Below are positions 1 to 40,753 of a stretch of 40,753 nt of DNA, one piece after another. A program made the translations under genes and the position numbers. The DNA comes from Enterococcus viikkiensis (GTDB lineage Bacteria > Bacillota > Bacilli > Lactobacillales > Enterococcaceae), in NCBI RefSeq assembly GCF_005405345.1, contig NZ_BJDW01000022.1, forward strand, positions 1 through 40,753, given 5' to 3'. Every line of letters starts with the position of its first letter. The first letter of the stretch is position 1. The notes below the pieces were generated by a model. That model ran no database searches, was not told the DNA's origin, and saw only the letters and a program-made list of their open reading frames with translations.

Positions 1-77
1 ACAAAAACGTTGATTTGACAGTATTTTAGAACATTTGTTTCGTAGTAATCCAACTAAGTGGGATCCGGCATGTGTCT
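1..77. repeat. 77-bp exact terminal direct repeat, left copy (attP region)
   Basis: Bases 1-77 are identical to 40677-40753. Because the copies reach the very ends of the window, they most simply reflect the overlap left when a circular molecule is written as a line. The segment lies 82 bp from the integrase stop codon, where attP is expected. I could not identify the core crossover sequence. Confidence 0.95.
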
Positions 78-94
78 TTTATAAACCGCGTAAC

Positions 95-120
95 AGCAAG
101 CCTGAGAGCTTGCTTTTTTA
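95..120 (+). terminator. Rightward intrinsic terminator near attP
   Basis: AGCAAGC (95-101) and GCTTGCT (108-114) form a perfect 7-bp stem with loop CTGAGA, followed by a run of six T. It would stop rightward transcription crossing the junction and shield the integrase gene from opposing transcription. Confidence 0.7.
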
Positions 121-133
121 TTTGTCAAAAACC

Positions 134-149
134 AAAAGGGGCAGAAAAG
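134..149 (+). repeat. 16-bp direct repeat beside attP (candidate integrase arm site), copy 1
   Basis: AAAAGGGGCAGAAAAG occurs here and again at 40604-40619 in the same orientation. On the circular form the two copies flank the junction region and are about 190 bp apart. Tyrosine integrases with an N-terminal arm-binding domain bind short direct repeats on both sides of the core, so this is a reasonable arm-type site. That role is inferred. Confidence 0.5.
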
Positions 150-158
150 GTGCATGAG

Positions 159-1295
159 CTATTTGCCTTTAGCATTAAGCTTTTCAACAATACTAGCTTT
201 TGTTTTCTTGGTTACATGAGTGTAGATTTTCATTGTTGTCTCCATGTCTGCATGACCTACGCGTTCCATGATTGCTTTTACTGGTATGTTTAATTCAGCA
301 AGTAGGGAGATGTGAGAGTGTCTAAAAATATGACTAGACATTTTCTTTTTGATAGCATCTTTACCAAGTTTGTCATTCATAGCTTTTAGCGAATTGTTGA
401 ACGCATTGATTTGAATTGGTTTGCCAGTCTTGCCAACAAAGAGATAAGAAGTCTTTCCTTTAAATTTTAACTTATTCTCTAAAATCAATTCGTCAATTAT
501 TTCTATCGTTCGATTCGATAAATCAATTTCACGATATGATGCTAATGTCTTTGGCATCTCTTTTTTTGCATTCTTGTAGCCGTCTGAATAATCTAGAGTA
601 CCAATCACTTTTATAGTTTTGCTATTCGGATCGTAATCATCGATTGTGAGGCTTATAGCTTCGCCTGCACGCAGTCCAGTTAAATACATGAACTCAGCTA
701 ACCTTCCGTGATGGACGCTCTGAAACGTGCTGTAATAGACGTTCAATAGCTTGTTGATTTCTTCTTCTTCTAAATACTTATCTTCCACTCTTTCATAAGT
801 TTCTTTTGTTAAAGCTGGTTTAGGAACTTTCGCCCTGTTAATAGGATTAATTTTGATCATTTCCATATCCACTGCATAATCAAGCGCCATTTTTAGCACA
901 CTTCGAAACTTCTTCTTATATTCGTAAGATTGAGGTAACTCATTTATGAAATCTTGATAAAATCTTGTGTCTGTATTTCGCACCACCGCAGCAGTGTTAA
1001 TATTCTTTCGTATGTATTTCAAAAGTTTCTCATAATTAACTTGTGATGATTGGCGAATAGAAACCTTATGCTGATTCCACCACGCATCTAATAGCTCGCC
1101 AAGTGTAATCTTGATTTGATTCTTTTCTTCGATCTTCTTATCAATTTTTTCTTGAAGTTCTATGCTTGCTTGCTTCTTAGCTTGATTAGATTTGCTGTTA
1201 AGTGTGATTGAAACTTTTCTGCTTTTTTCTGTGTATGGGTCAATGTATCGTTCAGAATATTTGTATTTCCCGTTCGTTAATTCTTCAATCCACAT
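159..1295 (-). CDS. int: Tyrosine site-specific integrase
   Basis: This 378-aa phage integrase catalyses recombination between attP and the host attB. The N-terminal ~60 residues (basic, with a GKYKY segment and an ITLNSKSNQAKKQA helix) look like an arm-DNA-binding domain. Residues ~62-160 form the SAM-like core-binding domain and the remainder is the catalytic domain. The catalytic set is visible: Arg209 in TGLRAGE, His322 and Arg325 in HIFRH, His348 in VGHAD, and nucleophile Tyr358 in IYTHV. The start ATG is preceded on the minus strand by AAGGAG at good spacing. The gene is oriented toward attP, as usual. It is separated from the upstream lipoprotein gene by a terminator, so it probably has its own promoter. 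Length is typical of Gram-positive phage integrases. Confidence 0.95.
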   Translation of the reverse strand: MWIEELTNGKYKYSERYIDPYTEKSRKVSITLNSKSNQAKKQASIELQEKIDKKIEEKNQIKITLGELLDAWWNQHKVSIRQSSQVNYEKLLKYIRKNINTAAVVRNTDTRFYQDFINELPQSYEYKKKFRSVLKMALDYAVDMEMIKINPINRAKVPKPALTKETYERVEDKYLEEEEINKLLNVYYSTFQSVHHGRLAEFMYLTGLRAGEAISLTIDDYDPNSKTIKVIGTLDYSDGYKNAKKEMPKTLASYREIDLSNRTIEIIDELILENKLKFKGKTSYLFVGKTGKPIQINAFNNSLKAMNDKLGKDAIKKKMSSHIFRHSHISLLAELNIPVKAIMERVGHADMETTMKIYTHVTKKTKASIVEKLNAKGK

Positions 1296-1315
1296 AACTA
1301 TCGCTCCTTTATTCG

Positions 1316-1344
1316 AATGTATGTTCTTTTTTAGGGTTTAACAA
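1316..1344 (-). promoter_or_regulatory. Candidate integrase promoter
   Basis: On the minus strand, TTGTTA (rc of 1339-1344) and TACATT (rc of 1316-1321) are separated by 17 bp, 20 bp upstream of the integrase start. The -10 matches consensus at 4 of 6 positions, so this is weak. It overlaps the terminator of the preceding gene, which is why a separate integrase promoter is needed. Confidence 0.35.
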
Positions 1345-1369
1345 AAAGCCCCAAAGATGGGCATGGGGT
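1342..1369 (-). terminator. Intrinsic terminator after the lipoprotein gene
   Basis: Read on the minus strand, a CCCC/GGGG stem (1365-1368 with 1349-1352) is followed by CTTTTTG. It lies just after the lipoprotein stop codon and would end the repressor-lipoprotein transcript before the integrase. Confidence 0.6.
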
Positions 1370-1371
1370 GG

Positions 1372-1932
1372 TTAGTTTGGTAAATTGTCGATTGCGTATT
1401 GTGCTTCTTCGGCGGTGTATTGATCGTGGATAAGTTGATCATACAATCCTTGATCAGAAAAGGAACTAAAATCTAAGTAATCTTGAGCGGTTTGAAGAGC
1501 GTTAGCTTTCCAGTCTGCCTCTACGTTATCGATTGCATATTGAGCTGCATCAGCAGGATATTCCTCAAAAATCAATTGATCATACAAACCGAGTTTTGAG
1601 AAAGATGAGTAGTCCAAATACGATTCGGCTGCGCCTAGTGCATTTTTTTGTTGTCTAGTAACAGAATCATCTTGAGCATACGTAGGAGCGCTAGAACTTG
1701 ATTCAAGTTGTGTTTCTGGCAAAGAGCTTGCTTCTTCTTGGCCGGCCACATCCTCAGTTTCTGGGTCAACAAGTAGTTCTTCATCATCGACTTCTTCTTT
1801 AGCTTCATCAAATTCTGTTTCGAAATCATACGAGGAAGAACTTTCCCCAGATGTGGTTTCACTATCTCCAGAGCACCCAACAAGTCCGATTGAAAAAATA
1901 GACATCACCAACACTAAAACTACCTTTTTCAT
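1372..1932 (-). CDS. Ltp-like superinfection-exclusion lipoprotein
   Basis: This 186-aa secreted lipoprotein starts with a Lys-Lys signal peptide and a lipobox LVGC with lipidated Cys20. A long acidic Ser/Glu-rich linker (about 21-95) follows, then two tandem repeats at residues ~97-137 and ~144-184, each with the pattern A..YLD(Y/F)SSFS..GLYDQLI..Y...AQYAIDN. These are Ltp-type repeats. In Streptococcus thermophilus phage TP-J34, the Ltp lipoprotein is made from the prophage and blocks DNA entry of superinfecting phages; its gene also lies between int and the repressor. The same position here supports that role by inference. A GAGGAGG ribosome site precedes the ATG. It lies 16 bp downstream of the repressor gene and is probably co-transcribed with it in the lysogen. 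Confidence 0.82.
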   Translation of the reverse strand: MKKVVLVLVMSIFSIGLVGCSGDSETTSGESSSSYDFETEFDEAKEEVDDEELLVDPETEDVAGQEEASSLPETQLESSSSAPTYAQDDSVTRQQKNALGAAESYLDYSSFSKLGLYDQLIFEEYPADAAQYAIDNVEADWKANALQTAQDYLDFSSFSDQGLYDQLIHDQYTAEEAQYAIDNLPN

Positions 1933-1948
1933 TTTAATTCCTCCTCAG

Positions 1949-2587
1949 TTATAAAATTATTTCAGGATCGGGAACGAATGTCACGACCCGGCCTTCAATG
2001 TGTAAATCTTCTTGCTCTCTTTTTGTATCAAAAATCATTGTCTTGTACTCTGGATTGGTGCTTTCCGGTTTTAAGACAATCGTTCCATCTAAATCATAAA
2101 ATTTCTTCATTGTCGTTTCGGTACCGTTGATTCTAACAATTGCTATTTTCCCATTAGGCAATTCACTTTGCGGATTAACAACAGCAATCGTATTTTCGGG
2201 TATAATCCGATCCATGCTCTCGCCATGCACTCTTAGTCCGTACGCAGAAGGAAATTTTTTTAAAATCCATGAAGGAACGGGTACGTCTTCAGCAATTTCA
2301 TAGCATTCAAGAGGATAACCAGCACGAACCGACCCAACTACTTTTAGACATGATTCATCCACAAATAGGTTGCTGGAAACTTCTAAATCGGGAAGATCTC
2401 CTCTATTAACATTTAAAAAATCAGCGTATTTCAAAATATCTTCAGTGTTCATTTGGAGCTTGCCAGACTCGTACTTAGATATTGTTGCTTTCGTTACATT
2501 CAATAAGTTGCCAATTGTTTCTTGATTAATCCGTCTATTTCTTCGAATATCTCTTAAATAAGCAACTGCATCATAGTTATTTATCAT
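1949..2587 (-). CDS. CI-type phage repressor with LexA/S24 domain
   Basis: This 212-aa repressor has an N-terminal XRE helix-turn-helix (QETIGNLLNV, KATISKYESG; residues ~20-45) and a C-terminal S24 self-cleavage/dimerisation domain. The cleavage bond is Ala89-Gly90 in SVRAGYP, the nucleophile is Ser124 in HGESM, and the general base is Lys161 or Lys162 in TTMKKFY. An SOS/RecA-triggered switch is therefore expected. I start it at ATG 2587, which has GAAGGG 9 bp upstream. An in-frame TTG at 2596 would add three residues but lies directly against the ribosome site. It is divergent from the Cro-like gene and leads the operon with the exclusion lipoprotein. Confidence 0.93.
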   Translation of the reverse strand: MINNYDAVAYLRDIRRNRRINQETIGNLLNVTKATISKYESGKLQMNTEDILKYADFLNVNRGDLPDLEVSSNLFVDESCLKVVGSVRAGYPLECYEIAEDVPVPSWILKKFPSAYGLRVHGESMDRIIPENTIAVVNPQSELPNGKIAIVRINGTETTMKKFYDLDGTIVLKPESTNPEYKTMIFDTKREQEDLHIEGRVVTFVPDPEIIL

Positions 2588-2627
2588 TTTTATCAACCCT
2601 TCAAAAAACTTACTGTTCTATGCTTTC

Positions 2628-2656
2628 ATTTTAAAGAGTTTCGTAACAAGAAACAA
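2628..2656 (-). promoter_or_regulatory. Candidate repressor-maintenance promoter with operator-like repeat
   Basis: On the minus strand, TTGTTT (rc of 2651-2656) and TAAAAT (rc of 2628-2633) are 17 bp apart. The inverted repeat GTTTC-N7-GAAAC at 2638-2654 overlaps the -35 and spacer, as expected for an autoregulatory operator. Confidence 0.5.
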
Positions 2657-2691
2657 GATATATTATTTTAGAAAAAGTTTTCAAAATATAG

Positions 2692-2720
2692 TTGCCATCA
2701 GGAAACTTTTAGGTTATGAT
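2692..2720 (+). promoter_or_regulatory. Early rightward promoter (PR-like)
   Basis: TTGCCA (2692-2697) and TATGAT (2715-2720) are separated by 17 bp. The promoter faces right into the Cro-like gene from the repressor/Cro intergenic region. The nearby AGGAAACTT resembles the GAAAC half-sites seen around the switch. Confidence 0.7.
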
Positions 2721-2743
2721 AACTTATGTCGAAAGGATGTGAG

Positions 2744-2962
2744 ATGAAAATGATTCCTGTGGATAAATCAAAATTAGAAGAAAAAATGAAAATTAAAAAA
2801 CTAAAAGATGTTGATATGGCAAGCGAATTAGAAGTCACGAAAGGAACTTACTCAAAATATATGAGTGGTCAAATCATCATTACATTGCCTTCTTTTATTA
2901 AAATTATGAATGTTTTAGATATTCCTGATGAAGAAGTTGGTTCTTTTTTAATACGAAAATAG
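2744..2962 (+). CDS. Cro-like XRE regulator
   Basis: This 72-aa helix-turn-helix protein has the turn around DVDMASELEVTKGTYSKYMSG, matching the XRE pattern (A..L.V....S.Y..G). Its position as the first rightward gene opposite the repressor fits the Cro role: repress lysogenic transcription and promote early gene expression. I start it at ATG 2744, which has AAAGGA six bases upstream. An upstream in-frame ATG at 2726 lies only 5 bp past the -10 hexamer and lacks a ribosome site. Repressor-type repeats (GTTTC...GAAAC) also occur just after its stop codon. Confidence 0.85.
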   Translation: MKMIPVDKSKLEEKMKIKKLKDVDMASELEVTKGTYSKYMSGQIIITLPSFIKIMNVLDIPDEEVGSFLIRK

Positions 2963-3099
2963 TTTCCAAAAAGAAACAAAATCCTTTCATAGTTTCATGG
3001 AAAGGAAACTTATCCACAAGATTTTCTGTGTGAAACAAAACAATTTGGAAGAATTAAAAAACAAACAAAATCCTCGTGAAACATTTTTTGTTTTCACGA
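2962..3099. promoter_or_regulatory. Cluster of inverted repeats after cro (candidate operators)
   Basis: Three inverted repeats lie between the Cro-like gene and the next genes: GTTTC-N6-GAAAC (2962-2977), AGTTTC-N8-GAAACT (2991-3010) and TCGTGAAA-N10-TTTCACGA (3074-3099). The first two share half-sites with the one in the switch region (2638-2654). None is followed by a T-run, so they are not terminators. Variable spacers mean they may be regulator sites or RNA hairpins; the assignment is inferred. Confidence 0.4.
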
Positions 3100-3125
3100 T
3101 AAATAACAAAAGAAAGGGTTGCATC

Positions 3126-3215
3126 ATGAACACACAAAAATTTGAAAACAAAAGGAAATTATACAACAGAAAGGAGAATAAAGTTGCAAGAAATAACGTT
3201 GTCGAACGACATTAA
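3126..3215 (+). CDS. Small basic leader peptide, hypothetical
   Basis: This 29-aa frame starts at ATG 3126 with GAAAGGG seven bases upstream. The product is strongly basic (many Lys, Arg, Asn). It overlaps the start of the DUF3102 gene by 32 bp in another frame, so it could serve mainly to couple translation. I do not recognise it. Confidence 0.35.
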   Translation: MNTQKFENKRKLYNRKENKVARNNVVERH

Positions 3216-4080
3216 TGTGATAACCGCTGAGATTAACTCATATAAGCAGATTGCTGGTCAATCAATATGGGAAATTGGAAGACGTTTAAATTATGTGAAA
3301 GAGCATGACTTGGCTCATGGAGAGTTTATAGACTGGATTCAATCTTTGGGCATGGATAGACGAGAGGCGTATAAATTTATGAAAGTCGCTGAAGAATTGC
3401 CAAATGACTCAACGTTTAGTCATTTAGGAAGTTCTGCTTTATACCTCATCACTACTCTACCAGAAGAAGAACGAACTCAACCACACGAAACAGCCAAAGG
3501 CGAAACTAAAACGCCTGACGAAATGACGGTAAGAGAGTTACAAGAGCTAAAAAAACAGCTCAAAGCAAAGGACAAACAGATAGACAATTTGTCAGATGTC
3601 ATCAATGACATGAGCGTGCAACAGCCAGAAGTAGTTGAAAAAGAAATAGTTATCGAAAAAGTTCCTGACGATTATAACTTTTTCAAAGGGAATTATGAAG
3701 CAGTGAAAACGAACTATGAATTCTATAAGAAACAAAATGAAGAAATCAGACAAGAAATGAAGGCCTTGGAAGAACGAATTAAGAACGAATCTACAAATGA
3801 TAGTTTGAAAGAAGAACTATCTGAATTAAAAAAGGCAAAATTCGAAATAAGTCAAAAGGAACAATCGTACGAAAGAATAACCGCTCTTGAAAGGAATGTT
3901 GAATCGTTTATCCAATCAAATTCCGGCGTGAAATATTCTAAGGATTTTCAAATCTTATCTTTGAATCAAGAAGCTTTAGCTAACTTGGAAAATTGTTTAG
4001 ATCGTTTATCAAGTTGGGTCAAAGAAATAAAAAGTGAATTGCCAAACAAAAAAATTATAGAGGGAGAGTTATTAAAATGA
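3184..4080 (+). CDS. DUF3102 family phage protein
   Basis: This 298-aa protein is recognised by its N-terminal half (INVITAEINSYKQ, IWEIGRRL, VKEHDLAHGEF, WI.SLGMDRREAYKFMK), which matches the DUF3102 family of phage and plasmid proteins. Residues ~115-240 are rich in Lys/Glu heptads and look like coiled coil. The start is TTG 3184, with AAGGAG seven bases upstream; this agrees with family members that begin directly before the L/SN..VIT segment. An upstream TTG at 3142 lacks a ribosome site. It overlaps the ParB-like gene by 4 bp, so the two are translationally coupled and probably work together. Function is unknown; a DNA-associated role is only an inference from the partner. Confidence 0.82.
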   Translation: MQEITLSNDINVITAEINSYKQIAGQSIWEIGRRLNYVKEHDLAHGEFIDWIQSLGMDRREAYKFMKVAEELPNDSTFSHLGSSALYLITTLPEEERTQPHETAKGETKTPDEMTVRELQELKKQLKAKDKQIDNLSDVINDMSVQQPEVVEKEIVIEKVPDDYNFFKGNYEAVKTNYEFYKKQNEEIRQEMKALEERIKNESTNDSLKEELSELKKAKFEISQKEQSYERITALERNVESFIQSNSGVKYSKDFQILSLNQEALANLENCLDRLSSWVKEIKSELPNKKIIEGELLK

Positions 4081-4925
4081 CAGAAAAAAGAGTATTTAGC
4101 GAATTAGGGCAAGGCAATGTTTTTGTAAGTGGGTTTCCTGTAAATCAAGTTTATCAAACGACAGATTACAGTATTTTCCAATTTAGCAAATTTAACCGAA
4201 ACATCCTTTTAAGAAAAGAAATGTTGGTTCAAGCGAAAGAGGGGTTTTTGTCTCCAATCATCGTGAACGAAAATCTTATGGTGATTGACGGCCAGCGTAG
4301 GTTGAAAGCATCTGAAAAAGTAGGAATGCCGGTTGAATTTGTTGTTAAAAAAGGATTGAACGAACACGACATCGTGAGAATGAATACAGTTCAAAAGCCG
4401 TGGTCGCTAAAGAACTTCATTGAAGCTTTTGCGAATCAAGGAAAAGAAGAATATATCAAACTTGTGAATTTATTGAATGAGAGATATGCGGATACTACAG
4501 CAGTACTAGTCTCGTCAATGAATACAATGAGCACTGGAGGAACGAATAAAAAAATTATTCAAGAAGGGGATTTTAAATTTTTTAATTACGAAAAAACTGT
4601 AGAGTTTTTAAATTGGTACAAAAATGATTTTAGAAAAAGAACCAACACGCCAATCAAAAGTAAAGTTTGTATCGCTTTATGGGGATTGTATCAAATAGAA
4701 GGTATTGATTTGAACAGAATTATTTTAAGAACAAATCAAGATATTGAATTTGTCGAAAATATTAAGACCGCCACAATGAATCAGACGGATGCTACAAGAC
4801 AATTCATCGACAGATACAATGCTAAGTTGTCCAAAAAAAGCGGTCGAGCAATTGAATATTACATTAGCAGCAATGGTTTTGTAGTCATCGAAAGTAAAAA
4901 AGCCGACTGGGCAATAGTCGACTAA
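4077..4925 (+). CDS. ParB-N-like (ParB/sulfiredoxin fold) protein
   Basis: This 282-aa protein has a ParB-type N-terminal module. The signature is PIIVNENLMVIDGQRRLKASEKVGMPVEFVV (about residues 61-92), in which DGQRR corresponds to the GERR box of ParB proteins that binds CTP in true ParB. The C-terminal two thirds (about 110-282) matches nothing I can name. It follows the DUF3102 gene with an ATGA overlap and a GGGAGAG ribosome site. No ParA ATPase is nearby, so classical partitioning is unlikely. Similar ParB-N-only proteins occur in phage early regions with roles such as nuclease or regulator. Identity of the fold is fairly secure; the role is open. Confidence 0.75.
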   Translation: MTEKRVFSELGQGNVFVSGFPVNQVYQTTDYSIFQFSKFNRNILLRKEMLVQAKEGFLSPIIVNENLMVIDGQRRLKASEKVGMPVEFVVKKGLNEHDIVRMNTVQKPWSLKNFIEAFANQGKEEYIKLVNLLNERYADTTAVLVSSMNTMSTGGTNKKIIQEGDFKFFNYEKTVEFLNWYKNDFRKRTNTPIKSKVCIALWGLYQIEGIDLNRIILRTNQDIEFVENIKTATMNQTDATRQFIDRYNAKLSKKSGRAIEYYISSNGFVVIESKKADWAIVD

Positions 4926-5018
4926 GAGAGTAATCAGCAAAACTATTTTATCATACCATGCAAGATTTTTAAAACATTAGACGAAATTAATCCCAAGACA
5001 GCATAGGAGGTGAGATGA

Positions 5019-5117
5019 ATGGAGAGACCAAAAGGGCGCGTAACCATCGACCTAAAAATTACAAAAACCAACTCAAAAATGAGCTGGCTTCATAGACTAT
5101 TCTTTTGGAAAGTCTAG
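5019..5117 (+). CDS. Small phage protein, hypothetical
   Basis: This 32-aa frame (begins MERPKGRVTI, ends WLHRLFFWKV) starts at ATG 5019 with AGGAGGTG eight bases upstream. A second ATG at 5015 in another frame is too close to the ribosome site. It has a basic N-terminus and an aromatic, hydrophobic C-terminus. Its last 21 bp overlap the 3' end of the opposite-strand gene 5097-5294. Confidence 0.5.
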   Translation: MERPKGRVTIDLKITKTNSKMSWLHRLFFWKV

Positions 5118-5294
5118 ATTAAAAGCGTCTAAACTGCGATGGAACAAGTCATAATACAATCCGTAAATATCGACTTCTTTTTCATCTGCGTTGTAATCAG
5201 CGCCATTTATTTGGGAAATTAATTTTCTGTTGACTTCAGCTTCTACCGCTAATAGAGCTAAGTCATGAGCGCGTTGTTCATTAGTTAATGACAT
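5097..5294 (-). CDS. Small opposite-strand phage protein, hypothetical
   Basis: This 65-aa protein (starts MSLTNEQRAHDLALLAVEAE) is the only minus-strand gene inside the early block. I start it at ATG 5294, with GAGGTG six bases upstream; an in-frame GTG at 5303 overlaps that ribosome site. Composition (acidic, helical, no low-complexity) looks like real protein and resembles small proteins in lactococcal and enterococcal phages. The NEQRAHDLA helix recalls a short family of unknown function. Its 5' region contains a perfect palindrome (5304-5321), so it may be regulated separately from the rightward operon. Confidence 0.65.
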   Translation of the reverse strand: MSLTNEQRAHDLALLAVEAEVNRKLISQINGADYNADEKEVDIYGLYYDLFHRSLDAFNLDFPKE

Positions 5295-5303
5295 AATTTT
5301 CAC

Positions 5304-5321
5304 CTCACTTTATATAGTGAG
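5304..5321. promoter_or_regulatory. Perfect 18-bp palindromic site
   Basis: CTCACT-TTATAT-AGTGAG is a perfect 6-6-6 inverted repeat between the diverging 5097-5294 gene and the rightward gene at 5348. It overlaps the ribosome-site side of the minus gene. It is a candidate operator for one or both directions. Confidence 0.45.
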
Positions 5322-5347
5322 TATACCAAATGATAGGAGGATAAATA

Positions 5348-5593
5348 ATGACTGAAAAAATCGCCTTGGCAGAAACCATCAAATTGCCTCAATTATCAAT
5401 GCCAAAGGATGAAGCGATAAAATATTTCGGATTTGAAGGACATGAATCTACATTCCAAAGATTGTTAGCAGAGTTCAAAGTACATCCTGATTACAAAAAA
5501 GGTTATCGAGCACCGACATACAAAATTGTGCTGATAAACATCAATCTGTTTGATCAATTTTTGGATTGGAAGGACAAGAATAAATTTAGGTAG
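5348..5593 (+). CDS. Hypothetical early protein, possible DNA-binding
   Basis: This 81-aa protein has an excellent ribosome site (AGGAGG, 7 bases before ATG). It contains an amphipathic helix pair around DEAIKYFGFEG and ESTFQRLLAEFK, then a beta-like tail (TYKIVLININLFDQFLDWK). This layout resembles small winged-helix/excisionase-like phage proteins, but I cannot confirm the family. It begins a new run of tightly packed rightward genes after the opposite-strand gene. Confidence 0.65.
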   Translation: MTEKIALAETIKLPQLSMPKDEAIKYFGFEGHESTFQRLLAEFKVHPDYKKGYRAPTYKIVLININLFDQFLDWKDKNKFR

Positions 5594-5606
5594 AGGAGGC
5601 AACAGC

Positions 5607-5798
5607 ATGAAAAAAATCTATTGGCTAAGACGAACAGGCGCGATGCTATTTATGTTTGGAATTGGTGCGACACTAACAGGAAATGTACCTGACTGGTTAA
5701 AAATAGCGTACGTTACATCTATTTTTGGATTGGTACTGATCTACGATATTGCGGAGTATGAACAAAAAAAGCCAACCGAGGGGGCTGACTATGAATAG
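5607..5798 (+). CDS. Small membrane protein
   Basis: This 63-aa protein begins MKKIYWLRRTG and has two hydrophobic segments (about residues 11-27 and 32-48), then an acidic C-terminus. The ribosome site GAGGAGG lies 7 bases upstream of ATG 5607. Two-helix proteins of this kind are common in Enterococcus phage early regions and have no assigned function. Confidence 0.65.
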   Translation: MKKIYWLRRTGAMLFMFGIGATLTGNVPDWLKIAYVTSIFGLVLIYDIAEYEQKKPTEGADYE

Positions 5799-5953
5799 AG
5801 TAGAAGCTCTAAAAATAGGAAAGATAATAGCTGATCGTTGGTGGGTTCGTAATCAATCAACAATTCGAGCAAAGCAAAATATCGGCGGAGCTTGTGAGAT
5901 ATAAAAACGGTAAGGACTTCAAAAAAGAAATGGAGGAATTATACAGTGAATGA
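5791..5953 (+). pseudogene. Small early gene, apparently frameshifted
   Basis: A frame starts at ATG 5791 (GAGGGGG six bases upstream, overlapping the previous stop) and encodes MNRVEALKIGKIIADRWWVR before ending at TAA 5902-5904. The +1 frame over 5882-5953 then reads ISAELVRYKNGKDFKKEMEE and stops at TGA 5951-5953, just inside the start of the next gene. That is the spacing expected of an intact operon gene, so I read this as one ~53-aa gene broken by a small indel near the AAGCAAAAT stretch (about 5870-5880). A sequencing error or a genuine 37-aa product are alternatives. Confidence 0.4.
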
Positions 5954-6608
5954 AGAAAAAGAGATGTCGCTTGACGAAAAGCTTTTGAGTTTGATTGCGG
6001 AATTAAAAGCTCCGGAGGGTCAACGAAATAATTTCGGCAAGTACAACTATAGAAGTGCAGAAGATATTTTAGAAGCCGTGAAGCCGCTGGCACTCAAATA
6101 CGGGTTGCTACCACGCCTATCGGATGAGCCAATTGCGATAGGTGACTGGCACTATATACAAGCTACTGCTTCCATTATAGATGTAAAAACAGGGGAAGAA
6201 CGTTCGGCGACAGGCAACGCGAGAGAACCCGAATCTAAAAAGGGTATGGATGAATCGCAAATAACAGGAACAGCTTCATCCTACGCTCGAAAATATGCTA
6301 TGAACGGCTTGTATCAAATAGATGATACTAAGGACGCGGATACAGACGAATATAAGCAACAAGTAGATAGCGGAAAACCAAAGACAATCGATTCTAACAA
6401 ATCAAAAGTACTTAAAGCAAAGGTCAAGGAGTTAGCAATTCTAGCCAGTTTAAAAACAGGTACAGATATTACGCCCGATGCAATGTATAAAAAACTATCA
6501 GATACTAAGTTTTTGACCATAATCCCTATTGAGAAATTAGATACAGAACAGTTTCTTACCATTGACCGCTATATTAAAGAGTTAGAAAAAGCCTATTCGA
6601 AGAAGTGA
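5946..6608 (+). CDS. erf: ERF-family single-strand annealing protein
   Basis: This 220-aa recombinase carries the ERF signature: NNFGKYNYRSAEDILEAVKP, then a beta region, then QITGTASSYARKYAMNGLYQ followed by the acidic DDTKDAD (about residues 105-135). ERF proteins promote annealing of complementary single strands and circularise or recombine phage DNA, usually with an SSB and a nuclease. All of these are encoded nearby (SSB at 10895, nucleases at 6614 and 10559). The start is GTG 5946, nine bases after GGAGG. The C-terminal third is less conserved, as usual. Confidence 0.9.
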   Translation: MNEEKEMSLDEKLLSLIAELKAPEGQRNNFGKYNYRSAEDILEAVKPLALKYGLLPRLSDEPIAIGDWHYIQATASIIDVKTGEERSATGNAREPESKKGMDESQITGTASSYARKYAMNGLYQIDDTKDADTDEYKQQVDSGKPKTIDSNKSKVLKAKVKELAILASLKTGTDITPDAMYKKLSDTKFLTIIPIEKLDTEQFLTIDRYIKELEKAYSKK

Positions 6609-6613
6609 TCAGC

Positions 6614-7291
6614 ATGAACAACCTTTCTTATCTTGCAAAAATAACAAATATTTCTGGAAGAAAAATTATTTTAGAACTCAAAGAAGAACTGAATATCGAA
6701 AGATTGAAGACGATTTTCAACGGATTTGATGGCGAGAGACAAGCGGAGCTTTTCATCAAAGATCCACGTGGCTTTACACCGCAACAGAGACGCTTTGTGT
6801 TCGCTTTAATGCAGGACATATACATTTATACTGGAGAACCGTTAGAAAGCCTTAAAGACGTGTTTTATTGGCAATTTAGGTACTTCACAGGTAAAGACAT
6901 TAGTTTATCGAATGAATCAGAGAATACAGTAGATGAAGTATCTACGTTGTCTGAATTGATACTAGATTTTATCTTCGAAAATGACATTCCATTTCGTGAA
7001 GGCTATGAGATTCCACCACAAAACACACAATACTATTTTTATAAATGTGTAACGACAAGAACCTGTTGTATTTGCGGTAAAAAGAATGCTGATATTGACC
7101 ATTTTGATAAAGCTTTAGGAAGAAGAAAGCGAAGTGAGGTAGACCACACAGAATTTAATTTTGCAGCACTCTGTAGAACCCACCATCAAAGAAAGCATCA
7201 AATGGGGATTACGGAATTTAAGAATAAGTATCACGTTATTGGTATCAAACTGAATCAAGACGAGATTAAAAAGTTGAGGATCGGAGGTTAA
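6614..7291 (+). CDS. Putative HNHc nuclease (phage replication/recombination)
   Basis: This 225-aa protein has a unique N-terminal ~130 residues (FNGFDGERQAELFIKDPRGF, TPQQRRFVFAL) and a C-terminal HNH-like module: paired cysteines in TCCICGKKN, a DIDHFDK histidine, and EVDHTEF...ALCRTHHQRKHQ as the metal and catalytic histidines. This is the architecture of phage 'putative HNHc nuclease' proteins found next to ERF or RecT genes. I prefer ATG 6614, with GAAGAAG upstream, over the in-frame GTG 6605 that overlaps the ERF stop. It most likely processes recombination intermediates with ERF. Confidence 0.85.
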   Translation: MNNLSYLAKITNISGRKIILELKEELNIERLKTIFNGFDGERQAELFIKDPRGFTPQQRRFVFALMQDIYIYTGEPLESLKDVFYWQFRYFTGKDISLSNESENTVDEVSTLSELILDFIFENDIPFREGYEIPPQNTQYYFYKCVTTRTCCICGKKNADIDHFDKALGRRKRSEVDHTEFNFAALCRTHHQRKHQMGITEFKNKYHVIGIKLNQDEIKKLRIGG

Positions 7292-7295
7292 GAAC

Positions 7296-8099
7296 TTGGC
7301 TGAAATAAGTTGGATAAAGCTCAAGACGACAATGTTCGACGATGAAAAAATAAGGTTAATACAAGCTGTTCCTGAAGCAGATGCAATCTTAGTTATTTGG
7401 ATAAGGCTTTTAGTGTTGGCAGGGAAGACTAACGACGATGGTTTGATTTATATACAAAGAAATATGCCTTACTCAGAAGAAATGCTAGCAACTCTTTTTG
7501 GGAAAAACGTCAATACAGTCCGACTAGCACTGACAACGCTAGCTAATTTCAACATGATTGACATCAGCAACGATGGAGTAATTTCTATTAGCAACTGGGA
7601 AAAACACCAGAATATTGAAGGAATGGAACAAGTTAGGCTTAAAAATGCTGAAAGAAATCGAAAATATCGTGAACGTAAAAAACAAGAATTGCTCGAGTCT
7701 AAGAGTGACGTTAGCGTGACGTCACGTGACGCAACAGATATAGATAAAGAATTAGATAAAGAAAGAGATATAGATAAAGAGAAAATACCATATAGCGAGA
7801 TCATCAAATACTTGAACAACAAAACAAGCAAATCATTTAAAGTTACTCAAAAATGGAAAGACCTGATCAAAGCAAGATGGAATGAAGGTCAAAGGCTTGA
7901 TGATTTTAAAAAAGTGATTGATGTAAAAACAGGTCAGTGGATAAACAATCAAGAGATGAACAAATACCTAAGACCAGTAACGCTCTTTGGGAACAAGTTT
8001 GATGATTACTTGAATGAATACAGACCACAAATTAGTTCTTCAATATCTGATGAAATAGCAGAATCACAAAGGAAGATAGCTGAAGCATATGAACAATGA
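7296..8099 (+). CDS. Phage replisome organizer (replication initiator)
   Basis: This 267-aa protein has the N-terminal phage replisome-organizer domain (MAEISWIKLKTTMFDDEKIR, LVIWIRLLVLAGKTNDDG, a winged-helix-like fold to about residue 110). A charged linker (KNAERNRKYRERKKQ, then Asp/Lys repeats) follows, then the conserved phage C-terminal region (IIKYLNNKTSKSFKVT, YLRPVTLFGNKFDDYL). These proteins bind the phage origin and load the helicase, and the next gene is the helicase. The start is TTG 7296, eight bases after CGGAGG. The linker-coding DNA contains iterons and palindromes (7705-7780), consistent with an origin inside the gene as in several lactococcal phages. Confidence 0.9.
   Translation: MAEISWIKLKTTMFDDEKIRLIQAVPEADAILVIWIRLLVLAGKTNDDGLIYIQRNMPYSEEMLATLFGKNVNTVRLALTTLANFNMIDISNDGVISISNWEKHQNIEGMEQVRLKNAERNRKYRERKKQELLESKSDVSVTSRDATDIDKELDKERDIDKEKIPYSEIIKYLNNKTSKSFKVTQKWKDLIKARWNEGQRLDDFKKVIDVKTGQWINNQEMNKYLRPVTLFGNKFDDYLNEYRPQISSSISDEIAESQRKIAEAYEQ
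7705..7780. other. Candidate replication origin (iterons inside initiator gene)
   Basis: GTGACG occurs three times at 7705, 7716 and 7726, spaced 11 and 10 bp (one helical turn). It includes the perfect palindrome GTGACGTCAC (7716-7725). Directly after come two exact 15-bp repeats AGATATAGATAAAGA (7736-7750 and 7766-7780) with a third core GATAAAGA at 7755-7762. The stretch encodes the low-constraint linker of the replisome organizer. Phage initiators commonly bind repeats in their own gene. Confidence 0.55.
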
Positions 8100-10374
8100 A
8101 CTTAGTCTAGTTGCAGAAATGCTAAACAACCCATCGATCATTACGAGCATTGATATTGATTCTGAATGGTTTGAGAGTCCTCAACAAAAGATGATTGTAG
8201 AAGCATTAACTCGGCTTAGGGGCGTGAACTACACAACAGAACAAGTCTATCGAGAAATGAGAAGCATTGACTTGTTTAGCGCTGGCACAGTTGATGATCT
8301 CGAAACGTTAAAAGGATTAGCACCTCAGTTAGGAATCGAAAGAGAATTAGCGAGACAGATACACAATGCCTACTTAGACCGCAAGTTGCATACAGCGTCC
8401 ACAAATTACGCTCAGACCCTTTCTAAAACAGATGGGGACAAGTTACAGCGACTGCTAGAAGAAAAGCGTGAGATCAATCATATCAAGTCTGATGGCAGAT
8501 TAGACGTAGCGTTCGCTGAATTTTGCGATAGCTTGGATAGACCCAGCAATGCAATGACAACTAATAAACCACTAGATGACTTTTTAGGTGGCGGAATAAC
8601 AGGAGGTAAGTTGATCGTTTTGGCAGGAAGGCCTGCTACTGGGAAAGGGCATCCGAATTGGTTAGAAATACCAACACCAAAAGGAAAAGTAAGATTTGGT
8701 GATTTAAAACCAAATGACTATGTTTTTGATCAACACGGAAAACCAACTAAGGTAGTTGGCGTATATCCGAGAGGTACTTTGAAAACTTTTGAAGTCACTT
8801 TAAAAGATGGAAGAAAGACAATTGTTGATGAAGATCACATCTGGAGTGTTTATACATCAAAGGGAAATTTAAAGGAAATAACAACAAAAGAAATTTTTGA
8901 AACTGGAACGCACAGAGTAGATGTGAACGGGAAAAAACATGCTAGATACTCAATACCTTTAAACGGTCCAGTTGAATACAATCCTCAAAACGAGTCGGCT
9001 ATTGACCCTTATTTGATTGGTGTGTATTTGGGAGATGGCTGCTCATCAGAAAGACCTTTAACTATCAGTGGATGTGACGAGTTTGTGTTTATAAAAATAG
9101 CCGAAATAACAAATACAAAGCCCAAAAAATTAAGTTCAAAAAATTATAGTTGGGTTTTCGAGTTGAAAGAACACAAAAAGAATAAAAAGTATTTACAAAC
9201 AAAAGATGTTTTTTCTAATATTCCAGAAATTGTCAGATATTCTCATTTGAAAGAGATACCTGAATATTTAATGACATCAAGTATAAGCGAAAGGCTTGAG
9301 CTATTAAGAGGATTGTTTGATACAGATGGATCAGCGTATATAAGCAAGAATAGTCCTTATGTAAAATATAGCACCACTTCCAGAAAAATGGCTTATCAAG
9401 TAAGAGAACTGCTATTTAGTATTGGGTATGAAAATAAGATTAGAAAAGATGAAAGAGGTAAAAATATCTGTTATGAGATATCCGTCTTGGCAGAAGTTAG
9501 TAAATTGTCCGAATTATTCAAAACGCCAACTAAAAAAAATGTTCTTTTAGAATGTGACCATAAATTTAGAAAGAAATTTAATAGATCGATAATTTCTGAA
9601 ATTAGAGAAGTTGGGTATGAAGAAGTAACTTGTATCTCAGTTGAAAACAAAGATCAGTTGTATCTTTGCAACGATTTTATAGTTACTCATAATACGGCTT
9701 TCGCTTTAAACATCATGTATGAGCTGTTTACTAAAAATAATGATGTAGCTTGCGACTTCTTTACTTTTGAGATGGGTCAAAACGAACTGATGACACGTTT
9801 AGTTTCCAAAGTGACTAATATCAATTCACTATTGTTCGTAGGTAAAGACAAACTAAGTCCTGATAACAAAGTAAAAGCAAGAGAAGCTTATGAAGCTATG
9901 AAGAGATCATTCGATATGCGAGTGTTCACTTCTGAATATTCAAATTTGAATGACATTAAATATGCAATCAAAAAACGTATTGGTGACAAGCGCTATGTTG
10001 CTTTCGTAGATTACGCAGGACTGATAACAGTGAATGACGCTCGTAAAAATGAACGTCAAGTAATGAACGAAGTAACCAGAGAATTAAAAAAACTCACGAC
10101 TGATTATGGTATTACGATTATTTTATTGGCTCAGTTAAGTCGTGCGGTTGAACAACGACAGGATAAGCGACCAATGCTTAGCGATTTGAAAGAGTCAGGA
10201 TCACTAGAACAAGATGCAAACGTAACCTTGCTACTATCTGCCGACGAAAAAGACAGCCGAAAAATACGTTGCGATGTTGCTAAAAATAGAGAAGGCATGA
10301 CAGGTATAGCACCTTTCATTTTTGACAAAAAGCACATGGATTTCAGCATCGATTTTGATGAATGGAGAGGCTGA
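8089..10374 (+). CDS. DnaB-type replicative helicase precursor containing an intein
   Basis: This is a 761-aa precursor. The exteins are residues 1-186 and 536-761 and give a 412-aa DnaB-like helicase after splicing. The N-domain runs from 1 to ~125. Walker A is GRPATGK(180-186) plus T536, interrupted by the intein. The conserved FFTFEM motif follows. Walker B is FVDYAG with Asp641. The downstream ILLAQLSRAVEQR and DLKESGSLEQDAN motifs are typical of DnaB. The gene overlaps the replisome organizer by 11 bp, the classic initiator-helicase pair. The common second intein site (SG/SIEQD) is empty here (SGSLEQD). Helicase activity should require splicing, because Lys186 and Thr536 of the P-loop are brought together only by it. 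Confidence 0.93.
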   Translation: MNNELSLVAEMLNNPSIITSIDIDSEWFESPQQKMIVEALTRLRGVNYTTEQVYREMRSIDLFSAGTVDDLETLKGLAPQLGIERELARQIHNAYLDRKLHTASTNYAQTLSKTDGDKLQRLLEEKREINHIKSDGRLDVAFAEFCDSLDRPSNAMTTNKPLDDFLGGGITGGKLIVLAGRPATGKGHPNWLEIPTPKGKVRFGDLKPNDYVFDQHGKPTKVVGVYPRGTLKTFEVTLKDGRKTIVDEDHIWSVYTSKGNLKEITTKEIFETGTHRVDVNGKKHARYSIPLNGPVEYNPQNESAIDPYLIGVYLGDGCSSERPLTISGCDEFVFIKIAEITNTKPKKLSSKNYSWVFELKEHKKNKKYLQTKDVFSNIPEIVRYSHLKEIPEYLMTSSISERLELLRGLFDTDGSAYISKNSPYVKYSTTSRKMAYQVRELLFSIGYENKIRKDERGKNICYEISVLAEVSKLSELFKTPTKKNVLLECDHKFRKKFNRSIISEIREVGYEEVTCISVENKDQLYLCNDFIVTHNTAFALNIMYELFTKNNDVACDFFTFEMGQNELMTRLVSKVTNINSLLFVGKDKLSPDNKVKAREAYEAMKRSFDMRVFTSEYSNLNDIKYAIKKRIGDKRYVAFVDYAGLITVNDARKNERQVMNEVTRELKKLTTDYGITIILLAQLSRAVEQRQDKRPMLSDLKESGSLEQDANVTLLLSADEKDSRKIRCDVAKNREGMTGIAPFIFDKKHMDFSIDFDEWRG
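8647..9693 (+). mobile_element. Class 3 (WCT) intein with LAGLIDADG homing endonuclease
   Basis: The intein covers precursor residues 187-535 (349 aa). It starts with Gly-His-Pro rather than Cys/Ser/Ala and ends VTHN before Thr. The class 3 triplet is complete: Trp252 in block B (DEDHIW, with His250), Cys515 in block F (VTCISV) and Thr533 next to the terminal His534-Asn535. In class 3 inteins the block F Cys replaces the N-terminal nucleophile, as shown for the mycobacteriophage Bethlehem DnaB intein. Two LAGLIDADG helices, LIGVYLGDG (309-317) and LLRGLFDTDG (405-414), show an endonuclease domain with both acidic residues. Boundaries follow from restoring the P-loop GRPATGK-T. The exact N-terminal residue is inferred from this. 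Confidence 0.9.
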
Positions 10375-10562
10375 TGGACGGGGAAACTTACTTAGCAATT
10401 CTAAAAGAAAACGAATTAAAGAGAAGCAAGCTAGTGAAGTTGCTAGAAAAGCAAGTTGCGATTCTATATGAGAACAATCTAATCGATATGGCAGAAGAAA
10501 CGAAATGGCTTGCGATAGATATAGCTGAATTTGAGAAGAAAAATGGAGTGATAGACATTTGA
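10374..10562 (+). CDS. Small hypothetical replication-region protein
   Basis: This 62-aa helical, charged protein (begins MDGETYLAILKEN) starts at ATG 10374, sharing a base with the helicase TGA stop. GGAG lies six bases upstream. An in-frame ATG at 10362 has no ribosome site. It sits between the helicase and the VRR nuclease and overlaps the latter by 4 bp, so it belongs to the replication operon. Family not recognised. Confidence 0.65.
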   Translation: MDGETYLAILKENELKRSKLVKLLEKQVAILYENNLIDMAEETKWLAIDIAEFEKKNGVIDI

Positions 10563-10894
10563 ACGAATTAGAACTTCAAAAGCAGATTAAACAGGAGTTG
10601 CGGCGTTTAGGGCATAAGTGCTGGCAAGTAGATTCGGGTAAGAAATTAACTCATAAAACGAGAGGTCAAGGATTAGAAAAAGGGTTTCCAGATTTATTCG
10701 GAGCACGAAGTACGGATGGCAAGCTGTTCTTTGTAGAAGTAAAAATTGGCAAAGGTAAGCCTTCTGGTGATCAGATTAAATTTTTGAAAGTTGCACAAGA
10801 AAATAAGATTCTGAACGGCGTTGCTTGGAACTTAGAACAAGCGATTGAGATAGTGAACGGCGAGAGATCAATAAAGAATTTGGAGGAAAATTAG
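10559..10894 (+). CDS. VRR-NUC domain nuclease
   Basis: This 111-aa stand-alone VRR-NUC protein shows the PD-(D/E)XK-like core in order: CWQVDSG, an HKTRGQGLEKGFPDLFG loop with the catalytic Asp, FFVEVKIGKGKP with Glu-X-Lys, and SGDQIKFL (the Q of the motif). VRR-NUC proteins in phages act as structure-specific nucleases, similar to Holliday-junction resolvases, in recombination and replication. The start is TTG 10559 with GGAGTG upstream. Adjacent genes are SSB and helicase; ERF is in the same operon. Confidence 0.88.
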   Translation: MNELELQKQIKQELRRLGHKCWQVDSGKKLTHKTRGQGLEKGFPDLFGARSTDGKLFFVEVKIGKGKPSGDQIKFLKVAQENKILNGVAWNLEQAIEIVNGERSIKNLEEN

Positions 10895-11338
10895 ATGATT
10901 AATAATGTGGTTTTACAAGGGAAATTAGGCAAAGATATCGATTTAAAATATACACAGTCAGGGAAAGCAGTTGGTTCTGTAAGCATTGCATCTACGAGAG
11001 ACTTTAAAGATGCTAACGGAAATAGAGATACCGATTGGATCAATCTTGTGTTTTGGGGTAAGACAGCTGAAACAGTTGATAATTACTTTAAAAAAGGCGA
11101 CGAGATTTTAGTAATTGGAAGAATTCAAGTGAGAAATTATGAAGATCAACAAGGAAATAAAAAGTATATTACCGAAATCGTAGTGAGTAACTTTAGTTTC
11201 CCTGGAGGAAAGAGCAAAGAAAGCCCACAAAGCAATTCTTCAGGCAATTCATATAGCAATAACCGTAATAGTAAACCGAATGCTGATCCATTTAGTGGAT
11301 CGTCAATAGACATCGGCGACGACGATCTGCCGTTCTAG
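10895..11338 (+). CDS. ssb: Single-stranded DNA-binding protein
   Basis: This 147-aa SSB has an OB-fold at residues 1-~105 (MINNVVLQGKLGKDIDLKYT, INLVFWGKTAETVDNYFKKG, GRIQVRNYEDQQG). A Ser/Asn/Gly-rich disordered linker follows, then the acidic tip GDDDLPF that recruits replication and repair partners. Ribosome site GGAGG precedes the ATG. It protects single strands at the phage fork and presumably cooperates with ERF. Confidence 0.95.
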   Translation: MINNVVLQGKLGKDIDLKYTQSGKAVGSVSIASTRDFKDANGNRDTDWINLVFWGKTAETVDNYFKKGDEILVIGRIQVRNYEDQQGNKKYITEIVVSNFSFPGGKSKESPQSNSSGNSYSNNRNSKPNADPFSGSSIDIGDDDLPF

Positions 11339-11349
11339 GAGGTGTTCAT

Positions 11350-11706
11350 ATGAGAAGCCGGAAAACACCAGCGCAGCAACAGGCATGGAACGAATTATTA
11401 CTGCTCATCAATGATCCAGAGTGGTATTTAGACAGTTCAAAATGCGAGAAACATAAAAAAATAATGGAAATTCTTGAGAAAAACGAAGTAATTTTACCGC
11501 AAAACAGAATAGATATTAAACACCAAAGATATCTTGATGCACGTTCGGGACTGGAAAAAGAAATTATTTATCAAATAAAAAAAGGAAGGACTATGCAACA
11601 GTTGAGGGAAATATTCAGGATAGACCCCAAAATATTTTCTTATGTCAGGAGGAAGCATGGATTATCCAAAAATAACAAGCTAAAAAAAGGTAAAGAGGGA
11701 ATTTAG
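11350..11706 (+). CDS. Hypothetical phage protein, possible HTH
   Basis: This 118-aa, very basic protein has a strong ribosome site (AGGAGGTG). Residues ~80-108 (IKKGRTMQQLREIFRIDPKI, FSYVRRKHGLS) read like a helix-turn-helix, so it may bind DNA. It is contiguous with SSB upstream and with the 80-aa gene downstream. I do not recognise the family. Confidence 0.6.
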   Translation: MRSRKTPAQQQAWNELLLLINDPEWYLDSSKCEKHKKIMEILEKNEVILPQNRIDIKHQRYLDARSGLEKEIIYQIKKGRTMQQLREIFRIDPKIFSYVRRKHGLSKNNKLKKGKEGI

Positions 11707-11949
11707 ATGAAAACAATTAATATTTTCGGCGAATACATCGAAGGAGAAGAAATCGAGTATTTAGATCAACCGTTAAAAAATGTACTCATCGTTGAGGACC
11801 AAAACGGCGTTAGACACGTCGTGCATAAAGAGACGGTTAATCCAAAGCACAAGCGAACGCCTAGCCGTGCAGGCGTAAGATTTGATTTACTTGCTTGTCA
11901 AGCGAATGGCAGAAAAGGACCACTGAGAAGGTGGAGGAAGATTGGGTAA
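11707..11949 (+). CDS. Hypothetical phage protein
   Basis: This 80-aa protein starts directly after the preceding stop, with GAGGGA six bases upstream. The N-terminal half is acidic (FGEYIEGEEIEYLDQ) and the C-terminal half strongly basic (KHKRTPSRAG, GPLRRWRKIG). No known domain is recognised. Confidence 0.6.
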   Translation: MKTINIFGEYIEGEEIEYLDQPLKNVLIVEDQNGVRHVVHKETVNPKHKRTPSRAGVRFDLLACQANGRKGPLRRWRKIG

Positions 11950-11962
11950 AAGTTCCGCTAAC
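11950..11962 (+). repeat. 13-bp direct repeat upstream of methyltransferase gene
   Basis: AAGTTCCGCTAAC here recurs at 12550-12562, exactly 600 bp downstream. In the downstream copy it encodes the last codons of the methyltransferase (K-F-R-stop). Each copy is followed by A-rich sequence with AAGTAG. The pair brackets the 12001-12561 gene. Confidence 0.7.
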
Positions 11963-12000
11963 TGGCGCTATCAAGTAGTTTTTTTGAAAGGAAAATATTT

Positions 12001-12561
12001 ATGAAAGTAGCTGTAATATGTGAATTTTCAGGAATCGTCCGAGATTCCTTTATAAAAAAAGGTCATGAGGCGGTGTCTTTCGATTTACTTGAAAGTGAAG
12101 CGCCAGGTCCTCATATGATTGGAGACGTACAAAGTCTTGGAAGAGACTATTTTAAGCAATTCGATTTGGCTATCTGTCATCCGCCGTGTACCCATTTAGC
12201 GGTCAGTGGCGCTAGGTGGTTTAAAGATAAGCAGAAAGAGCAAGCCGAGGCATTAGAATTTGTTAGATGGTTGATGGATTTACCAGTTGAAAGAATAGCG
12301 ATCGAGAATCCAATATCAGTCATTTCAAGCAAGATTAGAAAACCGGATCAGATCATTCAACCTTGGCAGTTTGGTCACGGGGAAACGAAAGCAACGTGTT
12401 TATGGTTAAAGAATCTGCCACCGTTGGAACCGACAAACATTGTCGAGGGTAGAGAAAATAGGATTCATCGGATGCCTCCAGGAGAGGACCGATGGAAAGA
12501 ACGTAGCAGAACATTCAAAGGCATAGCTGAGGCAATGGCAAGTCAATGGAAGTTCCGCTAA
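12001..12561 (+). CDS. C5-cytosine methyltransferase-like protein
   Basis: This 186-aa protein shows DNA C5-methyltransferase motifs. Motif I is CEFSGIVRDSF (AdoMet binding). FDL follows after the second strand. Catalytic motif IV is CHPPCTHLAVSG with nucleophile Cys63. Motif VI-like is IENP (101-104). It is much shorter than restriction-type C5 enzymes (over 300 aa) and has no clear target-recognition domain, but phage proteins of about this size are common and annotated as DNA cytosine methyltransferases. AAAGGA is 8 bases before the ATG. A phage enzyme could protect DNA from host restriction; activity is not shown. Flanking 13-bp repeats suggest cassette exchange. Confidence 0.78.
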   Translation: MKVAVICEFSGIVRDSFIKKGHEAVSFDLLESEAPGPHMIGDVQSLGRDYFKQFDLAICHPPCTHLAVSGARWFKDKQKEQAEALEFVRWLMDLPVERIAIENPISVISSKIRKPDQIIQPWQFGHGETKATCLWLKNLPPLEPTNIVEGRENRIHRMPPGEDRWKERSRTFKGIAEAMASQWKFR

Positions 12562-12562
12562 C
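12550..12562 (+). repeat. 13-bp direct repeat at 3' end of methyltransferase gene
   Basis: This is the second copy of AAGTTCCGCTAAC (first at 11950-11962). The upstream copy looks like the leftover 3' end of a related gene, or one edge of a cassette exchange. Confidence 0.7.
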
Positions 12563-12598
12563 CACACCAATTAAGTAGCAAAAAAAGGAGCAAGCTTT

Positions 12599-13294
12599 AT
12601 GAATTTAACTACTGAAAAAATTAATGAGTTGCTCGGAATCAAAGAAAGTTACAAAGCTTCAGATGCTCTAATGGCGATTTTGTTTGATAAAGAAAAAAGA
12701 GAACCAACTTTCAAAGCTTTTTTAGAAATTGAATGGCGATTAGATCGCGACTGGTTTCATGCTTACTTTGAAGAGGAGCACGCGAATAAAAAGAAATTCG
12801 CCCAGGATTTTACACCGGATTCGATTTCAAAACTACTTTCAGCAATCGTTGGACCAGGTTCAAATAATTTGGATGTGGCAGCAGGGACTGGCAGCTTGAT
12901 GATCCAAAAATGGAATCATGATCGCATCAGCATGTCGCCGTTTGACTACAAGCCGTCAATGTTCCTGTATCAATGCGAAGAGTTATCTGACAGAGCGTTA
13001 CCATTTCTCCTTTTCAATCTGATGATCAGAGGAATGAATGCGACGGTCGTTCATGGTGATGCACTAACTCGTGAAGCTAAGCAAGTCTATTTCATCCAAA
13101 ATGATTTAGACGATTATATGACGTTTAGTAGTTTAAATGTCATGCCGCATAGCAAGAATGTAGAAAAAGAATTTGACATAAGAAAGTGGATTGAAGAGCC
13201 GATCGAGCATGTTGAAAGCCCAATATCCATTGTTGATAAGTATTTTAAAACGTATGAGCCTGATGAGGACTCTACACAGCTTAGTTTATTTTAG
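12599..13294 (+). CDS. HsdM-type N6-adenine methyltransferase-like protein with C-terminal clamp-binding motif
   Basis: This 231-aa protein resembles the catalytic domain of type I-like N6-adenine methyltransferases: FAQDFTPDSISKLLSAIVG, then motif I DVAAGTG (92-98), then the second AdoMet strand YQCEELS and VHGDAL (151-156). The motif IV tetrapeptide (N/D)PP(Y/F) expected soon after is absent; the region reads MTFSSLNVMP. It may therefore be a catalytically altered or AdoMet-binding protein. The last five residues are QLSLF, the canonical bacterial beta-clamp binding pentapeptide, placed at a free, acidic C-terminus (DEDSTQLSLF). AAAGGAG lies 7 bases before the ATG. Confidence 0.75.
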   Translation: MNLTTEKINELLGIKESYKASDALMAILFDKEKREPTFKAFLEIEWRLDRDWFHAYFEEEHANKKKFAQDFTPDSISKLLSAIVGPGSNNLDVAAGTGSLMIQKWNHDRISMSPFDYKPSMFLYQCEELSDRALPFLLFNLMIRGMNATVVHGDALTREAKQVYFIQNDLDDYMTFSSLNVMPHSKNVEKEFDIRKWIEEPIEHVESPISIVDKYFKTYEPDEDSTQLSLF

Positions 13295-13309
13295 TTAGAA
13301 GGTGAAATT

Positions 13310-13411
13310 TTGGATAACAAATTTTGGACAAGCGAAGAAGAGCAATTGCTAAAAGATTCAGCGGTTTTGATCGCCGATTTACTTTTAAAAATGGGAGAAC
13401 TGAAAAAGTAA
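13310..13411 (+). CDS. Small hypothetical protein (WT-SEEE motif)
   Basis: This 33-aa frame (begins MDNKFWTSEEEQLLKDSA) starts at TTG 13310, with AAGGTG five bases upstream, immediately after the methyltransferase stop. The FWTSEEEQLL segment resembles the first helix of SANT/Myb-like domains. A single helical hairpin is possible. It is one of several very short genes in this block. Confidence 0.55.
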   Translation: MDNKFWTSEEEQLLKDSAVLIADLLLKMGELKK

Positions 13412-13448
13412 ACTAACTCAGCCTATCAAGGAAGAAAAGAGGTATGAA

Positions 13449-13967
13449 ATGAATAAACAAGAAGTTATTGAAAAGCTCAAGGAATATGGTGCGTGGTGTA
13501 CAGAATGCCATGATATCCACGGAGAAAAAGATAGATATGTGAAAGTCGCTAAAGTTAGAGAATTGCTTGAGCAGCTAGACGAACCGCAGAAGGTCAAAGT
13601 GCCGGAGTTTGTGGCTAAATGGTTCGAAACTAATAAGTACGTTCTAGATCGAGCGATTCTAGACTATATGTTTGAGGACTATGCGAGCGACGATAGTGAG
13701 TTTGGTAAATGGTTTGATAATAAAAATGGCAAACCGATTGAGACACTTGTACGTATGCTAGACGGCTACGAGGTCGAGGAAGAGCCGAAGTGGGTTGTTA
13801 AATCAAATAGACTTTATTTTACTGGTATAACTCAACTTATAGCACGTGACCCGATTACTTATAATTTCACTACAGATGAGAACCGAGCGCATGTTTTTGA
13901 TGATAAAGAATCGGCTGAAAAGGAAGCTTCTTTCTTTGATGGCACTGTCGAGAAAGTGGAGGTGTGA
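13449..13967 (+). CDS. DUF1642 family phage protein
   Basis: This 172-aa protein has the DUF1642 pattern: KVPEFVAKWFETNK at about residue 55, then an acidic helical part, then LVRMLDGYEVEEEPKWVVK near 100-120. Such proteins are widespread in phages of Lactobacillales, in the early region before the late regulator, and have no known function. The N-terminal ~45 residues are an additional helical segment with Cys-rich WCTECHD. The gene is followed by overlapping small genes, suggesting translational coupling. Confidence 0.8.
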   Translation: MNKQEVIEKLKEYGAWCTECHDIHGEKDRYVKVAKVRELLEQLDEPQKVKVPEFVAKWFETNKYVLDRAILDYMFEDYASDDSEFGKWFDNKNGKPIETLVRMLDGYEVEEEPKWVVKSNRLYFTGITQLIARDPITYNFTTDENRAHVFDDKESAEKEASFFDGTVEKVEV

Positions 13968-13969
13968 GA

Positions 13970-14332
13970 ATGGAAGAAAATATCACGATTGAGTTCGTAA
14001 AAGAATGGATTGATAAACACAATCTTACAAAAGATTCATTCGATCGGATTATGAATGATTTAATTTACAATTCAGGCCATAACTATATAGATAATCCATA
14101 TCTTAGATATTGGCTAATTTATAACACATATAAGTTTCGAGGTATGTTGCCGGTTGAACTCACCGACGATCAGCAGGTTGCAATAAACAATGCCAAGAAG
14201 TCTTTTGAAAAAGGGGCAGATTTATACGACTGTGCCATTGATATGATGCTATACGATGGCTTAACGGATAAAGAATGGGCAAAAGTAACAGTTGCTTTCT
14301 TGTTGTGGGCACAGGAACAGGAGGAAGAGTGA
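13970..14332 (+). CDS. Hypothetical phage protein
   Basis: This 120-aa acidic, mostly helical protein (begins MEENITIEFVKEWI) starts at ATG 13970, seven bases after GGAGG. An in-frame GTG 13964 overlaps the previous stop but is badly spaced. It ends EQEEE-stop, and its TGA overlaps the next ATG. Family not recognised. Confidence 0.65.
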   Translation: MEENITIEFVKEWIDKHNLTKDSFDRIMNDLIYNSGHNYIDNPYLRYWLIYNTYKFRGMLPVELTDDQQVAINNAKKSFEKGADLYDCAIDMMLYDGLTDKEWAKVTVAFLLWAQEQEEE

Positions 14333-14445
14333 TGGAATTTCTAATATTTATTGCTTTAATCTCTATATCCTAGGCCCTTTCTGGTATTAGAGTCGAGATT
14401 CGGAAAGTAGTTAATATTTTAGAGAAAATAAACAGAGGATACTAA
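14332..14445 (+). pseudogene. Small membrane protein gene interrupted by in-frame amber codon
   Basis: ATG 14332 (GGAGGAAG upstream) opens a frame reading MEFLIFIALISIS, then TAG at 14371-14373, then continues in the same frame for 23 codons (ALSGIRVEIRKVVNILEKIN...) to TAA 14443-14445, two bases before the next ribosome site. A single base change (for example from TGG) would restore a 37-aa protein with one membrane helix and a basic amphipathic tail, a common phage type. Point mutation, sequencing error or amber readthrough are possible. Confidence 0.45.
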
Positions 14446-14457
14446 GGAGGAAGAGTG

Positions 14458-14655
14458 ATGAACAGGCGCCAAAAAAACAAACAATTTAAGAACTGGTTAA
14501 TCGAAAACGGTTATCCAGATAAAAAAGTAGTACTTTATTGTTCAGAATGTGGAAACAGATTGAGTTTTAAGAATGAATACCATAAAAAACATCTATTGTG
14601 TAACGAATTTTGCTTTCTGCATAGCGTTGGTCTTGGATGGAATGATTTTCTATGA
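14458..14655 (+). CDS. Small putative zinc-ribbon protein
   Basis: This 65-aa basic protein starts at ATG 14458, seven bases after AAGGAGG. It contains YCSECGN (Cys-X2-Cys) and, about 20 residues later, LLCNEFC (Cys-X3-Cys), a likely metal-binding pair. Proteins like this are often small DNA- or RNA-binding factors. Family not recognised. Confidence 0.6.
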   Translation: MNRRQKNKQFKNWLIENGYPDKKVVLYCSECGNRLSFKNEYHKKHLLCNEFCFLHSVGLGWNDFL

Positions 14656-14717
14656 TGAGACGTTGGACAAGCAATGAATTCAACAATCGGTAGCGATAAA
14701 TGAATGGAGGAAGAAAA

Positions 14718-14771
14718 ATGATCAACAACAGAAAAAGCAAACGAACTAAACCGAAAAAACGGAAGAAGTAA
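14718..14771 (+). CDS. Very small, extremely basic peptide
   Basis: This 17-aa frame (MINNRKSKRTKPKKRKK) has GGAGG at good distance from ATG 14718. Ten of 17 residues are Lys or Arg. It sits between two imperfect copies of a ~35-bp segment (14676-14710 and 14769-14803). It may be a real micro-protein, a remnant, or just a translated spacer. Confidence 0.3.
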   Translation: MINNRKSKRTKPKKRKK

Positions 14772-14812
14772 TTCCGCAATCGTCAGCGATAGCAAATAGG
14801 AGGGTAAGGTAT

Positions 14813-15238
14813 TTGGATGAGTTAAATTTAGAAAGCTGGAGATACAAAAGGGTTGTGCAAGTATTAAAAGATTACGAGCACTTTGACCATATAATTCAAG
14901 CTGTCGAAGAATCTATTCGAGTACCATATAAACAAGATGACGCAGCTAGTGATCGCAGGGGAACTAAAGTCGTGTCAGAAACACAAACAGAAGTGCTATA
15001 TCGAGTTGAGACAGACAAGCGAATCGTGTTCTATCGTAAAGCACAGAGGGCTGTAAAAGAATTGCTGAATGAATGCGATACAGACACTAAAACGATAATC
15101 AATGAGCTATACATTCCTAGATACCCAAAATATACGCTCGATGGATTAGTGCAAAAAAACATTCTCAGTTGTGGACGTAATAAAGCAATTGACAAGCGAA
15201 AACAATTTTTCAAATATTTAGATGCTATGTTAGATTAA
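14813..15238 (+). CDS. ArpU-family late transcription regulator
   Basis: This 141-aa protein matches the ArpU/phage late regulator family in size, place and C-terminal sequence (KAQRAVKELLNECD, IINELYIPRYPKYTLDGLVQ, GRNKAIDKRKQFFKYLDAML), which resembles a sigma-like helix-turn-helix. ArpU-like proteins sit at the end of early operons and are thought to switch on late genes. The start is TTG 14813, after AGGAGGG. The DNA directly downstream (15239-15290) has a TATAAA -10-like box without a good -35, as expected for an activator-dependent late promoter. Confidence 0.85.
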   Translation: MDELNLESWRYKRVVQVLKDYEHFDHIIQAVEESIRVPYKQDDAASDRRGTKVVSETQTEVLYRVETDKRIVFYRKAQRAVKELLNECDTDTKTIINELYIPRYPKYTLDGLVQKNILSCGRNKAIDKRKQFFKYLDAMLD

Positions 15239-15271
15239 ACAGAATTTAAACTTTTCGAGGTATCAAAACGC

Positions 15272-15277
15272 TATAAA
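15272..15277 (+). promoter_or_regulatory. Candidate activator-dependent late promoter (-10 box)
   Basis: TATAAA at 15272-15277 lies 34 bp after the arpU stop codon, and no TTGACA-like hexamer is found 16-18 bp upstream. Transcription from about 15283 would begin just before the long stem of the structured RNA at 15289-15383. Dependence on the ArpU-like protein is inferred. Confidence 0.35.
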
Positions 15278-15282
15278 ATGAT

Positions 15283-15545
15283 AGAGTAGATAATTTATCA
15301 AGCGGACGATTCAACCTTTTACTGACATGAAAGTTTCTCCTTTCTGAATTTTAAACTTACAACGTCTCGCTTGATAAGTTATCACCTTTTTGACTACACT
15401 GCCACTCTGCGGAAACAGAGAAGGCAACATCTGCACAATGTATCCAGCGAGCTTTTAGGTGCAGTTAGAAGCTCAATGGCGGCACAAAATAAACGAGAAT
15501 GGAGTTGAAAGACTTCGTTTTCTTTAAAGTTCACGTGCCGCTGTC
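15283..15545 (+). ncRNA. Structured RNA A: late-leader with 20-bp stem and pseudoknot
   Basis: The 335 bp between arpU and the 57-aa gene have no convincing reading frame but several compatible stems. P1 pairs 15289-15308 with 15363-15383 (20 bp, one G-U, one bulge). P2 pairs TGCC (15400-15403) with GGCA (15423-15426) and CTCTG (15405-15409) with CAGAG (15416-15420), capped by CGGAAA. An H-type pseudoknot combines CTGCAC/GTGCAG (15431-15436, 15459-15464) with GAGCTT/AAGCTC (15449-15454, 15469-15474). P5 pairs GCGGCAC (15479-15485) with GTGCCGC (15535-15541) and encloses AAACGA/TCGTTT (15491-15496, 15515-15520). It could be an independent RNA or a late-mRNA leader. The strand is inferred from gene direction. 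Confidence 0.6.
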
Positions 15546-15574
15546 TATTAATTTATGTATTGGAGGGAAAGCTG

Positions 15575-15748
15575 ATGGAATCAAAATATGATAAAGCAAA
15601 TCTTGTATCTAACGATGAAAGTGAGAACTCAAGTTTTTTTGTAAAAGCAAATTGGAACATTGATTTACCAGAAGGGGATATCAATGTTCCAATAGCAGAA
15701 TCTATAAAGTATAGACCTTCCACGGCAAATCCTGATAAGGAACATTAG
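15575..15748 (+). CDS. Small acidic hypothetical protein
   Basis: This 57-aa protein (begins MESKYDKANLVSNDESENSS) starts at ATG 15575, eight bases after GGAGG. It is Asn/Ser/Asp/Glu rich with a beta-like middle (FFVKANWNIDLPEG). It directly follows structured RNA A, and its last 47 bp overlap tail-to-tail with the opposite-strand gene 15702-15950. Family not recognised. Confidence 0.55.
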   Translation: MESKYDKANLVSNDESENSSFFVKANWNIDLPEGDINVPIAESIKYRPSTANPDKEH

Positions 15749-15950
15749 AAAGGAATCTTACGATATCTGTTCTACCATGATATTTCATTTTCCCATGTGA
15801 TTGTTCAGCTAAAATAATAGGTCGCGGGAAATTGCTTGGAGCGCTAGTTCTAACTTGTTCTCTATTAGAAGAAGAAATTACACCAGTTTTAACAAGAACA
15901 ACTGTAAATGTGACGCCTTGCTCTTTAGTGATAGCAGCAGTAATTTTCAT
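15702..15950 (-). CDS. Opposite-strand accessory protein with its own promoter
   Basis: This 82-aa protein begins MKITAAITKEQGVTFTVVLV and ends KYHGRTDIVRFLSNVPYQDL plus eight residues. It has a beta-rich N-terminus and a conserved-looking C-terminus. AAGGTGG lies at good spacing before the ATG, and a promoter with a perfect TATAAT sits about 50 bp upstream (16002-16029). It is transcribed against the late genes, so it is probably expressed in the lysogen. I do not recognise a function. A lysogenic-conversion or regulatory role is an inference from its independent promoter and position between two structured RNAs. Confidence 0.65.
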   Translation of the reverse strand: MKITAAITKEQGVTFTVVLVKTGVISSSNREQVRTSAPSNFPRPIILAEQSHGKMKYHGRTDIVRFLSNVPYQDLPWKVYTL

Positions 15951-15974
15951 AGGTTCACCACCTTTTGATTTATT

Positions 15975-16029
15975 TCAGCGGACCACTCGCTGATAACTAA
16001 AATTATACGCTTAGTATTTATTTTCACAA
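15975..16029 (-). promoter_or_regulatory. Promoter of the opposite-strand gene, with operator-like hairpin
   Basis: On the minus strand, TTGTGA (rc of 16024-16029) and a perfect TATAAT (rc of 16002-16007) are 16 bp apart. Nine bases after the -10 lies the inverted repeat TCAGCG-N7-CGCTGA (15975-15993), a candidate operator or 5'-UTR hairpin. Confidence 0.6.
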
Positions 16030-16035
16030 TATTAA

Positions 16036-16402
16036 TTTGTCACTGTGGCGGAAGTAGAAGACGCGGTAAGGCTATCCGAGCGGGTAGAGTGGCTGTTGCT
16101 AACGACGAGTTAGTAATGTGAGTGGGGCGGTGCCACTCCAGTGACTTAGGTTTTTCACCACCGTTAAGCGTGAACGAATGATGCAGCAACCGAGCATTCC
16201 TATCTGCCAGGCATGGAGTAACAGTGGGTTCCATAATGGAGTAGGTTGCTTAATTTAATGTCAATGCTCTCATTCCTGTATAGGCAGATACGTTCTGAGG
16301 TGAGAGCTTTAATTATAATAGAACCCCGCACACCTCTTAACAATGTGTCCCAAGCGGGGACGTTATATATAATCAAGATCACTCATCACGAGTGGTCTTT
16401 TT
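16036..16402 (+). ncRNA. Structured RNA B: multi-stem RNA ending in an intrinsic terminator
   Basis: About 370 bp without a credible gene, richer in G+C than its surroundings, form a series of stems. GTCACTG/CAGTGAC (16039-16045, 16139-16145) closes a domain containing GAGTGGC/GCCACTC (16087-16093, 16132-16138) and TTGCTAAC/GTTAGTAA (16096-16103, 16109-16116). Next are TTCAC/GTGAA (16154-16158, 16170-16174) and AGCAACC/GGTTGCT (16185-16191, 16244-16250), which encloses two smaller hairpins. Then come GCTCTCA/TGAGAGC (16266-16272, 16301-16307), CCCCGC/GCGGGG (16324-16329, 16354-16359) with inner ACAC/GTGT, and a terminator. The density and nesting suggest an ornate phage RNA; I cannot assign a known family. 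The start is approximate, with a weak TATTAA at 16030. Confidence 0.65.
16377..16402 (+). terminator. Intrinsic terminator ending structured RNA B
   Basis: GATCACTC (16377-16384) and GAGTGGTC (16390-16397) form an 8-bp stem with one G-U and loop ATCAC, followed by TTTTTATTTT. It shows that RNA B is made from the plus strand and separates it from the next operon. Confidence 0.85.
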
Positions 16403-16425
16403 ATTTTGGTCAAGGAGCGATTGAA

Positions 16426-16614
16426 ATGGAAAAAGAGCACAATAATAAATTAGGTTTTTTAAGTATTTTGACAATTATCTTTGTTATAGCTAAGTTGCTT
16501 GGATTAATCCATTGGAGTTGGCTGTTAGTATTTGCGCCGACTTTGATTGGCATAGGTGTATGGATTTTGATTATGTTAGTGGCGTTAATCATTGCGGTAG
16601 TGTCTGGTGAATAG
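16426..16614 (+). CDS. Small two-helix membrane protein (Fragile-X-F type)
   Basis: This 62-aa protein (MEKEHNNKLGFLSILTIIFV...) has two transmembrane helices around residues 9-27 and 31-58 with the IHWSW turn. The pattern matches the phage proteins commonly annotated as 'transmembrane Fragile-X-F protein', whose function is unknown. ATG 16426 lies eight bases after AAGGAG, which is placed only 10 bases after the terminator T-run. Confidence 0.75.
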   Translation: MEKEHNNKLGFLSILTIIFVIAKLLGLIHWSWLLVFAPTLIGIGVWILIMLVALIIAVVSGE

Positions 16615-16648
16615 TATTTACAACAGGACAATATAAGGAGTGAATAAA

Positions 16649-16825
16649 ATGTATCGCCCACAATATCTCGAACAACGATATGAAGAGACTTATATTTATG
16701 CCGGTTCAGATTCCAAACCTTACCTAACAATTCGAAAGCCAATAAAGAGCAATACATATAAACGTAAAGAAAACAATGAAATCACTAGGAAATACGGAAG
16801 AAAGATATATCGAAGAAAGGACTGA
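16649..16825 (+). CDS. Small basic hypothetical protein
   Basis: This 58-aa protein (begins MYRPQYLEQRYEETYIYAGS) is rich in Tyr, Lys and Arg. I choose ATG 16649, eight bases after AAGGAG; an in-frame GTG at 16640 overlaps the ribosome site. Nothing recognisable. Confidence 0.6.
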   Translation: MYRPQYLEQRYEETYIYAGSDSKPYLTIRKPIKSNTYKRKENNEITRKYGRKIYRRKD

Positions 16826-16830
16826 CCCAA

Positions 16831-17034
16831 TTGAGAAACTACTGGTACTTATCGTTGTGTGGAAGCTATCCGCAACGATCCATGTCAGTGCAGATAGCTA
16901 AACGCTACACGATAGTCGAGCTGACAGATGAAGCAACACCACAAGAGATTGATCAGTATAAGTTGGTTCTCGTTGGTATCGGTTGGTTTAATGACAAACA
17001 CATTCAAGAGAATATAAAGAGGTGGCTGAGATGA
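16831..17034 (+). CDS. Small hypothetical protein
   Basis: This 67-aa protein starts at TTG 16831 with AAAGGA nine bases upstream. It has a mixed alpha/beta look (YTIVELTDEATPQEIDQYKL, VLVGIGWF). Its stop overlaps the next start (ATGA). Family not recognised. Confidence 0.6.
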   Translation: MRNYWYLSLCGSYPQRSMSVQIAKRYTIVELTDEATPQEIDQYKLVLVGIGWFNDKHIQENIKRWLR

Positions 17035-17471
17035 AGTTAATAGATTTGTTTCTAAAGAATAAAATTAAAAAGGCAAAAGAATATGAAGCCTTATTAGCTT
17101 TGAGTAAGGATTCGAACTTACCTTTAGAACTAATTAATTCTCTTCTAATACAACAAGGATTACCAGTATTAGTTGACAGAGACTGGCTTCCTATCCCAAA
17201 GAAACCTAACCTCTTAGAAATCAAACTAAAGGACACTGATTCAGTACCAGAGGTTTGGTACCGCGGTGAGCGTGTAGACGAATTACCTAACGGGTTAGTC
17301 GATGTGTACATGCACTGGCATACGCGAGAATTTAATAAGTCAGCTAAGTTGCTTGCTGCCCTTGAGTACATTGAAGGTATCGACGCAGATGCTAAGAGAA
17401 TAGAGATCTCTATTGATGAAGAAGGAGAATGTGGCTATTTTAACTTATTGAAAGATGAAATAGATGATTGA
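17031..17471 (+). CDS. Hypothetical phage protein before packaging genes
   Basis: This 146-aa, mostly helical acidic protein starts at ATG 17031, which follows AGAGGTGG; an in-frame GTG at 17022 lies inside that ribosome site. It contains a stretch of beta character (EVWYRGERVDELPNGLVDVY). It overlaps both neighbours by a few bases, so it is in the same operon as the HNH gene. Family not recognised. Confidence 0.65.
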   Translation: MKLIDLFLKNKIKKAKEYEALLALSKDSNLPLELINSLLIQQGLPVLVDRDWLPIPKKPNLLEIKLKDTDSVPEVWYRGERVDELPNGLVDVYMHWHTREFNKSAKLLAALEYIEGIDADAKRIEISIDEEGECGYFNLLKDEIDD

Positions 17472-17773
17472 AGTATCGACGAGGCAGGATCGTGCGAACT
17501 TCTACGGATCATCAACGTGGCGTAAGCTAAGGCAAAAGGTATTAGAGCGAGATCACTATGAATGCCAGTGGTGCAAAGAAGAAGGTAAAGTAACGACTGT
17601 TAATGATGCTATCTTAGAAGTCGATCACATTAAAGAGCTGGAACATCATCCAGAGTTAGCAACTGATATGGATAATCTAAGGGTTTTGTAAGGACTGCCA
17701 CAATCGCCGCCATCATCGGTTTAATTATCGTCCCAAAAGCAGAGCTAAGAAATGGGCAGATGAGTGGTGGTAG
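17464..17773 (+). pseudogene. HNH endonuclease (packaging-associated), frameshifted
   Basis: From ATG 17464 the frame encodes an HNH nuclease: FYGSSTWRKLRQKVLERDHY, CQWC for the first zinc pair, and LEVDHIKEL with the catalytic His. It stops at TAA 17689-17691 right after NLRVL. The next frame continues without a break as CKDCHNRRHHRFNYRPKSRA and ends at TAG 17771-17773. This supplies the second zinc pair (C-X2-C) and the final His. The intact gene would be ~104 aa. HNH proteins next to terminase are required for cos cleavage in HK97-like phages, so the lesion matters. A 2-bp deletion in TTTTGTAAGG, a sequencing error or +1 recoding are all possible. Confidence 0.75.
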
Positions 17774-17817
17774 AGAAATGGTTATAAAGTTCGTAAACGA
17801 TTAGTGTATGCAGCGTA

Positions 17818-17925
17818 AGCCCCCCCGGTAAAATGTTTTCATGAATTCTTTCAGAAAGCGCAACCGGTGGATGGGTCAACTCCGCAAATCTATTAGCGAT
17901 ATGCGCATAACCCCCTCCCCAGAAG
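17818..17925. other. Candidate cos (DNA end) region
   Basis: The 167-bp gap between the HNH gene and terS contains no gene. It includes GCCCCCCGGT (17820-17829), a matching AACCGGTGG (17862-17870) and CCCCCTCCCC (17911-17920), which are very G+C-rich islands in AT-rich DNA. Cos sites of HNH-encoding cohesive-end phages typically lie in this HNH-terS gap. The exact nick positions cannot be read. Confidence 0.45.
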
Positions 17926-17940
17926 AAAGGAAGTGATTGG

Positions 17941-18300
17941 ATGGCGGATTTAAAAATCAGAAATGAAAAAGTAGCAGCTGAGGAAAAACGATTGAATGAA
18001 CTGTTTTGTGATCTATCAGATGACAAGAAGAAAGTTGTTTCTGGATTAGTAACTCAGGCAGCTCGATTGAAAATTTTGTTAGATGAGATGTGGATCGATA
18101 TTTCTGAAAAAGGTGATTATGAACTATTTTCCCAGTCAGAAAATCAGATTCCTTATGAGCGGGAGCGGCCGGTTGCCAAACAATATAATACACGTGATCA
18201 ATCTTATCAGCGGATTATAAAACAGTTGACAGATTATTTGCCGGAAGAAAAACGAGATGCTGTAAATAACGCAGCGTTAGATGGTAGTGATCTTCTATGA
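17941..18300 (+). CDS. terS: Terminase small subunit
   Basis: This 119-aa protein matches P27-type small terminases in size, place and composition: a basic helical start (MADLKIRNEKVAAEEKRLNE), a central helix pair (VSGLVTQAARLKILLDEMW), and a C-terminal segment that contacts TerL. TerS recognises the packaging site and delivers it to TerL. AAAGGAAG precedes the ATG, and the stop overlaps the terL start (ATGA). Confidence 0.82.
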   Translation: MADLKIRNEKVAAEEKRLNELFCDLSDDKKKVVSGLVTQAARLKILLDEMWIDISEKGDYELFSQSENQIPYERERPVAKQYNTRDQSYQRIIKQLTDYLPEEKRDAVNNAALDGSDLL

Positions 18301-19940
18301 CGTTGCTACAACCTTACTTTTTTGATGAGTATGTGGATTTGTATGAACGGGGGAAAATTCCGTTTAACAAAGAGCGTATCCAGCTTGTCGAGTATCTCAA
18401 AAAGGAAGTCCTTCCGAGAGATGATTTGTATTTTGACGATGAGATGATTCACAAATTTATTCGTTATGCCGAGAAAAATTTTTTCCCGTTAGCTAAATAT
18501 CAGAAATTTATTACACCTTTCATTTTCCTTTATAAAAAAGAAGATGATGAGGTGTTTTTTAATGAGATTTTGAACTCGATTGCTCGCGGAGGCGGCAAGA
18601 ATGGTTTCATGTCCGCAAGAGATTCGTTTTTCATCTCACCGCTTTATGGTGTTCGAAATTACGATGTGACGATTACAGCCAATTCGGAAAAACAAGGGAA
18701 AGTCAGCTTTAAAGAAGTTTACGAGACTGTTCAGGCAAAACGTTTAGAACAGCAGTTTTACCTGACAAAAATGGCGATCACGAACCGAGTTACGAATTCT
18801 ATCTTTAGTTATCGGACAAATAATCCTAAAACCATGGATAGTGCCCGTGATGGTTGTCTTGAATTTGATGAAATCCATATGTTTGAAAACTCGGATATTG
18901 TTGATATCCAGCGAAGTGGATTAGGGAAAATCAAACATCCACGCACATTTTACAACGGTACAAACGGGCATGTTCGAGAAGGTTTTTATGACCGAACGTT
19001 AGAACGAGCACAAAAAATTTTTACTGGTGAAAACAAGAATGATCGTTTATTCCCGTTTATATGCAAACTGGACACGATTGAAGAAATGGACAAGCCAGAA
19101 TTGTGGTCGAAAGCGAATCCGATGTTTGAAGAAGAATCATCCTACGCAAAACGCCTGTATTCAGCGGTTATGGATGAATACTTGAAATTAGAAGAAGAAC
19201 CCTCTGGTCGCCGTGAGTTCGTTGTAAAACGGATGAATTTTACAGAAGGCGACATGGAAACGGATATCACTACACATGATAAATTAATGGCTACCGATCA
19301 ACCTATTGGTGATTTGAAAGGAAAATCATGTGTAGCTGGTTTTGACTATGCCGAAATTCGGGATTTTGCGAGTGTTGGGCTGTTGTTTAAACGTGAAGAG
19401 AAGTTTATTTGGATGCAGCATAGTTTTGCACGAAAAGAGTTCTTAGATGCATTCAAAATTAAAGCACCGATAAAAGAATGGGCGGAAAACGGTATATTCA
19501 CAATTGTGGACGCGCCGTCTATTTCTCCCCAACTACTGATTGATTGGTTGAACGAAAAGCGTGAACTGTATCAAATTGAAATGGTGTGCGCAGATGGTTA
19601 CCGAATGGATTTACTGCAACCGTTACTTGAAAAAGAAGGGTATAACTATGAATTCATTCGAAATATTCGTGGCGTGCAATCGAAAGTGGCGCCAATTATT
19701 GAAGATGGTTTTGCGAACGAAAAATTTATTTTTGGCGATGATCCATCGATGCGATGGTACACAAATAACAGCTATGCAAAAGTAGATAAATCAGGAAATA
19801 AAACATTCTTGAAAAAAGAACCAGTCCGTAGAAAGACAGATGGTTTTCATGCCTTCTTAGCGGCTTTATATAAACGAGAAGAAATTCAAGATGTTGATTT
19901 AGAAGGCTTTTTTGACATGATGGAAAATTGGGACTTTTAA
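18297..19940 (+). CDS. terL: Terminase large subunit
   Basis: This 547-aa packaging motor has an N-terminal ATPase with Walker A ARGGGKN (96-102), Walker B LEFDEIH (188-194) and the coupling motif around YNGTNG (219-224). The C-terminal RNase H-like nuclease has Asp350 in AGFDYAE, Asp356, a middle acidic residue in CADGYRMD, and a final Asp in RRKTDGFHA. It belongs to the Terminase_1 type that goes with HK97-fold cos phages. Full length, no disruption. It translocates DNA into the prohead and cuts at cos. Confidence 0.96.
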   Translation: MTLLQPYFFDEYVDLYERGKIPFNKERIQLVEYLKKEVLPRDDLYFDDEMIHKFIRYAEKNFFPLAKYQKFITPFIFLYKKEDDEVFFNEILNSIARGGGKNGFMSARDSFFISPLYGVRNYDVTITANSEKQGKVSFKEVYETVQAKRLEQQFYLTKMAITNRVTNSIFSYRTNNPKTMDSARDGCLEFDEIHMFENSDIVDIQRSGLGKIKHPRTFYNGTNGHVREGFYDRTLERAQKIFTGENKNDRLFPFICKLDTIEEMDKPELWSKANPMFEEESSYAKRLYSAVMDEYLKLEEEPSGRREFVVKRMNFTEGDMETDITTHDKLMATDQPIGDLKGKSCVAGFDYAEIRDFASVGLLFKREEKFIWMQHSFARKEFLDAFKIKAPIKEWAENGIFTIVDAPSISPQLLIDWLNEKRELYQIEMVCADGYRMDLLQPLLEKEGYNYEFIRNIRGVQSKVAPIIEDGFANEKFIFGDDPSMRWYTNNSYAKVDKSGNKTFLKKEPVRRKTDGFHAFLAALYKREEIQDVDLEGFFDMMENWDF

Positions 19941-19962
19941 AGCAGTGAAGGGGGGTGTGTAA

Positions 19963-21120
19963 ATGGGAGTATTTCAATCGTTTTTTGATATTTTCAAAAA
20001 AAATTCAGAGATTGAATCAAGCTATGATTTTGATGCGTTAATCGATGAATACCATACACTTTACTTGAAACACCTAGCCATCGATACGTGTGCTGAGTTT
20101 TTAGCTCGGTCTTTTGGACGTTCAGAATTTAGGATTCGAAAAAATGGGCAACCGCTTAAAAATGAATGGACGTATTTGCTGAACGTCAGACCGAATTTAG
20201 ACCAAACTGCATCATCGTTTTGGCAACAAGTCGTTTATAAGTTGATCACGCAAAATGAGGTTTTAATTGTTTTGTCTGATGATGACCAATTATTAATCGC
20301 AGAAAGTTATGTCAGAAAAGAATATGCGTTGTACGAAGATTATTTCGAAAGCGTGTGGTTGAAAGGGTATGAGTTCAAACGAAAGTTTCCAATGAGTGAA
20401 GTAATTTTTCTCCAGTATAACAACAATGATTTGAGTCGATATGTACGTGGCCTGTATGAAGACTATGCCTCTCTCTACAATCGTATGGTTGAAGTGGCAA
20501 TGCGCAACCATCAGATTAGAGCAACTGTTACTGGTAAAGAAGGTCGCGGGTTTGATGACAAGTTACAAAAGAGAGCGCAATCGTATATTGATAAAGTTTA
20601 TGCGAAATTCAGCAAAGAATCTATTGCAATTGTCCCTGTGCAAGCCGGACTCGAGTACAACGAACTAACAAATACAGTTGGAGAAACAGATCAGTCGATT
20701 GATGAACTGAAAAAGCTAAAACGACAGTTCGTGGATGAAGTCGCTGATATTTTAGGGATCCCTTCTACAATCTTGCATGGTGAATTAGCAGATTTAGAAA
20801 GTGCGCAAACAGTACTGAATAAATATTGTTTGAAGTCATTGAATAAAAAAATTGAAGATGAGTTAAACGCTAAAATCATTGATAAAACTGAATTTGTTAA
20901 TGGGACTGAAATCAAAGTTGTAGGCGTGGACAAAAAAGATATTTTCGATCTGGCTGATGCGGTAGATAAATTAATTTCAAGTGGCGGATTCAATCGAAAT
21001 GAGATTCGAAAAGAAGTCGATTATGAAAGTATTGATGGTGGTGACGAGTTTTACATCACCAAAAACTATGAGAAGGCAGCGAAAGGAGGGGAGGAAGTAG
21101 ATGACGAAACTGGAAATTAA
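19963..21120 (+). CDS. Portal protein (HK97 family)
   Basis: This 385-aa portal has family landmarks: HLAIDTCAEFLARSFGRSEF near the start, YLLNVRPNLDQTASSFWQQV, GRGFDDKLQKR in the centre, and FVDEVADILGIPSTILHG with SAQTVLNKYCLKSLNKKIED near 260-300. Twelve copies form the ring through which DNA enters and to which the connector attaches. GGGGGG lies close upstream of ATG 19963. The last 20 bp overlap the protease start, as is usual for this head operon. Confidence 0.95.
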   Translation: MGVFQSFFDIFKKNSEIESSYDFDALIDEYHTLYLKHLAIDTCAEFLARSFGRSEFRIRKNGQPLKNEWTYLLNVRPNLDQTASSFWQQVVYKLITQNEVLIVLSDDDQLLIAESYVRKEYALYEDYFESVWLKGYEFKRKFPMSEVIFLQYNNNDLSRYVRGLYEDYASLYNRMVEVAMRNHQIRATVTGKEGRGFDDKLQKRAQSYIDKVYAKFSKESIAIVPVQAGLEYNELTNTVGETDQSIDELKKLKRQFVDEVADILGIPSTILHGELADLESAQTVLNKYCLKSLNKKIEDELNAKIIDKTEFVNGTEIKVVGVDKKDIFDLADAVDKLISSGGFNRNEIRKEVDYESIDGGDEFYITKNYEKAAKGGEEVDDETGN

Positions 21121-21808
21121 AGGAACGATTATTTCGAACAATCAAAAATGGATCTACGATTTGTTCGAAATGGATAGCACAGCACCACGTGACATTGTTT
21201 TACCCGAAACCAATGAACCATTAGAAATTGTGATTAATTCGGGTGGAGGAGATGTCTATGCTGGAAGTGAGATATACACGGCTTTGCGTGCATATCAAGG
21301 TGAAGTGACAGTGAAAATTGTAGGGATTGCAGCTAGTGCGGCAAGCGTTATTGCGATGGCTGGTAGTTCAATTGAAATTAGTCCAACCGCCCAAATTATG
21401 ATTCACAATGTTTCTAGTGGTGCAAGCGGTGATCACAGAGCGTTGGCTCATGAAGCAGAAGTCTTAAAGAACTATAATTTGTCGATCGCGAATGCTTATA
21501 TCGGTAAAACGGGTCTTGAAAAAGAAAACTTACTTGAACTAATGAATCATGAAACCTGGTTGACAGCAGAACAAGCAGTAGAGAAAGGATTTGCGGACAA
21601 AGTAATGTTTCAAAATGAAGAAGCACCTTTACTAGTCGCAAGTGTCTCGCCGGTTATTCCGCCAGACGCGATTTCAAAATTGGCAGAAAAGTTAAAACCG
21701 CAGTTTGATTTAGATGAATTGGCAAATGAAGTAGCAGAAAAACTAAATACTAAAAAACAAGAATCGATTGAACCAGAAAATACTGGTTTGAAACGGTTCT
21801 TTTTTTAA
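21101..21808 (+). CDS. ClpP-like prohead protease
   Basis: This 235-aa S14-type protease has INSGGGDVYAGSEIY (46-59), catalytic Ser79 in IAASAAS, His102 in MIHNVSSG and the conserved ETWLTAEQAVEKGFAD (151-166). It matures the capsid by trimming the N-terminal delta domain of the major capsid protein. The C-terminal ~60 residues (PDAISKLAEKLKPQFDLDEL) are helical and charged and could contribute scaffolding. The end of the gene overlaps a hairpin followed by seven T (21770-21807). Confidence 0.93.
   Translation: MTKLEIKGTIISNNQKWIYDLFEMDSTAPRDIVLPETNEPLEIVINSGGGDVYAGSEIYTALRAYQGEVTVKIVGIAASAASVIAMAGSSIEISPTAQIMIHNVSSGASGDHRALAHEAEVLKNYNLSIANAYIGKTGLEKENLLELMNHETWLTAEQAVEKGFADKVMFQNEEAPLLVASVSPVIPPDAISKLAEKLKPQFDLDELANEVAEKLNTKKQESIEPENTGLKRFFF
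21770..21807 (+). terminator. Possible weak terminator or attenuator at end of protease gene
   Basis: GAACC (21770-21774) can pair with GGTTC (21795-21799), followed directly by seven T (21801-21807). The overlapping AACCAG/CTGGTT (21771-21776, 21783-21788) competes. The T-run is inside the last codons (Phe-Phe-Phe). Could modulate capsid versus protease levels. Confidence 0.35.
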
Positions 21809-21834
21809 TACAAAAAATAAGGAGGTCATACTGA

Positions 21835-22950
21835 ATGACTATGAAACTATCAAACGAATTCAAAACAATTCGTGACAACTTCTTAGCTGCTGTTAATAAT
21901 AACGAGCCAGCTGAAAAACAAAATGAACTATACGGTGCAATGCTCGATGAATTGCTGAACGAAGCAAAAAAACAAGCGCGTGCTGAGGCAGAAGGATTAA
22001 TTGCTGAAAATCCGGCAGATGCGAAATTATCTGCTCGTGAGCGTAAATTTTTTAATGCTATCAGCACGGACGTCGGTTATAAAGAAGAAAAATTGTTGCC
22101 GCAAGAAACCATTGATCGAATCTTTGAGAACTTAACTACTGCCCATCCACTATTAGCTGAAATCGGTTTAGTAAACGCAGGGCTACGATTGAAATTCTTG
22201 AAATCTGAAACAAGTGGTGTTGCTGTATGGGGAAAAATCTTCGGCGAGATTAAAGGTCAGTTAGATGCAGCGTTCAGCGAAGAAGAAGCAATTCAAAGCA
22301 AATTGACGGCGTTTGTAGTTGTTCCTAAGGATTTGAAAGACTTCGGACCAGCTTGGATTGAATCATTTGTGGCCACTCAAATTGATGAAGCTTTTGCAGT
22401 GGCTTTAGAGGCTGCTTTTTTATCAGGAGATGGAAATGACAAGCCGATTGGTTTAAATCGTCAAGTTCAAGAAGGTGTAGCCATTACTGGTGGTGTTTAT
22501 CCAGAAAAAACTTCAATGGGCGATTTAACATTTGCTGATTCAGCAACGACTGTTAAAGAACTAACGAATGTTTACAAACATCATTCAACTGACGAAAAAG
22601 GTCACGCAGTTGCTGTAGATGGAAAAGTTGTCATGGTAGTTAATCCTAGTGATGCTTGGGATGTCAAACGTCAATATACTTCATTAAATGCGCAAGGAGT
22701 ATATGTAACTGCGTTACCTTACAATTTGAAAATTGTTGAATCATTAGCGCAAGCAACTGAAAAAGTTTTAACGTTCGTAAACGGCCGATACGATGCATAT
22801 ATTGGTGGGGGCATTACTTTACGTAAATACGATCAAACATTAGCGATTGAAGACATGGATTTATACACTGCTAAACAGTTTGCTTATGGGAAAGCTAAAG
22901 ATGATAAGGCTGCTGCAGTTTGGGAATTAAAAGTATCCGAGGGAAAATAG
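21835..22950 (+). CDS. Major capsid protein (HK97 fold)
   Basis: This 371-aa capsid protein has an N-terminal helical delta domain (about 1-75; KKQARAEAEGLIAENPADAK), removed by the adjacent protease, and an HK97-fold shell domain (LLPQETIDRIFENLTTAHPL, VWGKIFGEIKGQLDAAFSEE, SFVATQIDEAFAVALEAAFL, GDGNDKPIGL, GGGITLRKYDQ). AAGGAGG lies nine bases before ATG 21835. The stop codon is preceded by G GGA AAA, a canonical -1 slippery heptamer, and the -1 frame stays open for 21 more codons, so a minor extended form (to 23012) is probable. Confidence 0.96.
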   Translation: MTMKLSNEFKTIRDNFLAAVNNNEPAEKQNELYGAMLDELLNEAKKQARAEAEGLIAENPADAKLSARERKFFNAISTDVGYKEEKLLPQETIDRIFENLTTAHPLLAEIGLVNAGLRLKFLKSETSGVAVWGKIFGEIKGQLDAAFSEEEAIQSKLTAFVVVPKDLKDFGPAWIESFVATQIDEAFAVALEAAFLSGDGNDKPIGLNRQVQEGVAITGGVYPEKTSMGDLTFADSATTVKELTNVYKHHSTDEKGHAVAVDGKVVMVVNPSDAWDVKRQYTSLNAQGVYVTALPYNLKIVESLAQATEKVLTFVNGRYDAYIGGGITLRKYDQTLAIEDMDLYTAKQFAYGKAKDDKAAAVWELKVSEGK

Positions 22951-23012
22951 AGTCCCCCGCAGTTATTAATGTTGAACCGACAAGTGACGGAGCAACAATT
23001 GCACTGCGATAG
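22941..23012 (+). other. Programmed -1 frameshift site and extension of the capsid gene
   Basis: Slippery site GGGAAAA (22941-22947) is in the correct phase (G GGA AAA) just before TAG 22948-22950. After slipping, the product continues K-I-E then SPAVINVEPTSDGATIAL-R and stops at TAG 23010-23012. The extension matches the one after the tail tube gene (25128-25190) at 12 of 20 aligned residues, so it is real coding sequence. The next gene's ribosome site starts right after this second stop. Confidence 0.8.
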
Positions 23013-23027
23013 AAAGGGGCGTTTCTA

Positions 23028-23330
23028 TTGGATGAGAAATTGCTAAAAGATTTCAAATCGCGGATGAGAATCTTTCATACTGCTGACGATGACAACTTAG
23101 AAAATATTTTGGAAAGTTCAAAAGTAGCTGTTAAGCGATGGTGTGGGACTGACAATGTTTCAAATCCTGAAATTCGCGAACTCGTGATTGAACGCAGCCG
23201 ATATGTCTACAATGATTCGTTAGAATTTTTCAATGATAACTTTCAATCGGAATTAATGGCTGTCTCTTTAGCAAATTATGAAGAGGGAGCTGATGGCGAA
23301 GATGAAGTACCAGAAACCCAAAGTCAATAA
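23028..23330 (+). CDS. Head-tail connector (gp6-like adaptor)
   Basis: This 100-aa helical protein (begins MDEKLLKDFKSRMRIFHTAD) has the gp6-like pattern: short helices, KVAVKRWCG, then IRELVIERSRYVYNDSLEFF. It forms the ring under the portal. The start is TTG 23028, nine bases after GAAAGGGG. It overlaps the next gene. Confidence 0.85.
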   Translation: MDEKLLKDFKSRMRIFHTADDDNLENILESSKVAVKRWCGTDNVSNPEIRELVIERSRYVYNDSLEFFNDNFQSELMAVSLANYEEGADGEDEVPETQSQ

Positions 23331-23667
23331 CGGCGCTATGAGAACACCTGTTGAATTTTTTCAATATCGACCTCATAAAGGCCCTGAGCCAGGCGAGCAA
23401 GAGAAGCAGACCATTTTTAATTGTTTCGCTGAGATTTATAACCCCTCAATGAAAGACTTGGAAATTTTGAACTCAAAGACGACTAAACAAGCAGTAACTC
23501 TCACGATTAGAGATCCGCAAACTGACTACATTGTTTCAAACAAGCATTATGTAGAGGTTATGGATAGGAGATATTCAGGTATTCGTTGGAACATCGTTGA
23601 CGTTCGAAATGATTTCACTGACAACCGATTTATCACGATTTTATTAGCGGTGTATAGCGATGAATAA
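23293..23667 (+). CDS. Head-tail adaptor / head-closure protein
   Basis: This 124-aa beta-rich protein (RTPVEFFQYRPHKGPEPGEQ, CFAEIYNPSMKDLEIL, VTLTIRDPQ, MDRRYSGIRWNIVDVRND) has the sequence pattern of phage head-tail adaptor/stopper proteins. I choose ATG 23293, with GAGG six bases upstream; an upstream in-frame ATG at 23278 lacks a ribosome site. It closes the connector after DNA packaging. Confidence 0.85.
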   Translation: MAKMKYQKPKVNNGAMRTPVEFFQYRPHKGPEPGEQEKQTIFNCFAEIYNPSMKDLEILNSKTTKQAVTLTIRDPQTDYIVSNKHYVEVMDRRYSGIRWNIVDVRNDFTDNRFITILLAVYSDE

Positions 23668-24064
23668 TGGTGATTTTAAAGGCGTCAATGAGACCTTACG
23701 AGCGATGGAAAATCGTCTTGGTGATAAGAAAGTCAGGTCAATAGCTCGAAAAGCTATCAATTCCGGTGCAGAAATAGTTGAGAAGAAACTTCAAACAGAC
23801 ATGCTAGTCTTTAAAGATAAAGGTTACACGATTGACGAAGTTGTCCGTAAAAACGCAACGTACAAAAACTACAAAGCCGAGGCTGAAATAGGATGGAATG
23901 GGCCTCATCAGCGTTACAGGCTTATTCATTTGAACGAATGGGGTTATACGAGAAATGGACGTCAAATAAAACCGCGCGGATTTGGCGTTATTACAAAATC
24001 GTTAAAGAATTCTGAACCCTTGTACTTCGAGACAGTGGCATCGGAGGTAAAGAGAAACCTATGA
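23660..24064 (+). CDS. HK97 gp10-like tail-completion protein
   Basis: This 134-aa protein with VRSIARKAINSGAEIVEKKL, then a beta core and HLNEWGYTRNGRQIKPRGFG, is typical of the HK97 gp10 family that joins tail to head. It overlaps the preceding gene by 8 bp and the following by 4 bp. Confidence 0.88.
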   Translation: MNNGDFKGVNETLRAMENRLGDKKVRSIARKAINSGAEIVEKKLQTDMLVFKDKGYTIDEVVRKNATYKNYKAEAEIGWNGPHQRYRLIHLNEWGYTRNGRQIKPRGFGVITKSLKNSEPLYFETVASEVKRNL

Positions 24065-24471
24065 AAGATATGCTTGGTAATATCTATGAATTGCTGTGTA
24101 ACAATGAATACATCAAAAACATGACGTTCAATGACGAAACAGAAGAATATCGCATCAAGTATTACGAACAACCAGAAACGGCGGATAAAACTGGACCGTT
24201 CATTACAATTAGACCTGTGGACGTCCCAAACGAAGCCTATCACGGAAGCGATAAAGAACTTTCTATTGAACATGTAATACAAATTGATGTTGAGTCTAAA
24301 TACAGAGCAACATGCAAACAAATGCAATATGAAATTAAAAAAGAGATGAAGAAGATTGGTTTTGGGCAAGTAAATGGTCAAGGTTTAGACGAATATTTCT
24401 CGGAGACTAGACGTTATGTAGACGCTCGACGATATGACGGGAATACACGAATTTACGATACACAATATTAA
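24061..24471 (+). CDS. Tail terminator-like protein (DUF806)
   Basis: This 136-aa protein of the DUF806/gp11-like type (FITIRPVDVPNEAYHGSDKE, HVIQIDVESKY, GFGQVNGQGLDEYFSETRRY) occupies the standard place for the tail-terminator that stops tube growth and joins the connector. It is the last head-connector gene before an intrinsic terminator and the tail tube gene. Confidence 0.82.
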   Translation: MKDMLGNIYELLCNNEYIKNMTFNDETEEYRIKYYEQPETADKTGPFITIRPVDVPNEAYHGSDKELSIEHVIQIDVESKYRATCKQMQYEIKKEMKKIGFGQVNGQGLDEYFSETRRYVDARRYDGNTRIYDTQY

Positions 24472-24490
24472 AACAGAATAACAGGAATTA

Positions 24491-24517
24491 AGACACGAAA
24501 ACTCGTGTCTTTTTTTG
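24491..24517 (+). terminator. Intrinsic terminator between connector and tail tube genes
   Basis: AGACACGA (24491-24498) and TCGTGTCT (24503-24510) form a perfect 8-bp stem followed by seven T. Located inside the late operon, it must be leaky or bypassed, or the tail tube gene has its own input. Confidence 0.88.
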
Positions 24518-24543
24518 TTGTCAAAATTAGGAGGAAATAAATT

Positions 24544-25128
24544 ATGACTTTAGTCGGATTTAAAAAAATGACAATCGGAATTTTTGATAAGGACGGTAAA
24601 ATTCCAACAGCTAATCAATTTGTTATTGAAGGTAAACAAGATAAAGGGGCCACTGTATCCGCTGAAATTAGCGGCCTATCAAAAGAAGCTACAAAGGTAT
24701 ATGGCTCAAATATTGCTTACTATATCTCGCAAAAAGGAACAGGAGACATTTCTGCTACGTTTGGATTGTTAGATTTACCAGAAGATTTAAATGACAAGAT
24801 TCTTGGTTACAAAACTGATGCAAACAAGATCAGCTTTCTTGGCGAAGACACGGAGCCGCCATATTGCGCATTGCTTATGGAGTCAGAAGATCTCGGTGGG
24901 GATACAGCTATGTTGACAATCTTTAAAGGTAAGTTTAGTCGTGAAGCTATCAATTTGAATACTACAACAAATGAAGCCTTTGAACCTGAAGCAGAGGAGT
25001 ATGTATTTTCTGCAATTGCCAATGATGCTGATGGCGAAGCAAAGGGGCAATCGGTTGCTAAATATGTTGGAGATGAAGAGGCGTCAATTACAGCAATGCG
25101 CACAATGGCTTTTCCAGCGGGGGAGTAA
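24544..25128 (+). CDS. Major tail tube protein (phi13 family)
   Basis: This 194-aa tube protein belongs to the phi13-type major tail family: VGFKKMTIGIFDKDGKI, GATVSAEISGLSKEATKVYG, YISQKGTGDISATFGLLDLP, YCALLMESEDL, FKGKFSREAINLNT, and MRTMAFPAGE at the end. GGAGGAAATAAATT precedes the ATG. The end reads GCG GGG GAG TAA, and the -1 frame is open for 20 further codons to TAG 25188-25190. A fraction of subunits is therefore probably extended with a surface-exposed tail, as for the capsid. It is flanked by intrinsic terminators at 24491 and 25549. Confidence 0.95.
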   Translation: MTLVGFKKMTIGIFDKDGKIPTANQFVIEGKQDKGATVSAEISGLSKEATKVYGSNIAYYISQKGTGDISATFGLLDLPEDLNDKILGYKTDANKISFLGEDTEPPYCALLMESEDLGGDTAMLTIFKGKFSREAINLNTTTNEAFEPEAEEYVFSAIANDADGEAKGQSVAKYVGDEEASITAMRTMAFPAGE

Positions 25129-25190
25129 CAAGCCCAGTCGTTGGGACAGTTACCCCGACGACAACAGGGGCAACAATCGCATTAAGTTAG
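25119..25190 (+). other. Probable -1 frameshift site and extension of the tail tube gene
   Basis: A run of five G (25119-25123) lets the tRNA on GGG slip back by one just before GAG TAA. The -1 frame then reads G-V-T-SPVVGTVTPTTTGATIAL-S and ends at TAG 25188-25190. The site is less canonical than in the capsid gene (A-site re-pairing is poor), but the peptide is clearly related to the capsid extension, which argues that it is translated. Confidence 0.7.
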
Positions 25191-25200
25191 GAGAATGAGT

Positions 25201-25542
25201 GTGGTAGATACATTTAGAATTTATAAAAAAGATGGAACAAAAGTAGTGGAGGGCACAAGCCCTCTTTCTATCACTGGTATTGCAGCAAATACACAAGTAG
25301 CAAAGGGAGACTATCAAGCAACTCGGTTGGTTAATGATGTTGAATCAATGAAAGTTGATATCCCAGCATTTAAGACATTGGCTGAGCAAGAACCGGAAAC
25401 ATCCGGATTTGATCCTGAAGGAGATGTAAAGCCAACAAATGCGAATACCGTTGAAGAAATAAAAGCATGGTTGACAGCGCACGAAATTGATTACACAGGA
25501 AAGACGCTTAAATCAGATTTGCTTGCATTAGTACCAGCATAG
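25201..25542 (+). CDS. Small tail-region protein with C-terminal HeH/LEM-like domain
   Basis: This 113-aa protein has an N-terminal beta part (TFRIYKKDGTKVVEGTSPLS, then ANTQVAKGDYQATRL), resembling small Ig-like additions, and a C-terminal helix-extended-loop-helix domain (TVEEIKAWLTAHEIDYTGKT, LKSDLLALV). GTG 25201 is chosen because it lies seven bases after AGGAG. The ATG at 25195 is only one base away from it. It follows the frameshift-extended tube gene and ends just before a terminator. Possibly a tail-decorating or nucleic-acid-binding protein; role unknown. Confidence 0.75.
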   Translation: MVDTFRIYKKDGTKVVEGTSPLSITGIAANTQVAKGDYQATRLVNDVESMKVDIPAFKTLAEQEPETSGFDPEGDVKPTNANTVEEIKAWLTAHEIDYTGKTLKSDLLALVPA

Positions 25543-25548
25543 GTTTTT

Positions 25549-25574
25549 AGAGGACTGTAGTAGTCCTCTTTTTT
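25549..25574 (+). terminator. Intrinsic terminator after tail tube/HeH genes
   Basis: AGAGGACT (25549-25556) and AGTCCTCT (25562-25569) form a perfect stem with loop GTAGT followed by a T-rich run. Together with 24491-24517 it isolates the tail tube transcript unit. Confidence 0.9.
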
Positions 25575-25602
25575 ATTTGAAAATATTAGGAGGAAATTAT
25601 AG

Positions 25603-25914
25603 ATGGCACAAGTTCGAATTGAATTAAAAAATAAAAAAGGCAAAAAAGAAGTCTTTGAGAAATTAGAAACAACCGGGAAAGACTATCGTTTAGCCTTGCA
25701 AACAATTAAAAAATTAAATGCAGAAAAAGTCATGGTGTGGGATCAATTAGATATTTATTTAGCTTTTGCAGTGGAAATTTTCAAAGCAGACAAATTGACT
25801 TCTGATCAAATTTTAGATGGATTAGCTTCTGAAAAAACTCGGGAAACTTTGGATGATTTATTAGGGCAAGTAATGGGAATTGAAGATAATCCTGATCCAG
25901 ATGCAAAAAAGTAA
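25603..25914 (+). CDS. Tail assembly chaperone gpG-like
   Basis: This 103-aa protein (begins MAQVRIELKNKKGKKEVFEK) is the short form of the tail chaperone that coats the tape measure during tail assembly. The end GCA AAA AAG TAA contains the slippery heptamer A AAA AAG (25905-25911) directly before the stop. AGGAGG precedes the ATG. It lies immediately upstream of the tape measure, as in all lambda-type tails. Confidence 0.9.
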   Translation: MAQVRIELKNKKGKKEVFEKLETTGKDYRLALQTIKKLNAEKVMVWDQLDIYLAFAVEIFKADKLTSDQILDGLASEKTRETLDDLLGQVMGIEDNPDPDAKK

Positions 25915-26093
25915 CTCCGGAAGAAGCTGAAGAAATGTATCTGGAATTGTGCCGAGAATTAACTAAACAAGGTTGGTCTCTTTCGGATATCGAGAACAAT
26001 TCTTTTGACACTTTGATCGAAATAGCCTGTGTAAGTCCGAAAAAAGAAAAACAAAAAGAAGTCGACCTAAAAGACTTCGTCAAATCTATTTAG
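25603..26093 (+). CDS. Tail assembly chaperone gpGT-like (-1 frameshift product)
   Basis: Slipping by -1 at A AAA AAG (25905-25911) fuses gpG to a 60-residue T domain (VTPEEAEEMYLELCRELTKQ, GWSLSDIENNSFDTLIEIAC, then a Lys-rich end and VDLKDFVKSI), stopping at TAG 26091-26093, 15 bp before the tape measure ATG. gpG and gpGT in a fixed ratio recruit tube subunits to the tape measure. The expected arrangement and perfect slippery sequence make this a firm call. Confidence 0.9.
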
Positions 26094-26108
26094 GAAAGGA
26101 GGAAAATT

Positions 26109-29100
26109 ATGGCAAACGGAAAACCGTTAGGTAATATGAAGGTTATTTTGGATTTGGATAGTTCCGCCTTTTCTAAAGGACTAGAAGGTGCTAAAAAAAG
26201 CGTCGCTTATAACACAAAGGCTATGAAGGCCCAGATGCAAGTGATGAATTACTCAGGCGACAAAGTGGGTGCTTTGCAAGCCAAATATGACGGACTTAGC
26301 AAAACGCTTAGCTCTAACGAAAAGTACATGAGTAAGTTAAAGACTCAGTATGATAAAAGCTTCGATGCAAATGGTAAAGCAACGACTTCCACTGCTAAAT
26401 ATGCAAATGAATTGAATCAAGCGATTGCCAAGTCTGCTAGTTATGAAGCTCAGATGAAAACTACTACAGGACAAATTGCCCGCATGAAGGTAGAAACAGA
26501 AGGCGTAACCGGAAAACTTAAAGCACAATCTGATCAGTGGATTAAATCGGGTAAGAAAATTGAATCATTCGGTCAAAAAGTATCAGGTGTAGGGACTGCT
26601 ATGACGGTTGGAGTTACGGCACCTTTACTTGCTGGATCAGCAGCGGTTACAAAAGCAGCTATTTCATGGGAAAGTGATTTTGCTGGTGTCAAAAAGACCA
26701 ATGACGAAGTTGTTGACTCGAATGGAAACGTGACATATTCCTACGCGGACTTAGAGTCAGGCCTTCGAGATTTAGCAAAACAGTTACCTTCAAGCCATTC
26801 GGAAATTGCTAAAGTAGCAGAAGCAGCCGGGCAATTAGGAATCAAAACTCAGAATGTAAAATCATTTACTAAAACGATGATCGATTTAGGCGAGTCAACG
26901 AATATGTCTGCTGAAACGGCAGCAACTTCGTTGGCTCGTTTTGCGAATATTACACAAATGAGTCAGAAAGACTTTGATAAACTCGGTTCAGCAATCGTAG
27001 ACTTAGGAAACAATTATGCCACTACAGAATCAGAGATAACAGAGATGGCTCTGAGAATCGCTGGTGCCGGTAAACAGGTAGGAATGAGTCAAGGTGATAT
27101 CCTTGGTTTTGCTACAGCATTGAGTTCTGTTGGTGTTGAAGCTGAAGCTGGTGGTTCAGCGATATCAAAAGTAATGGTTCAAATGCAATTAGCCGTTGAA
27201 AAAGGAACTGGCGCATTCGGAGAATTGGAAGAAAAAGCTAATAGTGCTGGTTATTCTATTGGCGAAGTTGGCCAAGCAGTTGTAAACGGCGGCAAACCTC
27301 TCAAATCAATGGCTGAAGCGTTAGGAATGAACAGTTCTTCGTTGAAGAAAATGTATAAGGAAGCTGATAAGTCTAAAACATCATTAGAAAACTTTGCTAG
27401 TGTGGCGGGTATCTCAAATGAGCAATTTTCAAAAATGTTCAAGGCAGATCCGTCTAAAGCAATCATGAAATTCATTCAAGGCTTGTCCAATGCCGAAAAA
27501 CAAGGAACATCTGCGATTAAAATGTTGGATGACATGGATATCAAAGAAGTTCGCCTACGTGACAGTTTGCTACGTGCAGCTAATGCTAGCGGCGTTTTTG
27601 ACAGCGCGATTAAGACTGGTAATAAATCTTGGAAAGAAAATTCTGCTTTAACGGAAGAAGCCAATAAACGTTATGAGACTACCGAGTCGAAACTAAAAAT
27701 GTTGAAAAATGAAGCGGTAGACGCTGCGATTGATTTAGGTGGACCGTTCGTTGATGCGTTGCGAGATGGACTTCAAGCGGCTAAGCCACTAATTAGAGGT
27801 TTAGGAGATTTAGCTAAAGGATTCTCTAGCCTTAGCAAAGATCAACAGCAAAGCATTTTGAAATGGATTGGTCTTGCAGCAGCTGCTGGGCCTGCGCTGA
27901 AGGTTCTTGGCGGTGGTATTTCTGTAATAGGTAAGACTCAATCCGCTGTAGGCAAATTGACTGGCGGGATTGTAGAGTTAGCCGCTAAAGCAGCTGAGAA
28001 GAAAGCAATTGCAGGATTTAGTACGACTGTTGCATCAGTAGGTACCGCTTCTGCTACTGCTGCTGGAACAAGTGGTGTGGCTGGGTTAGGAGCGTCTATC
28101 GCTGGCTTGGCAGGACCCATTGGAATTGGATTGGTAGCATTAGGAGCGGTTGCTGGTGCTGTAGTTGTAGGTAAAAAGGCCTATGATGATTACCAATTAT
28201 CTGGTGGCAAGTGGGGTACAGAAGTTACTGGCACCCAAGATAAAGTAATCACAAAATCGAACGAGTTAAAAGAAAAAGGCGTTCAGTATATGAACGAGTA
28301 TCAAGACGGTGTCAATACCAATGCTGAAAAAATCAAAAAGGCAAATAAAGGTATTCAAGACGCGATTGAAGGAACGCTGGAAAAAGAAGAAAAACGTCGT
28401 GAGAAGATTACTAAATTAAGCTTTTTGGATGAAGAAACAAAAGCTTGGTATGAGCAAGTTATTGCTGCGCAGAAAAAAGTTGATGAGAAAACAGCCGAAA
28501 CGGTTAAAGTACAAATCGATAAGATTAACGGAATATACAAAAATGCTTCTGATAATAATCGACAATTATCTGATCAAGAAATGCAATATATCAGAGCGTC
28601 ATACGCTAACTTATCTGATGATCAATTAAAAGCAGCTGGTTTTACTAAGTCGCAGCGTTTGGCAATCGAAACAGCTTATCAGGATGATTTGTCGAAGCTG
28701 AGTGAAAAAGAAGTAAGTACACGAATTAAAACGTTAGAAAAATCCTTGGATAAGGAAAAGACCTCTTATGACAAGCAACGTAAAGAGATTGAAAGTAACG
28801 AAACTCTTAGCTCATCTGTCAGAAAAAGATTACTAAATGATTTAAAAGAAAATTATAAGAAAAGCACTGGCGAGATGATTACGGCTCTTGGTAATCTTAC
28901 TGAAAAATCAGGATCTTCATTAGATTCGGTTTGGTTCAAATGGGAAAAGTACGGATACAACGTTGAAGAAGTGACTGCATTAGTGTCTAGCAGTGTCAAA
29001 GATACCACTAAAGACCTAAGCTTATTCGCAAAAGGAACTTCCGATGCCGATATGCAATGGAACGCTTTAAGTCTTGATCCTAAGACTGGTGAAGTTAAAA

Positions 29101-32100
29101 CAAACATGACCGATGTTTTAACTGAAATCGCTCAGACTGATGATGGCTGGAATCAGCTCAAATTTATGGTCAAGGAAGCTAAACTAACTTCTAACGCCAA
29201 AGAAGAAGTGGCAATTGCTATGGGGGAAGCTGGTAAATGGGATCAGCTGTGGTTGACCGAAAAAATGTTATTGGTCAATGGCGATGAAGCAAAGCTAGAG
29301 CTCTACGAAACTATTAACGCCATGGGCGCGTGGAACCAGTATGTGCTGGACAGAAAAGCACTAGGAATTGATAATGCCGATGCTGTTTATAAATTATTTA
29401 CAACACAAGAACAAATAAAACAGTGGAATACGTTGCCTGTAGATCAGAAAAAACTGTTAGCAGACAACACAGATTTAACTACTAAAATATTTGCTTCTAC
29501 GGAATCATACACAGCTTGGACTCAAATGCCCGATAACATTAAACATATGCTCGCTGATAACGTAGATTTAAATACGAAACTCAATGACGGAACGATTAGC
29601 ATTGAGCAGTACAACCAAGTATTGCCGTTACTCAAAAAGATGTACGGTGATAATTATGACGTAACGACAAAAACAGCAAAAGCTAAAAATGAAATTGATG
29701 ATTATAACAAAAATCATCATCCAGAACAAAAAGTATTAACTGGCAATAATGCGGATGTTTTAAATAAAGAAAAGACTGCAAGAGATAAACTGAATCAATA
29801 TAACGGTGTTCAAATTCCAGAAAAGAAAATGACCGCTAAAGATGATGTCACCCCTAATGCAGAAAAAGCTTTAGGTTCTTATCGAGAAGTTGCGAACTTA
29901 CAAGACAAAACAATTAGTTTCAAATTCACTGCCTTCCTTGATAACACTTGGGATAAAATCAAGGAAAAGATGAGTGAAAAAGGGAACCTGATTACTGGAA
30001 ACTATGCAAAAGGTACCAACTACCATAAAGGTGGCTTAGCATTAGTCAATGACCAAACAGGATCTAAGTATAAAGAATTAGTCAAACTTCCAAATGGAAA
30101 TGCATTTGTTCCACAAGAACGGAACACTTTGCTTAATTTGCCTCGTGGTTCATCTGTACTAAAGGCTTCTCAAACAGCTAAACTTATACCTCGATACGCA
30201 GATGGTATTGGAGAAGTAATCACGTCAGATACAAAAATAGACGAGTTGATTCAGGCAATCAATAATCTGATTTTAACGTTTAACTCGGTTCAATCAGGCG
30301 CTAACACTGTAGGCAATATGACTGAAAATTCAACTATTTCTGGAACACAAGGAAGTGCTGATTTAACAGCATTGACACCAGATAAACTGGTTGAGCAAGG
30401 CGAACAATATGCTCCAATCGGCTCAATGTGGATGACTAATCTCATGAACGGCTGGAATTCAATTGTCCCGCAGTACATGGCAAGCGAAACACTATTTATT
30501 TCGAACTATCTAACGCAATTGAGTAACCAAAACAATCCGAATTATTTGCAGGGTGTCACTTGGAATAGAAACTTGATGAATGGTTGGAACAGTTTAACAG
30601 GAACATTCATTAATCTAATCAAAACATTCTGTAACCAAGCGATGACAACTCTTCGGAGTTACAATGCGCCTATGTACAACAATGGTCGTGCATGGCAACA
30701 GAATAATTTGAATGGTTGGAACTCATTGTATGGATCGTTTATTGCAAGAGTTAACCAGCTGGGAAATGATTCAATTAATAATCTCCGTTCCAAAAACGGC
30801 GGTTTTTACAGCGCCGGTAGCTATCTGATGCAATCACTGATCAACGGGCTAAACTCAATGGGTGGCTCTTTATCATCAACGATGAACGGTGTAGCAAATA
30901 AGATGGTCAGCGGAATTGGTAAGGGTGTTAATGGTGTAATCGGCGGCGTTAACTATGTTCTGAAAGAAGTTGAATCAGACAAGAAATTAGGAAACTGGAC
31001 TGTTCCACAATATTCAAAGGGAACAGACGGACACCCTGGCGGATTAGCAATGATCAACGATCAAAAAGGGCCTGTTCATGAAGAGTATGTTCAGATGCCT
31101 GATGGCCGTGGGTTTATTGCCAAAGGAAAGGATCTATTGGTCAACCTTCCTAAAGGGGCGCAAGTACTGAATGCAAGTCTTACTAAGAAATTAAAGAAAG
31201 GTTTCGATATTCCACATTATGCCAATGGAACGGATGACTTTGATATCTTTGATTTAATCGATGATGAGGGTGCTTTTAGGAAAGTTGTAGACCAAAGAAT
31301 TGACTACAATAGTATCGCGGAACCTTGGAAGAGAATGACAAAAGATGGCGTTAAGTTAATGACAAGCGCGGCCTATCCTTTTGCACAAAAGCAAGTCGAA
31401 GATTCTTTTGGTGGTGGCAGTTTTGATGGAGCTATGAATGCCAATAATGTATACCAATACTTAGTGGATATTGCACAAAAAGTTATGTCAAAATTTGGAG
31501 GACTAACTATCACTTCTGGATATCGGCCCGGTGATCCTTACTGGCATGGTAAACACCAAGCTTTGGACATCTCAGGGTATCCTTACGGCAGTCCAAGATA
31601 CACAGAAGCCGCTAACTGGGCTTTTGAAAAATTTCCTAAACAAATCGCTTATGTAATTACTAACGGTCGAGTACGAGATCGGGTTGGTATTTCTGGAACT
31701 GGCGTACATGACGGTTGGACATCTTGGCCAGACGGAGATCATTATGATCACATCCATTTAAACGGAGCATTAGGCTCAGGAAATATATTTAAAGCTGGAA
31801 CAGATGTAGCTGGAGGTTTGCCAACTCCCGGGGGCGCATCCGTAGAAAGATGGCGCTCGTATGTAAAGAAAGCGTTGAAGATGAACGGACTGCCAACTTC
31901 TCAGGCATATGTTAATGCGTGGATGTCTCAAATTCAGACAGAGTCCGGTGGGAATCCTTCTGCGGTTGGTGGTAACGATGGAATTATTGCAGAAGGCAAC
32001 GCTACCGGATTGCTTCAAACGAAGCCAGGTACATTTGCCGCGAACGCCTTTCCAGGCCATGGCAATATCATGAACGGTTTTGATAATATGTTAGCGGCTA

Positions 32101-32522
32101 TCCGTTATGCAAAAGGTCGCTATGGAGCGAATATGTTAGGCGTGATTGGTCGAGGCCACGGTTATGAAAATGGCGGTCTGATCAACAAGGACGGTCTGTA
32201 TCGCGCTGGTGAAGGAAACAAACCTGAAATGGTTATTCCACTAACCCGTAAATCGAGAGCAATCGAATTGATGGGTCAAGCATTGGCATTCATGGCTGGG
32301 GATAAACAGCCTAACTCTCAATCGGCTTCTTCTGATAACACTGCTGAATTAGTAACGTTGATCAAACAGCAGCAACGGCAGCACAGTGAACTGATGCGGA
32401 TATTAAAAGCTATCCTATCGAAAGATTCTGGTATTACTACTGATGCTGTTGGAAAAGCTGCTAATGATTTCTTAGGCGGAGATTTGAGCAAATTAGGGTA
32501 TACAGCAGGAGGTGCTTTCTAA
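26109..32522 (+). CDS. Tape measure protein with M15-type peptidase and SLT lysozyme domains
   Basis: This 2137-aa protein sets tail length. A coiled-coil/TP901-type core lies at ~1-600. A hydrophobic segment (SIAGLAGPIGIGLVALGAVA) lies at about 660-690. Long helical parts run to ~1290. Two related modules 'GGLA(L/M)(V/I)NDQ..G....E.V..P(N/D)G' lie near 1307-1365 and 1640-1705, with four ~44-residue repeats carrying NGWNS between them (about 1440-1590). A zinc D,D-peptidase-like domain has SGYRPGDPYWHGKHQALDI (His1816, Asp1820) and DHYDHIHL (1878-1884). A lytic transglycosylase domain has catalytic Glu1945 in IQTESGGNP and GLLQTKPGTF. The hydrolases probably cut peptidoglycan locally during DNA entry. 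AAAGGAGG lies upstream. Confidence 0.95.
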   Translation: MANGKPLGNMKVILDLDSSAFSKGLEGAKKSVAYNTKAMKAQMQVMNYSGDKVGALQAKYDGLSKTLSSNEKYMSKLKTQYDKSFDANGKATTSTAKYANELNQAIAKSASYEAQMKTTTGQIARMKVETEGVTGKLKAQSDQWIKSGKKIESFGQKVSGVGTAMTVGVTAPLLAGSAAVTKAAISWESDFAGVKKTNDEVVDSNGNVTYSYADLESGLRDLAKQLPSSHSEIAKVAEAAGQLGIKTQNVKSFTKTMIDLGESTNMSAETAATSLARFANITQMSQKDFDKLGSAIVDLGNNYATTESEITEMALRIAGAGKQVGMSQGDILGFATALSSVGVEAEAGGSAISKVMVQMQLAVEKGTGAFGELEEKANSAGYSIGEVGQAVVNGGKPLKSMAEALGMNSSSLKKMYKEADKSKTSLENFASVAGISNEQFSKMFKADPSKAIMKFIQGLSNAEKQGTSAIKMLDDMDIKEVRLRDSLLRAANASGVFDSAIKTGNKSWKENSALTEEANKRYETTESKLKMLKNEAVDAAIDLGGPFVDALRDGLQAAKPLIRGLGDLAKGFSSLSKDQQQSILKWIGLAAAAGPALKVLGGGISVIGKTQSAVGKLTGGIVELAAKAAEKKAIAGFSTTVASVGTASATAAGTSGVAGLGASIAGLAGPIGIGLVALGAVAGAVVVGKKAYDDYQLSGGKWGTEVTGTQDKVITKSNELKEKGVQYMNEYQDGVNTNAEKIKKANKGIQDAIEGTLEKEEKRREKITKLSFLDEETKAWYEQVIAAQKKVDEKTAETVKVQIDKINGIYKNASDNNRQLSDQEMQYIRASYANLSDDQLKAAGFTKSQRLAIETAYQDDLSKLSEKEVSTRIKTLEKSLDKEKTSYDKQRKEIESNETLSSSVRKRLLNDLKENYKKSTGEMITALGNLTEKSGSSLDSVWFKWEKYGYNVEEVTALVSSSVKDTTKDLSLFAKGTSDADMQWNALSLDPKTGEVKTNMTDVLTEIAQTDDGWNQLKFMVKEAKLTSNAKEEVAIAMGEAGKWDQLWLTEKMLLVNGDEAKLELYETINAMGAWNQYVLDRKALGIDNADAVYKLFTTQEQIKQWNTLPVDQKKLLADNTDLTTKIFASTESYTAWTQMPDNIKHMLADNVDLNTKLNDGTISIEQYNQVLPLLKKMYGDNYDVTTKTAKAKNEIDDYNKNHHPEQKVLTGNNADVLNKEKTARDKLNQYNGVQIPEKKMTAKDDVTPNAEKALGSYREVANLQDKTISFKFTAFLDNTWDKIKEKMSEKGNLITGNYAKGTNYHKGGLALVNDQTGSKYKELVKLPNGNAFVPQERNTLLNLPRGSSVLKASQTAKLIPRYADGIGEVITSDTKIDELIQAINNLILTFNSVQSGANTVGNMTENSTISGTQGSADLTALTPDKLVEQGEQYAPIGSMWMTNLMNGWNSIVPQYMASETLFISNYLTQLSNQNNPNYLQGVTWNRNLMNGWNSLTGTFINLIKTFCNQAMTTLRSYNAPMYNNGRAWQQNNLNGWNSLYGSFIARVNQLGNDSINNLRSKNGGFYSAGSYLMQSLINGLNSMGGSLSSTMNGVANKMVSGIGKGVNGVIGGVNYVLKEVESDKKLGNWTVPQYSKGTDGHPGGLAMINDQKGPVHEEYVQMPDGRGFIAKGKDLLVNLPKGAQVLNASLTKKLKKGFDIPHYANGTDDFDIFDLIDDEGAFRKVVDQRIDYNSIAEPWKRMTKDGVKLMTSAAYPFAQKQVEDSFGGGSFDGAMNANNVYQYLVDIAQKVMSKFGGLTITSGYRPGDPYWHGKHQALDISGYPYGSPRYTEAANWAFEKFPKQIAYVITNGRVRDRVGISGTGVHDGWTSWPDGDHYDHIHLNGALGSGNIFKAGTDVAGGLPTPGGASVERWRSYVKKALKMNGLPTSQAYVNAWMSQIQTESGGNPSAVGGNDGIIAEGNATGLLQTKPGTFAANAFPGHGNIMNGFDNMLAAIRYAKGRYGANMLGVIGRGHGYENGGLINKDGLYRAGEGNKPEMVIPLTRKSRAIELMGQALAFMAGDKQPNSQSASSDNTAELVTLIKQQQRQHSELMRILKAILSKDSGITTDAVGKAANDFLGGDLSKLGYTAGGAF

Positions 32523-33344
32523 TTGTTTTACAAATTGCTTTTTAACCAAAATGGTAGATTGTTTGATCCGCAAGAAAATGGAAAGATAATCTGCAAAGAA
32601 ATAAAAAGACAAGCGCCTATCTACGAAGTGAAATATGAAGATTTCGAGGGGGCGAACGGAAGTAGAGAAGTCAATGCTTCTTTTCGTCCTTTTGAATTAG
32701 TTCTTACATTCGATATTTTTTATAAAAATGAATACGATAAAGAATTAATCATCACAGAATTACATCAAATTGTTTTTCCGGGTTTTCAGTTTTATATAAC
32801 ACATGAATTGAGTCCGGGAAAACGGTTTAAGGTAAATCCGTCAAATTTCGAACTAACGGAAGAAGAAAATGATTATTCAACTATCGAAGTTACATTCGAT
32901 GTCCCTTCTGGCTGTTCCGAATCACTTTCAACCACACTATCTGAATTTTCGTTGGACGATGAGTGGCAGTTTTCTCAAGGATTGGTCTCTGAAAATTATC
33001 AATACGAGTTTGAGACAAGTCGAATACTAGTGTTCAATGCAGGAGATTTCACGATTGATCCACGTGAGCATGACCTGAAAATCAGGATTGAAGGGGAATC
33101 AGATGGAAACATGACGATTCTAAATAAAACAACTGGCGATCGATTCATTTATTATCCTTCTCTCTCAACTAATTTAGGGCAGACATTAGTCTTGGATGGC
33201 GTGATTCCAAAATTGAACGGTGTAAGTTGTGGGATCAATACGAATCACGGTCTGATCAATTTGGTTGAGGGAGTCAATGAAATCGAGATCCAAAATATTA
33301 CTCGCGTGAAATCTTCATGGGATTTCCGTTTCTTATATAAGTAG
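32523..33344 (+). CDS. Distal tail protein (Dit)
   Basis: This 273-aa Sipho_tail family protein has KLLFNQNGRLFDPQENGKII, the N-terminal ring core (FEGANGSREVNASFRPFELV, LTFDIFYKN, YITHELSPGKRFKV), then a galectin-like C-terminal part. It is the hexameric hub joining tube to baseplate. The start is TTG 32523, directly after the tape-measure stop, with AGGAGGTG eight bases upstream. Confidence 0.9.
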   Translation: MFYKLLFNQNGRLFDPQENGKIICKEIKRQAPIYEVKYEDFEGANGSREVNASFRPFELVLTFDIFYKNEYDKELIITELHQIVFPGFQFYITHELSPGKRFKVNPSNFELTEEENDYSTIEVTFDVPSGCSESLSTTLSEFSLDDEWQFSQGLVSENYQYEFETSRILVFNAGDFTIDPREHDLKIRIEGESDGNMTILNKTTGDRFIYYPSLSTNLGQTLVLDGVIPKLNGVSCGINTNHGLINLVEGVNEIEIQNITRVKSSWDFRFLYK

Positions 33345-33352
33345 GTGATTGA

Positions 33353-34399
33353 GTGACTGATTTAATTATTCGAAATTATGAACAAACCAAAGAAGAAATC
33401 CTTGTCGGTTATGACAAGGGTTCTTTTTATGAAAACTGGCAACAAAATGAAACGTGGGAGATTGGCTTTACCGTTACCAGCAATTCGTTGAATCAAGAAG
33501 TATTTGATTTAGTTGAATACGAGTCTTCTGTTTTCTACAACGGACAGGAATTTGTGATCAAAGAAATGACTCGCAAAGCACTTGGACAGTTGTTGACGAA
33601 ACAAGTAGTTGCGACACATATCTATTACACCGTTCAAGATGGTTATCAGTACGATGCAGTAACTGGTGCGAGATCTATTAGCCAGTTACTCACACATGTA
33701 TTTAGTGCAGGGAGTCGCGGCTTTACATGGGAAGTCATTGATCCAAACAAGAAATTCCTTACAGTCGAACAAGAAAACTTCGGTAATGCGAATTATTTGA
33801 AGCTGATCAATGAGATTCTGACTGACTATAATGCAGTCGTGATTCCGAATAATAAACATCTAACTTTCTATCCCGCCAGTGAGTACGGCCAGCAGACGGA
33901 AGAACAGATTCGCTATAAATACAATACAGATGAAGTGTCATTCGATATTGATACGTACAGTCTAAAAACACAAATCAAAGGCTATGGAAAATTGAAGGAT
34001 GGCGCAAATACTGAGAATCCTAAAGATAGTGACTATAGATTTACTCCTATCACTTACACAAGTCCTGAATCACAGAAGTGGGGAATCAGGATACAAGATC
34101 CTGTTAAAGACGAACGGTATACCGTTTCAGGGAACATGCTCGAGCGGTTAAAGACAGACTTGCAAGACTATCCAAGTATTTCGGGATCCGTAACCTTGAA
34201 ATGGAAAATCAGTCCCAACAAAGGTGATCACGTTCCATTCATTTATGAGCCTTTGAAAATCAATACGTACATTCAAGTAGTCGGTATTAAGACCTATCCA
34301 GCATTACCTAACAAACCGCCGGAAATAACACTAAGTAACACAAAGAAAACAATGACATCTATATTAGCCGGATTAGCTAAGAAAGGAGTGATGCGCTAG
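33353..34399 (+). CDS. Tail-associated protein (Tal, N-terminal hub domain)
   Basis: This 348-aa protein corresponds to the N-terminal domain of the prophage tail endopeptidase family (Tal/gp44-like): FYENWQQNETWEIGFTVTS, VFYNGQEFVIKEM, THIYYTVQDGYQ, ISQLLTHVF, VEQENFGNANYLKLINEIL, RYKYNTDEVSFDIDTYSLKT. There is no C-terminal peptidase or lysozyme domain, so this short form only closes the tail tip. Hydrolase activity is instead in the tape measure. Starts at GTG 33353 with AGGTGA upstream. Confidence 0.88.
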   Translation: MTDLIIRNYEQTKEEILVGYDKGSFYENWQQNETWEIGFTVTSNSLNQEVFDLVEYESSVFYNGQEFVIKEMTRKALGQLLTKQVVATHIYYTVQDGYQYDAVTGARSISQLLTHVFSAGSRGFTWEVIDPNKKFLTVEQENFGNANYLKLINEILTDYNAVVIPNNKHLTFYPASEYGQQTEEQIRYKYNTDEVSFDIDTYSLKTQIKGYGKLKDGANTENPKDSDYRFTPITYTSPESQKWGIRIQDPVKDERYTVSGNMLERLKTDLQDYPSISGSVTLKWKISPNKGDHVPFIYEPLKINTYIQVVGIKTYPALPNKPPEITLSNTKKTMTSILAGLAKKGVMR

Positions 34400-35790
34400 T
34401 GGATTTAGAACTATTAGAGAAAAATAATATTTCGACTGAGTGGAAAAAAACTTTCAACGATAACGTCAAAGTGTTGTTGGGATGGAACCAACGAAATGTT
34501 ATGACGGTTGAAACGATTAACTCGCGAATCGACAATCTCGTCTTACATTCAGGGGGAGATTCGCCTAACGAAGTTGTGGATGCGCGGGTGAATGTTAAAG
34601 GAACAACGTATCCGACGTTATATTCAAGATTACTTGCATTGGATAACCTAGTGGATTCTAATTATACTGAATTGAAAACTCGTCAGGATACACAGCAAGG
34701 GCAACTCGATCAATTAAATGACTCAATTGGAACATTGATGGGTGCTTATGGAGAAACGTTGAGTCTGTATGTATCTAAAAATGGAAATAACCAGACTGGA
34801 GATGGATCAGAATCAAAACCATTTCTAACGATCCAAGCAGCAGTCAATCGAATTCCTTTACTGACCAGCTCACGAGTAACAATTTGGATATCCGATGGAG
34901 CATATCTCGAAGATGTGGTAGTAAGAAATCTTAAAGCTGTCAGCATAACGATACGAAATCTACAAAATGTAACAGATACAAGCTCAGAACTGGGTGTAAA
35001 AGTCCGTTCAATTGCTTTCATTAGTTCGCTGGGTTATCAGCAAATCAACGGCCTTCAATTTGTCGATCAGGCAAATATTTCCAGTGCAGCATATATTTCT
35101 GGGGATTTAAAATGTGCAATCTATTCTGAACAATCAAGTTACTTGGGAGTTTGGAATTGTCGTTTCGCTGAAAATACTTTTGGAAAAGGAAATAGATGTC
35201 TTTTCGCAATAGGTGCTTCAAAAATTGGTACAAGTAATAATTTCTATCAAAATCAGAACTGTATTGCTGAAGCGCGTAATTTAGCTGATATTGTCATCAG
35301 CTCAAAAGATAAAGGTACAGGAAACGACTATGGTCTGATAGCTGATAATGGAGCAGGTAGAGTGAACGTCGCGGATTCTAAAGTACGAGCAAATCGCATT
35401 GCAGAAGTACGCAATCAAGGAAATATCGAGACTGGTCCGATCATAAGACAGATAACGAAAGACGACATTAGCGATAGAGAAAATGTCACAGATGTAAATG
35501 GAACAATTAAGCGTGATGGAAACGTGGTAACTGTATCAATCATGTTTGAATGTAATAACTTTCCTTCTGATGTTTCTAACACTCGAAACATTATTTTAGT
35601 GCCTGCCGGATTCAAGCGTGACCAGAATTATCCGGCCTATCATGCATTAGCGTTATATCGGAATGAATCACAGCCAGCTGGCGCCCGAGCCGGAATGACT
35701 GAAGCAAGCCGTATCGTCGCGTATTCAGGAAATGGGAGATCCTATATTTCTGGAAGTTGGGTAACGAACGATGCAATACCAATCGTCTAG
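34399..35790 (+). CDS. Baseplate/tail protein with beta-helix and receptor-binding-like C-terminus
   Basis: This 463-aa protein has an N-terminal anchor that includes the widespread SPNEVVDARVNVKGTTYPTL segment (55-74), a short coiled coil (QDTQQGQLDQLNDSIGTLM), a right-handed beta-helix resembling pectate-lyase folds (about 120-350: SLYVSKNGNNQTGDGSESKP, TIQAAVNRI, VTIWISDGAY), and a C-terminal ~105-residue domain (DVNGTIKRDGNVVTV... AGFKRDQNYPAY... SYISGSWVTND). The last domain is paralogous to that of the next protein. It probably binds or degrades surface glycans. Starts at GTG 34399, sharing a base with the Tal stop. Confidence 0.85.
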   Translation: MDLELLEKNNISTEWKKTFNDNVKVLLGWNQRNVMTVETINSRIDNLVLHSGGDSPNEVVDARVNVKGTTYPTLYSRLLALDNLVDSNYTELKTRQDTQQGQLDQLNDSIGTLMGAYGETLSLYVSKNGNNQTGDGSESKPFLTIQAAVNRIPLLTSSRVTIWISDGAYLEDVVVRNLKAVSITIRNLQNVTDTSSELGVKVRSIAFISSLGYQQINGLQFVDQANISSAAYISGDLKCAIYSEQSSYLGVWNCRFAENTFGKGNRCLFAIGASKIGTSNNFYQNQNCIAEARNLADIVISSKDKGTGNDYGLIADNGAGRVNVADSKVRANRIAEVRNQGNIETGPIIRQITKDDISDRENVTDVNGTIKRDGNVVTVSIMFECNNFPSDVSNTRNIILVPAGFKRDQNYPAYHALALYRNESQPAGARAGMTEASRIVAYSGNGRSYISGSWVTNDAIPIV

Positions 35791-35802
35791 GAGGGGGAAA
35801 TA

Positions 35803-36960
35803 ATGTATAAAACAAATGAAGAAATCATCGTCATTCAAGCAAAAGCAATCACCCCTATCCCAACTGGAGTGGTTTTCTGGTCGCATGACAAAGGTACCGC
35901 TAAAATGCTTTTTCAACTGCAAAAGGATTATGTTAATCAAACGTTGTCCGAAGGAACAATTGTTCCAATTTGCTTAGATTTTGTTGGCGGCCGCCACATT
36001 TATCATGCGATAATCGAAGATGCGATAAACGGAATTGTGTCTATCGTGTTAGAAGATAATATTTTAGGTTATGTCGGGCGTGTAGAGGGGTCAATTTATA
36101 TTGAGTTACCTGATTCGCGATCGTTAGACACTGCTGGACGTTTTACCTTTGACATCAAGCGAAGCCCGATTGATTTAAATACGCCTGAATTAGATGACTA
36201 CTACTGGCAAGGTTTCAATCAGATTATGGATCAATATCACGAGACGTCTAATAAATTATTTGATGATTTAAACAACACGCAAGTTAAATTGAATGAAATT
36301 TTTAACGCAATTGAAGAAAATAAGGTTCTTTTAAAAAGCGAGGCAGATATCTTTTTTGCCAAAAAAACAGATTTAACTAAAGAAAATATCGGTTTAGGAA
36401 ACGTTGATAACTTTACCACGGCCACGCAGGCTGAAGCTGAAGCGGGAACAGCTACTAATAAGTTCATGACACCTGCTTTAGTATTTAAAGCAATCGCAAA
36501 ATGGGTACAAGGCAAGTTTGTTTCTGCGACTGGTAACGAAACTATTTTAGGAACAAAGAATTTTCAAGACGGGCTTCAAACTGGCGGATTAGGTGTCCAG
36601 GCGGGAATGATTGAGCGAGCTATTACAGATGCAGACCGTAGTGATACAACCAATGTGAAAGAGGTTAATGGGAAATTTTTCAGAATAGGAAATATCGTGA
36701 TTCTGACAATGGGTTACAATTGTGACAATTACCCGAGTGCGGCAACCGAAACACGTTGGATTGTTAAAGTTCCGGATGGTTTCAAAAGGGATCAAGAATA
36801 CCCAGCTCAGACGTCCTTATCAATCACTAGAAATGCTTCGCAACCGTCAGATGCTCGTGCGTATTTAAGCCAAGCTTCTATGATTTGCGCTCGTTCTGGT
36901 AATGGAAACTCTTATATATCAGGTGTGTGGGCAACTAAAGATCCATGGCCATCTAACTAA
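35803..36960 (+). CDS. BppU-type baseplate upper protein with receptor-binding-like C-terminus
   Basis: This 385-aa protein has an N-terminal BppU domain (AITPIPTGVVFWSHDKGTAK, MLFQLQKDYVNQTLSEGTIV, GYVGRVEGSIYIELPD, FTFDIKRSPIDL), a helical stalk (about 135-185), a short LTKENIGLGNVDN phage-tail segment, and a C-terminal ~105-residue domain closely related to that of the upstream protein (GFKRDQEYPAQ, NASQPSDARAYLSQAS, GNGNSYISGVWATKD). It is likely the docking platform and adhesin. GGAGGGGG precedes the ATG. Confidence 0.88.
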   Translation: MYKTNEEIIVIQAKAITPIPTGVVFWSHDKGTAKMLFQLQKDYVNQTLSEGTIVPICLDFVGGRHIYHAIIEDAINGIVSIVLEDNILGYVGRVEGSIYIELPDSRSLDTAGRFTFDIKRSPIDLNTPELDDYYWQGFNQIMDQYHETSNKLFDDLNNTQVKLNEIFNAIEENKVLLKSEADIFFAKKTDLTKENIGLGNVDNFTTATQAEAEAGTATNKFMTPALVFKAIAKWVQGKFVSATGNETILGTKNFQDGLQTGGLGVQAGMIERAITDADRSDTTNVKEVNGKFFRIGNIVILTMGYNCDNYPSAATETRWIVKVPDGFKRDQEYPAQTSLSITRNASQPSDARAYLSQASMICARSGNGNSYISGVWATKDPWPSN

Positions 36961-36976
36961 ATAGGAGGGATTTTTA

Positions 36977-37315
36977 ATGAAAACAATTTATAAAGTATTA
37001 TATCCAATCGGTTACGAAGAACACGAAGTAGCAGATGATTTTCCAGTATTATTACCTTTTGTGGAAGTTGCTCCACTGGAACTAGAAAATCCACAATCAC
37101 AATTCTTCAACTTTGCAGAGAATAAATGGGAACAGGCGATTATTCAAGATTATTCTAAGAAACTTGAATTGCTGGAAAATCTGTCTACAGGTTTGCAAGC
37201 TGAGAATGAACGTCTAGCTGAAACAGTTGCACTTCAAGATACGCAATTAACAGACACACAACTAGCGCTTGCGGAAGTTTATGAAATGTCAGTGCCGCTT
37301 TCTAAGGAGGTTTAA
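36977..37315 (+). CDS. Small tail-accessory protein
   Basis: This 112-aa protein has an N-terminal beta part (TIYKVLYPIGYEEHEVADDF) and a C-terminal coiled coil (YSKKLELLENLSTGLQAENE). This type is common directly after baseplate genes in Gram-positive siphophages. TAGGAGGG precedes the ATG. Function unknown. Confidence 0.7.
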   Translation: MKTIYKVLYPIGYEEHEVADDFPVLLPFVEVAPLELENPQSQFFNFAENKWEQAIIQDYSKKLELLENLSTGLQAENERLAETVALQDTQLTDTQLALAEVYEMSVPLSKEV

Positions 37316-37317
37316 CT

Positions 37318-37431
37318 ATGATAAATATTTATGTCAGTCTTATCCAGAAAGGCCTGAAGACTATTGAAGAAGTTCCTAGAACAATCAGAAATGAAGTACA
37401 AGCAATCCTTGATGCAGAAACTGCGGATTAG
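37318..37431 (+). CDS. CD1375-family small protein, copy 1
   Basis: This 37-aa protein (begins MINIYVSLIQKGLKTIEEVP) is related to the next gene (MAVVYATLIIKGKKTIEQVP). The pattern (V/I)Y..LI..G.KTIE.VP...R..V..IL is typical of CD1375/XkdX-like miniproteins between baseplate and lysis genes. AAGGAGG precedes ATG 37318. Its 3' end is built into a terminator hairpin. Confidence 0.78.
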   Translation: MINIYVSLIQKGLKTIEEVPRTIRNEVQAILDAETAD

Positions 37432-37445
37432 GATTGCTTTTTATT
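37401..37445 (+). terminator. Intrinsic terminator inside the end of the first CD1375-type gene
   Basis: AGCAATCC (37401-37408) and GGATTGCT (37431-37438) form a perfect 8-bp stem around a 22-base loop, followed by TTTTATTT. The stem includes the stop codon region of the 37-aa gene and precedes the ribosome site of the next gene. Confidence 0.65.
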
Positions 37446-37468
37446 TGCTCAGAAAGGAGGTGGAAGAA

Positions 37469-37594
37469 ATGGCCGTAGTATATGCGACTTTAATTATTAA
37501 AGGCAAGAAAACGATCGAACAAGTACCTGATCTAATCCGCGAACAAGTGAGAGAAATCTTACTGGATATGGATTTACCAGAATTGGCAGGGTAG
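37469..37594 (+). CDS. CD1375-family small protein, copy 2
   Basis: This 41-aa protein (begins MAVVYATLIIKGKKTIEQVP, ends DMDLPELAG) starts at ATG 37469, eight bases after AAAGGAGG. It is a tandem paralogue of the preceding gene. The unit gene-plus-terminator is also repeated (terminator at 37593). Confidence 0.78.
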   Translation: MAVVYATLIIKGKKTIEQVPDLIREQVREILLDMDLPELAG

Positions 37595-37620
37595 CACACT
37601 TTCGAGTGTGCTTTTATTTT
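37593..37620 (+). terminator. Intrinsic terminator before the holin gene
   Basis: AGCACACT (37593-37600) and AGTGTGCT (37604-37611) form a perfect stem with loop TTC, followed by TTTATTTTT. It separates tail and lysis genes. Confidence 0.85.
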
Positions 37621-37644
37621 TGGGAGAAAAGGAAGGTATTTTTG

Positions 37645-38079
37645 ATGAAACTACTGGTTTTAATATCGGGAGGAACGATTATGAATTACTTATTTGGTGG
37701 TAGTGTGCCAATCATGGGCGTTTATTTGACCATGGTAGGTTTGGATATTGTAACAGGTTATATCAAAGCAATGAAAAGCCATAGCTGGAAGTCGGCAATT
37801 AATTTGGTGGGTTTGCTGACTAAATTTGTTACTTTTGGAACGATCATTTGTGCGGCGGCTTTGGATAAATTGGCGCCAATTTTGGGAGTCTCTTTGCCAA
37901 TTAATGTGGCATTAATTTGGACGGTTCTTTTGATTGTCTATGAAATTGGATCGATTCTTGAAAATGCGCATGACTTTGGCCTGAAAGTGGCGTGGCTACA
38001 ACGCTGGCTACAAGTCTTTGAGGATGACGCAGAAGATAAAGCTCCGAAAAATAAGGAGGAAGTAAATGAAAAAGAATAA
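37645..38079 (+). CDS. Holin (phage holin family 4 type)
   Basis: This 144-aa membrane protein has about three to four hydrophobic helices ([77 protein letters not shown]) and a charged C-terminal tail ([19 protein letters not shown]). This is the phage_holin_4 pattern (DIVTGYIKA...S...GL..K). It forms the membrane lesion that times lysis. ATG 37645 lies eight bases after AAAGGAAGG; the in-frame upstream GTG at 37606 lies in the terminator. It overlaps the endolysin by 14 bp. Confidence 0.9.
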
Positions 38080-39334
38080 GATCGTGTTGAGCCTAATTGC
38101 GGCTCTTTTTTTATTTCCTGTTTTTCCGTCAAGTGTGAATGCTGCTAAAGGCGATCAAGGGGTAGATTGGGCTGTTTATCAAGGTGGACAAGGACAATTT
38201 GGTTATGCTCACGATAAGTTTTCCATTTCTCAAATCGGGGGATACAATGCTGGCGGTCTTTACGATCAATGGACGTATAAATCGCAAGTAGCATCCACAA
38301 TCGCTCAAGGGAAACGTGCTCATACTTACATCTGGTACGACACTTGGGGTAGCATGAGCATTGCTAAAACAACGATGGATTATTTCTTGCCAAAAATCCA
38401 GACTCCAAAAGGCAGTATTGTGGCGCTGGATTTTGAACATGGAGCAAGCTCTAATAAGCAAGCAAATACCGACACGATTCTTTACGGTATGCGACGAATC
38501 AAAGCCGCCGGCTACACGCCAATGTACTATTCTTACAAACCGTTCACACTACAGTACGTAAATTATCAGCAGATCATTGCTGAGTTTCCTAACTCGCTTT
38601 GGATGGCGGCGTATCCGAATTACAATGTAACACCGTCGCCTGTATGGAGTGTTTTCCCATCGATGGAAGGCGTAGCGATCTATCAATTCACGTCAACATA
38701 CGTGGCTGGTGGATTAGATGGTAACGTCGATCTGACAGGTATCACTGATAACGGATATACGAAACATAATCAACCTGAAACAACACCGCCAGCTGTAGAA
38801 GAAGGACAAGAGGCTAACGATACGCCTAAGAATGACATCAAAGCTGGATTCAAAGTGAAAGTGAACTTCTCAGCGTCAACGTGGGCAACTGGTCAAGCTA
38901 TCCCAGCATTTATTAAAGGGAATAGTTACACGGTTCAAGAAGTATCTGGATCTAAGGTCTTGTTAGGTGGAGTCATGAGCTGGATCAACAAGAAAGATGT
39001 TGAGATTGTTCAAACGACAAGCACAGCACCTTCCACAGCAAATATCCATGTAGTGCAAAGTGGTGAAACGTTGAGTGGCATTGCTTCTAAATATAGAACA
39101 ACGTATCAAAGTCTAGCTAGCTTGAATGGCTTGGGTAATCCTAATTACATTTATGCGGGGCAACAATTGAAAGTTAATGGTACAGCTTCGGCCACTCGTA
39201 GTTATACCGTTCGAAGCGGTGATAATTTATCATCAATCGCTTCGAAACTAGGTACAACATATCAAGCACTGGCACAAAAAAACGGACTATCAAACCCGAA
39301 TTTGATTTATCCAGGTCAAAATTTAGCGTATTAA
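38066..39334 (+). CDS. Endolysin: secreted GH25 muramidase with SH3 and two LysM domains
   Basis: This 422-aa lysin has a signal peptide ([20 protein letters not shown]..., cleavage near Ala26/27), then a GH25 lysozyme domain (~29-225) with Asp34 in GVDWAVYQG, Asp92 in IWYDTW and Asp122/Glu124 in ALDFEHG. An SH3_5-like wall-binding domain (~258-315) follows, then LysM1 (327-370) and LysM2 (379-422), both with the SG(E/D).L..IA pattern. It cuts the glycan backbone of peptidoglycan. The signal peptide implies Sec export, so lysis may be controlled by membrane energisation through the holin. AAGGAGG precedes the ATG. Architecture is typical for Enterococcus phages. Confidence 0.95.
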
Positions 39335-39339
39335 AAAAG

Positions 39340-39371
39340 GCCCTCTACGATTTCGTAGGGGGCTTATTTTT
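39340..39371 (+). terminator. Strong terminator after endolysin
   Basis: GCCCTCTACGA (39340-39350) and TCGTAGGGGGC (39353-39363) form an 11-bp stem with one G-U pair, followed by TTATTTTTG. It ends the late operon. A related hairpin recurs at 40409-40440 beyond the accessory genes. Confidence 0.93.
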
Positions 39372-39414
39372 GTTTTGAACTCTTTTTTATCAGACATTAC
39401 AATTGAATTAACCT

Positions 39415-39452
39415 ATATCGTCCTGCCGTAGGTTCGAATCTACAGGGTACAT
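39415..39452 (+). other. Degenerate tRNA 3' (T-arm) remnant
   Basis: GTAGGTTCGAATCTAC (39428-39443) carries a perfect T-loop (GGTTCGAATC) but lacks one C needed for the normal 5-bp T-stem (GTAGG/CCTAC). It is followed by AGGGTACA, like an acceptor 3' strand. No D-arm, anticodon arm or matching 5' acceptor strand is upstream. It looks like a relic of a tRNA gene. Confidence 0.45.
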
Positions 39453-39501
39453 AGAATAAGCAAAATAATGTTTAACTTTTGATAAGAGAGTTATAATAGA
39501 C

Positions 39502-39530
39502 TTGAAATAACCTTTAAATCCTAGTATGAT
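39502..39530 (+). promoter_or_regulatory. Promoter of the GNAT toxin-like cassette
   Basis: TTGAAA (39502-39507) and TATGAT (39525-39530) are exactly 17 bp apart, 39 bp before the first gene of the cassette. A second -10-like TATAAT (39492-39497) lies upstream. The cassette is thus independently transcribed. Confidence 0.75.
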
Positions 39531-39569
39531 ATTAAACATATTTATATTGTTAGACGGGGGATGATTTTG

Positions 39570-39749
39570 ATGCGTTTAGATTTAAAGAGAGATCCTTTAA
39601 TAGTCGTTCGTAATCCAAATCAATACAAAGACATTAAACAATTGGTATCTAATCAGAAAAAAAGTCTACTAAATGAAGATGATTATAAGAAAAGTGTAGA
39701 GAAGGCAGCGGCCCGTTTTGAAAAGGTTGCATTTGACTTTGATAGATGA
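39570..39749 (+). CDS. Putative antitoxin-like partner of the GNAT protein
   Basis: This 59-aa basic protein (begins MRLDLKRDPLIVVRNPNQYK) starts at ATG 39570, nine bases after GGGGG; the ATG at 39561 abuts that ribosome site. Its stop overlaps the GNAT start (ATGA). A promoter-small gene-overlap-GNAT arrangement matches TacA/TacT-type toxin-antitoxin operons. However, it lacks an obvious ribbon-helix-helix (DUF1778) and is shorter than TacA (about 90 aa). The C-terminal EKAAARFEKVAFDFDR helix could wrap the toxin. Antitoxin function is inferred from context only. Confidence 0.6.
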   Translation: MRLDLKRDPLIVVRNPNQYKDIKQLVSNQKKSLLNEDDYKKSVEKAAARFEKVAFDFDR

Positions 39750-40312
39750 TAAAAAAAATATTTTATAACTCATCAATTGTTTCAAATAGAATAATAAGAC
39801 AGTTTAATTGTGGAAATCCAAGATTAAATATTTTTTTTATAGATGAAGCTGCTGAAAGCGAAAGATGTGGTATAGGAAATACCACATTTTTTTATGATGA
39901 TGTCGATGAAAGAGTCATAGGATACTTTACTGTTTCTTTTCGTAGAATTAATATAAAAGAATATTCGGGTTATCCTTCATTTGAAAGAGTATTTATAAAT
40001 GATTTTATAAATACATTAAAGGTAGAGCAATTCCCTGTATTTGAAATAATGCGGTTCGCTGTTGATGTAGACTATCAAAATAAAAATGTTGGCACATCAA
40101 TGATGTTAGAGATTTACAAAGATATCATGGATTTCAGGCTAAAATACAATTTGCCTGTAAATAATATTTTTATTGAGTCCCTTTATGATGCAACAGAATT
40201 TTATGTGAATTTAGGATTTGAATTTATGAAAAATTCAGATAATCAGGAAATGCTAGAATCTTATCCTATGATGATAAATCTTGAAAAAATCAGTTCAATA
40301 CTATACGCCTAA
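39746..40312 (+). CDS. GNAT-family acetyltransferase, TacT-like toxin candidate
   Basis: This 188-aa GNAT protein shows TacT/AtaT-type toxin marks: FNCGNPRLNIFFIDEA (20-35, equivalent to the FDCGN..LN motif), DERVIGYFTVS (54-64), MRFAVDVDYQNKNVGTSMML with the acetyl-CoA loop (102-121, one Gly replaced by Asn114), and ATEFYVNLGFEF with the probable catalytic Tyr153. Known members acetylate aminoacyl-tRNA and halt translation. Here it sits in an AT-rich independent unit between terminators at the phage end, so it is probably expressed in the lysogen as a stability or defence cassette. A non-toxin acetyltransferase is the alternative. Confidence 0.8.
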   Translation: MIKKIFYNSSIVSNRIIRQFNCGNPRLNIFFIDEAAESERCGIGNTTFFYDDVDERVIGYFTVSFRRINIKEYSGYPSFERVFINDFINTLKVEQFPVFEIMRFAVDVDYQNKNVGTSMMLEIYKDIMDFRLKYNLPVNNIFIESLYDATEFYVNLGFEFMKNSDNQEMLESYPMMINLEKISSILYA

Positions 40313-40320
40313 AATCTAAA

Positions 40321-40350
40321 AGACCCTAGCACTCGCTAAGGTCTTTTTTT
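40321..40350 (+). terminator. Terminator of the GNAT cassette
   Basis: AGACC-C-TAGC (40321-40330) pairs with GCTA-A-GGTCT (40335-40344), with one mismatch, followed by a run of T. It closes the toxin-like operon. Confidence 0.85.
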
Positions 40351-40408
40351 ATATTGCAATTTATAATACTATTAAACCCAGAATAAGTTTTCTTTGTAAC
40401 ACTGGAGA

Positions 40409-40440
40409 CCCTCTACTTTTTAGTAGGGAGCTTTGTTTTT
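40409..40440 (+). terminator. Second rightward terminator, related to the lysin terminator
   Basis: CTCTACT (40411-40417) and AGTAGGG (40422-40428) form a stem followed by AGCTTTGTTTTTT. The sequence CCCTCTAC...GTAGGG.GCTT is shared with 39340-39371, suggesting that both came from one ancestral lysis terminator. Confidence 0.7.
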
Positions 40441-40470
40441 TCACGCCATTTAAATATTTTGCATATTGTC

Positions 40471-40504
40471 AAATAAAAAAATACCTTCTCAAAAAGAGAA
40501 GGTA
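40471..40504 (-). terminator. Leftward terminator (likely ends integrase transcript on the circle)
   Basis: TACCTTCTC-AAAAA-GAGAAGGTA (40482-40504) is a perfect 9-bp hairpin. On the minus strand it is followed by seven T. On the circular molecule the next leftward gene is the integrase, so this would end its transcript after attP. The remainder of 40313-40753 holds only terminators, an arm-like repeat and the end repeat; I see no convincing gene there. Confidence 0.8.
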
Positions 40505-40603
40505 CGTAAATTAAATAATTATCTGTTCAAACTCCATCATAATTTTTGTTTTCCCTATGAACCAACGTTCATTTTTATAAAGCGAACAAATTATTAAGAA
40601 TGA

Positions 40604-40619
40604 AAAAGGGGCAGAAAAG
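40604..40619 (+). repeat. 16-bp direct repeat beside attP (candidate integrase arm site), copy 2
   Basis: This is the second exact copy of AAAAGGGGCAGAAAAG (first at 134-149). The following bases are also similar (AGGCAAATG here, GTGCATGAG there). Confidence 0.5.
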
Positions 40620-40676
40620 AGGCAAATGTTTGCTAATGTTATCAAATAATGGCGAATATTCTGTATAAATTGAACG

Positions 40677-40753
40677 ACAAAAACGTTGATTTGACAGTAT
40701 TTTAGAACATTTGTTTCGTAGTAATCCAACTAAGTGGGATCCGGCATGTGTCT
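40677..40753. repeat. 77-bp exact terminal direct repeat, right copy
   Basis: This is identical to bases 1-77. Joining the two copies gives a circle of 40,676 bp in which the accessory cassette abuts the integrase gene across the attP region. Confidence 0.95.

Follow-up and report, generated by a model that had tools for sequence, protein, structure and literature searches.

A peptide tag shared by the capsid and tail tube genes of an Enterococcus phage locus, and its predicted fit to an FN3 half-domain encoded by a neighbouring gene

In a phage locus of Enterococcus viikkiensis, two unrelated structural genes are followed by similar out-of-frame peptides, which raises the question of what a capsid protein and a tail tube protein could both gain from the same short extension. 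The locus lies on contig NZ_BJDW01000022.1 (assembly GCF_005405345.1), of which positions 1 to 40,753, a stretch of 40,753 nucleotides called here the window, were analyzed. All features described are on the forward strand.

The major capsid protein, of the HK97 type, is encoded in frame 0 at 21835..22950 (Pfam Phage_capsid, E 1.1e-12; phrog_10 major head protein, E 3.1e-60). Its ORF ends with GAG GGA AAA TAG, where a -1 slip heptamer, G_GGA_AAA (22941..22947), shared by close relatives, directly precedes the TAG at 22948-22950. The -1 frame reads ..IE-SPAVINVEPTSDGATIALR, with a stop at 23010-23012, tag and stop occupying 22953..23012. The tail tube protein (24544..25128, frame 0; Pfam Phage_TTP_1, E 1.1e-17; phrog_88) ends with GCG GGG GAG TAA; the -1 slip site G_GGG_GAG (25119..25125) is directly followed by the TAA at 25126-25128, and the -1 frame continues as ..VT-SPVVGTVTPTTTGATIALS up to a stop at 25188-25190 (tag and stop, 25131..25190). 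Both extensions are open in the -1 frame, with the slip site directly before the 0-frame stop; both tags are 19 codons long and start 5 nt past the first base of the main-frame stop. That ribosomes slip at both genes is suggested by the sites and their geometry, together with conservation specific to the frame. By site and constraint, the tags are predicted to belong to the frameshift-encoded C-terminal extensions of phage structural proteins, and a sub-stoichiometric tagged product, as frameshifting would yield, is plausible.

The two tags are identical at 12 of 19 positions (BLOSUM62 score 52), and similar pairs are found in relatives, which bears out the original prediction that tags on unrelated genes, 2.2 kb apart, match each other. 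Since the peptides are short, a chance likeness has to be considered. In the window, 724,205 other pairs of 19-residue peptides ending at a stop, taken from all six frames, were scored, and only one scores as high (55), itself formed by the related C-termini of two neighbouring genes. This control, together with the tags found in relatives (74 distinct peptides from 84 DNAs among the loci examined), leads to the rejection of chance, whose probability is regarded as negligible. Selection on the peptide, as originally proposed, is likewise supported: over 173 pairs of relatives' tag DNAs differing by 2-14 nt, which are not independent of each other, differences at codon positions 1, 2 and 3 of the tag frame number 359, 293 and 758, substitutions thus favouring third positions, and pN/pS is 0.40. 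Chance and a lack of amino-acid constraint, the two findings named beforehand as fatal to the proposal, are both contradicted by the control pairs and by this ratio. A Pfam search with the window's tag ORFs alone gave no match.

Tags of this kind occur in many related phages. In Enterococcus phage EFC-1, where both capsid and tube are tagged, the capsid gene has a 3' end that matches that of the window's tube gene (25117-25190) at 79.7%. A motif search of relatives' loci, many of which are copies of each other, gave 76 matches, all of 19 residues, in the -1 frame and at a constant distance from the main stop. The Efquatroviruses heks, SANTOR1, EFAP-1 and VEsP-2 carry +1-frame tags on both genes, with a CCC_TAG site in all but one of these four. 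In phiEf11 the capsid tag is in the -1 frame and the tube tag needs no shift; BtpYZU02, a Brochothrix phage, has both tags in -1, and divergent versions are present in Staphylococcus phage phiSP44-1 (tube tag in frame) and Lactobacillus phage iLp84. Comparable pairs on unrelated capsids and tubes are thus present in phages of Enterococcus, Brochothrix, Lactobacillus and Staphylococcus, where the tag is entered with a -1 shift, a +1 shift or no shift at all. Tags scoring at least 20 amount to 84 distinct DNAs and 74 peptides (-1 in 64, +1 in 18, in frame in 2); the scoring matrices were seeded with tags of phages having the partner gene described below, so that very divergent tags in other phages were possibly missed. 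At the gene ends examined in PSA, A118 and B025, the tag is absent.

The partner gene lies at 25195..25542 (phrog_341, E 5.8e-18 on residues 7-67 of the stop-to-stop ORF). An AGGAG ribosome-binding motif, identified by eye at 25189..25193, overlaps the stop codon of the tube tag, and the GTG at 25201, 7 nt after it, appears by eye to be the likelier start, as had been assumed earlier. The N-terminal pattern of the protein is TFRIYKKDG..SPLSITGI..GDYQATRL..ES..VDIPAF. Alignment and the Pfam fn3 match of relative L197 indicate half an FN3 domain, strands C-G only, ending with VDIPAFKTL (25201..25380); a putative HeH/LEM cargo domain follows (25447..25533; Pfam HeH, E 0.0014, below its cut-off), similar to the fused HeH of relatives. 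After the half-FN3, many relatives have Big2, and others little more. In tagged phages a partner-type gene directly follows either the tube gene or the capsid gene; in loci L195, L196, L197 and L200 the end of the tag and the start of the next gene are joined at TAATG.

In order to evaluate the association between tag and half gene, loci of relatives were scored for both, the resulting counts not being independent because many loci are near-copies. Among window-tube relatives (33 loci fetched), 25 of the 32 scored have tag and half gene and 7 have neither, one of these (L036) on a short contig. For the window-type capsids, 80 loci include 12 tagged with the gene, 2 tagged on too short a contig, 14 scored as untagged with the gene, 47 with neither and 5 short. 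Twelve of the 14 fall into 7 site groups, and the one member read from each group has a divergent +1 tag at CCC_TAR; in L192 and L218 the partner gene is present, the capsid tag is absent and only the tube is tagged. Two of the 47, L197 and L200, carry a divergent tag, and a tube tag as well, as seen from their tubes; a divergent half gene was read in L197. The 80 loci with EFC-1-type capsids comprise 16 with both, 52 with neither and 12 short. Half genes are present in 17 of 105 family members and 22 of 395 order members, two overlapping sets that include the window's own genome.

Starting from the half gene, a scored tag is found within about 220 nt upstream in 21 of 32 loci (not counting the window's own and L363, a run of ordinary FN3 repeats), against 0 of 1,749 reverse-strand peptides. 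For this count the matrix included added divergent seeds; some of the tags are identical to earlier ones, and some (e.g. L373, L375 and L379) are in frame with a long ORF. The other 11 loci have no scored tag beside the half gene; among untagged loci, L364 and L377 end in FN3-like stretches, judged by eye, and one gene was picked by both L370 and L378. In L360, too, a half gene stands without an adjacent tag.

Capsid and tube tags were also compared within phages, by using 30 non-redundant phages (from 165 loci) with both tags and a half gene. The mean score of a phage's two tags is 58.1, versus 34.3 (sd 2.8) for shuffled pairs, and none of 20,000 shuffles scores as high. In the same 30 phages tag similarity tracks half-domain similarity (Mantel r 0.72 and 0.66); shared ancestry accounts for part of this correlation, though the tags sit on unrelated genes.

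The ability of tag and half-domain to form one fold was analyzed on a natural stretch in which the two are joined across a single stop codon. Modelled as one chain with the stop read as glycine, on an alignment assembled from tags and half-domains, the joined stretch reached a pLDDT of 94, aligned end to end with solved FN3 domains and has an FN3-type beta sandwich; being one chain with a glycine at the stop, the model favours assembly in cis. For a longer stretch, prediction from a single sequence gave a model of low quality (pLDDT 50.6), which was set aside. Foldseek against the PDB gave no match at E 0.001 or better, and a PDB sequence search with the joined alignment one weak match (9d93 gp30, E 1.2). 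Taken by itself, an L197-type half-domain is matched by Pfam fn3 starting no earlier than profile position 42, with 18.2 bits; with its tag, typed with a last residue taken from sister loci, the match starts at position 19 and reaches 21.3 bits, under the cut-off of 25, the tag contributing just 3.1 bits. The window's own tag plus half-domain has no Pfam match, and the FN3 assignment therefore rests on the model and on relatives; both window tags are predicted to form strands A-B, for the capsid tag from the model of a relative's tag. For this joined stand-in it is predicted with high confidence that the partner's half-domain is an FN3 devoid of strands A-B and that the tag supplies them. In a tblastn search with the joined query, natural single-chain fusions were not seen, the tag being covered in none of the best 60 of 605 records; 3 records with coverage of at least 80% lie outside these 60. 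As the extension comprises 19 residues, two strands in the model, and the remainder is in another gene, the tags are not frameshift-encoded whole Ig domains.

The explanation considered highly probable is that the two pieces act as plug and socket of a split FN3 domain, docking one cargo protein on head and tail. A fraction of the ribosomes would shift to the -1 frame over the final codons of the capsid and tube genes, adding the 19-residue tag, which would represent FN3 strands A and B; the neighbouring gene would provide strands C-G and then the cargo domain, HeH in the window and Big2 in many relatives. Tag and half-domain, encoded by separate genes, would complete one FN3 sandwich, presumably in trans, so that the cargo would dock on head and tube wherever the tag is displayed, in a dose set by frameshift efficiency. 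The cargo would do the outward job, perhaps contact with the cell surface or glycans, as known phage Ig-like domains suggest. The original guess that the neighbouring protein is a docking partner agrees with these data: the neighbour appears to be short of the two FN3 strands that the tag would supply, and genes with a tag go together with such a gene. The glycan-binding role also imagined for the tag itself found no support, the partner's second domain being the likelier candidate for any surface binding.

Other readings have to be weighed against split-domain docking. The tag could itself be a glycan- or cell-wall-binding motif on head and tail, the neighbouring gene being unrelated; the frameshifted FN3 of the SPP1 tail tube has indeed been proposed to touch cell-wall carbohydrate, according to PMC8718954. 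Such a motif is improbable, however, because the tag amounts to just two FN3 strands, goes together with the half-FN3 gene and, in the model, fills the gap in that gene's domain. Slightly less probable still is that tags are relics of full FN3 extensions, or a device coupling translation to the next start codon, the peptide having no role. The overlap of the tube tag's stop with the partner's ribosome-binding motif would suit coupling, and tag RNA is more stable than codon-resampled RNA (mean z -1.56 for 59 -1 tags, -1.74 for 13 +1 tags), but the pN/pS of 0.40, the 2.2 kb separating the window's capsid tag from the partner gene, and similar peptides of constant length arising from different frames and shift sites all speak against it. 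A specific stimulation of -1 slipping by tag RNA is weakened by the equal over-stability of the +1 tags.

It could finally be argued, given that the joined model was made as a single chain, that tag and half-domain are both homologous to FN3 and never meet, the tag packing against the capsid or tube protein that bears it, and the half-domain dimerising or borrowing strands elsewhere. The co-occurrence of tag and half gene, the matched similarity of a phage's two tags and the tag/half correlation run counter to this, and its likelihood is put as low as that of a relic or coupling device.

In chaperone-usher pili, donor-strand complementation lets a peptide strand of one chain complete the Ig-like fold of another. 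Split-domain docking would differ in that it involves neither chaperone nor usher, that two strands are given, and that these come from the C-terminus of a frameshifted capsid or tube protein. Programmed frameshifting in cps and tsh is known in Listeria phages PSA, A118 and A500 (Zimmer 2003 and Dorscht 2009, as summarized in PMC5009743), +1 for both genes in PSA, -1 and +1 in A118 and A500. There, as in the window, capsid and tail genes of one phage are both extended C-terminally by a 3'-end frameshift, whereas the window's sites are both -1 and its two extensions are homologous to each other; PSA positions 1-10000 and A118 positions 1-12000 contain neither tag nor half-FN3 gene. The SPP1 tail tube protein gp17.1*, as described in PMC8718954, likewise acquires FN3 material through a frameshift, its short and long forms being reported at 3:1; what it acquires is a whole FN3, while the window's tube would gain only A-B, with the rest coming from another gene that could serve the capsid too. 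Phages T3 and A2, with frameshift-encoded Ig-like domains (Fraser 2006, as cited in PMC5009743), similarly extend more than one kind of structural protein at the C-terminus with Ig-type modules, in frames that vary. In the window the module would instead be divided between a peptide on the structural protein and a second gene that holds the remainder. T4 Hoc, described as a capsid decoration protein in PMC7602432, is likewise an accessory Ig-type protein displayed on virions, but decoration here would use a portable head/tail tag instead of a capsid-specific site. Titles and abstracts among the best literature matches, mostly outside subscription papers, do not describe a split FN3 or a shared head/tail tag, and an earlier description is possible.

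If correct, split-domain docking would give a reason for frameshifting to add a seemingly meaningless short tail, and would assign a specific function, that of a partner, to genes annotated as 'hypothetical' or 'major tail protein'. It would represent a natural counterpart of engineered split-domain tag/catcher pairs, and a ready-made, genetically encoded attachment of one protein to phage head and tail; the purpose of frameshifted structural extensions would become open to a direct test that needs no more than one peptide and one small protein.

The cargo domains are also found fused directly to structural genes. The GCG_GGG_GAG stop context precedes tags in many relatives and a fused HeH or Big2 in others. 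In L309 and other EFC-1-type capsids without the pair, the GCG_GGG_GAG_TAA site adds Big2 directly, the L309 domain sharing 67% identity, across 89 residues, with the Big2 found in the EFC-1 half-FN3 protein. The window's slip context adds HeH directly in tube relatives L034, L040 and L041 (56-60% identity to the window HeH over 35-45 residues). Among capsid relatives, HeH is attached through a frameshift in L220 and L214 (50% and 41% identity), and a weaker one in L229 (38%, E 0.017). In view of these fusions, the pair would split between two pieces a task that other phages carry out with a single one. Phage vB_EfaS-271 carries both +1 tags and, after its capsid gene, the gene for the half-FN3 protein gp11, a 7.0 kDa product named major tail protein. 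Mass spectrometry of purified lysate identified gp11 from 5 peptides (coverage 93.94%; Table 2 of PMC7503890).

More broadly, and with rather less assurance than for docking itself, a widespread and mobile split-domain plug and socket is favoured, whose short strand-donor tags, lying in various frames on various genes, would equip head and tail alike with one interchangeable cargo and perhaps chain proteins head to tail in some phages. Such chains are possible in one large Staphylococcus phage and in metagenomic relatives, because there the half-FN3 protein itself ends in a tag.

The tag, the C-terminal extension predicted to form FN3 strands A-B, is also found on some of the half-FN3 proteins, which carry strands C-G. 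In two phage contigs (loci L063 and L065, positions 4013-4261 in each), the half-FN3 protein ends in a tag of its own, and the tube protein preceding it is terminated by an in-frame tag. In Staphylococcus phage vB_SauM_JDF86 (L345, 4800-6228), three consecutive genes have, as judged by eye, a chain-like appearance: the first has a tag-like stretch at its end, the second combines a half-FN3, a Big2-like domain and a tag-like end, and the third consists of nothing but a half-FN3.

In the stretch 4477-5736 of Lactobacillus phage iLp84 (L346), the half-FN3 protein bears a long, threonine-rich tail, and its gene is followed by an ORF that, by eye, resembles a glycosyltransferase; together, these features hint at a glycosylated decoration in this phage. 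Half-FN3 genes occur as a tandem pair in another of the compared genomes (G398, loci L370 and L378).

In the profile search, the half-domain weakly matched (E 1.2) chain Sa of PDB 9d93, the 'tail wing base' gp30, from chain residue 8, as if gp30 likewise began in mid-domain.

Within the window, the tail assembly chaperone gene (25603-25914, Pfam Phage_TAC_19) contains A_AAA_AAG before its TAA, in a -1 frameshift layout leading into a second open frame (25896-26093); this may be a third frameshift in the capsid/tail region. Further downstream, the adjacent ORFs 34399-35790 (..SGNGRSYISGSWVTNDAIPIV) and 35803-36960 (..SGNGNSYISGVWATKDPWPSN) have clearly related C-termini, apparently through local duplication.
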